From: Echinarachnius parma
Taxonomy: Eukaryota > Echinodermata > Echinoidea > Clypeasteroida > Echinarachniidae
NCBI GenBank assembly: GCA_037951105.1
Contig: JBAMJV010002999.1
Location: forward strand, 1-64,000
DNA length: 64,000 nucleotides
Reading direction: 5' to 3'
The position numbers were made by a program, and so were the translations under genes. The first letter of the stretch is position 1, and every line of letters begins with the position of its first letter. Below are positions 1-64,000 of this stretch, piece after piece. Under the pieces are notes generated by a model. It was not told the DNA's origin. It did no database searches and saw only the letters and a list, made by a program, of their open reading frames with translations.

Positions 1-33
1 TCGCATATTAATATTCGATCCCTTAATCCAAAT

Positions 34-240
34 TTGTATCACTTTAATCTGTTTTGTGATTCTGTGCTAAAGCATAAATTTAGTATCAATGGCCTATCGG
101 AAACTTGGCAACTACATGAGGATGGTGGATTTGGAATAAATGGTTATAATCTTGAGTATAGAGGTCGTTTAGCAGGCAGAGGAGGAGGAGTTGCTGCATA
201 TATTAAAGGAATAGTTGAGTATTGGTCAAACTTAAATTTA
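34..240 (+). mobile_element. LINE endonuclease N-terminal fragment
   Basis: Frame shows ISETW-like GLSETW, INGYNLEYRGRLAGRGGG and VAAYI, typical of the start of the APE-type endonuclease of non-LTR retrotransposons. It is broken off by a MITE-A fragment at about 217-225. Confidence 0.7.
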
Positions 241-545
241 GTAACCAAAACCTGCACCATTACGGTACAAAATAATAGTTATAACTTCACCATGCTCGAA
301 TAGTATACAAAATTACAAACGACTAAGTAAAACCCCTATTATCATTAAAAAGAGAATCGTTACAACTCAAGGGGGCGGTCTCTAAAAAAATAATTGGTTT
401 TAGCCATTTTTCATAAAAAAAATGTGCATTTAATGTTTTGTTAAAATAATGATCCAATAGTGATATCATCAACAACTTTTTAAAGACCTATTCAGACTTT
501 TTTCAAAGTAGTCTTCAAGCATTTTTACAAATTGTTCTAACAAGT
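217..545 (+). mobile_element. MITE-A fragment inside a LINE
   Basis: Shares the block gtaaccaaaacctgcacc, agttataact, cgactaagtaaaa and catttttcat with the complete copies at 4417 and 43969. The 3' part and both ends are lost. Confidence 0.65.
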
Positions 546-574
546 CAAAATATCCCCTAGTGAAGAATTTTTGA

Positions 575-970
575 ATAAAAATATGTTTATGGATATTTTG
601 CTAAAGCATTTGATACAATAAATCATGATATACTCTCGGGCAAGTGAGAAAACTATGGTGTGCGAGGAACTCAATTGAATTGGTTTCATGATTATTTGAG
701 TGACCGTCGTCAGTTTGAGCATCATAATGGTTCCACTTCTGCCATGTCTTTAATTAAATGTGGGGTGCCCCAGGGATCTGTTCTAGGTCCTACACTTGTT
801 TTGATTTATATTGATGCCTAGATCATCATAATACTTAAATATTATAGTCTTTGCTGATGACTCTAATATTTTTCATTCTTTTTTACCTCATCAAGCAGAT
901 ATTAATTTGTTGGAAATAACTGATAACCTAAAACATATTGATCAGTAGTGTGATGCGAATAAGATTACTA
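575..970 (+). mobile_element. LINE reverse transcriptase fragment
   Basis: With frameshifts it reads FAKAFDTINHDIL, a stretch ending LNWFHDYLSDRRQF, then CGVPQGSVLGP and FADDSNIFHS, i.e. RT motifs including the catalytic ADD. Several in-frame stops. Probably the same relic as the endonuclease piece at 34-240. Confidence 0.7.
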
Positions 971-1028
971 TTAATATAATGTTCGTAAATGTAACCAGAC
1001 GTCATTTGACTCCTTCGAGTATCTTGAT

Positions 1029-1442
1029 GTGTTAATTACAGCCAGCCATAATTCACCTCTCCGTCTTGCTATCATCTACAGACCACCTCTTGGCAACAAC
1101 CAACAATCAAGGACTGCATCATTTATGAAAGACTTCTCTACCTTTCTTGAAGTGCTAATTTCATCACCAAATAGATTGTTGATATGCGGGGATTTTAATT
1201 ATCATGTAGATAATACAGAGAATCTGGAAGCTAAGCGCTTCCTGGATTTAGTAACTTCCTTCAATCTGACGCAGACTGTTGAATTCCCAACACATCAACA
1301 TGGTCACACACTCGACCTTCTTCTTTCAAGGGAGTCAGATGATTTCATCAGTGATCTATCTAGCACTAATTACCTTCCTTCTGACCACGTTGCTGTAACG
1401 TGTCTTCTTTCCATTGGAAAGCTTTCCGTCATGACATATTAA
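1029..1442 (+). pseudogene. LINE ORF2 part 1: endonuclease C-terminal half
   Basis: Reads RLAIIYRPPLGNNQQS, ICGDFNYHVDN, a stretch like HTLDLLLS and LPSDHVAV, the last motifs of an APE-like endonuclease that nicks target DNA. The frame is lost at about 1415, where reading continues in the frame of the next entry. The 5' half of the domain is missing. Confidence 0.8.
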
Positions 1443-3280
1443 AATCAGATCTTTGTACGGCTCCTGCTGAGGACATTGATGAATTAATTGAACAATATGA
1501 AAACACCCTACGGGATCTACTGGACAATCATGCACCTGTCAGGGTTCGTACCATTACCTGTCGCCCAAATGCTCCTTGGTATGATGAGGAGTTAAGAGCT
1601 GCTAAGCAGGAGATGAGACGATGGGAAAGACGCTGCAAAGCATCTTCATTGACTGTTGATAAGGAGATATTTACAGCAAAGTGTCGCTACTATTATCATC
1701 TGATCCGTGAAGCAAAGAAGAATCATCACTCTGCACAACTGAAGGACTGTAACCAACGCGAACTTTTCCAACGAGTTGACAGATTATGCAATCCTTCGTC
1801 TTCTTCTAGAGTCCTACCTTCTTCAGACAGAGGTGATGATACATCATTAGTTGAAGCCTTCTCTGCCTTCTTCTGTGAGAAGGTTGATCGCATTGTCGAC
1901 GAGCTCTCTTCATCCAACTCGCAGACCGACTTCACTAGGATCTCTCGCTTTGACCAAGGCACAGAATGCGAAACTGTCTTGGATAACTTTTCAACGCTCT
2001 CGGTAGAACAGATCACTAAGCTGGTTATGAACTCACCGTCATCCACATGCTCTCTTGACCCTATTCCAACATGTCTTGTGAAGAGTTGTGTTGAAGAACT
2101 AGCTCCAGTTATTACTCGTATTGTAAACACCTCATTCTCTAAAGGCTGTTTTCCCGATGCTTTCAAGACAGCTCATGTTAAGCCATTGTTGAAGAACTCA
2201 AAGCTGAATCCTGAGGAACTTTCAAGTTATAGACCGGTGGCCAATCTTAAGTTCATTGCAAAAATACTTGAGAGGGCCGCTGTTTCTCAGATGCAATGTT
2301 ACTTGTCAACAAACAATCTTCATTCAAGGATGCGATCGGCTTATCGGCAGAATCATAGCTGTGAAACTGCACTACTACGAGTCCACAATGACCTTCTTTT
2401 GAGCCTCGATCAAGGACAAGAGGCATTGTTATTGTTGCTGGACTACTCCGCTGCTTTTGACTCTATCAGCCACGATACACTACTTCAAAGACTACAATAT
2501 AACTTTGGATTCAACAGTAGTTCATTGAATTGGCTACATACTTATGTTACAAATAGATATCAACATGTAGTAATCAAAGATGAGGTTTCAAGCCAACGTA
2601 TTATACACCAGGGAGTCCCACAAGGATCTCTGATGGGTCCAATACTGTTTACTTTGTATTCATCCCCATTAGAGAAAATTTTGCAGAGTTATGGTTTTGG
2701 TTATGTAGTTTATGCTGATGATACCCAGCTTTATACGCTTAAGCATTCAGACCTACCATTAATTATTCCTCAATTAGAGTCATGTTTAGTGGATATTAAA
2801 TTGTGGTCATCAAGTAATTTGTTAAGGCTGAATGCAGAGAAAACTGAATTCCTTCATATGTCATCTCGATTAAGAATAAAGAATATAATACCACCTGTTG
2901 TGTTCAATCAGAGTTCACTGCAACCCGCAAAGTGTGTTAGAAACTTAGGTGTTCTATTTGATGACAATTTGTCATTAGTAAATCATGTAAAAAATATTTG
3001 TAAAAAAGCATCATTTGGTTTGTATAAGCTAGGAAAGATTAGACAGTATTTGGATAAATGTACCACTGAAAGACTTGTCCATGCTTTTGTTTTAAGTCAT
3101 ATTGATAATTGTAATAGCATTTTATTTGGTCTACCTGACGTGTTATTAAGTAAAGTACAACACATACAAAATTCTGCTGCTCGCTTGATAACACGTACTA
3201 AAAGATATGAATCCATAAGTCCAGTTTTGTATAATTTACATTGGTTACCTGTAAATAAACGAATTACGTTTAAGATTTGA
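1400..3280 (+). pseudogene. LINE ORF2 part 2: reverse transcriptase
   Basis: 626 codons. A region with APWYDEELRAAK links endonuclease to RT. RT motifs follow: SSYRPVANLKFIAKILE, LLDYSAAFDSISHDTLL, GVPQGSLMGPILF, YADDTQLY (catalytic Asp pair) and LNAEKTEFL. The C-terminal end reads LHWLPVNKRITFKI and stops at a TGA where the duplicate copy has a sense codon. It copies LINE RNA into DNA at a nick. The long open frame suggests fairly recent activity; the frameshift and stop make it dead. Confidence 0.88.
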
Positions 3281-3826
3281 GTCATTACGTTCAAATGCAT
3301 ACATGGAAATTCACCTGATTATATTCAAGAACTTATAAGTTTGTATAAATCATCTAGGGTCCTTCGTTCAAGTTCAAAGAATCTTTTAGTTCAGTATTCT
3401 GTTAAAACTAAGACATACGGTCAGCGATCTTTCCAGTTTGCTGCAACAAACTTCCTTACCATATTAGACAATCTGATACAGAGCATCAATTTCGAGCCAA
3501 TTTTTGTTTGTTAATGAATTGTAAGTTTTGTATAATTTACATTGGTTACCTGTAAATAAACGAATTACGTTTAAGATTTTAGTCATTACGTTCAAATGCA
3601 TACATGGAAATTCACCTGATTATATTCAAGAACTTATAAGTTTGTATAAATCATTTAGGGTCCTTCGTTCAAGTTCAAAGAATCTTTTAGTTCAGTATTC
3701 TGTTAAAACTAAGACATACGGTCAGCGATCTTTCCAGTTTGCTGCAACAAACTTCCTTACCATATTAGACAATCTGATACAGAGCATCAATTTCGAGCCA
3801 ATTTTTGTTTGTTAATGAATTGTAAG
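3224..3826 (+). repeat. 301-bp tandem duplication in the LINE 3' end
   Basis: Copy 1 about 3224-3524, copy 2 about 3525-3826, nearly identical. Differences include TGA versus TTA at the end of the ORF and one base near 3355/3656. Copy 2 keeps an open frame (3528-3815), so the stop in copy 1 arose after duplication or copy 2 came from an intact parent. Confidence 0.85.
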
Positions 3827-4059
3827 TGTCTATTATTTTATCTTGCTCAAATACGCTTCTATTTCTCTCTCTCTTTCATTTATGCGCACTGAGACTTAAT
3901 TGTAAGATTGCGCTATATAAGAAACGACTATTATTATTATTATTATTATTATAAAGAAATCAAATGTCATGATTATCAAGCCAAAGAGAAAAGAGTGTCG
4001 TATTGTTGGAGTTGTAAACAATTATCTCTTTTCATTGGAATATTGGGATGACCAAAAAT

Positions 4060-5075
4060 AGGAATTTTGTATAGACTAAGACACTTTGATCCCAAACAAG
4101 TCCTTGTATTATTATATTATTCGTGTATTCAGTCACATTTATATTACGGCATTGAAGTCTCGGGAAGTGCACCTTTGATGTTGATGAACAAAATATTGAT
4201 GTTACAAACAATGGCTTTGAGAGCAATTACTTTTAATAATAGGATGGCCTCATCCGCTCCATTGTTTTATTCATTAGGTATATTAGATGTGTTTAAATTT
4301 TAGTAACAATTTTTATTTTTAAATAATTCATAAGCACTTACCACACTCAGTATTTGAATATTATTCCTTTTTGAAAACTCTTATAGTACAAGACAACAAG
4401 ATGGAAATATTTTGGTTAAAGGGGTAGTTTAGTTTTGGTAAGGCTGAACTTTAGTAGCCAAAACCTGCACAGTAACATTATAAACTAATAGTTATAACTC
4501 CACCATGCTCGCAAGGTATACAAAATTACAAACGACTAAGTAAAAAGCCTGTTATCATTAAAAAGGGCCATTAAAACACAAGAGGGCGCTTTTTAAAAAG
4601 ACATTGGTTTCAACCATTTTTCATACAAAATTATGCATGTGATGTTTTATTGATATAATGATTAAATAGAGAGATCATCAACAAATATTTAAAAAACGCT
4701 TTTGAAAATTTTTGAAAAAGAGCAAGCATTTTTTTATTTTTTTCTAAAAATCATCTAATTATTTGGGCCCCAAATAATTATTTGATCAGATACATTTATT
4801 GATATTTCAGCCGTTTCTGGGTCGATTTGGACCAAATAAAGTTTATTCTGCCATTAAAATTGCATGTTCTCTCAAATTCGACACTCAGTTTTTCATTACC
4901 TCACAAAAATATTGTGATGTGCAGCGCCCTCTCTACCAAAACTAAACTACCCCTTTACGCCTAAAATGAGAACAGAGCATGGACAAACTTCAATCTAATT
5001 TCAGGGACCAGATATTTGGAGATACGAAGACTTGATAGACTCCACCTTATTAAGATAAATGTAAACAAGTATTTA
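4060..5075 (+). mobile_element. LINE 3' region split by a MITE-A
   Basis: 4067-4300 reads LYRLRHFDPKQVLVLLYYS and a stretch with SAPLMLMNKILMLQ, the C-terminal part of a LINE RT. It resumes after the MITE at 4975 ([19 protein letters not shown] in shifted frames). A related uninterrupted copy lies at 23720-24480. Confidence 0.7.
4417..4957 (+). mobile_element. MITE-A, complete copy
   Basis: Terminal inverted repeats of about 25 bp, starting taaaggggtagtttagtttt and ending with its complement accaaaactaaactacccct. TA at both ends fits a TA target. It has no coding capacity and is inserted in the LINE at 4060-5075. Confidence 0.85.
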
Positions 5076-5300
5076 TTAAGTCAATACGTCTTATAGTCTT
5101 TTGCTACCAAAGATAAAGCATTTTTGTATTCTCTTGAAAAGATTTGATATGTTTTATATAATCATATAGTTCTGTTGTTCTTAGTGGGTGAATGTTTACT
5201 ATTGTAAATACTTAGTATATAATGTTTTGTAATCATAGTTTCTTGCCTTATTCAAATGTAAGTATATCATCTATTCATGTACAGAGGGTCATACACAAGC

Positions 5301-5410
5301 TCCCATATTCGGGCAATCAACATCCCATATATTCGGGCAATCAACATCCCATATTCGGGCAATCAACATCCTACATTCGGGCACTTGCCATCTCTCATTT
5401 GGGCAATGAA
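5301..5410. repeat. Short tandem repeat, ~20-22 bp unit
   Basis: Four to five units like tattcgggcaatcaacatcc, the last ones diverged. Confidence 0.85.
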
Positions 5411-5568
5411 AAAATCCAAACCGTGGGAGGGGAATAATCTTGTACTGCGGTATTGACCCCGATATTTTTTTCTAATATTGCATTATAATAATTATTGTCC
5501 CAATAGTCCATATAAATGTATATCAGTAGCCTTTGACGAATAATATACATACACATTTATAAACGTTT

Positions 5569-6260
5569 TAAAGGGGTAGTACAGTTTTGGTAAAGCTGAA
5601 CTTAAGTAACCAAACTCTGCACAGTAACATTACAAACTAATATTTATAACCCCACCATGCTCGAAAGGTATACACAAATACAAACGACTAAGTAAAAAGC
5701 CTGTTATCATTAAAAAGCGCCATTAAAACACAAGAGGGCGCTTTCTAATAAGAACAGTAAAACATTTCAAAATAAACAAAATTTTGTTCATTTTTGGTGT
5801 CATTTTCCCAAATTATGAAGGGTAAATTTTGTATGAAATATTGGGTTTAATATCTGAAAGTCACAAATTTGTTCTTTTCTCATGTTGAAATAATCCTTAA
5901 AGGCATTGGTTTCAACCATTTTGCATACAACATTATGCATGTGATGTTTTGTTGAAATAATGATTAGATATGGAGAGATCGTCAACAGCTATTCAAAAGA
6001 TTTGACAATTTTTGAAAAAGTGTAAGCACTATTTTATTTTTATTTTTTTAAATCATCATATTTATTTGGGGCCCAAATAAATACGATCGGATATATATTT
6101 ATTGATATTTCAGCCATTTCTGAACCATTTTTGAGCAAATAAAATTTATTCTGCCATTAAAATTGCATGTTCTTTCAAATTCAACACCCAGTTTTTCATT
6201 ACCTCACAACAAAATTGTGTTGTGCAGCGCCCTCTCTACCAAAATTGAACTACTCCTTTG
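5569..6260 (+). mobile_element. MITE-A copy with ~150-bp insertion
   Basis: Ends taaaggggtagtacagtttt and ccaaaattgaactactcctt. An extra block about 5749-5898 is absent from the copies at 4417 and 43969. Confidence 0.8.
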
Positions 6261-7757
6261 AACTTCTTATTTCGTATTGTAGGCAATTAGATAGATTATC
6301 CTGCCTTTCTCGTGAAGTTAATCACATAGGGGACATGATTGCACATTATCGTTGCGTCATGCCTGTATAATTAGTATAGTACCGATTTCAACTCTGAAAT
6401 AGATAAACTTGATGTATTGAAAATGCATCAAATTTCCCTAAACCTACGCAAACTGGCATATTAGCGCCCTCTTTGACCGTGTAGGTATCCCCTTTTCAGC
6501 ACATATATATCAAACGGCAAAACGGTGCACTTTGCTACATGTCGTTTTGAGCCCAATTAATTAATTTGGGATAGGCCTACTGCACACACCTCTATCGCAT
6601 AACCATTACGAATGGGGTATCATTTTATGGAAAATTTAACATGCTTTCACATGATGTTGGATTTCAAAATGATTATGTAGTGTAAATTACTAAAGTATAT
6701 CCACAAAAAGTCGTTTTTGGATGCAGCGCCTTCAAGATCACACACTCAATTGCATTTGTCTATCATTTCGCTTTCAATCCTCCCCAATATTCACCTTTAC
6801 TGTACATACCCGGCTTTCATAAACATTACAAGTGAGGCGTCATTGGAAAGATAAATGAATAGGCTCTCGTATGATACCAATTCAACAGTATCTCTGTATT
6901 AATAAACATATTCATCTCCAAAAGAATTTGAACTTGAGAAATCCGTGATATGAGAGTCAGACCTTTCGACTGAAGTTTGTTGGCGCATTTTGCAACATTT
7001 CACTTCCCCCATTGATCTTCCCCCATTCTCAAATATACTGCGCATACCCCGTACTCCGAATTCGTACAAATATGGTATCATCTTAAAGAGCATTAACCAC
7101 CCTTTCAAGCGATACCAAATATAACCAATATGATTTCATTAGAAAAGAGATAACAATCGATCAAACTCTAGTTTCCGAACTTTTGTTGAGGGGTTTATAA
7201 ACAGTTAACTCAATTTTAGTGGGCATAGCTAGAAATCCTGAATAAGTGCTCAGGGGACTGGGTCAGATGGCCTAAATAGGGGTCCAGGAGGCACAGCCCC
7301 CGGATTTTAGCAGTTTAGCACTCTCAAGATGTGGTTTAAAGACTATTGTATCAATTTTCACGTAATGAATGAGAAGGGGCAATGTCCCTTCATTTTAATG
7401 TTATTTTATATTTCTGAACCCCATATAGTAGGGGGGGGGGGGGTAATAATATAAACCATTCTCCGCCTCCCCATGATCGACGCCCTTGCATTCAACAGGG
7501 GGGATGATCTATTCATTTATCCCCCCTGATGAATAGGTATTACGTAAGTATTTACGCCCATGCATTGTACACAGTTGAAATATCCACTAGAGACTTTTAA
7601 ATCCGGAGACAAAAATCATACATGTCTTTATAACGAAAGAGCAATTTCGGAAACAAAACACATGTTCAATATGCTCATGTTGGTATTATGTCTTTAAAAT
7701 TCAGTAACAGTTAGTTAATGCAAATGGTTGTATCATACATGTATGTATGTGAAGTCC
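6261..7757. other. No gene recognised
   Basis: Low-complexity and unassigned sequence with a G run at 7431-7443. ORFs here are short and show no family signal. Confidence 0.5.
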
Positions 7758-8100
7758 TTAAAGATTTCTAGTAACATTGTCAAAGTCCACAAAACTTACT
7801 TACATTAGAAGCATGGGACAGGTTTTGGTATTTTGAATTTCTCTTTTGTTAAAAGGATATTTACGATTGAAGTGTTTGGATTTTAAACCATTAACTGGAT
7901 AGTCATAACCGTGTACAAAGTCAGTGTAATGAGTTAGTGAAAGTCACGTAGCATTTTCGCCCATTACTCACCCATATAAAATCCATCTAACGTCATGTTC
8001 ACACATCACTCAGTGAACATATCAGATCATAACATTACATATTGTATCAACCATTCATCACTGTTTGCACATGTCAACAAAGTTACTAGATCCCTTTAAT
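7758..8100. mobile_element. MITE-B copy
   Basis: Starts ttaaagatttctagtaacat and ends ttactagatccctttaa, an inverted pair. The body is shared with copies at 9970, 30096, 39035 and 43264. Confidence 0.75.
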
Positions 8101-8852
8101 GGGTGTTTGAGCAAACATGGATACATATCTGTCTTGAGATGTATACATGTGCAGGCACTGAAATATAAGGCAACGGAAATTGAGAGCATTAAGTTGAGCA
8201 GGTATGCGGAGAAAGGGGTAAGCCAAAATAAAGATGGATTCCTGAAGGTCATAATGTGACCGGCTCTGGCAAAACCAGCAACTTTGACATAAAATGTAAA
8301 ATTTAGCTTTTAATATAATGTTGTTGTGTGTATTTATTTTGAGACCGTTTTTATGCCGATGGGACAAAAATTGACGAAGTTATGACTTGCTTTATTATTT
8401 TTCTTATTCTGCTAAAACAATGGAGATAACCGAGATAACTCAGTTCAAAGTAAATGTCATTCTGGATTTTATCCTAAGATATAGCCATTTTCCCGATAAT
8501 ATAGGTTTTCCCGGCCAAATTCGTCAAAATAGCAGGCATATTCATTATATGTCATTCAAGTTCGCGTGATTTTTGTAAACCTGCTGTTTACACTGTTCAA
8601 TTTTAAACTCCAGAACATTCATCTTCGTCAAATTGCATTCAGTTTACAACGACAACGTATTCAAATTGGTCAGAATGTCAAACAATTTGGCAATACACAT
8701 CCGTCATTCAAATTCGTGCTAGTTTGCTTGACCTTAGATTTCGGACCGATTTGGGTTTTCTATTTCGTTTTCAGGCGTGCTTCTTTGCACATCTAGCATT
8801 CAAATAAGAACAATCAGAACAATCATACAGTATGACGCATTATGAAGGCAGA

Positions 8853-8874
8853 GGGGGGGGGGGGGGGGGGGGGG
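8853..8874. repeat. G22 homopolymer
   Basis: Uninterrupted G run; may be of unreliable length in the assembly. Confidence 0.9.
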
Positions 8875-9067
8875 TGGCAATTTACTTCCCTATTTCCCAT
8901 TATTCCATAACTCCCAAACCACCACCCCCACCCAAGGCAGGTTTTTTTTAGGTCATATTTTTCCGGATACACTTAAAATTTGTAAGATTTGTAACATTTT
9001 ATTGACTATATCGGCCCTCTCTCGGGGTATAAGAGTACAAACATGTTTACATACATGTATTATCAAT

Positions 9068-9225
9068 TTAACAATAGTATAACAATGATACACATGTGAT
9101 AATATGAACAATGATAAACATATGAAAATATGAACAATGATAAACATGCGATAATATTATCTATAATAAACATATGATAGTATGAAAAATTATACACATA
9201 TGAAAATATGAACAAATAAACATAT
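9068..9225. repeat. AT-rich tandem repeat, ~27-30 bp unit
   Basis: Repeats of the pattern aatatgaacaatgataaaca with variation. Confidence 0.75.
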
Positions 9226-9479
9226 TTATATATTTATATCAAATCAAGGCGAACTGGGCAATTCACCCTCCTATCGCGACGAGTGTGCATAATAATATTG
9301 CTTAATTGTGAGATATCATTCACAGTATTACTACCTACTCTTGGCTCTTTAGAAAAATGTGACATAATTATTGTAACAAATATGGCTAATTTATTTAGCT
9401 AACGGCATGATGAGCATGAACTGTATTAAAAACCTATATCAATGTGCAACGCACGTGGTATTAGGCTACTACCACATAA

Positions 9480-9690
9480 GTTTTTTAGTACATACCTTTT
9501 CTCTCATTTTGAAAGAATGGCATACCAATAAATATTAATGTACAGAGTGGGCATTGCAAATCATGTACTAAATTTGCATCTAATCTGCCTTTATTATCTG
9601 GTAATCTATGTGATCTACATCTTAATTTACTTAAAGCTATTGCTTCCTTCTGACATAGTAAATGCAGGTACTTTTCATAAACCAACTTAT
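9480..9690 (-). mobile_element. Possible LINE C-terminal relic
   Basis: Minus frame reads EAIALSKLRCRSHRLPD and DLQCPLC, resembling the Cys/His end of some LINE ORFs. It is weak and located downstream of the Rho-ZU5 stop. Confidence 0.4.
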
Positions 9691-9787
9691 TCTAAAACAT
9701 CCTATAGTTAGTGAAATACGATTTGACCAGATATAGCTGCGCTCCATTCCTGATTAGGCATGTCAGAAAGCCTGGTTTTCATAGTAT

Positions 9788-9862
9788 TCATAATCCAGGC
9801 AGCATTATATCCTTCTCCTTGAGCTCGCCAAACGTTCCCAAGTCATGCATGGTCAAAACTGT
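9788..9862 (-). CDS. Candidate last exon (exon 8) of Rho-ZU5
   Basis: 75 nt after a strong acceptor (tttcttgcag), phase 0, encoding [19 protein letters not shown] and ending MLPGL-stop. The short HDLGTFG stretch is reminiscent of the strand following ZU5 in its families, but this is weak. A tttatt (AATAAA on the minus strand) lies about 200 bp downstream. It could be chance. Confidence 0.5.
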   Translation of the reverse strand, partial: TVLTMHDLGTFGELKEKDIMLPGL

Positions 9863-12800
9863 CTGCAAGAAACACAACCCATTGTGACTTAATATGAATT
9901 AAGCATTGTGCTTCACTTTGCGACTGCAACTTGAATTTAAACAGAATCAAATACTTTGATTGCTTTCATTAAAGGGACTTAGTAATTCATTGTCCAAATC
10001 ATAAAAATCCAATTTGAATTCTAGCGGTTCCCTCATACCTTGTTGTATTCGTATTGACAATAAAATCATGGGACAGGTTTCGGTTTTTCAAATTTCCCTT
10101 TCGTTACAAAGATATGTACGATTGAAGTGTTCAGATAATAAAACTCCGTTGGAGTTTTGAAACCGTGTACAAAGTGAGTGCAGTGAGTTAGTGAATATCA
10201 CTTTGTCTTTTTGCTCATTACTCGGCCATGCAACGTCCATTTGACTTGAAATTTTCACACAATGCCCTGTGGATATATGAGATAACAACAATATGCATTG
10301 CATCAACCATTCATCCCTTTTTGCACATGTCAACAAAGTTACTAGATCCCTTTAAGCTAGCCGAACCCACTATCTAATCATTCTACACTTAATTTTATCT
10401 AATAATTTACCTCGACCAGTTTCACCATAAACCATTTAGTCAGGTGTGCACTTATTTACAAAGCCAATGTTGTTCTTAAAAACTTTCTTTGATCTAGCCT
10501 ACACATTCATAGCCCCAGACCTCAGCACCATAATTATAATAGAATTGGCAAAACTAAATGATCAAATAAATGACACTGTGTATCAACAGATAAATGCACT
10601 GTTTCACAATTGCAATAAATGTATTTAAACACATAAAATGCCATCAACAAATCAAAATGGATGGTAAAACAAACACCATTGTTTCACAAACAATAATCAA
10701 TGCATCATATGTGCAATTTCTTGTGGCTTTTGAAATTGGGTCATTTTGTCCTTTACCTCTGCTCATTCAGCCATAAAAAAGATGAATATCTCTGACCTTC
10801 ACACAAAAAGAACAAAACAGCTGTAACAATATCGTGGTAAGATAACATCTTGAAATAATTATCGGTTATGAAATTATGAGCAGTTGTTTAGGGTGGGGGG
10901 GGGGGGGGGGGGGGAGTAGTTACTTGTGTTCTGTTTATACTACTTAGGTGAGCAATAATAATGGTAATGTGCTTGTCTTGAGGAGCTTAGTACAACACTT
11001 TTACACAAGGCATCATATTACACCTATACGGAGTGGCAATATTCTTTGCAAAATCTGATTGTCACTCGACAACTGCAGTCTGTACCTATAACCACGTGCT
11101 TTCGCTGAACTTGTTCTGTACATCAACACAGTGGGGTATTGTGCTTTGCACATCTTCCTCAAACTTCAGGCCAGCAGGCGTACATTGCACAACGGGTGCC
11201 ACCAGAATCTCATCAGAGGCTTCTGCGGGAATATCGGGGATGGTCCTCGGCACCTGGACTGTGACTACCTGCTCACGTTTTTTCTCCTTGATGGCTCCTG
11301 GCGGTACGACTACGCTGACTTCCCCATCTCCAAATAGTTGTACCTCTCCTCCGAGATGGTCCATTGTTGCACAGGCGAACGAGTCCTCCAAACCACGTGA
11401 TTCCTCCATTTCTAAATATTAGGTGGTATTGAGTCAAATGGAACAGTCAAAATAATTTTAATTTTTCACGAACCTTGCAAAGTTATTGTGCATGTAAAAG
11501 GCTTTTAATAACCCATTTGATTACGATGTTCTTTATATCTTTTTTGGAATATTTGTTATCATAGGCGTAGGAGGCGGGTGGCGTTTTGAAAACGGTCATA
11601 TTATTCCGGCAGCCATGGAGCTACACCTTGTTTTGAGGTATTAAAGGGACTGTCCGCCTTTTGGAAGCCAAATTTCAAAAGTTGTGAGGTTATTGTCTAA
11701 TATGAAAGAGAAAGTAATTTAACAGCATGCCTGAAAACATTAGGGCTTGAAATCTCTTTTTCGTGGAGTTATAGGCCTCAAAATAATAAAAACGACACAG
11801 CGCGTTTAGTATTATTCTAAATCAGTGAAACTCCTTTATTGACCAATGAGAAGTTTGGTGGAGGGGCGCATTCGCTTTTCATTCGTGGAATCCAAATTGC
11901 TGTCTACTGTCTACTGGAAACTGTTCATACGATTTGTAAAAGGCGGAGAGTCCCTTTAAGTCTTTTCTCGACTGATTATGAACGACTGTTCTTGGTAACG
12001 ATTTTCATTGGAAAAGACCCTATCCGATGGACATACTCATTTTATTACTTTATTTTGGTTCCTTTTTTACTGGGCCACCCTGTAGAGCTCACGAATACAA
12101 TTATTTGTAGAGCGCCGTGAATCTAGGTACCCCTATTCAAAAGCGCACACTAATTATCTGGAGCACCATCTCAACTTCCAAGGGAGCATACTAGCCTAAG
12201 CTGCTCTGACTACTTTACAGGAGAACAGCAATGTGGATTAAATTCCTTGTTGAAGCATACTCAATACCTGGGCATCGATTGGGTTCTTACTCGGGTCCCG
12301 TGATTAGAAGGCGCACCTCCGAAAGTGCTACAACTTCCCACGCAGAGGTTTGCAGCACATGGCTCAAGCCATATTATATCTTACTGTACCTAATCATTTA
12401 ATGTGAATGTAACTAACCGTGCGCCGTTCGGGTATCATCCTTGGAAAGACTCGTAACATCTGTACTTGTTAAAGACCCGACGACTGTATTGAGCTCTGCA
12501 TCACTGGGTTGTCCACCACTCTCATCTCTCATCGATGCTTCGTCACTGCCTGATGCATTCATGTCCAGTCTGATAGTAATACATTGTACAATAAATTAAT
12601 ACCTAGTAAATATGTAGTCGTGTTAAAAACAGGTTGGCCCCAACAAAACGAAACGGGGCACTTCACAAAATAAAGTAACAAAATAATTATGTCCATCGTA
12701 TAAGGTAACTTTTCCAATTAAAAACAATACCAATAACAGTAATTTTGGTCGTGTAGTTTTTGTTTAGGGCGCTCTGAGTGACACCATGTCAGGCTCCCAT

Positions 12801-15800
12801 TTTTGCCAATTTTGACCAAGTCAGTGCCAGATAAATCGCACTTACTGCCCGTCATAGCACTGAACAACGAGTGATATGCGCGCTATTGTTAGTGTGCATT
12901 CAGCTGTGCGCCGAGAGAATGTGCATGGTTTTTATGGTATGACGAGCAGTAAGTGCGATTTATCAGGCACTGACTTGGTAAAAAAATACAAATATGGAAA
13001 CCTGACATGGTGTCACTCAGAGTGCCCTAAAGCAAAACATACACGACCAAAATAAATTACTGTTCTTGGTCTCGTTTTCATTGGAAAATATACCCTACCA
13101 GATTGACATAATCATCTTGTTACTATATTTTAGGAAGTGCTCCGTTCCTTTTTTCTTAGAGGGGGCACCCTGTATAATACTACGTTTGATATATACAATC
13201 TCGGCGTTCAGGAATGGCTGAAATATCCGCAAACAAATTAAGTTAATATCAACAGATATGAATTGAAGTGAAAAAAGAATAAAGATATTTTCAAACAAAT
13301 TGCCATAATCTCTTGAAAGACTGCCTACTTAAGAAATGTAAAACAAAATAACATTTACAAATTGTTATTAAAGGGATAGTTTAGTATTGATATAGAGGGC
13401 ACTTCACAAAATATGTTTTGTGAAATAATGAAACACTGACTGTCTTTTTAGAAAAATTTAAAAAAATGCTCGAGGACTACTTTGAAAAATTCTAAATAGG
13501 TCTTTAAAAAGTTGTTGATATATCTATATATCATTATCTAACAAAATATTAAATGCACAATTTTGTATGAAAAATGGGTAAAACCAATGATTTTTTCTAG
13601 AGAGCGCCCTCTTGTGTTGTAACGGCTCTTTTTGAATGATAACAGGGGCTTACTTAGTCGTTTGTAGTTGTGTATACTTTTCGAGCATGGTGGAGTTATA
13701 ACTATTATTTTGTACCGTAATGGTGCAGGTTTTGGTTACTACAGTTAAGTTTGACCAATACTCAACTTTCCATTTAAAAAGGGTTGACTATTCCAGGTGT
13801 CTGAAAGCGCAATCTAGCGTTAATTATGACTGCTATTTAAAAGGATAGTTGAGTTTTGGTATAGAGGGCTATAAACAAATAAGTTTTTGTGAGATAATGA
13901 AAAACATTGAAAATGATAATCATGATAACAGGCGTTTTTCTTAGTAATTTGTGATTTTGTATTCATTTCGAGCATGGTGGAGTTTTAACTATTATTTTGT
14001 CTTGTAATGGTGCAGGTTTTTTTTCTTCTTAAATTCAGTTTGATCAAATTATTGTACACTCTTTACCAAAACTCAACTACCATGACTATCCCTATAAATA
14101 GCAATAGCCTGCGAAATTATAAGGTAAGGTTTCTTCCTGTCATTCAAACATGAACAAAATTAACTATCATTGTGAATGATAACAAACAATAAGCTTTCTT
14201 TCCCTTATACAAATACGTAATGACTTACTGCTTTGGCTCTCTCCTGTGCGATCCTGCTAATTTTGATTTTAGGTTCTGACCACCTGTCCATCTTTACCAT
14301 AAGAAATGGAAATGTATACAAATATAAACAATCAAGAAAAGCACATGTGAACATAACTGTATAACTGTCAATGCGAAATAACTAACACCTGGAATACAAA
14401 ATACAACAGAATGGGGACTGGGCCTGCATTGCAAATTTAGAGAAATTGCTGATAAGTTTTCGTGTTTGTAATGATAACACCGGTTTGTAGAAACCACTTG
14501 GAGTCTGCTCAATTAAAATATGTTTTATGTATCTTTTACAGAGTATATTAATGAGGAAGTAGCGTATGAATAACAAATTGTTATAAACAGCAAAATAATG
14601 TATATATTTGTAACGTTTTGTTTGCCTATTTTACTTCACCGACGCATACGAACTTTTCAGCTTATAATGATTTAGTTGTTTTGGAAGAGTGTATAATGAT
14701 TTGATTTTGATTTTATTTCCATATTTCACAAATAATTTTTGAACATGTAAATATACAAAGAAACAATATATTCGTAAACGAAATACAATACAAATACACA
14801 GAAGACTAACATACAATAAATATTACATAATCAACAATTTGTTTGTAATTAACATTACATGAAATATGAGGGGACCAAAAAGAAGCAAAGCATGTAAAAA
14901 CATTCGGTTCTCAGGGGTAATTGTGTCTAATCAATACTGAAAAAGAAACAATTTAAAGAAAAACAGACAAAAAAAATAAATTTGCGTCTAACTGGCAGTT
15001 TCAACGTTTTTATATGATTTGTATAACGGACATTTACCGCACACACTATTAGATTATTGTAAGATTGTACACCATACTTATGAAACAAGAGGACAAGAAA
15101 ATTCAATGCTACCCTTGCCAATTTGTAAGACGACACAATGTACATTTACTATTTCCTTTGTTGGACCAAAGCTTTGGAATAGCTTACCTCAGAAAATTAG
15201 AGAACAAAAAACAAGATGTTCATTTCGTAAGGCCCTCACAATGTATTTGATGAACAAATATAATGTAAACAATATAATCTTAATATCAAGTATAATGCTT
15301 ATTTTGTAATATAGAGATACACTATCGATATAGTGAAAAGATCTCGAAAAAATCTCGAAAAATCTCGACTAGCACTTGTGCTAAGTGCTAACTTTTGGTT
15401 TTCTTTTAGCAACAACCTTAACTTTTGTATAAATGTGTTTTATAGTATGTAAGCATTGATTAAGTTTTACTAATCTATTGCAGTGATTCATTGTTTTGTA
15501 AATTATGTACAGTTGATGTACATATATATGATATTGTTGTTGTTAATAAACTTCAAACTTCAAACTTCAAAAATAAAAGAACAAGTTAGAGAAGAAAATG
15601 TGCCATTCCAAATACTAAATATTTAGATCACTATAGTCAATAATATTACAAGAATATTACAATCGATCTAACCGAATACAAATAATACAAATAATACAAA
15701 AGTGGAAACTTACTTTATACAAAGAGCGATACAAATATGACGTATATTTTAAACCTTATTTGTATATAATGTAAATTTAAACTAAACAATAGTTATTTTG

Positions 15801-18482
15801 AGTATATAATCAATAATAATGATTTTAATTTATGTATAAATGCAAAGAGGGAGGGGCTTGTAGTAATTTCTTTTGGAAGATCATTCAAAAATTTAGGACC
15901 AGAAAATAAAATTGTTTTGGAGGCAGATAGTGTACGCGTTCGTGGTAAATGGAAGGAACCACTCTGCCGATTGGGGTAAGTAAATGAAAATAATTATTCT
16001 TTTTAAATATCGTCCTAAAACTTTAAGGAAGTTCATTATGGTACTTAATATAATTACATTTTGGTCTTGCATTATTAAATACATTTACACTTTTTAATTG
16101 CTGAATGAAACAGATTTTAGCCTCTTTAAAGTTTATCTCTCATTAATAACTGGTATTTGTTTTGCCTTGCAATAGTACTATTATTATGTTTTAAGGGCTG
16201 GTCCCATTGTATGTCATTATAGTATTTATTGTAATTGTTAATTGTTAATACGTAATTTTACCATCAATGTAAAGCAGTTATATCTTGTTTTTTTTATTTT
16301 TTAATTTTTTTTTCTAGCATTGTTTAATTTGTTATGCTTATTAGTAATATTATATTTTAGTCAATTATTTGGAATTTAAATTTGTCTGTATTATAGTAAA
16401 TCTTGTACTATAGTCATACTTGTATTTATTACCGGAGGAGGTGGTTTAGGCTAGTATTGTTGATTTTTGCAATATTGTTATTTTAAATATGTAATTTGTT
16501 CTACATTATGTACATGTATATGTGCAATATAGATGTTTCCTTATGTTTTACTGACAGTTACTTGTGAGGGCTCGCATGTCTCCGGGCAATAGTAAAGAAT
16601 TTTACTTTTGTGAGGCCTGGCCCACTTGTAACTGTCCCTTTTCTCCCTTTCCTTCACTTTCTTTATTGACTGTTTGTATTTTGTATTTTGCATTTTGTAT
16701 ACTCTGTATCTGTTTGAATTTTGGCCGAATAAATAATAATAATTATTGGATAATTTATAAAAACAAAATACCTCTATTATAAAAAATATAAATCAGTTAG
16801 TTTCAATATTTTATTTGAATAAAATAATCATATTGTGTATAAGCATAAAACCCTTTTTTTAATAAACAATTCTAATAGCTTGTTTTTGTATTTGTACTAG
16901 TTTATCAAGTCATAATAATGTATTATTTCCCCATGCTAAAATTCCATAATACATGTAAGATACCTCCGCCAAAACATCTACACCTCCGAAGGAAAAGAAA
17001 GCCTCCAAGAGGAAGCTGAAGGTAACAATAAAAAAGAGAACCAAGTAAATAACATAAGCAAGAGGATAACAAAAAAGAAGAAGGAAAACAAATAGCGAGA
17101 TAAAAAGGCATGGGTAACGATAAATTAAATTTACACTTTAACTCCCTCAATGTGAGGGAAATTAGAGATAAGCTGAAAAGGAGCAAATTATTGCGATGTC
17201 TGAACAATCAGAAATGCCATATTATTTTATTTCAAGAAACTTTTGTAACAAAAAACATTAAAAATACAATATGCGAAGAATTGAACGGACTTTGTTATTT
17301 TAATAATGGACTCAACCATTCGGAAAGAGTATTAATTTTAGTCAATAATAACTTAACAATGCATTAATTAATTGATTAAAATGTTACTCAAGGGAAGGTG
17401 GCATAGTACTCGCAATTCAATTCTCTGTTCTTGACAAAACATATTTTTGTGGTAATGTGTATGCACCTGCAAAGAACGCAGAGAAAAAAGCTTTTTATAG
17501 ATCACTGAACATATGGGTCAGTAAATATATAGGTCATAATGACATTTTGATATCTGGTGATGATTATAATTGTGTTCAAAATCGTAAAATTTATACCTAT
17601 GGCTTGTCACACGTTTATTTACCAAAATTTTTAAAAAGTTTTTTGAAATAATAATTTGGTTGATGTTTGGAGAAAATTTAACCCAAACAAAAAAAAATTA
17701 CATGGAGGCAAGTCACACTGAAAATATACTCTATGCTTGATTATTGGTTGGTCGCTGCTACTTTTGTACTGTACATAATATTTATTTAGTAGACATACGT
17801 CCAGCACTTAAGTGTGACCACAATGCCATTTCTCTGAAAATTAAAGTCTTTGAAGAGAAGCGTCTCTTATCAATGCATCGTCACTGTCTGATGCATCCAT
17901 GTCTAGTCTGATAGTAATACATTATACATAAATTAATACCTAGTAAATATAGTCTATAGTCGTGTTAAAAACAGGGTGGCCCCCAAAACGAAACGAGGCA
18001 ATTATAAAGTTACACAATTATTATGTCCATCGGATAGGGTGTTTTTTCCAATGAAAAAAAAACATACCAAGAACAGTAATTTTTGTTGAGTGGTATTTTG
18101 TTTTAGGGACTGTGAGTGACACCATGTCAGGTTCCCATTTTGTCAATTTTTACCAAGTCAGTGCCCGATAATTCGCACTCGCGGCCCGTTAATAGCGGAG
18201 CAGTACGCGCGCCATTGTAAGTGTGCAATCAGCTGTGAAACGAAAGAATGGACACATTTGTTCAATGCTATAATGGGCAGTAAGTGCGAATCGTCCGGCA
18301 ATTACTTTGTAAAATTGACAAAATGGGTACTTGACATGGTGTCACTCAGAGCGCCCTAAAGTAAAAACTACACAACCAAAATGACTAGTCTTTGCATCGT
18401 TTTTCATTGGAAAAGACACCCTATCCGATGTTCATCATGTTCATTTTGTTCCTTTATTTTGGGAAGTGCCCCGTTACGGTTT

Positions 18483-18527
<45 letters not shown>

Positions 18528-21500
18528 TTTTTTTTTTTTTTTTTTTTTTGGGGGGGGGGGGGGGGGGGTCCTGAATGTACATGTAATAGTGGTCAAGCGC
18601 CACTCCACGACGCCGTAGTATATCACACTATACATGGTGGCCCCAAAACACTGAGCGGGACACTTCCCAAAATTAGGTTAAAAAATGATTATGTTCATCG
18701 GATAGTGTATTTTTCTAATGAAAAAAGATACCAAGAATAGTAATTTTGGTCGTTTGGTCGTTGTTTGGTCGTTGTTTTAGGACGCTTTGAATGACACCAA
18801 GTCAGGTTCCCTTTTTTTGTCAATTTTTACCAAGCCAATGCTTGATAAATCGCACTTATTGCCCGCCATAGCGTCGTTAGTGTGCATTCGGCTGTATGCC
18901 GAGAAAATGGGCAGAGTTGCTCGATACTATGACGGGCAGGAAGTACGATTTATCAGGCATTGACTTGGTAAAAATGGCAAAAAGGGGAGGCTGACATGGT
19001 CTCACCTAAGACGTCCTGCAACAAAAACTACTCGTCCAAAATCACTGTTCTTGGTATCATTTTTTCATTGGAAAGGACATTCTATCCGCTGGACACAATA
19101 ATTGTGTTACTTTATTTTGGGAAGTGCCCCTTCCGTTTGTTGGGGCCACCCTGTATAGATCGGTTAAACTGTTAGCGGCGAGAACTTAGCAATCAGTTTT
19201 GGCGAGAGAGTATGCGCCGCCTGTGCACCGTATACGTCCATAAATGCACAGTGACGCTGAAAGCTTCCACTAATTCCAATGTTATGCAAGTGTACATGCG
19301 CAGCGTCCTGTATATTTTGCGTTCTGTACATATAGGGATGAGCGTACTGTCGCATAAATAAACGAGATGGATCTTAGACTGCACGCAGTCGAGAATGATG
19401 CCTCCGCCATTTCATAATTTATCAAGTCCAAATTAAAATGCACGGAATTAATTCTTCAACTCAAATGTAATATTAAAAATTACGAGATACAAATAAAATA
19501 TAGGTACCAAGTTTGATGGTTATTTGACAAATAACCATGGTTCTTGAGATATTGCAATTATAAGTTGCATAATGAGTCATGTGATCTTGACCTTTGACCT
19601 CATGAAACCAAAATCTAATGGCTACAGTCGCTTTCTGGGATACATTGAGGTACCAAGTTTGATTGAAATCTGACATTCAGTTCTTGAGATTTTGCAATTA
19701 CAAGCTAATTTAGCATAATTGTTCCCTGCGACCTTTGACGTCATGACCCAAAATATAAACAGTTATTAGTCACCTCAAAATACATACATGTACCAAGTAT
19801 GGTGCAAATCCATTTATCACTTAAGATAACTTAAAGGAGACGTCCGGACGATTTAAAAAAAAATCTACCATAATCTACATAAATCAAAGACCAAAACTAC
19901 CTACTTTTAATCAAAAACACCCTCCAAACCTGTCACAATCGAATTTTTAGTGTCACTAGTTTTGAATCGTAACTGTTCACTTTCTGTACGCTAGCGAGAA
20001 AGATCACATGACGGCGTGATGTATCAGCCTCACTTTGCGCGCGCTACCTCGGTGAAGCGGCTGCTATATTTTGCTTCACTTCGCTTGCTAAAGTGTCAAG
20101 CGTTTGGATGTTCGAATAAGCCAGGCAATGGCCAGAGGCAATGGCCAGAAAAGGATTTTTTTTCGCCATTCCCAACCCAGCAAATGAGAGGGAAAGGTGC
20201 GCTAGATGGCACGCCAACATTGGAATTGACACATTTGACGTCAAAACGTACAAATATTGCAGGAATCGAGTCGTCTGTGAGGATCATTTCGAGCCGAAGT
20301 GAGCGTGAGCGCAAAAAACACAAACTTAGATATCGTCAAATTTCCCGTTGCCCGACTTTTATGTGAAATTTGCAACATCGGAAATGAAAAAAAAAATCTA
20401 GAAAATTGGCCAATGTTAGTGTAAAAGTACATATTTTACCGTATGAGTGGTTATTTTCGCAAAATTATCGACTTGTTTGACAAATTGAGAGACGCAAATT
20501 GAACATGTGCGTCGGAAAAAAACCTGTCAATTGAATGATACGAAACACGCACTAGAAGGTCTGCCAGAGTTTCGGCAGGCCTCGCGCTGCGAGAGAGGTA
20601 GCTAGCTAGCCGCGCGCCAACTGCCTTGCATGCACTCTTAAAAAGTGCCGAAAAGGAACGAAAATGCAAGATTATCACGATCGCACATATTCTAGACTAT
20701 CTCTTATTTTACTTACATGTTTTGCAAGGCTTTTTAAACAAATACGAGAACAATTACCTGCAAAAACGGCAAAACAAATGCGCTGATAATCTCCCGATAA
20801 TTTCCTAACTCGCTTCGGACCAGATGAACTGAACCCAGCGCTCTTTTGTTGCCAATTTGCGAATGGCGTAGACTACGTGTATGATACGCATACTACACGT
20901 TATATGATATCGCAGCCCAGAAATTGGCAACGTTCGCAAACGATCTGATTTTCTGCTATGTTCAATCGCTAAGTGAAAGTCTCGCTCGCGTAACAAGCGC
21001 TTGAGTTTTGAATGTTTTACTTCGGGAAAAGCACCCGATTCACAAAAAGCACACAGTAAACCACCGTAAAAAAAAAAAAAAGGCACACGGTAAAATACTG
21101 AAGGGATGACATCTTCTGTAATCTGATGGATAATCTGTACAGTGATCCTATCCCTAACCCTAACCCTAGCCTAACCCTAACCCCTCAGACGGTACTTTAC
21201 TGAGTACCTCGTCACCCAGGTGATAGGTGACAACATCTAAACAATATATTACCGTGTACTTTTTTGTCATCCCTTCAGTATTTTACCGTGTGCCTTCTGT
21301 GTAATAGGTGGGAAAAGTAATATTTTGCTCAAAACTGAGGTAATCCTGAATGTTCTGTAACTATATTTCCGTAAATATTGTTACATAAATCCAGCAAAGC
21401 ATCAATACTTGTCATTTTATTGCCGTATAAAAAGATGAATTTGAGCGCGAAACACTGCATTTTTGCAGACCGCTTTATGAGATTCGATCGGATAAAGCCG

Positions 21501-24500
21501 CCGCGCAGCAGCAGTCCAGCTGCCTGTGCTGCGCTGGCGGGCGGCCGGACGACCGCGGGCTGCAAATTTTGCGGCAGATGGCTGATGAAAGTGAGGTTGC
21601 TACGTCATGCGCAATGCATCCTGGGACAGATTCTACTCGAGGCTGCTCGCGGCCGATTCGAACAAGAAGAATTACCTTATTTTTTCGAAAACTGATTGTG
21701 AATGATTCTGATGGTCTTTTCTCATCGGGAAAAAGGTTATAGACTCCTAAAATATTGTACTTTCCCCTGGAAACTGCTGAAAATCGTCCGGACGTCCCCT
21801 TTAAGATAACCCGATCAATAGCTATTTTTGCACATATAATGGGCCCTGTATATAACCTTTTATCTTTGACCTAAAGACCCCAAAATCTGATCAGTTCATT
21901 GGCGCCCCAAGATACATACATGGAATAGGTTTGGCGAGAATCTGTCAATCGGTTCTTGAGATAACGCGATCACGATAACGGGACGTACGGACGTACGGAC
22001 GTACGGACAGCGGACGGACAACCCGAAAACATAATGCCTCCGGCTACTTCGTGTCGTTGCGGAGGCATAAAGACATCCCTCACAGTGCGAACCGTACATA
22101 ATTATGCGTGATTCACTCATCTAACAGTTGTCACGTGATATGGATTAGAGCACAATATGGATTTAGAGGCCACCCATTACCAATACATTGGTTATGCAGA
22201 AATCAGTATGCGTATAGACGGAAAATTACCGTGATAATTTTGCTAAGAATGGGTTCCGTTTGGGTGGTTTCGGTGGAAGTGTAGCGATGATTGCTTCGTC
22301 AAAAACTTCCCTTACGCCTTCCTCGAGTTGAAACAAAATGTGGAATGGAATGAACAATGATATTATATGAAAAAAGACAAGATAGCAAATACATGGTTTT
22401 GGGGCAAATATATATGATATTCACAAATATTTGCAATGACATCGTCAGTAAATACAACAAAAACAAAACTCGAACAGCTTAATCACTTTAGCCGCCCCCC
22501 CCCCCCCCCCCCCATAATAAACTTAAATTACCTACATTTGTATCAAATAGCCAAATTAATAGAGCTATTATTGTTTCTTCTATTTTTCTGATTATTGACC
22601 TTATTTCTGTCTTTATTCCTTTCTTATTTCTTACCAGTTTCTAAAGCACCTGAAACACAAATCAAATCGACTGGTATGGCAATTGAGCATAATTTTTAGC
22701 TCTGGCACAAATCCAAACAAAGGTTAAAAGAAGCACGGGAATTTCTCTGGAGAAATTGGGAGATACTAGAAATAGCGATCAAACCGGTCAAAGTTCAAAT
22801 ATGAATATTCCTATAGCCAGTCTAATGGACCAGGCCATTTGACCAATTTAACATCTCTTCCCCTATTTAATCGGTGTCAAAATCGATACGAAAGAGCAAG
22901 CGTAAAATGGGTGGTACAGTTTTGATAAGGCTGAGCTTTAGTAACCAAAACCTGCACAATAACACTACAAACTAGTAGTTATAACTGATATTCCAGTCGT
23001 TTCTGAACCGATTTTGATCAAATAAAGTTTATTCTGCCATTAAAATGGTATGCTCTTTCAAATTAAACAATCAGTTTTTCATTATCTCACACAAAAATGA
23101 TTTTGTGCAGCGCCCTCTATACCAAAACTGAACTATCCATAAACCATGGAATATATTTCTGCTCAATCTGACAGAATCCATGATCATGAAAATTGATCTA
23201 ATTAAAAATATACATACTCTCGTCCGTGCGGAGCATTCGAGGTATTTGACTGCGTGGACTCGATGTGCAAGTTGTTTCCCTTGTTCCACAGTGATTGGCC
23301 TCTGTTTGTTTCTCTTCAACTGGTCAAGTGTCTCGGGATCTTTTCGTAAGTCAGCGTTGGTACCTACAATCAGGAACAGTGTTCCCGGGCAGTGGTGTTG
23401 GATTTCCGGTATCCACTTTCATTATTTAAAGAAGAATCAAGTAAATACTAAATACTGTAATACAATATTGCTCAATTTACAGAACGTACATTCCAGTTTC
23501 AATGCGTCAAAGTTTTTCTTTCAAATAAATATGAATAGTAATTAATTATAATTAAAAGCAATATAATTGCAAAAACACTGATGGAAAGACAACAAGAGAA
23601 TAAGCAGTTATCTTACCGACTTGTAATCGACTTTATGAAGTTATGATTCCTAATAGATACCCTATAACAGACCGAAATACACAGTTCGTCACAAATGTCA
23701 CAAATGAGTTCCAAAAGAAGTTCTCGCATTATTATATTAATCGTTTATTCAGTCACATTTATATTATAGCCTTGAAGTCTGGGGAAGTGCCCATATACTG
23801 TTAATGAACAGAACAATGATGTTACAAAAGATGGCCTTGAGAGCAATGGCCTCATCCGCTCCACTGTTTTTTTTCATTAGGTATATACAAATATATAAAT
23901 TGTTAGTAACAACTTTTATTTGTAAGTCAATTCATAGATGCTTACCACACTCAGTGCTTGCATAGTCGTAGTATAGTTTACCTTCATTGAAATTTATTAT
24001 AGTACAAGACAAAAAGACGGATTTTGTTGATCATTACTACAAGATGAGAACAGAGCATGGACAAACTTTAATCTCGTTTCATGGATTAGATATTTGGAAT
24101 AGTATGCCATTGGAGATACGAAGACTTGATAGACTCCACCTTATTAAGATTAGTCTTAAAAGTAGTTATTAAGTTAATGTGTATTATAGTTCTTTGAAAT
24201 AGCATATAGTTAAGTTGTTATTGGTGGGTGAATGTCCACTATTATAAATACAATAGTATTGCATGTTTATTCAATCGTAGTTTCTTGCCTTATTCAAATG
24301 TAAATATATTAACTATCCATGTACAAAGGGTCCTATATGCCCCACTAGTAATAGTTGCTATTTATGTAGGGTCCTTTTAACAATTTGTTTGTTTGTTAGC
24401 ATTTCCTATATATAATTGTTATCTTGTTTTCTTTGAACATATAAAGTTATCAATTCATTCATTCATATTAATTGAAAGATTGGCATTACATTGCACTTTG

Positions 24501-27141
24501 TTCCCTCCGTACTGCTTGGTTTTATGGGCGCCGTACATATGACTGCGGTTTTCTTATTGGTGAATATGCCTACCTTCTCCGTTATATTTTCAAACGAAGT
24601 CGGCCACACGACTGAAAAGAGGACAAGGAAGACATCAGCCTGTGGGTAGCTTGAAGGTCGTAGTCGCTGGTAGCACTCGTTTCCTGAACATCAAAAGAGG
24701 ACCAACGTCATAACATTATGGTTCATGATAATTCATGACAAAGATTTCAATTATTCAAACATAAACAGGAACTTTTCATTCAAAATTATTGTTTTTCTTT
24801 GGTGGCCCTATCGACAACAACAACATAATGGAAACCTACGAGAAGAAAATACATAATGTGTGGTGCCCCCCCCCCCCCCGATTATTTAGGTGCCTACCCC
24901 ACCCGAAATATTCCGACCACGCTATATTCCACTATACCAAAACAGAATGGATCTTCGACTGCGCGCAGTCGAAAATTATGCCTCCGCTATGACGCGATTT
25001 TGATATCAAGCCCAAAATATGAACCTGCACTTAATTAATTTTTAAATATATTTTTCATATATCTTGATTCCTGTGACCTTGACCATAATTATGACCCCAA
25101 ACTGAGATGGCTAGATTGGCTTCCTAAGAAACATTCAGGTATCAAGTTTGATTAAAATCTGACATTTAGTTCTTGAGATTTTGCCATTACAAGCTTTTTT
25201 GCATGTATAATGAGTCCTATGACCTTGACCTCAACCTGATTACCCCAACATTTTATGGCTACATTGACTCTTTATGATACATTCAGGTACCAAGTCTGAT
25301 TGAAATCTGACATTCAGTTCTTGAAATTTTGCCATTACAATCCATTTTTGCATATACATGTATATTGAGTCGTGTGACCTTGACCTTTGACCTCATGACC
25401 CCCAAATCTACTCAGATCATTGCCACCCCGATATGAACACTCATACCAAGTTTGAAATTAATCCATCAACCGGTGTGTGAGAAAGATGCATTATTAAACA
25501 TATGTTGAGTCCTGTGACCTTGACCTTTGACCTCATGACTCCAAAATCTAATCAGATCATTGGCACCCATGAACCAAGTTTGGTGAGAATCCGTCAATCA
25601 GTTCTTAAGATAACGCGATCACAAGTCTGCAATGCGTAATGTCACTGGACCCTTCATCTTGATGCCTTTCCAGAGGACTTTGCATTCAATTGGCTAGCCC
25701 TGCAACAGAGGGTAATTCAATGCGATGCCAAGAGTCACTTTTTTTTTGCAACTTTTTAACAACTGGCCAGATTGAATATTTTTTGAATAATTGGTTTTCA
25801 TGGATCAATAAATGGAAGACCAAATTGTGCTCGTTTTTCATTTTTTAAATATCAAATGAGTACTATTTACCACATGTATCCCATAGGCCAAGCGTGTATG
25901 GTTCTCCGCCGATCATTGCTGTAATTACCTCATAATTGTCAAAAACCTATGATTCAAGACAGAGATAAGTCGATAATTACTAGTTAATATTACAGGATTA
26001 ACGGCTAACGCAAAATGTCATGGCCGAGGCTTAGCTTCTTGTTGTTGAATACTGAATTGTAGTAGAAATAAAAAATAATAATCTGCCAAATAGATGAATA
26101 ATTTGTCAACTGAACAAAAATAAGACAATTATGTTTAGAAGCAGAATTCTTAAGTGAGATAACTGTTTACAAGTACATTGACTCCTCTGTTGCTGCCTTT
26201 TTGATGGCTCGGTTATATGAATGCTGATAAACAAATTGTCACGTACAAACATCTGAACTGGATGATCAACTTTTACCTTCAGTTTAAGCATGTTCCCTTT
26301 CAAATAAAATAATACATTTTTGGCCAAGAGGATCTACAGGCCTACGAGTAAAATTTAAAATAAATTAAACAAATAGAACGCCTGCTTCGTCGGAGCGTTA
26401 CATCAATAATGTCTCGTGGTTTCATATGAAACCACAGACCCAGGGCCAGGACCATATATATTCTGATATGTTAGGATAATTTTGGCAAAAAGTTCCAGTC
26501 TATTAGTCTTTTATAGACACATTTGTGACTATTAATATTTAACATTCGAAATAACAGGTTTGAATTTCTCCTTCCGACAATGTATACATATCTTTGAATA
26601 CTAAGATTGTTGTAAAATCAAAAGTAACGGCCTTTTTTATTATTATATTTCACATGGAAGTAACAGATTTGTTAGCTTCTACTGGAAACTTTTTTGTATC
26701 CCTGAGCGCCCAAAATTGCTCACAAATCCCTATATGGACATGTTATCAAGTTTGTTCATATATCGTCATGCACATTATTTAATTACAGTAAAAAAAAAAT
26801 TGTCTTAGCGGCCACATGTCTATAGTAGCCAATCTACGTACAGTGGGCGCTGCAGAGAAAATAAATATTATGGAGCATGTCTATAGACAGAGGCTTCTTT
26901 TTATGTTGCCCTTGAGTGGTCACTACAAACAGGTCTGAGTGTACTCTTATGGTTGGCACATATTCAACTGGAATTATTGTGTATCCAATAACTAGTACTC
27001 GTACTCACTGTTGGTAGTAAATGTTCAGTCGGAAAACTCCCTGTTGTAAACGTGGTGATCATCACGGTTTTCCCGACACAAGGGTCCCCAACAACCACGC
27101 ATTTGATTGTCTGCATCTTACTCTATATATGCTGCAGTTTT
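9788..27141 (-). CDS. Rho-family GTPase fused to a ZU5 domain (8-exon model)
   Basis: Eight exons, each bounded by AG/GT and with matching phases, give about 366 residues: GTPase (1-194), linker (~195-246), ZU5 (~250-340), short tail. The GTPase has all Rho signatures in order: P-loop GDPCVGKT, switch [28 protein letters not shown] (which leads into the Rho insert) and ECSA. Rho GTPases switch between GDP and GTP states to control actin and polarity. ZU5 is an adaptor or autoprocessing domain in UNC5, ankyrin and PIDD. The start ATG is chosen because an in-frame TAG lies just upstream and the first residues [11 protein letters not shown] match Cdc42. A good acceptor at 27141 implies a non-coding first exon upstream. 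There is no CaaX box; the ORF splices onward into the linker where other Rho proteins end. Introns are full of transposons. Function is inferred: an atypical, probably GTPase-poor Rho adaptor. Confidence 0.85.
9970..10354. mobile_element. MITE-B copy
   Basis: Begins ttaaagggacttagtaa and ends ttactagatccctttaa; about 385 bp. Lies 108 bp upstream (minus-strand sense) of candidate exon 8. Confidence 0.82.
10895..10914. repeat. G20 homopolymer
   Basis: Uninterrupted G run in the intron between exons 7 and 8. Confidence 0.9.
11122..11411 (-). CDS. Rho-ZU5 exon 7: ZU5 domain
   Basis: The ORF shows the ZU5 pattern: [19 protein letters not shown] followed by PPGAI, then [19 protein letters not shown] and a closing IPHC. 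The acceptor aatatttag gives the phase needed for exon 6. The 3' end is uncertain. Donor GAT|gtacag at 11122 gives phase 0 and joins exon 8. Without splicing the frame reads 12 codons more (NKFSESTWL region) to a TAG ending at 11086. The domain is near full length in either case. Confidence 0.85.
11641..11959. mobile_element. MITE-D copy
   Basis: Inverted ends: ttaaagggactgtccgcctt and aaaggcggagagtcccttta. About 320 bp. A half copy lies at 42855-42998. Confidence 0.8.
11981..12088. mobile_element. MITE-C right-end fragment
   Basis: Contains cttggtaacgattttcattgg and ends gggccaccctgtag, like the right halves of the copies at 12629 and 18632. Confidence 0.7.
12418..12569 (-). CDS. Rho-ZU5 exon 6: acidic Ser/Thr-rich linker
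   Basis: 152 nt (1 + 50 codons + 1). The sequence begins [16 protein letters not shown] and ends [10 protein letters not shown]; it is rich in Ser, Thr, Asp and Glu and probably disordered. Acceptor ctatcag and donor gttagt fit. Phases match exon 5 (2) and exon 7 (1). It lies almost 10 kb from exon 5. A partial copy of this exon and its upstream intron is found at 17869-17907. Confidence 0.75.
12629..13173. mobile_element. MITE-C copy 1 with a large internal hairpin
   Basis: Ends read aggttggccccaacaaaacg and gggggcaccctgt. The middle folds: gataaatcgcacttactgcc near 12832 pairs with agcagtaagtgcgatttatc near 12947. No ORF. Confidence 0.8.
13368..13778 (-). mobile_element. MITE-A copy, reverse orientation
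   Basis: Starts ttaaagggatagtttagtat; carries gagcgccctcttgtgtt and gagcatggtggagttataac, then tggtgcaggttttggttact, the complements of MITE-A blocks. Confidence 0.75.
13837..14093 (-). mobile_element. MITE-A short internal-deletion copy
   Basis: Ends aaaaggatagttgagttttgg and accaaaactcaactaccat, about 255 bp. Most of the interior is lost. Confidence 0.7.
15003..15575 (+). mobile_element. LINE 3' end with (CTTCAAA)n tail
   Basis: 15019-15309 reads [24 protein letters not shown] and [18 protein letters not shown], the common C-terminal end of LINE RTs. The element closes with aataaacttcaaacttcaaa, a heptamer tail. Confidence 0.75.
15840..16790 (+). other. AT-rich region, possible LINE 3' UTR
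   Basis: Ends in ccgaataaataataataatt, which resembles a LINE tail. The short ORF at 16564 has no recognised domain. Origin uncertain. Confidence 0.3.
17107..17868 (+). mobile_element. Tx1/L1-type LINE endonuclease fragment
   Basis: Reads [30 protein letters not shown], then in other frames [25 protein letters not shown] and [13 protein letters not shown], the APE endonuclease motifs in order. Several frameshifts. Its right end abuts the duplicated exon 6 piece. Confidence 0.75.
17841..17907 (-). pseudogene. Partial copy of Rho-ZU5 exon 6
   Basis: The acceptor (ctatcag) and about 15 codons ([15 protein letters not shown]) copy the start of exon 6, together with at least 60 bp of the flanking intron and then a MITE-C. 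The copy is cut near 17869 by LINE sequence. After the cut the frame reads a few codons to TAA at 17841. If used as an alternative terminal exon it would give a GTPase without ZU5; more likely it is a dead duplicate. Confidence 0.6.
17869..18480. repeat. Duplicated segment: exon 6 start, intron and MITE-C copy 2
   Basis: 17869-17970 matches 12522-12629 (exon 6 start plus intron). The MITE-C follows at once in both places (here aggggtggcccccaaaacg-like start). The right end of the MITE runs into a low-complexity array. Confidence 0.75.
18484..18568. repeat. (TTG)n, T25 and G19 runs
   Basis: Trinucleotide array followed by T and G homopolymers; the length may be unreliable. Confidence 0.9.
18632..19156. 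mobile_element. MITE-C copy 3
   Basis: Starts catggtggccccaaaacact and ends tggggccaccctgtatag. It has the same internal hairpin (gataaatcgcacttattgcc and gcaggaagtacgatttatca). Confidence 0.78.
19360..19830. repeat. Repeat family F, left half (split by the THAP element)
   Basis: Contains agactgcacgcagtcgagaa, tgatgcctccgcc and units like ggtaccaagtttgattgaaa plus gaccttgacctttgacc-type sequence. It continues at 21803 after the insertion. An unsplit relative lies at 24945-25640. Confidence 0.75.
20085..20305 (+). pseudogene. THAP zinc-finger domain, frameshifted
   Basis: Reads [13 protein letters not shown] up to a T run at 20157-20163. There the frame must change to continue as [20 protein letters not shown], then [13 protein letters not shown] and a stop. 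The C2-C-H zinc ligands (CQAFGC and CEDH) are present, so the domain is near complete. THAP binds DNA in P-type transposases and related host factors. Confidence 0.8.
21081..21295. mobile_element. Small nested inverted-repeat element
   Basis: aggcacacggtaaaatactg and its complement agtattttaccgtgtgcct close a ~215-bp unit inside the THAP element; about 29 bp are near perfect. Confidence 0.75.
21149..21184. repeat. Interstitial telomere-like repeat
   Basis: About five CCCTAA-type units (tccctaaccctaaccctag and on) within the nested element. Confidence 0.85.
21803..22075. repeat. Repeat family F, right half
   Basis: Resumes aagataacccgatc and ends with cgtacggacgtacggacgta and tgcctccggctacttcgtg, then gttgcggaggcata. 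Short cggacgta tandem units. Confidence 0.7.
22230..22321 (-). CDS. Rho-ZU5 exon 5: last helix of the GTPase and splice into the tail
   Basis: 92 nt starting [15 protein letters not shown], the last helix of a Rho GTPase, then a proline/basic stretch PPKPPKRNP in place of the usual polybasic region. There is no CaaX box. The reading frame would stop one codon after the donor (ACG|gtaatt). Splicing in phase 2 instead joins exon 6, whose single leading base completes Arg. Confidence 0.85.
22495..22513. repeat. C19 homopolymer
   Basis: Uninterrupted C run. Confidence 0.9.
22908..23139 (+). mobile_element. MITE-A internal-deletion copy
   Basis: Both ends present (gtggtacagttttgataagg; ataccaaaactgaactatcc), about 230 bp. 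Lies just downstream of Rho-ZU5 exon 4. Confidence 0.75.
23218..23415 (-). CDS. Rho-ZU5 exon 4: G4 motif, Rho insert, G5 motif
   Basis: 198 nt, 66 codons, phase 0 on both sides. It starts [19 protein letters not shown], continues [19 protein letters not shown] (G4 Asp present, then the Rho-specific insert region) and ends [11 protein letters not shown] with the G5 SA pair. Donor gtatgt. The exon boundary before W matches the usual Cdc42 junction. Confidence 0.9.
23720..24480 (+). mobile_element. LINE C-terminal and 3' end
   Basis: Reads [13 protein letters not shown], then [37 protein letters not shown]; 3' end with (ATTC)n near 24455. Same family as 4060-5075. Confidence 0.75.
24574..24683 (-). 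CDS. Rho-ZU5 exon 3: switch II
   Basis: 110 nt, entering with two bases that complete Gly, then [18 protein letters not shown] and [18 protein letters not shown], donor gtaggc. It is typical of Rho switch II and the following helix. Asn stands at the place of the catalytic Gln61 of Rac/Cdc42, and Cys/Gln replace the acidic pair of the QEDYDRLRP consensus. Confidence 0.87.
24866..24879. repeat. C14 homopolymer
   Basis: C run interrupting an otherwise unassigned stretch. Confidence 0.85.
24945..25640. repeat. Repeat family F, uninterrupted copy
   Basis: Starts cttcgactgcgcgcagtcga and tatgcctccgc, followed by about five diverged ~125-bp units of the form tgtgaccttgacctttgacc, tcatgacc, aatctaatcag, accaagtttgattgaaatct, gttcttgagatttt. 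Each full unit carries TGACCTTTGACCT, a DR1-type nuclear receptor half-site pair. Confidence 0.8.
25871..25946 (-). CDS. Rho-ZU5 exon 2: switch I and DTxG
   Basis: 76 nt, phase 0 to phase 1. It encodes [19 protein letters not shown] followed by GLWDTC and the first base of the next Gly. It matches Cdc42/Rac over the effector loop and second beta strand. The donor is gtaaat. Cys replaces the Ala of DTAG. It is too short to appear as a long ORF and was found by looking for the missing exon. Confidence 0.87.
25947..27008. other. Intron 1 of Rho-ZU5, no further exon seen
   Basis: AT-rich sequence without a recognisable element. The minus ORF 26106-26327 was tested as a GTPase exon and does not fit. 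Confidence 0.5.
27009..27141 (-). CDS. Rho-ZU5 exon 1: P-loop and switch I start
   Basis: Coding part 27009-27116, 36 codons, starting [17 protein letters not shown] and ending FPTEHLLPT before a consensus donor (gtgagt). The acceptor at 27142-27149 has a pyrimidine tract, so the exon carries about 25 nt of 5' UTR containing an in-frame TAG. Lys and Thr of the GKT motif are present. The usual Gly at position 12 is Pro and position 13 is Cys. The segment before PT has one residue more than Cdc42 (HLL instead of YV), inside the effector loop. Confidence 0.88.
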
Positions 27142-27283
27142 CTGAAAAGGGAAAATGTAACACGATAATCATTGGTACGTGTCAATTGATTAAAGGTAGG
27201 TGATTGGGGCCTCCCCAAAGAATTGACAAAACATTTAAACCATGTAACTAAATAGACATTAAGTGAACCCTACTGATCTATTA

Positions 27284-27518
<235 letters not shown>

Positions 27519-27539
27519 CGTTGTTCACGAAATCATTGA

Positions 27540-29015
27540 CTGACTGCCCACTTCGCATTCAACGCCTACTCTCATCAGGGTGCAGAGATATGATCCGACA
27601 GTGTCCTACACGCCTGGGAAGTAACATGTATACAGCAGATGCATTGTCAAGAGATGTGGATCCAGAGGCCGACATGAATGTGGAGCGCGAAGAAGACATC
27701 AATATCTACGTAGATGCAGTCATGATGAATCTGAAAGTGTCATCCAACAGACAGAAACAGTTTATTGAAGAAACAAAGAAAGACAAGACACTACAGCAGC
27801 TGTTATGTGTCATCAAAGATGTGTCCAGTAGCTATCCGAGAGTACTGGAACATCATAAGTGAGCTATCTGAAGCTCAAGGCTTGATACTCAAAGGCTACA
27901 AGATTGTTGTACCAGCATCAATGAGGCGTCAGATCCATGAGGGTCACCAGGGCATTGACAAATGCAAGAGTCGTCTTGTATCGGCACAGAATCAATCAAG
28001 ACGTTGCGGAAATGGTACAAGATTGCCATTCGTGCCTGATGTACAAGCCAAAACAGCAGACAGAGAGTCTGCAGCCTCATGCAGTGCCAAACAGACCATG
28101 GGGGAAAATCGCGGCTGATCTGTTCATGCTGAACAGGAAGGACTACCTAGTGATAGTAGACTACTATTCACAGTTTGTAGAGGTCCGTCAACTGAACTGA
28201 AATCGACTAGCAGCAATGCAGTGATTTTGCAGATAAAAGAAGTCTTTTCAAGACAAGGCACTCCATTTGAGCTAGTGACAGACAATGGTCCGCAGTTTGC
28301 AAGCCGCGAATTTCAGAGCTTCGCAACGGAGTGGGACTTCCGCCACACATCGTCAAGTCCAAACTACCCCAAATCAAATGGACTTGCAGAGAATGGAGTG
28401 AAGATCATGAAAAATCTCATTCGCAAGAGCCAACGAAGTGGACAGGATGTCTACAGAGCGCTACAGATATACAGGAGCACAACACTTGAGTGCCGCAAGT
28501 CGCCGGCGGAACTCCTGTACAGCAGACGATTGAGATCGAAACTGCCCATGCTGGACAATCTTCTTGATCCCCAGCACGTCAATCCTCGAACGGTGAGGGA
28601 AAGGAAGGAAGGGCATAAAGCAAACAAAAGAAACACTTTGACCAACACGCTCGAGACCTACCAGAGTTCAGCGTAGGAGATCATGTCAGACTTCAAGACA
28701 TGCAGAACAATCATTGGTCACAACACGGGGTCATCAGGACCAGGCTGCCAAATCGTTCATATTTGGTACAGCTCAACAACGGCGAGATTCGACGACGAAA
28801 TCGACGTCATATTCGACCGGCGCCACAACGCAGAGATGAGGGAATCATCGCAGCGCAGACGGACAGCGATTCCGAGGACGTCGCAGTCAACGATGACGAC
28901 AACTACGAGCGACGAGGTGATCGACCAGCGTCGCCAGGACCACCAGCGTCATCATACAGGACCACCAGGAGTGGACGACTCGTCAAGCCCCCGGAGCGCT
29001 TGGATCTTTAAGATT
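27540..29015 (+). mobile_element. Ty3/Gypsy-like pol 3' part (RNase H end and integrase), decayed
   Basis: In order across several frames: an RNase H end with YTADALSRD, an integrase H2C2 zinc finger (HEGHQG and CHSCLMYK), integrase core with Asp at about 28110 (AADLF), Asp in TDNGPQFA and Glu in GLAENGVK, then a basic tail ending RSGRLVKPPERLDL-stop. Breaks at about 27860, 27950, 28195 and 28675. No LTRs, gag, protease or RT are seen. It lies 400 bp upstream of Rho-ZU5 exon 1, in opposite orientation. Confidence 0.82.
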
Positions 29016-29097
29016 TAGGATAAACAGAACTTAAAGAAAATAGACAGTAAAAGATGCATGTTCCATGTTTGGACTTTAAAACAAACTGGACAAGAGT

Positions 29098-29657
29098 TTA
29101 AAGGGAAAGTTGAGTTTTGGTAGAGAGGGCGCTAGACTACTTAATTGGTTTGTGAGGTAATGAAAAACTGAGTGTAAAATTTGAAAGAGCATAATATTTA
29201 AACAATACAATCATCTTTGTTTGATCAAAATCGGTTCAGAAACGGCTGAAATATCCATAAATATAACAATTTGTAATAAACCCGGGGCCCCGGGTTTATT
29301 AGAGAATTTTGAACCAGCCGTTACAAATTCAAAATGCTTCCTCTTTTCAAAAAGTTACAAAATAGGTATTTAAATAGTTGTTGGTTATTTCTCTATCTAA
29401 TCACTATTTCAACAAAGCATCACATGCACAATATTTTATTCAAAATGGTTGAAACCGATGAGTGTTTTAGAGAGCGCCCTCTTACGTTTTAACGGCTCTT
29501 TTTGAATGATAACATGATCTTTACTACGTCATTTGTAATTTTGTGTTCCTTTCTAGTTATAACTATTAGTTTGTAATGTAATGATGCAGGTTTTGGTTAC
29601 TAAAATTCAGTTCCACTAAAACTGTACTCTCCTTACCAGAACTCAACTATCCCTTTA
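29098..29657 (-). mobile_element. MITE-A copy, reverse orientation
   Basis: Ends ttaaagggaaagttgagttt and cagaactcaactatccctt; carries gagagcgccctcttacgttt. About 560 bp. Confidence 0.8.
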
Positions 29658-30095
29658 AAAGGATTATTAAAATAAGACTCTTGAAATGAAACATTGAAGA
29701 GACTGTTAAATATTGAAAGTGAAAGTTACATTTTATTATGACAAAAAGCGTTCAGTTCAAATGTCATATTTGTAATTGTTATGTTTAACATTGTTGTTCT
29801 GTTGTCTCCACAGATTTCTGGATGAAGACCATGAGATGGACTGATTTATAGAGTTCACAAGATTAGAGTCAAATATGTCATAATGATGAAGTATTTGTAA
29901 ATGTTCAAAAACATGCATTGAATGAATAGTTCTTTAAAATATAAGTGAATTGAAACATATATAAAGTCACACAATTATAAAGATGCTGGATCGTCTAATA
30001 TGCTTTAATTGGTAAAAGTTTAAAGGCGATAAAGAAACAAAAATGTTTCAGTAAATTGCATGTATTATAATTGTGTAAAATGAAGGAAACCTTCT

Positions 30096-30490
30096 TTAAA
30101 GGGACTTAGTAACATTGTCCAAATCCTCAAAATAAAATTGTAATTCTAGCGGTTCCTTTATACCTTGTTGTATTCGTATTAACAATAAAATCATGGGACA
30201 GCTTTCGGTTTTTCAAATTTCCCTTTCATTACAAAGATATGTATGATTGAAGTATTTAGATAAGAAAATCTCCGGGCGAGATTTTCATCCCTGTACAAAG
30301 TGAATGCAGTGAGTTGGTGAATATCACCCAATATCACTTTGCATTTTCGCTCATTACTTGGCCATACATTGTCCATTTGACCTGAAATTTTCACACAATA
30401 CCCTGAGGACATATGAGATAACAACAGTATACATTGCATCAACCATTCATCAGTTTTTGCACATCTCAACAAAGTTACTAGATCCCTTTA
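30096..30490. mobile_element. MITE-B copy
   Basis: Starts ttaaagggacttagtaacat and ends ttactagatccctttaa. Highly similar to the copy at 9970. Confidence 0.82.
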
Positions 30491-30764
30491 AAGAAAGGGA
30501 GGTGTGCTGATAGTATATGTAGTACATTTAGGGTCTGATATGATAGACTATAGAATGTATCGACGTCGATGATGTCGACGTGCACTCAGCTTATAGAGTG
30601 CTGACTGTATGTATATCACGTGTTCCTCATCATGGATCACTGCGTGAGTAGCATCGTTGTGTAGATTGTGAATAAAGATTTATACCTGAAATGACGTTGT
30701 ACTGATTAGCATACTGACGAAACCATTGCAGACTTATGCGTCTTTGTTAGAGTGGGATTATATT

Positions 30765-31640
30765 ACATGATATTTGGTTGCATTTCGAGTAGAATAATTA
30801 TGAATATCTCTATTACAAATACAAAAATCTAAAAACTGAGAGGGTACTTTACCTTTACTTGCCTTATACATAAATGTTGCAGTTTGAATCTTATAAATAT
30901 CATGAACCTTTAATGTAAATAAACGAAGACAAATTGGGTCAGTATGTGCTAAATATGTGGAGCCAGATCATATTCGTAGGGCCTTTTTGGTAAGATTTAC
31001 AAAAAAAAATATTCTATTTTACTCTTAGAGTAAAATAGAATTTATTTTATTTTTAGAACAATGCCCGCAAACAACATTACAATAAGAAATTCTACATGTA
31101 GATAATATCAATGCATTATAAAGCATAAAAAGTATATTATGTGGGAGAATATATTTTAATCTATTCAAAATTCCAACTCCTTTTGCAACAGCAATCATTA
31201 TACTATCAATAAGTTTATTCCAACTGTTTCATCTATTGTGAATCCAAGAAATTTAACGAAATTCTTTTTTGAAAGGGGTATTCCATCAATACTTATTTTA
31301 TAATTCAAATTTTCATAATACTTTGAGTTTTTACTTTTAAAGTTGACATAATTTTTATTTTTTACATTTAAAGACAATTTATTACATTAAAACCATTTCG
31401 ATATCTTATTCATCTCTCGATTTAAAACTGTTATAAGATTTTCTAAATATATGTAAGAATAAAAAATATTAGTATCATCAGCAAACATAATATATGAAAG
31501 AATATCCGAAGAATTAAAAATATAATTCACATATATCAAAAATAAAAGTGGACCAAGAGTAGAGCCGTATGGTACAAATGTGTACCGTCCTATAAAGGTG
31601 CTGCCAGTGTGGCAAAAAAAGGTGCAGATTTTACCCATTT
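30765..31640 (-). mobile_element. LINE reverse transcriptase fragment (minus)
   Basis: Minus frames read GSTLGPLLFLIYVNYIF, IMFADDTNIFYS, ISIDGIPLSKKNFVKFLGF, LTKKALRI and further down LFTLKVHDIYKIQTATFMYK, the RT palm motifs and C-terminal end in order, with stops and shifts. Confidence 0.8.
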
Positions 31641-32940
31641 TTCCTTAGTGTGTATATCATTAGCCTTTGACGATTAATAGACATACACATTTACAAAAGT
31701 TTAAACTTCTCATTTCGTTATAACAATTAGATAAATGTAATTTATACAATTCTCCTCACCTACCGTGTATTATCCTGCCTTTCTCATGAAGTGAATCGCA
31801 TTAGGCACACGACTGCAGCACATGAGCGTTGTATCATGCCTATATAACTAGTATAGTACCAGTTTGAACTCTGAAATATTTTAGCAGTGTTTGAAATTAC
31901 GGCCATGTACGTGCATACATATGGTATGAAGCCACTAACATACTGTGACTAACGGGGAAGTCATGCAAAATAATTTACTGTATTGTATCGCATATAGAAC
32001 GGATGAATGATCAAATATATCGTATGAATCATTTATAATGATATTTGGGCTTGCTCGGTCCAAAGGTTGCAATATTACAATTATTTCCTCTTTGAGGGTT
32101 TGAGTCTACATCCAAAACCAGTGGCGTAGTAAATGAGTATATAAATGGCAAGAGCACGTACATTTCAAATCGAAACAACAGTTGTTTAATCATAATCCAT
32201 TTAAATAACGGCTGAAATATTCGCAGATAAAGGAATTCGAACACGAATCGTGGGCGTTGACTTTTATTCCCGATATTAGTAATATGAAATGTAAAATATA
32301 TAAATCCGACAAACTAGTACGAACATACCAAAATTACTTTCAAATTAAATCTGATAATATCTCTATTTATTTTAAATTAAATAAAAACAACACCAACAAA
32401 TGAAGGAAATGGTCGATAGATTGTGGTTTTAAAGGGATCTATAGTAACATTGTCCAACTCCACAAAACTTACCCACACTTTATTCAATGTCGCATGAAGG
32501 ACCTTCAAAAATAACTAATAAAATAAACAAAAATCATCATTTATCCCTATTATTAATCAAGAGTAAATTATTCTCTCATGTATTACTCAAAATCAAGACA
32601 AACTCTATTTAATTAATTACTGTTATTAACATCAAATAATTTATTTACATGCAATGTATCAGCTTTAATAATAAATGATGCTTATTAATCGCATTGTACA
32701 TTGTCTCAATGCGCTTTACAATTTACCAATTATATCCAAATGTACACTAAATATTAAAATCGCACTATTAATATATCCAAAATGAGAAGATTAAACTTAA
32801 TTACAATAATATCAACAGATTTTAACGAAGGGTGAACGAATCTCACAGATAATTTAAAGCGATCAACAATAACAAAACATTAAACATTACATTAATGAAT
32901 CAATTAAATAAACATTACAATTACATAGAATGGTTTGATC
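31641..32940. other. No gene recognised
   Basis: AT-rich; includes a short MITE-B end at 32430-32485 (taaagggatctatagtaaca). Confidence 0.5.
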
Positions 32941-33640
32941 ATTACGCACTAGAAAGAATACTTTTACTTAATGAGTGAAGAGGTTTGTTATAAGTATAGA
33001 AGCAAATAAAGTGACAGAAGACAGTAAGAGAATGAAGTTTAAAAGGAAGGTTATTCCAAAGTGTTTGGGCAAGGACCGGAAGGCGAAGGATCTTTTTCTA
33101 TAGACATTTGTTTTGTATCGCGGGATTTCAAGGAGCAATCGATCATGTACTAGTTGGTGTAAATAGCAAGGGGACTGTCCAATCATTATCTGTGAGGATC
33201 AAAATGTTATAACAAAATACACTTTTCAATCGGTAACCAATGTAAAGTTTGAAGGATGGGAGTGATGGGTGAATTATATGAAGATCCCACGACCATCCTT
33301 ACCGCAGTATTTTGAACTGTTATGACTTTCGGTGTTTCAGATGCAGGTAGTTCTTTAAGAAAGGAGTTACACGAGTCGAGACGAGATGTTACAAGGGAAT
33401 TATATAGTCTAGGAGTGTTGGGTTTATCTACGTAACTGGGTACCTTCTCAATTTGGCAGATAGCTGCCATAGAAGATGAACAAAACTTGTTTGCCATCTG
33501 ATTTCAATGTCAGGTGTTTGTCCATGATGACTCCTAAGGTCCTAGCTTCTTCAGCTGGTTTGATAAGGGCATTTCCAACTCATGTGTCAAAGTTTTGAGT
33601 GGGATTTGGGTTGAATTTTGTAATAGTTGTGAATGATTTT
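32940..33640 (-). mobile_element. CR1/L2-type LINE C-terminal fragment (minus)
   Basis: Reads SRLDSCNSFLKELPASET, VQNTAVRMVVGS, TPILQTLHWLPIEK, then LLLEIPRYKTNVYRKRSFAF, the standard C-terminal part of L2/CR1 polyproteins. Confidence 0.82.
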
Positions 33641-34275
33641 AGTTGTATTGTCATTCAGAATCAAATTATGTTGTTATCTGTAGCTCAGCTATCCTGACTT
33701 TTTCTACCCACATAAATCAAGACAATGCATCTCTCGTTTGATTTCCATTCAATCACAACATAATGCAAACGAGGCCAAAAGTTTTGAGAATGGCCATGAT
33801 TCGGGCAAAAAACACTTCATATTCCTGCACGACCATATCATTTTCTGGCAATATCATATCGTATCGGGCAAGCACATGTCATATTCTAATGGTTTCCTTC
33901 CATTATCCAATCCATCCCTTGAGTTATGCTTATAGTCTTCAGGACAATGGCCCCCTTGAAATTCAGTCATAGCTAGTATAGTCGGTCATCAGCCAAATTG
34001 CGTCCTGGATCATCCAGAACATTCTATTGCTGGTGACGGTTTTACTATTACTGAACTAACAAGCATACATTTGTAAATTCCTAAGCAGAACTAGAGGGAT
34101 TGACTGGGTAATACAAGGAAACAATTACAATATGTATGATGGCGAATAGCAACAACCAATAGGTCTGCAGGTTCAAACTGGTTTAACTGCATGGTTACCG
34201 GTAATCTTTGTCTGTTTAGGGCCGGGCTCAAGTTAACTCTAAAAAGACTGGGCTATTTTGAACCTTTAAAAAACT

Positions 34276-34330
34276 GGGGGGGGGGGGGGGGGGGGGGGGC
34301 TAAAAGGCCCCCCCCCCCCCCCCCCCCCCC
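34276..34330. repeat. G24-spacer-C23 inverted homopolymer
   Basis: A G run and a C run separated by eight bases could fold as a hairpin or reflect an assembly problem. Confidence 0.85.
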
Positions 34331-34665
34331 TAAGATCTCGGCAACAGAAACTCCGATCGACTCCAAAGTTGGCATCGTGATAGATGTCCATAAGGTCTAC
34401 AATATCGCGTAGTTAAAACAAAATAATAATTAGAATATGCTAATTAGGGCTAATTAATTATGCAAAAATTGCATTTAAAAAAAAGTTTTTGTAGTTTCCT
34501 CGGCAATCGAAACTCCGAGCGACTCCAAATTTGGCATGGTGATAGATGTCCATGAGCTCTACAATAATGTATAGTATATATTTTTTTTAAATTATAGTAT
34601 GCTATTTAGAGCTAATTAATTATGCGAAAATTTTATTTTTTCGCATTTTGGTTTGCACTTTTCTT
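34331..34665. repeat. Two-copy ~165-bp direct repeat
   Basis: Both units share cggcaacagaaactccga-like, ggtgatagatgtccat and gctaattaattatgc. Confidence 0.75.
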
Positions 34666-34859
34666 TATATTTGGTGATTCTTATCAAACAAATTGTGTTC
34701 CTGGTGCAGTATACATGCTAAGATTATATAAATTTAACCAATTTCTGATAAAACAACAGGATAATCATGAAAATTGATTTAGTTTTACCGTTTTCTATGT
34801 TTTTTCTTTGTTTTTATCCTTTTCTTTGTTTTATTCTCCATATATTCTCTATATATTTG

Positions 34860-36140
34860 CAAGCAGAAACATGGTGATTGGCAATACATGCTTTAAAAAA
34901 CCAAAGGACAGATATTGGACATGGGAAAGTCCTAATGCAGCAACCCATAATATGATTGATTACATCATTACGGACCACAAGAGAATATTGATGGATGTAG
35001 AGGTTATACCGAAGGTCGACACAGGCAGTGACAATAGATTTGTTAGAGCAAAAGTAAGGATCAACAAGAAGATGGAAAGGATAAGAAGAATGAAAATATC
35101 AAGGAAAAGACATATTGACTTGGGAAAGCTTTCAGAAAAACAACACCAATTCTAACTTGAATTAGAGAACAGATTCTCACTTCTAGAAGACTTTGTTGGC
35201 GATGAGCCACTTGATGATGCATTTGAACAAGTAACAAGTACGATTATGGAGGAAGCAGAGAAGCTAGCTAAAGGTAAAAAAGAGATAGTAAACACAAACA
35301 ATAGCAGCGCGGAAGATATTCGAAAAATGAATGAAAAGAGAAAAGCTCTCAAACCCTTCAGACAGACATCTGCACAAAACCAGATCGAGTATACAGAACT
35401 AAACAAGACAATCCGCAAGATGAGAAGGCAGCAAAAGAGACAAAACAGGACCAAGATGGTGAAAGAGGTGCTGGAAAGCAATAAAGGGCCCAAAATCATC
35501 AATAAAAACTGGAGGGAGGAAAAAAAGCTCTTATCATCACTGAAAACAAAAGATGGGACAGAAGTTAACGACAAAGACAAAATCACAGAAACCATTGAGG
35601 AATTCTATAGAGAACTGTATGATACGGATAGACCAGATTGGAGAACAGAAGAAAATTGGAATGAAAAAGCGGACAGTGTACCACCCATTGAGAAAGACGA
35701 AGTGCAGAAAGCTCTAGATCACATGAAGAAAGGAAAGGCTCCTGGAGAGGACCAGTTAACCGCTCACACTTTGAAGTTGGGAGGAAAGAGTACTGTCGAC
35801 ATCTTGACAAAATTGTTCAACAGGATCCTTCAACTGGAACAAGTTCCTACTCAGTGGAATGAATCTAAAGTTATTATACTGTTCAAAAAAGGAGATACAA
35901 AAGACATAAAGAATTATAGACCCATTAGTTTACTACCTCACATGTACAAGGTTTTCACAAAAATTATTCTTGCAAGAATCCAAAGACAGCTAGATGAAAA
36001 TCAGCCAAGAGAACAGACAGGCTTTCGAGCAGGATTCAGAACATCAGACCATCTACACACTTTAAGTCAGATCATTGAAAAGGCGAAGGAATATCGTTTG
36101 GACATTTGTCTTGGATTCGTAGATTACGAGAAAGGTTAAA
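34860..36140 (+). mobile_element. RTE-type LINE fragment (endonuclease end and RT start)
   Basis: Reads RYWTWESPNAATHNMIDYII, then after one stop (35155) a long frame with KGKAPGEDQLTAHTLK, NYRPISLLPHMYKVF, DENQPREQTGFRAGF and CLGFVDYEKG, closely matching RTE/BovB-type RT up to the motif where AFD would follow. It is truncated there by a stop and unrelated sequence, so the catalytic part is missing. Confidence 0.82.
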
Positions 36141-37367
36141 GGTACACTTGAGTAATAATATTTCCCGAAATGTCCCTTAACACTAAATTGGTTGGTTGTA
36201 ATTCCATTTGAAAGTTCATTGAATAAAACATGTGAAATGAGAATCATTCCTTTTCGAATGCTCTCAAAGTTGTACAATTTGATTTCAAAATATGTTATTT
36301 ATAAGTTAACCTTGCTGGGGAACATCTTGACTTTTTAGAAAAAGAAAAAGAATGCTTATAGACTTCTTTGACAACAATCTAAATAAGTTTTTAGATAGTT
36401 GTTGATGATATCTTTATTTAATCATTATTAAAAAAAACATCACATGCACAATTTTGTATGAATAAATAGACAAAGACAAAATCACAGAAACCATTGAGGA
36501 ATTCTATAGAGAACTGTATGATACGGATAGACCAGATTGGAGAACAGAAGAAAATTGGAATGAAAAAGCGGACAGTGTACCACCCATTGAGAAAGACGAA
36601 GTGCAGAAAGCTCTAGATCACATGAAGAAAGGAAAGGCTCCTGGAGAGGACCAGTTAACCGCTCACACTTTGAAGTTGGGAGGAAAGAGTACTGTCGACA
36701 TCTTGACAAAATTGTTCAACAGGATCCTTCAACTGGAACAAGTTCCTACTCAGTGGAATGAATCTAAAGTTATTATACTGTTCAAAAAAGGAGATACAAA
36801 AGACATAAAGAATTATAGACCCATTAGTTTACTACCTCACATGTACAAGATTTTCACAAATATTATTCTTGCAAGAATCCAAAGACAGCTAGATGAAAAT
36901 CAGCCAAGAGAACAGGCAGGCTTTCGAGCAGGATTCAGAACATCAGACCATCTACACACTTTAAGTCAGATCATTGAAAAGGCGAAGGAATATCGTTTGG
37001 ACATTTGTCTTGGATTCGTAGATTACGAGAAAGGTTAAAGGTACACTTGAGTAATAATATTTCCCGAAATGTCCCTTAACACTAAATTGGTTGGATGTAA
37101 TTCCATTTGAAAGTTCATTGAATAAAACATGTGAAATGAGAATCATTCCTTTTCGAATGCTCTCAAAGTTGTACAATTTGATTTCAAAATATGTTATTTA
37201 TAAGTTAACCTTGCTGGGGAACATCTTGACTTTTTAGAAAAAGAAAAAGAATGCTTATAGACTTCTTTGACAACAATCTAAATAAGTTTTTAGATAGTTG
37301 TTGATGATATCTTTATTTAATCATTATTAAAAAAAAACATCACATGCACAATTTTGTATGAATAAAT
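35570..37367 (+). repeat. 899-bp tandem duplication including RTE RT start
   Basis: Copy 1 about 35570-36468, copy 2 about 36469-37367, near identical. Differences include caaggttttcacaaaaatt versus caagattttcacaaatatt and acagacagg versus acaggcagg. The unit includes the truncated RT end and part of a MITE-A, so duplication came after both insertions. Confidence 0.88.
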
Positions 37368-37567
37368 AGTGAAAACCAATGAGTTTTTGGAGAGCGCCCT
37401 CTTGAGTTGTAACGGCTCTTTTTGAATGATAACAGGGTTTTTACTTTGTCGTTTGTAATTGTGTATAGTGTTTACCTTTCGAGCATGGTGGAGTTATAAC
37501 TGTTAGTTTGTACCGCAATGGTGCAGGTTTTGGTTACTAAAATAAGGTTTGACCAAAACTTAACTAT
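37365..37567 (-). mobile_element. MITE-A right part at the duplication border
   Basis: Contains gagagcgccctcttgagttg, gagcatggtggagttataac and aatggtgcaggttttggtta. Its left part is the end of each 899-bp unit. Confidence 0.65.
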
Positions 37568-37571
37568 CAAT

Positions 37572-38153
37572 TTAAATAAATTGCTGAGTTTTGGTATAGA
37601 GGGCGCTACACAAACTATTTTTTTGTGAGATAATGAAAAACTGAGTATCAAATTGAGCATACAATTGAGCATACTCTTTTAATGACCGAATAAACTTGAT
37701 TTTTTATATCAAAAACGGTTCAGAAACGTCTGAAATATCCATAAACATAATATACCATTTGTAATAATTATGGAGCCCCACCATAATTCAACAATTTTGA
37801 ACCAGCCGTTAACAAAATTTAAATGCTTTCGATTTTCAACAATTTACAAAAGAGGTTATTAAATAGTTGTTAATTATCTCTCTATCTAATCCTTATTTCA
37901 ACAAAACATCACATGCACAACATTGTATTTAAAATGGCTGAAAGCAGTAAGTTTTTAGAGAGAGCCCTCCTGAGTTTTAACGGCTCTTTTTTAATGATAA
38001 CAGGCTTTTAATTTAGCCGTTTGTAATTTATAATACATATAGAAGATGGTGCAGTTACACATATTAGTTTGTAATGTAATGGTGTAGGTTTTGGTTACTA
38101 AATTCAGTTTGACCAAAACTGTACTCTCTTTACCAAAATGAAACTATCCCTTT
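37572..38153 (-). mobile_element. MITE-A copy, reverse orientation
   Basis: tgagttttggtatagagggc at the left and accaaaatgaaactatccct at the right. Confidence 0.78.
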
Positions 38154-38339
38154 TTATGATATTACAATTAGTTTCCCTTTGATGGTTTATAGTCCAGTCA
38201 AAATAGCACATTGACCGGGGAATGAACCAAACACAAATTGCAACATGACATTTTTCTCTGCAAGTCATTTCAGGAAAAGTCCCCTGAACAACATAATACA
38301 AGTCCTTAAAAATCGATGCATGGAAAGGGGTTTAATTTG

Positions 38340-38730
38340 AATGATATGCAAATTAGAAATCGTTCAGATAGAAAAGTGTGATTTTCAGTGTATTTTAACA
38401 TTTTCATACGAGATTTAACCTTCCAAAGTATGGTAATAAATTGTTTCCATATTAATCAATATGATGGACAATATAAAAACAATGTAATATTTTACATTAT
38501 GTGTCCAGATTAAACCCAAACAATTATGCAAATAATGTATTCATGTCCAGCAACAAGGTGGGTTCATAGGCCTATTTATACTGATCATAACAGTATGCAA
38601 ATTATTGCATATCTATGCCCGATTTTAACCAAACATTTGGAACTAATTTGTTCATATTTAGCTAACACGATTGACTCATTATGTTCTAATAACAACTACT
38701 AGTACACGATTTGCATAATATGCAAATTAT
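38340..38730. promoter_or_regulatory. Cluster of octamer (ATGCAAAT) motifs
   Basis: ATGCAAAT occurs at about 38346, 38526, 38594 and 38720, and inverted at about 38711. This is the POU-factor octamer. AT-rich sequence raises chance matches, and no gene is near. Confidence 0.3.
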
Positions 38731-39034
38731 ATATTTTTTAAATGACAATCTTTAATTTTAACTCATCTTTTGCATTGAGATGCACGATTAGAACGAAAAC
38801 TTTTGAAAATAATCTTTTCAAGTTCAGCATATTATGATTGCCAATATATTTTGCATCTAAATGACATTTTTAAACCGAAATTGTGGGAACATAGCAATTA
38901 ATACAAATACAATGATAACATATATGATATTATATGCTTGATATGCAATTTAACATGACATACTTTTATTTCAATTGTTGGTCATTTAGTTGCATTCTTG
39001 AAAGCGGCTTGTCATACACATAGCCAATCGCGAA

Positions 39035-39428
39035 TTAAAGGGATCGAGTCACTTTGTTGACATGTGCAAAGAGTGATGAATGGTTGATAACAATTTAATT
39101 TTTTTGGAATTTGATATGTCCAATCAGTAATGTGTGAAGATTTCACATTAAATGGATCTTATATTGGCGAGTTATGAGCTAAAATGCTAAGTAATGTTTG
39201 CTAACTCATTGTTCTGACTTTGTTCACAGTTTAAACATTCCAATGGATGATTAAAAGTCCGAACACTTCAATCGTAAAACATCTTTTTAACGAAGGGGAA
39301 TTTCAAGAAGAAAACAAAATGTCCAATGCTTCTATTGGCAATACGAATATATCGAGATATGAGAGAACCATTAGAGTTCTGAGTAAGTTTTGTGAAACTG
39401 GACAATGTTTTTACTAGATCTCTGTAAA
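39035..39428. mobile_element. MITE-B copy (opposite orientation)
   Basis: Starts ttaaagggatcgagtcactt and gttgacatgtgcaaagagtg; ends ttttactagatctctgtaa. Confidence 0.8.
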
Positions 39429-39725
39429 GTAATTTATGTTATTTTCGTGACTAGTATCATAATCAGTATCCAGTATTGTATTTCTGAGGTAATGCAAAAC
39501 CAAAGTGTAATATATGAAAGAGCACATTATTCTAACAACAAAATAAATTTTGTTTAATCAAAATCGGGTCAGAAACAGTTGGAGTATTCATTTGGAATAA
39601 ATGTTGGGCCCCCACCATTTATTCAATAATTTAAGAAAATATTTATAAAGCCCACACTATGTCGAAACTATACCAAAGTGGCCTTGTTAATAGTTGTTGA
39701 TGATCTCTCTTTTGAATAATAAGTA
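39429..39725 (-). mobile_element. MITE-A fragment
   Basis: Contains gaggtaatgcaaaaccaaag, gggcccccaccatttattc and gttgatgatctctctttt. Ends lost. Confidence 0.55.
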
Positions 39726-39967
39726 TTGTGTTTGTAAATATGTATAAATCTGATTGTATATTATTATGTTCATTGCATCATAACATGAGACATTTCACCG
39801 TCACTCTTCCATGTCCAGTCCATCACTCCATCCGTTGCCCACGCTTCTCTACAGGGCCTACATTCCTATTTAATCCCCAGCATCTGGAATCCCGTTATCA
39901 GATCCTCACCCCCAACCATGCGGGGTCCGCTGGCTATTCATAAGGGCCGCTATACATGAGGACCGCT

Positions 39968-40041
39968 ATTCTTTCTTTCCTTCTTTCTTTCTTGTTTTCT
40001 TGCTTTCTTTCTTGCTTTCTTTCTTTCCCTCTTTCCATCCT

Positions 40042-40137
<96 letters not shown>

Positions 40138-40150
40138 GCTTTCTTACTGT
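39968..40150. repeat. (CTTT)n array
   Basis: Long pyrimidine tetranucleotide array; gives artificial Lys/Glu-rich and Phe/Leu/Ser-rich ORFs. Confidence 0.95.
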
Positions 40151-41100
40151 CTTCTTTCATTCTATATGTTTCTCTCTTTCATCTTCTGTCATCTTCTCTC
40201 TCTCTCTGTATAATGGAATATTTTGTTTAATTATGTCACATTATTTGTATGTAAAGTTTAGTGCCCAGTCTGGGTAGAAGTCATTTAGTAAATTAAATGT
40301 TCTTGAATTTAATTTATTTATAATTATGTCACTCTCAGTTAGGACATTAAGAACGTACCCATGAATTGATCAATAATTAAATTTTACTCCTTATCTGTTT
40401 CATCATTTTTCTTTGTTTTTGTCTTTCTTTCTCCTTTTCTTTCTTCTTCTTTCTTCACCTTTTCCTGTATATTCATTTGTTCTATCTTTCTCTCTTGATG
40501 CCCTTTTTCTTTCTTTAGTTCTTTCTCTTTCACTGTACCTCTAAATATTCTGCAATATTATTATTGTTACAATATGCATACGTTTGGGACTGGTGCCCAT
40601 TAATAGTATGTTTCACTTTATACAGATTTGATGAATTAGTACTGCAGTGGAGCCTCTGTGATATGAGCACCTTGGGCCCTATGTATTTTGGCCTCATTGA
40701 GGAGTTGCTGGGCCCTGAGGTTGTCTGCTGTGTTAGGTACATCTTCACAGTGCTTATTGTATGGAGGCTCCACTGCTTTACTATATACTATTTATCTAGT
40801 ACTATTAATGTAAATGTAATTTTCATTCTTCTTCTATCATTCTTCTTTATTCTTCTTCTATCAGTATTCCCTCTTTGAATCTTTTCACCCCTTTGTGTCA
40901 GTGCAATAATAATTTAATGACATTTTGTTTCGGGGTTGACTGTTAGTAGTATTCATATTTAGTTTGTATGTATGTAGGCTAGTCATATTTATTGTTTTGT
41001 AGATTTTTTATTTTTATCATGTACATGTCAAATCAACTTGCCAATTTAATTTCCCCTTTTTGTGGGACGAATAAAATGAAATTAAATGAAATAAGAACCA
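40150..41100 (+). other. Possible LINE 3' UTR, no gene
   Basis: Closes with tgggacgaataaaatgaaat plus AAATG repeats, a LINE-like tail. Flanked on both sides by cataaggaccg-like short repeats (39938 and 41103-41150). Confidence 0.35.
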
Positions 41101-41775
41101 CTTTTCATAAGGACCCCTATTCATAAGGACCGTTATACATAATTTGAAAAAGGGTCATTATTCATGAGGGTTATTATTCATGTCATGTATGCATGACGAA
41201 TATACAGCACATAAAAACGATTGCTCAAATGAGTGGTAGTAGTTTATTTATTTCTTGATTGATAAATGCAACATCAGATCAAGTGAGATTCATAAAACAT
41301 TTTGTATGGCTCCCTCATTATGTTTTCAAGAGGTTGAATATTCCATATATTATACTGTATAACTACGAACTATTTCTTTATATTCGTATAATACATTACA
41401 TACCGCAAAGAGGGGTAAAACAAAGTTCTATAGACCGCTAGAAGGTATCAAGCCAATCTGTAAGTTGTGTTAAAAATAGAAATTATCTCATTTCCTCTTT
41501 GTCTACGTATTGCATTCATTTTCGGGCCTTTTCCGAATGATTGGCTACTTAAAACTTTTAATTTTTCCACGCCCAACTGAACCTTAATGACGAAACCATC
41601 CTCGCAAAAACAATTCATACGTCCTGTCTAATGTCATTTATTGTTCGATTATTTCCTCCAGTTTGCAAGTTCATGGCACAATTTCCAACAAAACGGGAAC
41701 CGAAAGTGAAATGGTAATACAATAGCAGACAAAAAGCCAAGAGAAGAATAATGACATCAACGCTTTACTACACGT

Positions 41776-42345
41776 GTAAAGTGATAGTACAGTTTGGGTC
41801 AAACAAAATGTTTGTACTAAAAATGTGTCGGTTATCATTAAAACCTATAATGGTAGAAAAGCATATAATTATACTGGTAAGTTACAGGGCTGTTTTCATA
41901 CAAAATTTAAAAAACAGCTGTTAGCATATATAAGATAACACAAGTGTGCGCCATACAGACACCTCAAGTTTCAACCATTTTAAAATCAAAATATGTGAAT
42001 GTGATGTTTGGTAACAAATGATTATTTAATTCTCTATTATTCTCTATTTCAAAAGAACTTTGACAACCATTTTGGTATTATTTTCAGAAATGGATACGAT
42101 ATATACATATATATTTCAATATTTTTGAATAAAAGTTGGCCCCTACATTTATTCCAATCAGATATATTCATGGATATTTCAACCATTTCTATAAAAAGCG
42201 ATTTTGATCAAACAAAAATGATTTGTTCGAACTTTACACTTCACACTTTACACTTCATTACCTCACACACACACACACACACACACACAAAAACAAAAAA
42301 AGATTTCTTAAAACGCCCTCTCAACCCAAACTGAAATACCCCTTT
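41776..42345 (+). mobile_element. MITE-A copy with (AC)n
   Basis: Ends gtaaagtgatagtacagttt and aaactgaaatacccctttaa; an (AC)n array at 42264-42289 replaces part of the right side. Confidence 0.75.
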
Positions 42346-42854
42346 AAGTGAACAGTAAATTTCCGGCGTCTCGCCAATATAGTGTGACAGGTTTTGCCTC
42401 ATCTCTCTACATATAAACCTCAAGTCAAGTTGCAGTTTGAATTTGTCATCACCATAATCAGCTGACTATTGCCCTTTTCATAGTGGCTCTATCAGTAAAA
42501 CAACGATATAATTATGCCTTTTGTAAACAAAGGTGAAACCGACGCTTGCTCGCGTTTACCATTCATACTATATATAAGGTCATTCACCGGATATTTGTTT
42601 TCGCTCAGCGAGCCTCGGCTGGCGATATCACGTGCAATGTTAATAGATAACAGCGTCAGCGATACTGATAAACAAAGCACCAATTAAACGTCCATTGAAT
42701 TGGTTACAAATCAGATTTTTATTATGTTTTTGTTCACCATTTGTAATAATAAATATTCACTTGTTTGATTTAATTAATATAAAGCTAGATATTTTTTTGG
42801 TAAAGCTAATGAATAATGAAAAATAATAATAGTACAAAGCAGAGATAGATAGCC

Positions 42855-42998
42855 TATATTATTTTGAGGTCTATAACTCCACGAAAAGGAAATTTCAAGC
42901 CCTAATTTTCAGGCAAGCTGTTAACTGATATTTCCTTTGTATTGAATAGCATTGCAACTTTGAAATTAGGTTTGCAAAAGGCGGACGCTCCCTTTAAA
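42855..42998. mobile_element. MITE-D right half
   Basis: Shares gaggtctataactccacga and caaaaggcggacgctccctt with 11641-11959. Confidence 0.65.
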
Positions 42999-43735
42999 TA
43001 AATAATAAACTCTGTTTGATTATAAAATCTGTTCAGAAACAGCTCAAATATCCATACATATATCCGTTTGGAATAAGTGTGGGGCCCACATTTATTCGAT
43101 TAATTAATACATCAAATTATAAAGCCTACCCAAGGTGGCTTTAAAATAGTTTCTGACGATCTCTCTTTTGAATAACTATTTTAACTAAACATCACATACA
43201 CATTTTTAGATTTAAACAAAAATGATTGAAACGTTCAGTTGTCTGGTGGGCGCCCTCTTGTTTCAAAGGGATCTAGTAACTTTGTTGGCAAGTGCAAAAA
43301 GTGATGAGTGATTAATAAAATGTGTATTGTAGTAATTTGATATGTCCACATAGTAATACGTGAAAATGTTACGTTAATTTTATGTTTTTTGGCTGAAATA
43401 TGAACAAATGCAAAGTGATATTCACTAACTCATTTTACTTACTTTGTACACAGCATGAAATTATCCCGTAGACAAATTCATATCTGAACATAAGCTTCAA
43501 TCGTAAATATCTTTTGAACGAAATGAAAATTTGAAAAACCAAAACCTGTCCCGTACTTTTAATGTTAATATGAATATGATAATGTATGAGAGAACCACTA
43601 GAGTTCCAAGTAAGTTTTGAGGATTTGGACAATGTTACTAAGTCCCTTTAACTGCTCCTTTTCTTAATGGAAATATCCTTGTAACTTACAAGTTTTAGTT
43701 ACTAAAATTGATTTTGAACAGAAGTGTACTATCTC
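42999..43735 (-). mobile_element. MITE-A fragment carrying a MITE-B
   Basis: Left part ctgttcagaaacagctcaaa and tgtggggcccacatttattc, then gggcgccctcttgtt; interrupted by the MITE-B at 43264, resumes as ttagttactaaaattgat. Confidence 0.65.
43264..43650. mobile_element. MITE-B copy nested in MITE-A
   Basis: Starts caaagggatctagtaacttt and ends atgttactaagtccctttaa. Confidence 0.8.
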
Positions 43736-43968
43736 TTTAATGAGTGACATTTGGTTTCTACAGGGCCCCCAACTTTATACATGATAAATAACAAGTTAGT
43801 TACTGCCCTTATTCTCCTCAACCCACGATATGAAAAGTTTGTTGCAAACTTAAAACTCTATTTCTGTCAATTTCAGATAATTCTGTTTGAATCAATACAA
43901 TGAAAATAATAGGATAATGTATGATAATGTTAATCAAACATATGTATGTGTTAAGATTGACCTAACTG

Positions 43969-44490
43969 TAAAGGGGTAGTACAGTTTTGGTAATGCTGAA
44001 CTTTAGTAACCAAACCTGGACAGTAACATTATAAACTAATAGTCATAACTCTACCATGCTGGAAAAGTATACAAAATTACAAACGACTAAGTAAAAAGCC
44101 CGTTATCATTCAAAAGGAGCAATTACAACACAAGAGGGCGCTTTCTAAAAAGGCATTCGTTTCAACCATTTTTCATACAAAATTATGCATGTGATGTTTT
44201 ATTGAAATAATGATTACATAGAGAGATCATTTATTTAAAAAACGCTTTTGACAATTTGTGAAAAAGTGCAAGCATTTTTTGTATTTTTTGAAAAAAACCA
44301 GCTAATTATTTGGGCCCCAAATAATTATGAGATCAGATAGCCGTTTGTGGGTCGATTTTGACCAAATAAAGGTTATTCTGCCATTAAAATTGCATGTTCT
44401 CTCAAATTCAACACTCAGTTTTTCATTACCTCAAAAAAAAAAATTGTGATGAGCAGCGCCCTCTCTACCAAAACTAAGCTACCCCTTTAA
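43969..44490 (+). mobile_element. MITE-A complete copy
   Basis: Ends gtaaaggggtagtacagttt and caaaactaagctaccccttt, body colinear with 4417-4957. Confidence 0.82.
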
Positions 44491-44769
44491 TAACAAATGG
44501 TGAGGTTTAATTTCAAAAGCATTATTTTTTCTTTCTTATGCCATTAGGGCCTTACTTGTCAAACACTGTGTTAAATGCATTTTGTAAATCAGATAATGTG
44601 ACTGAATGCGCAAACCTGATTGGTGCAAATGTGCATTATTTTCTGACTTCCAATTAATTCCAACTTTACAATCCATTGCAACTCTTATGCAACGGGGCCC
44701 TGGAGTGTCGTGTTGTCACCCCTGGTAATGGGACATATCTTACCCCAATCTTTTGGAAATTATTTTAAT

Positions 44770-45235
44770 TTGAATAAGATGGTTTATATTTATAACACTC
44801 GAAGCAAAAATAAATGTCATCATCGTAATGATGCGTAATGATGCGTAATGAGGGAAAGATAATCATCTGTATTCTAACAAAGGTCCAGTTCTGTGGAATA
44901 AATTACCCGATAATATAGAACCTTGCAAATCTTTGAATCACTTTAAAATCTCATATAAACAGGTTCTATTGAATAATCTGACAACATAATGCCTTCCAAT
45001 GTAACACAGACTATTTTTTTATTACGTTAGTCTTTTTGTTATCATGCCTAAGTATTCTACCTTTTTTGTTCTGTATTTTGAAATTGTGTATGTATCTTTT
45101 GCTTGAAATCTGTGTAAACCATTGAGCCCTTTTCGACAAGTCTTTGGCTTTGATGGACTCTTCCACATAATTCAATCTGTATGTATAATTTATATTTCAT
45201 GTGTGTTTTTTAAGTGGAAATAAAACTGAATTCAA
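44770..45235 (+). mobile_element. LINE RT C-terminal end and 3' UTR
   Basis: Reads NTRSKNKCHHRN, then in a shifted frame NKGPVLWNKLPDNIEPCKSL, NHFKISYKQVLLNN; tail with aataaaactgaattcaatg. Confidence 0.7.
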
Positions 45236-45475
45236 TGCATAGTAAATTTTAAAAAATGCATTGTAAATAACTTGTAGGGTAATTCTTGTGTTTTAAACTT
45301 TTAAATAATCAATCAATCATGAAACATACATAATTACAAAACATTAAGAACAACTACAATAAGCACAAAGCTTTTTTGCGAATCATTTGTCTTAAATGTT
45401 TTAATTATAAATTCATACAAATCCCACAATTTGAGAGAATCATTATACATTCTCATACAAATAAATTTTATTATA

Positions 45476-45896
45476 TACTCCGCACAAAAAGTTCCGCAAT
45501 CGAGTTTTGCGCATTAATAACTTTTCTATTACGCTATTACCATTCATAAATTTGGTATCATTGGAAAGCGTAAATTCTCCCCTTTACATTGATATAACAT
45601 TTGCTATGAATATTTTATCATGGAATGTGCATTGCATCCAAATGTAGGGCAAAGTCAAAAGTGAAATGTTGCAAAATGCACTGATTTTGTCAACAGTGTG
45701 CCTTCCTTGGCTTGAATGGGGTGAGGTGGTCATGCATTCAAGCCACGTTTTAATCTTCAAACAAAAGAAAGGCACACACGTTGACGAAATTGAATTTACG
45801 CTTTCCAATTATACCAAATTTATGAATGGTAATAGCGTAATAGAAAAGTTATTAATGCGCAAACCTCGATTGCGGAACTTTTTGTGCGGAGTATAG
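45476..45896. mobile_element. Foldback element with ~107-bp inverted arms
   Basis: Left arm begins tatactccgcacaaaaagtt, right arm ends aactttttgtgcggagtata; arms continue through attaataacttttctattac and accattcataaatttggtat. The centre also pairs (gtgtgccttccttggcttga with tcaagccacg and aaaggcacacac). The whole unit can form one hairpin. Confidence 0.85.
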
Positions 45897-45899
45897 ATC

Positions 45900-46500
45900 G
45901 TAAGCAGATTTGCTGAAAAGGAAACAATTTCAGACACCTAATAGCGAAAGTTTGAGCAGATTTCGATAATCCAATCAAGAATTTTTATTTTTATTTTTTT
46001 TATCTTGTTAGCTTCCCTCTTAGTCGACTCTTTGCTAAATCGGTGATGTCACAGAGGAACAACTCCCATTGGAACTGTACAACAAAACTTCACAAAATGT
46101 CTCTTTTCATGAAAAGCATTGTCCCTCTACTCTTATTCTCAGATATGTTAGAGAAGAGGTGAATGTGCATGCATTTAAGGTAAAACTTCTTAAACTGGTC
46201 CATTGAAATCCACGAAGAATGAATAAATATGAAAATATTGTAGAAAGTAAGTGAAAGGTTGTTCTACTATGGCATCACAGATTTTGGCAAATTACCACAT
46301 CTAGAAAAGGCGGCAAACAAAAATTACGGAAATCATGACTTTTTAATTGAAAATCCAAATTTGCTCAAACCACACTATTGGGCTACTAAAAAATGTTCTC
46401 CTTTCATTCAATCCTCATTAGTACTTGGGGAAACTTCCCCTTTAAGCGTTCAAAATTATGTTAAAATATATTTCATAATTGAATAAAAACTATCATGTTT
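45900..46500. other. No gene recognised
   Basis: Unassigned. A 75-codon ORF at 46259 has no recognisable motif. Confidence 0.45.
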
Positions 46501-46572
46501 TCTTGGGATCTCCAGGAAGAAAATCGCCAAGATCGATGCTCCCATTTATACTGTAAACAAAAAATCGCCGTA

Positions 46573-46715
46573 CAATTATAGTCTTACCCCTCAATCCCTC
46601 TTTTATGCACCCTTTACAATGATAGTAATTATTTGATGTACATTTTAAACAACCATTTTGCATGCCCATTATTGTATTTTCCTTGCTTCCCGGTATTCGG
46701 CCATTCATGAAACTG
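46573..46715 (-). CDS. Possible isolated exon with a CxxC-x7-CxxC motif
   Basis: Between a plausible acceptor (ggttttacag) and a strong donor (G|gtaaga) the frame reads FMNGRIPGSKENTIMGMQNG, then CLKCTSNNYYHCKGC and IKEGLR. The evenly spaced cysteines could bind zinc or form disulfides. No neighbouring exon was found, so this may be chance or a relic. Coordinates are approximate to a few bases. Confidence 0.35.
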
Positions 46716-46779
46716 TAAAACCATCCAGCATTATAGTGCAATTCGTTTATTTTTGATAAACCCCACAAAAATGCATGTA

Positions 46780-47900
46780 TAAGCTTATAATTGTTACAGC
46801 CTTATAACGACATGTAAACAACAAAATATAACTTCTGTAAATGAAACATGTTTATTGATCAAAATATCAATTTCAATGGATAGAAAAGCTACTGCAATAC
46901 AAACTTAGTTCATATTAACAATAGTGCAGCGATTATTAGAATGGAGTATATATAATGCACAATTTCGTATCCCTATATAAACAGGCACAGGCATCTTCAA
47001 TTACAGTCAAACTTTCATCATAAACCACTGGATACTGTTGATGAAATTTGAAAGATAGTTATATAATGTAAATACAAGGCAATCGTAAGTGTGCTTATTT
47101 CCTTTATATGTTGTGTTTAATACCATCCTTTTGCCAAGTTCATAGCACATCATCCTGTTACATCACACATTTCATTAAAGCCGAATAACAGTATTGGAAA
47201 ACGCACCAACACAAAAAATGAAATATACACTTTAATCACCTACTATGTAAAACAGAATACTTGTTATCACATCTTATCTGTTAATGTAAATATTTGGACA
47301 AAAACTGCTTTGAAATTGACTATTTGGGCAAACATTCTAAATAAGCAAAGCTTTTAACATTATATACCAATAGTTAGTCTTTCTGTCCTTAACAACTTAT
47401 GATATAACTTATTTTAGTTTGTATATACTATAATCATGATAATATATCATTCTCTCAGGCAATCTCTCAGCCCTTTTGTGCTTAATTGATTCATAGGGAG
47501 GGAGTTACGAACAATATAAGCCGCATGCCTCAGCTGGATCACCATAGTCCGGTAGAGTGATTCAAGTATTGGTTTGACAAATATATTATTAATATGTTTT
47601 GTATTCCATCAGTTTTTAAACGGAGTTGTTCAAACAAATGTTGGTCCGCTTTGAAATATACGTCAATGACGTCATACCTCTACCTTGCAAAATGATAATT
47701 GTTTGGACTTGGATTAGAGTACTTCTGGAACTTGATATCCTTGAATAATTATTTGTAAACATATATTTGGACACTTCATTTAATTTCAATAATTCGTTTA
47801 TTATTTTGAAGACTTATGCTTTGCGGAATTGTCGAAATGCAAATGATACGAATGTAAACAAAAAATCAAAATTAACAAAGTGCATTTATAAGAAAAAATA
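46780..47900. other. No gene recognised
   Basis: AT-rich unassigned sequence; no repeat family of this window matches. Confidence 0.5.
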
Positions 47901-47971
47901 TAAGTAAATTCAAACATAGAGAAAACTGACTAGAAATATTTTTAAATGATTGAAAATGAGCAAAGAAAAAA

Positions 47972-48043
47972 GGCTTCGCCGGGAATCGAACCCGAGACCT
48001 TCGGATTGCTAGACCGGTGCTCAACCCATCGAGCCACGAAGAC
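47972..48043 (-). tRNA. tRNA-like gene, anticodon position AGC (copy 1)
   Basis: 72 nt folding as a class I cloverleaf: acceptor GTCTTCG/CGAAGCC with one mismatch (2-71), D arm GCTC/GAGC, anticodon loop CTAGCAA, T arm with TTCGATT, followed on the minus strand by a T run (pol III terminator). The anticodon stem is imperfect (27-43 and 31-39 do not pair). The loop would read AGC (Ala), but the Ala G3-U70 pair is absent. A TATATA lies about 60 bp upstream. It is a tRNA or tRNA-derived element. Confidence 0.6.
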
Positions 48044-48257
48044 TCTTGAATGGGGGAATTCTCATGAAACCCTGTTCAATGCTCGATTAGTCAGAAGCTA
48101 TATAAACCGAGCACAATCCCAAAGATAATTAAATCAACTTTTCTAGAGAAAGGCGCGGGATCACGCGAAGTGATGCAGCTTTTGTATTAATTAAATTCAA
48201 ACATAGAGGAAACTGACTATAAATATTTCAAATGATTGAAAATGAGCAAAGAAAAAA

Positions 48258-48329
48258 GGCTTCGCCGGGAATCGAACCCGAGACCTCCAGATTGCTAGAC
48301 AGGTGCTCAACCCATCGAGCCACGAAGAC
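48258..48329 (-). tRNA. tRNA-like gene, anticodon position AGC (copy 2)
   Basis: Second copy, 286 bp from the first, in a duplicated block with the same flanks (about 47905-48121 and 48190-48412). It has the same acceptor mismatch and loop; bases in the anticodon stem differ (27-43 pairs here, 29-41 does not). T-run terminator present. Duplicate flanks show local tandem duplication. Confidence 0.6.
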
Positions 48330-48419
48330 TCTTGCATGTGGGGAGTTCCCATGAAACCCTTTTTAATGCTCGATTAGTCAGAAGCTATATAAACCGGGCA
48401 CAATCCCCTCGAAAAATAT

Positions 48420-49375
48420 AAGATTACTCACAATTTCACAAAGGACGACAATTACTAAAAGCTAACTACTTCTCTTTCAATCGGCTTTCCGGCTAGTAGG
48501 CCTATATATTTATATACAACTTTACGAGGGGAATTGTGGACAAAGTTGAAAATGGTGGCCATTTTGGACACCATGTTGTATTCTACAAAACAAATGAGAT
48601 ATTCGGTGACTTGTAGTATTTCTTCTTCTTCCGTTTTGGTACAGTCCACCAGCGCGGTGTATTTTCGTACCTTGTGCATATGTACAGTGTGGTGCTCTGT
48701 GATGCTAACTACGTGTGCAAGTAAAAATCTCTACACATATTGCTGGAAAATTTCAGCTTGTTCCGAAAAATGTCCGGGTTTAGGCTAATACTCTTATACA
48801 TAACCCGCAATAATGCATGTAAATTGAAATACTTTACAACTAGCTGAACAACAATTTAAGTGTCTATACAAGATCTAAATAGCAATATCATTATTCAACG
48901 GTAAGGTATAAAGGTACATTACATAAGGTATTAAAACAGCATGCAAACTTACTGTACATATGTAGGCCTATTACAATTATATGAGAAATTACTGTCAAGT
49001 GCTATTCATCGCAGGCTACAGCGCTGAAATAATAGCATTTCTTCAACATTATGAGGCCATTATGTTAATTGTAAAAATTGTTGAAAATATCAATCATCTT
49101 TATTATTCAAATCATTCGAATGTTACAAAGAAGGTTAAAACGCAGATCCATGGCAGAAGTTGAAAATAAATTCGCATTCTGCAATTGGCAGGGTGAACAT
49201 AATAATACATATACAAACAACACCATAACTGGAATAGTTTACAAATACATACAACTAATACAAGATTTCTAGCAAAAAAAATAAGACAAAAAATATGTAT
49301 AACAAATTCTTATTCCCTTTTTGTACATATAACAAAAAACCCAGGTGTACTTTATTGGTCAATCATAACAATCTT
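48420..49375. other. No gene recognised
   Basis: Short ORFs only. The one at 48534 lacks splice sites and domain signals. Confidence 0.45.
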
Positions 49376-49523
49376 TAAATGTTGCTTGTAAGTATTGGTT
49401 TCCATGGTGGTGTAGATAATACGTGTGGTTTGCGGTTGCACCATGTAAGAGGGAAGGATTGGTGAGTCCTGAAAAGGACTGATTTGTTATTCTTTCTAGG
49501 ATACTCCTAAAAAGGACTGTGGT

Positions 49524-49699
49524 AGTCCTAGAAAGGACTGTTGGTTGCCTGGCTGATACTTGGGTCGGCTCCCCGTAGAGCTGAGTTAAATGTTGTTTGT
49601 AAGTATCGGTTTCCAAGGTGGTACAAGCAACGTTTAACTCAGCTCTACGGGGAGCCGACCCAAGTATCAGCCAGGCAACCAACAGTCCTTTCTAGGACT
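49524..49699. repeat. Near-perfect palindrome, ~79-bp arms
   Basis: Left arm agtcctagaaaggactgttg through ctccccgtagagctgagtta; the right arm is its complement. Two mismatches occur near the centre and a ~17-bp loop separates the arms. A diverged direct copy of the inner part (tgttgcttgtaagtattggt) lies at 49378. Confidence 0.9.
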
Positions 49700-49704
49700 T
49701 ATCA

Positions 49705-50105
49705 TAACAATCTTTCATACGTTTTTTTTATATCCAAGAAGCAAACAAGCATAATTAGGAAATAAACAACAGCAACCAAACAATACATTTATTATTATTA
49801 AGAATAATTAACATACAAATATTTTATATAGAGCCTTACACACACCCAATAAATATGCCACATCATTGTATTAATTATAATGAAACAATAATCAAGCTTG
49901 AGATCAACTGGGCAAATTCTTAGTTAATATAGCAATATAATCATATCAAGAACAACATAAAGTTAAACTGCATAACACTTATTAATCCAAATAATGTATA
50001 TGTATGTCAATTACAAATATCAACTGTTTCATTACATTTCATTTATCCGCTCTCTACAAATAAAAAACATACCTATATCATTATTCAATATTTAAAAAAA
50101 AAGGT
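49705..50105. other. No gene recognised
   Basis: AT-rich, no repeat family identified. Confidence 0.45.
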
Positions 50106-50109
50106 ATCA

Positions 50110-50395
50110 TTAAAGGGATCTAGTAACTTTGTGCAAAAACTGATGCAAAAACTGATGAGGGTTTATCAAAAAATAATGTGTAGTGGAGTGATATGATATG
50201 TCCACAAAGTAATGTGTGCACATTTCACGTTAATTGGATGATGTTTGGCTGAGATATGAGAAAAATCCAAAGTGATATTTACTGAATCATTGTACTTACT
50301 TTGTACACGCCATTAACTTATCGTCCCGTAGACAGTTTCATATCTGAACATTTCAATTGTAAATATCTTTTGAACGAAATGGACAAATCAACAAA
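50110..50395. mobile_element. MITE-B, right end lost
   Basis: Starts ttaaagggatctagtaactt and follows the family to tcttttgaacgaaatgg. Confidence 0.7.
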
Positions 50396-50828
50396 GGAAT
50401 TATTATTACATTAATCATGCATGTTTATATTAACTCTTAACACGCCATGAGGCTGCACGCACGCTATTGGTATAGTGCTTTATACAGGCAAGCACGCTAT
50501 CGATTGACTGCTCTCTTCAAGCAAGAGAGCCATCGCCTTGCTGCTTTGTGCATGCATGCACGCTTTTGTTATATAGCACTTGAACGTGTCTCCAATTAAA
50601 CCTGGCACAGGGGGATTAGTGGCTGGCACAATGGGGATTAGCGGCGTGGCACTGGGCTGTATTCATTATGGCAGGATAGGAGTTAAACTCTATCATTATT
50701 CAACCATAGAGAAGTATCAGTATTTAATGCCTAATATTAACAAATCAACAAAGGAAATTATAATTACACTAAATCTGCATAACCGTATTGAGCTATATAA
50801 CATTAATTCCATAAATCAAAAGTATCAT

Positions 50829-51210
50829 TAAAGGCGGACCTGTAAAGTGTCTAACTCCACAAAAAATAATTCTAGCTTCCCTATTTATATTCTACCGTGT
50901 TGTTTGGCTTATGGGAGGGGAAGAATAAAATAGGGTTAGATTTGTTCAAATGCCCCTTTAGTATGACGATATCTATCAATTATAATCATTCAGCTAAAGA
51001 GCGTTAATGAACGGTCATAAACGCCATACAGTAATTAGTTTAGTAAAATTTTCGTTTTTTAACCAGAAAAGCTGTGTTCTTTTTCAATGAAACTTTCACA
51101 CATCCATGACATCATTCGGACATACATACATCTTACAATTATTTGGGTATAGGATTGAAGTCTCAAATGTCATTTTGGGTCAAATCGGACACTTTACAGG
51201 TGCACCTTTA
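50829..51210. mobile_element. MITE-E
   Basis: Inverted ends ttaaaggcggacctgtaaag and actttacaggtgcaccttta; about 380 bp, single copy seen. Confidence 0.75.
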
Positions 51211-51447
51211 ATATCAACAAAATTAACAAAGGAAATTATTATTACCTTGCATTTGCATTACTATATACAACATATGAAGCAAGTTAAATACTACGTATTA
51301 TTTATTTTTTAAAGATACTCTTTTCTGGCTCGATCTTTAAAAAAAGGTACTGCGCATGTAAACGGCCGATACCATCCCGCCATATGCTTTGTGCACCCCT
51401 TTGGAAATGCTTGCCGATTAGGCAGCGTTTACTTTACAGCCTCCCAT

Positions 51448-52237
51448 CTACGTGAACATACAGAAATTATTCCAAGTCGGACTTGGGCACAGGCAACATA
51501 TCTTAGACCATCCGGTACGGCCGTGTACCTCTTCACTTTCCGTGCCTCCATCAAGTTCGGAGACGATTGGTATCATCCCCTCGTCACGACAGCTCTCTGT
51601 GTCTTTTGTATCTGGTTCTATATGATTTTCCTCATTTTTCGTGCCCCCTCCATCAAGTCCGGAGACGATTGGTATCCTCTCCTCGCCACGACAGCTCTCT
51701 GTATATTTTCTATCTGGTTCTATCTGATGTTCCTCATTTTCCGTGGCCCCTCCATCAAGTCCAGAGACAATTGGTTCCCTCTTCTCTACATCACAGCTCT
51801 CTGTATTTTTTTTATCTTGTTCTATCTGGGGATTTTCATTTTCCGTGCCTCCTCCTCTAAGTTTGGAGACAACTGGCACGCTCTCCTCGCCACCACAGCC
51901 CTCTGGATCTTTCCCAAAGCAAGGTTTCTTGTTATACGAATATTTCTCTGCGAGCTCGACTAGTCCTGATTGTTCCAGAGCTGCGCGCAACAGGTCGAGC
52001 CGTCTATCACCGCTTACATCGCTGTGTTGCGTCCACCAATAGTACAGCATGTGGAACGTGCCGATGTACGTCATACAAGGCCCTCTCTCATTGGAATGTT
52101 GGCAACGATAGATCCGTGATACCTTGAGCTTAAGCGCTAGGCCCAGGTTGAACACCCGGTGGTACGGGATTTCGTCTGCTAACTCGGAAAGGATACGCTC
52201 TTCCGTAGAGGTCAAGTCCACACTCGCAATGCTGGTA
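51448..52237 (-). CDS. Death-domain exon with four 34-residue repeats
   Basis: An exon with acceptor ttttcag before 52237 (one leading base, so the previous exon ends in phase 2) encodes a Death domain: ERILSELADEIPYHRVFNLG, LKLKVSRIYRC, MLYYWWTQHSDVSGD, LLRAALEQSGLVELAEK. This is the six-helix Death pattern with Trp in the fifth-helix region. It is followed by four 34-residue repeats (102-bp period) with a core like PIVSGLDGG and TESC, then a Cys-rich end and a stop at 51448. A donor (GAG|gtacac) at about 51525 is possible, so the true end is uncertain. Death domains recruit other Death proteins in apoptosis and innate immune signalling. The preceding exons were not found. A long plus-strand ORF here is its antisense shadow. 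Confidence 0.8.
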
Positions 52238-52843
52238 CTGAAAATGGTGATGGCAAAGTTATGTTAATCATGTTAATTAAGCCTACAATACATTCATTAC
52301 CTACGTTACATTAGTAATGACAATAAGATGGTCAGGCGAAGGGACTATATAATATAACATTTAACAATGAAAATCCATTCCACAATTAATTGCCTATTAA
52401 TTCAATGCATGTTGCATACTGTTGATTTGCTACTTCAAGTACTCTGCAAGATTTTTATTGTGTTTACACTTTTGAGTAAAATTTGGATTGGTCGCATCTC
52501 ATAATCTATAATGTTATTTTGTCAATAATTATGAATGACAAATACATTATCTTGCATCATTCCGTCAATCAATCAATCAAGATAAAGAAATATATAATCA
52601 ACGAAAAAATCAACCAACCAATGAAACAAATGTTACCATAACCATTTTCAAATAAATTTGTGATCAATCTTTTAATCTATAGGATTAACATTACAGTTCC
52701 TGAATCGTGATTCGAAAGGGAATCGGAAAACGGCATCTAAATTAAATAATTGGATCAATTAATCAATCGTAAGACAATCAACTAGCAGACTGTGTCCCAA
52801 TCGATTAACCGATCAACCATCGCGTACTTATTCAATCAACCAA

Positions 52844-53045
52844 TCAACTAACCACCAACCCGCCAGCTAACCAACCAACCAGCCAATAAACCAACCAACC
52901 AACCAACCAATTAACCAACCAACCAACCAACCAACCAACCAACCAACCAACCAACCAACCAACCAACCAAACAAACAAACAAACAAACAACCAACCAAAC
53001 AAACAAACAAACAAACAAACAACCAACCAACCAACCAACCAACTA
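52844..53045. repeat. (CCAA)n / (CAAA)n array
   Basis: Tetranucleotide array just upstream (minus sense) of the Death-domain exon; gives an artificial Val/Leu/Trp ORF. Confidence 0.92.
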
Positions 53046-53251
53046 ACTATAACCAAACGCCTTCAGCTTTGTGACACCATTCGGAACTGGCAAAAGTGCT
53101 AGGAATATGAGGTGATCAGAATCCTGAAGCAAGGTAAATTTGGAAGAACTCTATCCAGAAAACTTGCTTTTTAGGGAGAATGTACCATATTTAACAACCG
53201 TTAACCCTTCCAGCGTCAGCAGTGACAAATATAATTGTACTCTAGCCATGA

Positions 53252-53469
53252 TTACATCGTTATAATATCAGAAGTCTTAATGAGAAGACCAAATGTGTGC
53301 AACGAATGTCCAACGCCATTTCCAGTGCAAATACGCAATTCGGCACAAATTGGGTTGTTGTATTTTCGTACACAATCAGATATAATTTGAGATCCGCTAA
53401 GAAGGGAATATGCCATACAAAGATCATCAGAAAGCACGACTCTGCCTTTGTAATATGGTACCAAATAAC
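53252..53469 (-). CDS. Unknown gene, last exon
   Basis: 218 nt after acceptor ttctttag. The first two bases complete Gly with the previous exon. The product begins YLVPYYKGRVVLSDDLCMAY, contains paired cysteines (SDCVRKYNNPICAELRIC) and ends HTFGLLIKTSDIITM-stop. Together the three exons give 175 residues of an unrecognised protein, with nine or so cysteines that may form disulfides. No donor inside this exon fits the phase needed by the Death-domain exon, so the two appear to be separate genes. Confidence 0.6.
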
Positions 53470-53519
53470 CTAAAGAATTATCATATTATCATATTTTAAT
53501 TATTTTAAATACCATACTT

Positions 53520-54170
53520 TTTGAGACACTCTGTAGCTGTTGAATATTAGAAGTTTTTTTCAAATATTGTTTATTCATTACAAATATATATATTGCACAG
53601 GGATGAATTGCATAATTGTGTTTACACAAATAAATTTAATAATATACATGTATAATAAACGTATTTCATAAATAAGTACATATAAAATACATTTTAAATA
53701 TTACGTGTATTATGTTTGTAGAACAAAATTAGACATCAAAATTAATTAAGCTTAATATAAAAACGCTAAGCATATTGCACGTGTGTGATTGCATTTTTAA
53801 CATAAAAGCTCCAGTTGTAATATTACAAAAAAGTAGTTAAAATGACATTTATAATGAATAAAATCATTTAATAAGGGCATTAATATTTATCCAACTAACT
53901 AAGCATGTTTTGCAAGCTGTTTCTATAAAAGTAAATTACAAAATGTGGGTATGGCATTCTTTAAATATAATACAATATTATCATTATACATACAAAATTA
54001 TATATATATAAAATTAAATATGTTTATTACTCATATTGTTTTCATTATGATTATTAAGTATGTCAAGAAAAAATCATAAAAGTAGAGTATAAGCGAATAT
54101 AATGCAATGTCATAGACGGAGTAAGACAATCGTTTAAATCGTTATCAAGAACAATTTTTAAAAGGAGTAT
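53520..54170. other. No gene recognised
   Basis: Very AT-rich intron-like sequence. Confidence 0.5.
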
Positions 54171-54179
54171 ACTTAAGAG

Positions 54180-54790
54180 GACTATCCTTGTCTCACGCTT
54201 CGTCTAACTGTGCCTGGACTTGACTCCGCTCCATTGACTATGATTGTAACTTCTTGGTTCATGTACAGTTCTGCAATGAGCCTTCAATCCTCCAGTCTTT
54301 TCCGATTTTCTTGAGAGTCTATACATTAGCCTCTTCCACAGCACGCGGTCAACATTTTTCTCGAAACAGTCAATTGTGTTCGATATTCTCTTCACTGAGG
54401 GCCCTCATCATTGCAATGTTTTCTCTGGTATCTTTCCCTCTACAAAAGCCAAACTGATCTTCTCCCAGATATTCTTCTGCTTTAGCTTCTAGCCTACGAT
54501 GTAATACTTTCAGCATAAATGGATGCATGTGATAATAGGCTTATGGTCTTGTGTTCTTCACATTTTTTGGTATTGGCTTTCAACTCATATAGGAATAAAA
54601 ATACTTTTCTGGAAATCAGATGGCCACTTTCCTTCATCATACATTTGCATACAAAGTTCTGTTAGTTTTTCTTTCCCTCCTTCTCCAAATATTTTGATAA
54701 GTTATGATGGGATGTTGTCAGTTCCTTCAGCCTTGCCAGTTTTCAGCATTCTCAACCCTAACCCTATTTAAATTAATTAATGATCCAACT
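54180..54790 (-). mobile_element. LINE reverse transcriptase fragment (minus)
   Basis: Minus frames read KTGKAEGTDNIPS, LTELCMQMYDEGKWP, EYLGEDQFGF-like and FEKNVDRVLWKRLMYRLSRK, the middle RT motifs of an RTE-like or related LINE, with many breaks. Confidence 0.65.
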
Positions 54791-54900
54791 TTTTTCATTT
54801 ATGTGATTCAAATATGAATGTTCTGGAATTGTGACTGGAAAGGGGATTTAAAAACTGCAATTTGAAATAAATGATTGGATCAATAACTCAATCGATCAAT

Positions 54901-54981
54901 CATCCAACCAACCAACCAACCAATCATCCAACCAACCAACCAACCAATCAACCAACCAACCAACAAACCAACCAACCAACT
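54901..54981. repeat. (CCAA)n array
   Basis: Second CCAA array; it sits in the intron between the two last exons of the unknown gene. Confidence 0.9.
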
Positions 54982-55041
54982 TCTCCTTTCATTTTTACCT
55001 TAATCAAATACATTAAATGATTATATTTTACCTCTTTTTCT

Positions 55042-55548
55042 TAAAGCGATTTAATTAGGTAGGTTGTTTATATGTTCAAAACTGACGAACGGTTGATGAA
55101 ATATGTATTTTTGTGATCTGATATGCCCACTAAAGTGATGTGTGAAAATTCCATGTTAAAATGAATATCATGCGACCGAGTAAAAGAACCAACACGCAAA
55201 GGGATATTCGCTAACCCATTGCACTGCAATTGTACACGGTTTATATTCTACACTAGAAACTTTTAATTCTAAAATTTAAAAAGGTGAATCAATATGGGGC
55301 TAAATGTTCGATCCCATAGCGGAATCTTCTTCAGAGGCTCAATGACGATAGTTTATATTGATCATAATAATACATAGACATATAGGCGCACATGTGCCGA
55401 AAAAAAAACAACAACTTCATAACGAAAGAGCAATTTGGAAAGCAAAAAGAAAAATGCTTATATTTGTACGAATACAACGAGATATGTGAGAATCGCTAGA
55501 TTTCTAAGTAATTTTTTTTTTTATTTTAAAGATGCTACTAGATCCCTT
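55042..55548. mobile_element. Diverged MITE-B with insertion
   Basis: Contains gatatgcccactaaagtgat, ccgagtaaaagaacc and ends ctactagatccctttc. The middle holds extra sequence. Confidence 0.55.
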
Positions 55549-55549
55549 T

Positions 55550-56560
55550 CAGAAGTCGGAAACATGGATACATACCTGTATTGAGGTTCATGTGCAGGCT
55601 CTGAAATATAAGTCAGCGGAAATTAAGAATATTATATATACAGTGATCCGGAATTTAAAGAACGGAGTATGCGGAGAAAGGGATTGGGGCGAAATATACC
55701 TGGATTCCGGAAGGCCCCAGCATGTGACAAACTAAAATTGATTCCCTACTCACATTATGCAATAAAACTGTTAGCATTATGTTCATAATGTGCTCATTAT
55801 AAACAAATTATCATAGAGCATGTACTTTCCATTCAAGGCAGTTGTAACTAAATGTGGTCAGTGTAACGGGTGATAAGGTCTCCCAAGCAGAACATACACA
55901 CCGGACAGATTGCGTCGGCGTTCGGTGTCCCCTTCGGCGGGAGTCATCCGAGGAGACGACCCACCACTTGATAGCACAATTTTACTCGGAAATAATGGGC
56001 CTCTATGGTTGTCAATATTTCAACATACAAAACTCAATTGATCCGTATTGTTGAAATAGTATGTAAAAAGTGAAGGAATATCAGTTAAAACACTGTATGC
56101 AAGCCGCTGACATTGGGCCTAAATTCACCGCCAGTTCACCCAGTCTACGCGCGCCCCTTCTATACGCTCGTTCGCATGCGAATTACCACTTGTCGCATTT
56201 GCCATAGGTTTTGCACTCGAGCGCACGAGGGTGGTAATAAATTACAACCGTCGGCGATATAGAAGTGCATTGTTAGTTTTTTACTTTGGCATTATATCAA
56301 TTTTTAGGCGGTTTCCTAGCCAAATTGTTATCATCCCATAACAGTGAAAAGTATATCCTTTAACATGGTTGGTAATACGAGTGTACATTACTGTCATTTA
56401 CCTTTAAGATTGTCTTGTTTGTCAACAATTTGTATCAAGTGAAAATATCCCCTTTTCGATATTGCATATCATTGCTACATGTCATTGTGTGGATTAAAGT
56501 TAATATTCATCAGATGTGAGGAAGTATAATATACACATTGTATTTAAAACGAACAGTACA
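55550..56560. other. No gene recognised
   Basis: Intron of the unknown gene; no element identified. Confidence 0.5.
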
Positions 56561-56576
56561 ATTTTAGAACATTCAC

Positions 56577-56760
56577 CTTTTATTTCCACTTCAAAACGGT
56601 GTGTTTTAGTAGTTGACGAACCCTGGCTCAAGTTCAACGTGATGTTCCTGCCTTTGTGTTTTTTCTTTGTGAAGTCCAGCTCAAAATCCACCTTATTCCG
56701 TTCAAATTTGATGAGACTGTTGTAAGAAACCTTTGGAACGAGGATAATACAGGGACAGGA
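56577..56760 (-). CDS. Unknown gene, penultimate exon
   Basis: 184 nt, 61 codons plus one base, acceptor aaaatatag and donor gtgaat. It begins SCPCIILVPKVSYNSLIKFE and ends TKTHRFEVEIK. Alternating hydrophobic and charged residues suggest beta strands. Phases agree with the exons on both sides, which supports the model. The family is not recognised. Confidence 0.6.
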
Positions 56761-57076
56761 CTATATTTTAATAAAGAAGAGAAGAGACAACCGGAATACC
56801 TTCGCAAATTGTTTACCATTGATCACATTGTATTGTTTAACCCTCAATATTGATGCATAATTATTAATCTTGGCATAATTACACCAGTTACTTACATTTA
56901 TACTGTCATTTCGATATGATTATTATCGCGTTTAAGCGCTATGTATAGTAAGCCTAAGGCTGGTGACATTATCGTGATGCACAATTCGCTTGACAAAAGA
57001 GCATTTATATACTTAACATCTATAAAGTCAATGTTTATGATGTCAGGGTAAACTGTAATGCTTAAATATTTCTAAC

Positions 57077-57202
57077 CTTTTCAGAAAACTTGTTGTTGCC
57101 ATCCTTGCATTTAATTACGAGATCTTTTCCAGATGGCGCGACACAGTAATCAAAAGGTTGGTCCGCTGGGCACATGGGTTTCTTGAGATCCAACAAGTCC
57201 TT
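57077..57202 (-). CDS. Unknown gene, internal exon (Cys-containing)
   Basis: 126 nt, 42 codons, phase 0 at both ends, acceptor gacttcag and donor gttaga. It begins KDLLDLKKPMCPADQPFDYC and ends KCKDGNNKFSEK, with three cysteines. It joins the next exon in frame. The family is not recognised. Upstream exons lie beyond 57202 and were not identified. Confidence 0.6.
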
Positions 57203-57419
57203 CTGAAGTCTCTGTCATTCCCATAGATGGGACAATAAGTTTTATGAAATGGTTAGCACACCGAATTGCATTGAATCGCCATGTAATTTTTTTGTATTGT
57301 TTTTTTTACTGATATTATCGATATCAACACGATTATACACGATATCAAAACAATATACGCGATATATCGGGAATCGATACCGATATCATGTTTACATCGT
57401 CTGCGCGGGGCCATCAAAA

Positions 57420-58632
57420 TGGCGATTCGCGGCGGCGATCCGCATTTCACCTAATTACAGACAAGGAATTAGCCAAATTACTGGAGGATTACGACGCAAC
57501 CAGTACAAAAAAGGCAATAAAATACGGATTCTCGAAGTTAGAAAACCCTTAAAAGATAACAAATGTAAATTTAGGTGAGATTTCGGCGCCAGACTTGGAC
57601 AAACTATTAGCATCGTTTGTTGCTTCCGTGCGAAAAAGTGACGGTGAGTTGTACACTAAAAAAACAGTGCAATACCTACGCTATGGTATACATGCAACGT
57701 CCATTCTTGGATAACTAGTTGTACTCTTGACATTTGTAACAAACTTAACTTCCCAGAGAGCACTCGCATGTTCAAAGCCGTATCAGTCAAATCGAAGCGA
57801 GAGGGTCTAGGCACAAGCCTTCAATATCTGCTGTGGACATGAACAAAATTCCATCGTCGTTGGATTGCAACTCCCAAAAAGGGCTGCAAAATAAAGTGTT
57901 TCTTGATGTGATTATATTGTTTTGTAACAGTGGTTGGGAGAACGTGAAAAACTTCAAGCCGTCCGATTTCACTGTCTCCACAGATGATGATGGTTTGCGC
58001 TATGTTACAAAAAGGGATCAACTAACAAAAAACATCGGGAAAATGACAACGAAGAGTCTGGAGGTCGCATGTACGAAATCACAGGGAGTGACAGTTGCCC
58101 TGTTTCGTCATTCCAGTTGTATGTGTCAAAACTACACCCATCTTGTGAGTGGTTTTGGCAGAAGCCAACATACACTAAACCCCAAGATGGACCTTGGTAC
58201 TGCAATTGCCCTGTCGGCATTAACACTATAGCCAACAAAATGAAGGGAATCTCCACAGCTGCCGGTACGAACCACTGCCTGCGTGCTACGTCATAACATC
58301 GCTCGACAATGAAAGTTCGATAAAGATCTACAGCAAGACAAGTGATGGCCGAAAGCGAGAAATAAGCAGCGTTGTGTTATGCTCCTGCTGGACCTAGTGG
58401 AAGTGGTACTGGTAGTGGTTCTGGCTGTCCTGCTGGCGCTGCATCTACAAGTACTACTACAAGTACAACTTCAAGCGTAGCACTAACAGTGGCACCACCT
58501 CCCTCTCGAATGTCATTTGCATTAGCACAGCTAGGCACGCTCATTCCCCAACAGAGGGCGTGCGTCGCAGGTTCCGATTTTGCCATAGACGAATTGCGAC
58601 CGCGGCGCAATTTCCTACCGCTATTGCACTGA
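57420..58632 (+). pseudogene. Crypton-derived DUF3504 / KIAA1958-like recombinase relic
   Basis: Pieces in different frames align in order with the family: an N-terminal stretch FHLITDKELAKLLEDYDATS (~57452), a part reading SAPDLDKLLASFVASVRKSDG (~57588), HKPSISAVDMNKI (~57810), then NSGWENVKNFKPSDFTVSTD, DGLRYVTKRDQLTKN, MYEITGSDSCPVSSFQLY, WYCNCPVGINTIANKMKGIS, TNHCLRAT and a tail with SLDNESSIKIYSK. These are hallmarks of the catalytic region of Crypton-type tyrosine recombinases co-opted in animals. At least four stops or frameshifts interrupt it. The Gly/Ser/Thr-rich ORF 58372-58632 may be the tail in another frame. Confidence 0.75.
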
Positions 58633-58639
58633 GATGTAT

Positions 58640-59600
58640 GTGGGGGTAGGCCTCAGAACAACACTGTTTTTAATGTGTTTTGAACATGCTAGGTCCGTAG
58701 TTTTTGGCATATAGTATTCTGATGTATTATTCATCGGCCAAATGAGGTCATTGGAAAGTTTGTTGACTTTTTCAATCTTCGGTGACGATCTTTTCAGAGG
58801 CGAGTTTTCCGGTTTTTCAAGGCGATTTTCGTCTTTCTTGTTGATAAATGAGATTTATTTTGAAGTTGTATGAAGTTGTATTTTCTAAAAGAGAATATTC
58901 TCAGCTTTTATTTGATGTATAACTCTTTTTCTGATTGTGTGGCGCATTTTGCCACAAGACTCAGACCGCCATCGATGCACCCGAGACTTTTTGAGAATTT
59001 TCTCGGTCTGCTTGCGGGGCGCGCTTGGCTAGTTTGCAGTCTGCTAACCGCGAGCAGCTCAGTCCCACGTGTACACTTATTACGGGTACTGCAGAGGGTG
59101 CATTATTTTCTTGTATTGCGTTGCATTCTTTCATTTCTTTTTGCTGTTCAACAAAAATCCATTCGATATTTGTTTATTCTTATTGCAGATATTAATACAG
59201 TTTTCAAAATTTCCAACCGTATCCACTAATTTTGAGCTGGAAAATGACTAATATTAATAAGAATAACATTTTCCAATTTTATTTTGGATGAATTTTCATT
59301 CAGATTCTCAGAATTGTTTAGTCTAGTCTAGATTGTTTCGAGTAGTGTTAAACTATTTCTTTATCCCTTTTTAAAGTGTTCATACCTTACTATTTTATAC
59401 TACGGTCTAAATCCTAATCTAGATTTGAAATTCCTAGTTTGTTTACGCAGGAAATGTGTAACGATTTCATGTAAGTTATCCCCGACTTGTGTCTTTGATA
59501 AAATGCATTATTAACATATCATGCCCTCTGATTAAATTGTTTCTTCATTTTTTGTTAAATTCTAACACAGGAAAATCGTGGTCGAGAATATAAATTCTTA
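58640..59600. other. No gene recognised
   Basis: A 119-codon plus ORF at 58870 lacks any domain signal and splice support. Confidence 0.4.
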
Positions 59601-59619
59601 CCTTATGCTGGCAAAGGCA

Positions 59620-59800
59620 GTGCGAGGCCAGGTAGAGTTTCCCAAGCTAACGCCAACCTCCTGCGCTGAGATACAACTTACAAGGCTGCTAACGTCAGCC
59701 TTGTACAACGATGCAAGTTTGCTAACGTCAAGCTTGCTTCATGAAGGATGATTGCGAGGCAGAGGGTCGCTCACGACGACCTCGCCTCAGGTTGAATGAT
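59620..59800. repeat. Small hairpins around GCTAACGTCA
   Basis: aaggctgctaacgtcagcctt and gcaagtttgctaacgtcaag (paired with its neighbour cttgc) form two short stem-loops; a related gctaacgcca lies at 59646. Confidence 0.55.
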
Positions 59801-59829
59801 TATGATGTGTCATGTTGTTTGATTTTATC

Positions 59830-60955
59830 TTTATTTATTTTCAACATATTGAACAATAATTACATGATTTATACAAATTGAATGATAAAGAAATATATTC
59901 ATTGCATATTACTTAGAAACATTGCATAATTTGCATTACTGATAAATTGATCAACATAATAGTAAGGAGAATAAAACACATCTTTTCAAAACATGGGTAA
60001 ATATATTATAATTCCCTTGAAGGCTAAACTAATAAATATGTTGCTACCTAGTTTTATGTTGGAATGAAATTTAAACTGTCAGGTGTCAAGTTTATTATTG
60101 CATGATTTGTTCCACCTGTTCTTTGCTGTTCATACTGCATGCCATGTTGCGTTCATGTCTTTTTAAATTTTAAGAATAACTTCATTTTTTATTCTAACAT
60201 AAAAATGTATAATTGCAATTTGCAAATACTATAATAATGTTACACTTTATTTGAGTATGTATACACATCATAAATAACAACATGTAAAACTTTAATTGAC
60301 ATGAAATGAAGTTATAAAAACTTGTATTGCACAGATCATATAATCAAAGTTTGAAGATAATATTATAAGGATTACAAACAAATTGGTATACTGGGAACTA
60401 TCTTTTTCATCGCAGAATTAATATTGGAAGAATGATTTGATTCAAATAAGCTCAATTAGATCAAAAGCGACTTGGGAAGTAACTGACTATGTCACTCTTT
60501 AGTCTTTACAAATCAGGTGATTATTAACATTCATCTTTTGAAGATCATGCTGTCGGTTATTTCTTACTTCTCCTGAAGTAAATTTAATCTGCCGAGCCCT
60601 GTAAGGTAAAAGAGAAAAAACCAAGGTAAGATGGGTTGATAAACAATTCATCATAATGTCCTGAATATTATAATTTATAAACGTTTTTTTTGGTTTAATT
60701 TACTGCATGATGTCTTAACAAAAATAATAGAAATAATCAGACCAGTCTAGATAATATCAAAAGTATAAATCATGTATTCATTTCTGAATAAAATATGTCT
60801 AGAATAATGGTCAATATAATCATAATAATTTGACTAGAACAATGAATTTATTTTTTGCATTTCATGCAAGACTACAACTACAACTTACAAGTACAACAAT
60901 GCATTTATTTTTTGCATTTACAAGAAACTTGTTTGTTTTTATCAATTTCCTAACT
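59830..60955. other. No gene recognised
   Basis: AT-rich, featureless. Confidence 0.5.
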
Positions 60956-60964
60956 TGTGGACAG

Positions 60965-61035
60965 TATATTTCACTTCAAATTTGAAGGAATATAACAATT
61001 TTGTAGTTATATTCCGAATTTGAAGTGAAATACTG
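60965..61035. repeat. Inverted repeat, ~30-bp arms
   Basis: tatttcacttcaaatttgaa and gaatataac pair with gttatattccgaatttgaag and tgaaata around a 9-bp loop. Confidence 0.85.
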
Positions 61036-61084
61036 ATCTCCAAGTTTTCGCTTGAAATACGAAGCAAAAATGCATTGTTTACAT

Positions 61085-61265
61085 TTCCCGATAATCATGC
61101 ATATTCAATCGGGCCAGCGCGCGATAGACATGCAATCGCCAATCACCGAGGGCGCTGGCTGCGTGCGGCGCGTGTTGCTGTGCACTACCACCGCGCCGCA
61201 CGCACCGGCTAAACGGCCCCCCGCCGATCGCGAAGCTCGCTGCGGTCGCAAAACGCAATGCAAAA
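61085..61265. other. GC- and CpG-rich patch
   Basis: CG-rich against an AT-rich background (gcgtgcggcgcgtgttgc, ccccgccgatcgcgaa). It could be a promoter-like CpG patch or part of an element; ORFs on both strands reflect base composition. Confidence 0.35.
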
Positions 61266-61885
61266 AGTGACCATAAAACATCTGCTTTTTTCGGGATTTT
61301 GGTAAGGCATTTCAAAAAACTAACTTCAGATTTGAGATCTGTGATAATTGTTCTTTATTATGATATGCAATTCGCCCCGATTTTTTGAAGTTCAGAATTT
61401 ACGTGAGCGTGCCCACAAACTTCGCAACTACTGTCTCCTATCTCATTGTCTCTGTCAGAGAACAATTTGCGTACCACCAGTCACAATTTCAGTTTCAGTG
61501 ACTGTGTGGTACACATTCACAATCACTAGACTAGACTGTATTAATACACATTAATACATCGTTCCTGTGCATCGTTCTTCATTCCTGGATGTTCAGTTCA
61601 GCATTCATCGTTCTGTTTAGTGCTGGTCATTTTCTGTCATTTACTTTACTTGACAAGTTTCATATTATGCAGGTAAGTCTAAATTTCCAGTAAAACGAAA
61701 AATAAAACAAAAACCAAAACAAACATCACGAAATTCATTCCATATGATAGATTTGTTTTTCTATTTTATGAAATAGGGCCCCCCAAAATGAATTAATTGA
61801 CAAAACAAATTTATAAAAATGGAGCCAAAAAATTAATGCAAAATTTGTATTAAAAAAAGAAAAGGAAAAACAACAACAACAACAA

Positions 61886-62165
61886 GTACTGACGCAAGGG
61901 CATGCGTCAGAAATTACTGGACGCATGGCCATGCGTCAGTATTTCCTGGACGCATGATTTTGCCATGCATCCAGTCAATCAGGAAAATAACAGATTTTTG
62001 TATAATTTTGGCAGATTTTTGTGGGTGCCATTTTATAAAACAGATGATGTACATGTTCAGTTCGTGGGTCAGTGGAATTGTGTGCACGCGGTACCTTTGA
62101 ATTAGGTCTAGAACCCACTAAGGTACCTTGTGCACACAATTCCTACCGACCCAGGTAAACCTGTG
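61886..62165. repeat. Short repeats of gacgcatg and an inverted repeat
   Basis: 61890-61970 has several tgacgcatg/catgcgtca units. 62067-62148 has gggtcagtggaattgtgtgc and its near complement gcacacaattcctaccgacc around ggtacc sites. Confidence 0.65.
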
Positions 62166-62169
62166 CATC

Positions 62170-63500
62170 ATTTGTATAACAACTCACGGTAAGATTGATG
62201 CGAGGATTATAACATTAATTTCCATTATGGTAATGGTATCCAGAAATCGTTTGGCATTAGTCAATTATAGATACGAGTTTGACATTATCAAACCAAACAA
62301 AAATTAGAACGGCATATTGGCCCTCAGTTGGGAACAAAACGAATAGTGTCACTAGGTATTAAGGAATCATTACGGAGCACATTAGGCCTACTATACCACG
62401 GTCAGCAAATTTGGTTGGGCAGTTTTCATTCCACAGTGAAATAGTGTAACACAATGTTGGCTTTCATATAGTCTCATATTTCAACAACATTGCGGGCCCA
62501 ATCGTCTATTGTGCCTGCCATAGTATCTCGCCTTGATGAGTACACGCAAGTAGTGGTTAACTCGGGGAAAGCACATTCAAAAATTGGATATTAATTGACC
62601 ATGACAGGCGAAGGGGCGAATTTTCATGGCACAATTACGTGAAATATTTATACCCCAACGTTACCTAACTAAATTTGTTCATCTTAGCATATTGTTTTCG
62701 GTAAAAAATATTGACTGTCTAGTGAAACCAGTCATTTTGTTCCCAGGTAATGGGAAGTATACTGCAGTTCTTTTCCCCCTGTGACATCGCATAGTAGCAT
62801 ACTCATACTTTCAAGAATTGAACACGGAATCTCTTCGACCACTATACCGTAACGTATCAATACACTTACAAGTTTTGTTATAGTTAGCTGAATACCGCTT
62901 ATGAGGAGCTGGCGAGCGGTGCTCTCAAGCTAGTCCAGATTGGACTGTGGGGAATTGATTTTATCCCCGTTCGCTCTTATCACTAGCCCATAGGCACTGA
63001 TGTCTCAATTTACTGGCAGCACGAGGAGGAAGTGAGGAGAAAGAGAGGACGTATGCCAAGGTCGTTAGTCAGTCGGACCCGAGCTATACCAGAAGTTTTA
63101 GTGTTAGTCTTAGTAATTCAACTCAGTAAAAGTATACTGTAGGTTATGTCATTGTTTGTGTGTTTATAAGGTTTGCGAGATGTAGAACACTTTTAAATGT
63201 GTGTATACAATAGACTGGGAGAGAGAATACTCATTCTAGGGAAAACAGTGATAAAATCTTTCCCTGCACATTTACCAGAATTATTGTTTAATAAATGCTA
63301 CTCCATCGTTTCAGTTGGCCTCAATAGAGACTTGTTGTGTTTTACTTTTAGAATTAGAAAAATAGCAACTACAGACATGATCATTCCATTTTTTTCTCTG
63401 CAGGGAAATCATGTATAGTTTAGTGGCCACTACAGGCAGGATAGCTGCTACAGACCACTTAAATAGACATGCTGTCTGAATATTTATAGGTCATGTACCC
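62170..63500. other. No gene recognised
   Basis: A 28-codon plus ORF begins at about 63051 (MPRSLVSRTRAIPEVLVLVL) with no support. G21 run at 63501-63521. Confidence 0.35.
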
Positions 63501-63559
63501 GGGGGGGGGGGGGGGGGGGGGTCTTTCCTCATTGAAAGGGGGGTATTATGCGTGACCAA

Positions 63560-64000
63560 GAAAACAAGTAATTAGGGTGGTTTTTTACGATCAGGCGAGA
63601 TACTCGAGTATCTCGTTTAGGGTCTCAAAATCACCCAAAATCAGGAAAAAGGGTATCTTTTTTAGGCTGATGAATTACTCGTTTAGGGTCTCAAAAAGTT
63701 GAATTACTCGTTTAGGGTCTCAAAAACTTAGCTTACTTGCTTAGGGTATCAAAAATAGTTATAACTTGCTTTTAATAGGGGTTTACAAAAAAAAGATTAC
63801 TTGCTTAGGGTATCAAATATAGTTATAACCTGCTTAGAGGTTTACCAAAAATTGATTACTTGCTTAGGGTATCAAAAATACTTGCTTAGGGGTTTACAAA
63901 AAATTGATTACTTGCTTAGGGTATCAAATTACCGATAATCATACTTACTTAGGGTGTACTTTTTGCACCACGCAAATACTCGTTTAGGGTGCTTTTGTCA
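63560..64000. repeat. Satellite-like array reaching the window edge
   Basis: Units of ~30-60 bp built on actcgtttagggtctcaaaa and acttgcttagggtatcaaaa, at least twelve in 440 bp. It continues past the window. Confidence 0.88.

Follow-up and report, generated by a model that had tools for sequence, protein, structure and literature searches.

Genomic copies predict that a gene family in Echinarachnius parma encodes a Cdc42-derived Rho domain joined in frame to a ZU5 domain, and at the level of the family this fusion is well supported. The family probably represents PIDD-like autoproteolytic death adaptors that carry a degenerate Cdc42 in front. We found seven copies (A to G), two of them in the window (i.e., the whole stretch of 64,000 nucleotides that was analyzed), where copy A is truncated. 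If this reading is true, a multi-domain Rho protein would be coupled to the autoproteolytic death-adaptor module found in PIDD and in two inflammasome proteins, CARD8 and NLRP1, and a common signaling gene would have been captured by exon joining, with its CaaX-coding end lost in favor of a splice donor.

Copy A and its 3′ end

On the minus strand, a splice model predicts that copy A (27116 to 11089) consists of seven exons (E1 to E7) forming a 1059-base open frame of 353 aa, which encodes, in this order, a Cdc42-derived Rho domain without a CaaX end, a 50-aa linker, and a ZU5 domain. E1 to E6 end at GT donors and E2 to E7 begin at AG acceptors, with junction phases 0, 1, 0, 0, 2, and 1. The exons and the evidence for each are as follows:

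27009..27116, minus strand: exon 1, start codon and P-loop GDPCVGKT; splice model, Pfam Ras, counterpart exon in copies B and D
25871..25946, minus strand: exon 2, switch I region (VFDNY) to WDTC; splice model, copy D exon 83% identical
24574..24683, minus strand: exon 3, switch II region; splice model, Pfam Ras
23218..23415, minus strand: exon 4, GTNADL motif and Rho insert region; splice model, Pfam Ras, Cdc42 alignment
22230..22321, minus strand: exon 5, last Rho helix without CaaX, ending at the donor CG/GTAATT; donor position the same in copies A, B, D, E, F, and G
12418..12569, minus strand: exon 6, acidic Ser-rich linker; 61 to 80% identical to copies B, D, E, F, and G and 98% to copy C
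11089..11411, minus strand: exon 7, first part of ZU5, followed by a TAG stop (11088-11086); Pfam ZU5 (62.7 bits), donor lost relative to five other copies

In a Pfam scan of six open frames, which included E1, E3, E4, and E7 but not E2, E5, or E6 singly, Ras matched the frames of E1, E3, and E4, and ZU5 matched the E7 frame well above its cut-off of 21 bits. Residues 1-187 align to residues 1-185 of Cdc42 (1grn; E 8.8e-78), and the Rho insert between G4 and G5 aligns free of gaps to the Cdc42 segment DPSTIEKLAKNKQKPIT.

A sequence-only reading of this locus, which named no strand, had described five Rho exons, a linker, and a ZU5 exon, followed by a last exon at 9862-9788. The splice model on the minus strand and the Pfam matches bear out the first seven exons but not the last one, which we rejected upon comparison with copy C, because all but 15 of its bases (minus strand) fall inside an insert specific to copy A. 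This 1002-base stretch (9803..10804) is absent from copy C, the closest copy, with which copy A shares blocks at about 95% identity, and it carries a high-copy repeat of about 387 bases (about 9969-10355), present in at least 39 copies at 93 to 96% identity (40 of 8133 candidates scored). Likewise, the series of phases proposed in that reading (0, 1, 0, 0, 2, 1, 0) agrees with ours at the first six junctions, whereas the final phase-0 junction falls away at the TAG codon that closes the ZU5 frame. In copies A and C, the frame stops at TAG where the others carry the E7 end and its donor. The donor bases of copies B, D, E, F, and G are absent from copy A, and so is the last part of ZU5. None of E8 to E12 was detected in the 11 kb to the left of copy A, which also lacks the HFS motif found in other copies and, as far as this search reached, a Death-like domain. 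Copy A is a 3′-truncated derivative without cleavage site or Death domain; it would at best be a decoy or inhibitor and is possibly a decaying gene.

Just upstream of copy A exon 1, an integrase core match occurs at 28221-28676 (plus strand), and a long trinucleotide repeat (about 27270-27520) lies between the two. Elsewhere on the same contig (C2998), we noted an orphan Rho exon 1 (GDACVGKT; C2998:121947-122054) with an upstream flank 95% similar to the one that precedes exon 1 in copy A; exon-by-exon scanning detected no following exon before copy B.

Family copies and the junction between the Rho and ZU5 exons

Used as a genome query, the Rho part yielded at least 54 exon matches. Exon-by-exon scans of the neighborhoods around genome matches then delimited the other family copies:

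Copy B, this contig (C2998), 105264 to 51448, minus strand: E1 to E12, of which E9 to E12 lie inside the window
Copy C, C2998, 136418-134940: E6 and E7 only, with the contig end 5.6 kb upstream of the copy
Copy D, C10158, 11664 to 41737: E1 to E12
Copy E, C4906: E3 to E8 and E12
Copy F, C6017: E4 to E10 and E12, with E2 and E3 seen just as 13- and 17-aa hits
Copy G, C6017: E3, E5 to E8, and E12

The E8-E12 interval of copies E and G and the region upstream of E3 in copy E were left out of these scans. A genome query with the family E6-E7 sequence (150 of 397 candidates scored) returned seven ZU5 rows at 80 to 92%, which are the seven copies, along with 5 linker rows at 78 to 90%; the 138 other rows stood at 29 to 39%. 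Among the matches listed, compared by eye, only C2998, C10158, C4906, and C6017 carry both Rho and ZU5 matches.

The Rho exons, the linker exon, and the ZU5 exon occur in the same order and on the same strand in six genomic copies (A, B, D, E, F, and G). In all six, E5 runs into a GTAATT donor instead of a CaaX-coding end, and the codon split at the E5/E6 junction continues in phase into the linker exon in copies A, B, and D. Splicing from the Rho part into the linker is therefore favored, since the exon 5 donor is conserved and the split codon is completed. The earlier claims that the Rho fold ends without a CaaX box and that its fifth exon is spliced, in matching phase, into a linker and then a ZU5 domain are upheld by this donor, by the alignment to Cdc42, by the agreeing phases in copy A, and by the shared exon order. 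Inspection by eye placed the linker and ZU5 acceptors of copies E, F, and G where A, B, and D have theirs. Copies A, B, D, and F also agree in the position of the linker donor, while splicing in E and G would have to use an upstream GT in phase 1. A rough expectation for chance Rho-ZU5 exon pairs, computed from chosen round numbers (12 Cdc42-like exons, 150 ZU5 exons, and 40 kb), was 0.06 versus the six copies observed. Judging from these genomic copies, the Rho-linker-ZU5 arrangement is not the product of chance.

The full-length gene and its relation to known adaptors

Copy D is open through 12 exons that encode 673 aa, with junction phases 0, 1, 0, 0, 2, 1, 1, 0, 0, 1, and 2. The predicted product consists of a Cdc42-derived Rho domain that has a degenerate nucleotide site and lacks a lipid anchor, followed by the acidic linker, a ZU5 domain closing with the HFS motif, the UPA-like stretch, and the Death-like domain. 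The ZU5 exon in copies B, D, E, F, and G extends some 15 codons to a phase-1 donor. Comparison of the copies indicated that E8 encodes the end of ZU5 with the motif HFSWFGV and that it is followed by E9, E10, the microexon E11, and E12, the last of which lies downstream on the same strand in B, D, E, F, and G. Exon order and strand were established by sequence, as were the phases in copies A, B, and D. The 3′ exons of copy B fall within the window:

57077..57211, minus strand: copy B exon 9, first part of the UPA-like stretch; 46% identical to copy D
56577..56730, minus strand: copy B exon 10, second part of the UPA-like stretch; 59% identical to copy D
55576..55600, minus strand: copy B exon 11, 25-base microexon
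51448..52237, minus strand: copy B exon 12, Death-like domain and C-terminal tail

Pfam matched copy D with Ras (151.9 bits) and ZU5 (66.4 bits; cut-off, 21), and the family ZU5 also matches the structures of ZO-1 and UNC5B (3g5b; E 1.7e-5 for the latter). The HFS motif at the ZU5 end is present in 5 of the 5 copies that have exon 8. For the stretch that follows, the name UPA-like reflects position and order alone, as Pfam gave no UPA match in copy D and the PDB profile search stopped at ZU5. The Death-like exon was matched by Pfam Death in four of six family members, weakly in each single case (best E 0.01). Eight more distant exons of this genome, each retrieved with E12, reached E 2e-15 or better when aligned within a small database; Pfam Death matched six of these eight, one of them above the cut-off. 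A profile built from these 14 exons (6 from the family and 8 distant) retrieved 16 PDB chains up to E 10 (best E 0.007), of which 14 belong to Fas, THOC1, PIDD, RIPK1, or TNFR1 and 2 to a Cas fusion protein; the THOC1 part matched by the profile is presumably its death domain. A Death domain is thus predicted at the end of the gene, weakly from single exons and more clearly from the profile and the relatives.

Death-like exons are numerous genome-wide (150 of 480 candidates scored), and two pairs of them (C6017:104748 and C3720:92680; C10158:41342 and C2350:186331) have equal or near-equal scores, as if haplotypes remained uncollapsed in the assembly. The mitochondrial cox1 gives an open frame when TGA is translated as Trp, and its end appears to be echinoderm-like. 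The tail of copy B after the Death-like domain (51448-51910, minus strand) is built from about four imperfect repeats, each some 34 aa long, with the motif ESC..EE..PIVSGLDGG.TENEE.QIEPD.

Among known proteins, PIDD1 (LRR, two ZU5, UPA, Death) is reminiscent of the family in that ZU5, the HFS motif, the UPA position, and the Death-like domain follow in PIDD1's order, and PIDD death-domain chains are among the PDB matches of the 14-exon profile. Unlike PIDD1, the family has a single ZU5 and carries an N-terminal Rho domain and an acidic linker in place of leucine-rich repeats; the frames of copies A, B, and D begin with Rho at the Met used by Cdc42. The idea, put forward in the sequence-only reading, that a Rho module stands in for the LRR part fits the full-length copy D, although that reading missed the UPA-like and Death-like parts and did not see the 3′ truncation of copy A. 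UNC5CL has the domain order ZU5-UPA-Death. UNC5 and UNC5CL share this order with the family, the ZU5 of which matches the UNC5B structure as noted above, but Pfam found neither the extracellular Ig and TSP domains of UNC5 receptors nor a membrane part in the 673 aa of copy D. According to the accessible part of PMC3210808, UNC5B has Leu in place of the Phe of the cleavage motif. CARD8 and NLRP1 (ZU5-UPA-CARD, FIIND) resemble the family in their ZU5-UPA order and in a cleavage-type motif at the ZU5 end, which is SF/S in these proteins in that same portion of PMC3210808 and HF/S here; they differ in that the family has a Death-like domain where CARD stands and Rho as the N terminus.

On the Rho side, the family shares with Cdc42 its sequence and intron positions, and with RhoBTB and Miro an atypical, multi-domain makeup, except that its partner domains are ZU5 and Death. 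In the portions available, two Rho surveys mention RhoBTB and Miro as the Rho forms that carry additional domains; the words ZU5 and death domain occur in neither text. A literature search of titles and abstract starts found no Rho-ZU5 protein, and a literal phrase search was likewise empty. Compared with 5.8 billion proteins, the 353-aa model gave top matches that scored far above Cdc42. They were rejected as Rho-ZU5 relatives, as a Pfam analysis of 20 of them gave two Ras-type stretches but not a single ZU5. The ZU5 part alone gave 97 candidates among public proteins, none of them at E 1e-3. Both searches covered proteins of about 194 to 618 aa, a range shorter than the 673-aa copy D. With the family alignment as query, the best 120 listed of 7980 scored proteins (the candidates sharing most words) included none with a precomputed ZU5.

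Cdc42 origin, constraint, and alternative explanations

The genome's own Cdc42 gene (C2195), which ends in KRRRCMLL, has its introns at places common to the family Rho exons. In a maximum-likelihood tree of 16 rows, copies A, B, and D group together (98/99) inside the Cdc42 group (91/97). Because of these shared introns and this tree placement, we regard the Rho part as a Cdc42 copy in which a splice donor has replaced the CaaX-coding end. With respect to the Cdc42 P-loop (GDGAVGKT) and in Cdc42 numbering, copy A has G12P, A13C, and Q61N, copy B has G12D and A13D, and copy D has A13D and K16Q, with Gln61 kept in the last two. An intact catalytic P-loop together with Gln61 was therefore found in none of the three, and a C-terminal CaaX in none of the six copies that have the exon 5 donor in its place. 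Since the P-loops differ in every copy with E1, these changes suggest that the Rho domain is likely not a working switch. A related set on C1455, C9309, and C9628, contigs without a Rho match among the matches listed, stands at 46 to 49% in E8 and 38 to 39% in E12, which suggests that it comprises kin of the fusion's other parent. The genome ZU5 set is very large, with at least 150 ZU5 exon matches (150 of 427 candidates scored); contigs C594, C2907, C4786, and C7975 have many each.

We propose that the family arose when a duplicate of the five-exon Cdc42 gene, deprived of its CaaX-coding end, came to be spliced onto a ZU5-Death gene, itself probably drawn from the large ZU5 set of this genome. 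As described in the accessible part of PMC3210808, PIDD undergoes self-cleavage at HF/S immediately behind its ZU5 domains and CARD8 and NLRP1 do so at SF/S, with the CARD8 fragments remaining together. By analogy with these three proteins, the family ZU5 domain would cut itself at HF/S, and the Rho-ZU5 N-terminal fragment would remain bound and restrain the UPA-Death fragment. If the N-terminal fragment were lost or rearranged, the Death domain would be free to nucleate a signaling complex. Hardly able to cycle, the Rho domain would provide a surface for binding or sensing instead of a switch.

The alternative that survives best holds that the whole family is decaying, with copy A as a dying pseudogene, which we consider a doubtful but serious reading; for copy A alone, the odds of a dying pseudogene are about even. 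Copies A and C have both lost the E7 donor and E8 to E12; to the left of copy C, the search for these exons gave nothing beyond a possible E10 relic of 21 aa (C2998:130273-130211; E 0.003 versus 0.12 for the best reversed-sequence control). In this assembly, E8 is frame shifted in copies B and F. Exons or borders are also missing or altered in E, F, and G: no E4 was detected in the gap-free 6.2 kb between E3 and E5 of copy G, no E1 appeared in the 8.5 kb searched at copy F, and the usual E6 donor position of copy E is not GT, a phase-1 GTATCT lying upstream. Pairwise dN/dS values were 0.53 to 0.71 for the Rho exons of A, B, and D (D without E1), 0.41 to 0.95 for E7, and 0.62 to 1.49 for E6, whereby relaxed constraint is possible, since the values are high across exon groups and pairs (0.41 to 1.49). 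Copies A and C differ in E6-E7 by 9 nonsynonymous changes and 1 synonymous change, and lineage counts over 186 Rho codons (synonymous/nonsynonymous) were 12/25 for A, 9.5/20.5 for B, and 3/10 for D. However, copy D keeps an open frame across its 12 exons until the Death-like part ends, being the sole copy found in this state while the others are damaged or incomplete; none of the seven exons of copy A is interrupted, their borders are good as far as E7, and the small shifts may be assembly errors. Just past the Death part, the copy D tail is in a different frame from that of copy B.

It is unlikely that a Cdc42 copy and a ZU5-Death gene are simply two neighbors copied as one block and never transcribed jointly. 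The large introns (9.7 kb from E5 to E6 in copy A), the decayed P-loops, and the spread of copies as blocks, such as those shared by A and C, are compatible with this explanation, and an in-frame ATG, which five of six copies have at linker codon 13, might serve as the start of a separate ZU5 protein. Nonetheless, two neighbors would hardly account for an E5 that runs without CaaX into a donor at the same place in six of six copies, for a split codon that in A, B, and D carries on in phase into the linker exon, or for Rho exons that in these copies remain open between GT-AG borders with the dN/dS values given above.

Within the death-adaptor reading, a further and rather improbable possibility is that of an integrated decoy, in which the dead Cdc42 copy would be bait for agents that attack Rho GTPases and the family would act as intracellular sentinels. 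Attack on the bait fragment or its removal would release the self-cleaved UPA-Death half; compare CARD8, which in the accessible part of PMC9213247 is activated by breakdown of its N-terminal fragment. An arms race would then be reflected in the fast protein change, the copy-specific P-loop lesions, and the tandem duplication, and copy A and other truncated members would be regulators that bind without signaling. The family would offer a natural system for asking whether dead Rho copies act as guards or decoys in invertebrate immunity. Finally, the Rho exons might be an optional start of a ZU5-Death gene that usually has another N terminus, as ZU5 exons lie mostly on contigs without a Rho match (four contigs have both, by eye among the matches listed), but the E5-E6-E7 borders kept in six copies favor regular use and leave this an improbable alternative.

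Other elements in the window include endonuclease and reverse transcriptase matches of LINE-type appearance (1029-3280 and 35246-37038, both on the plus strand). Two tRNA matches on the minus strand (47971-48043 and 48257-48329) lie 0.3 kb apart with similar flanks and are possibly tRNA-derived repeats.
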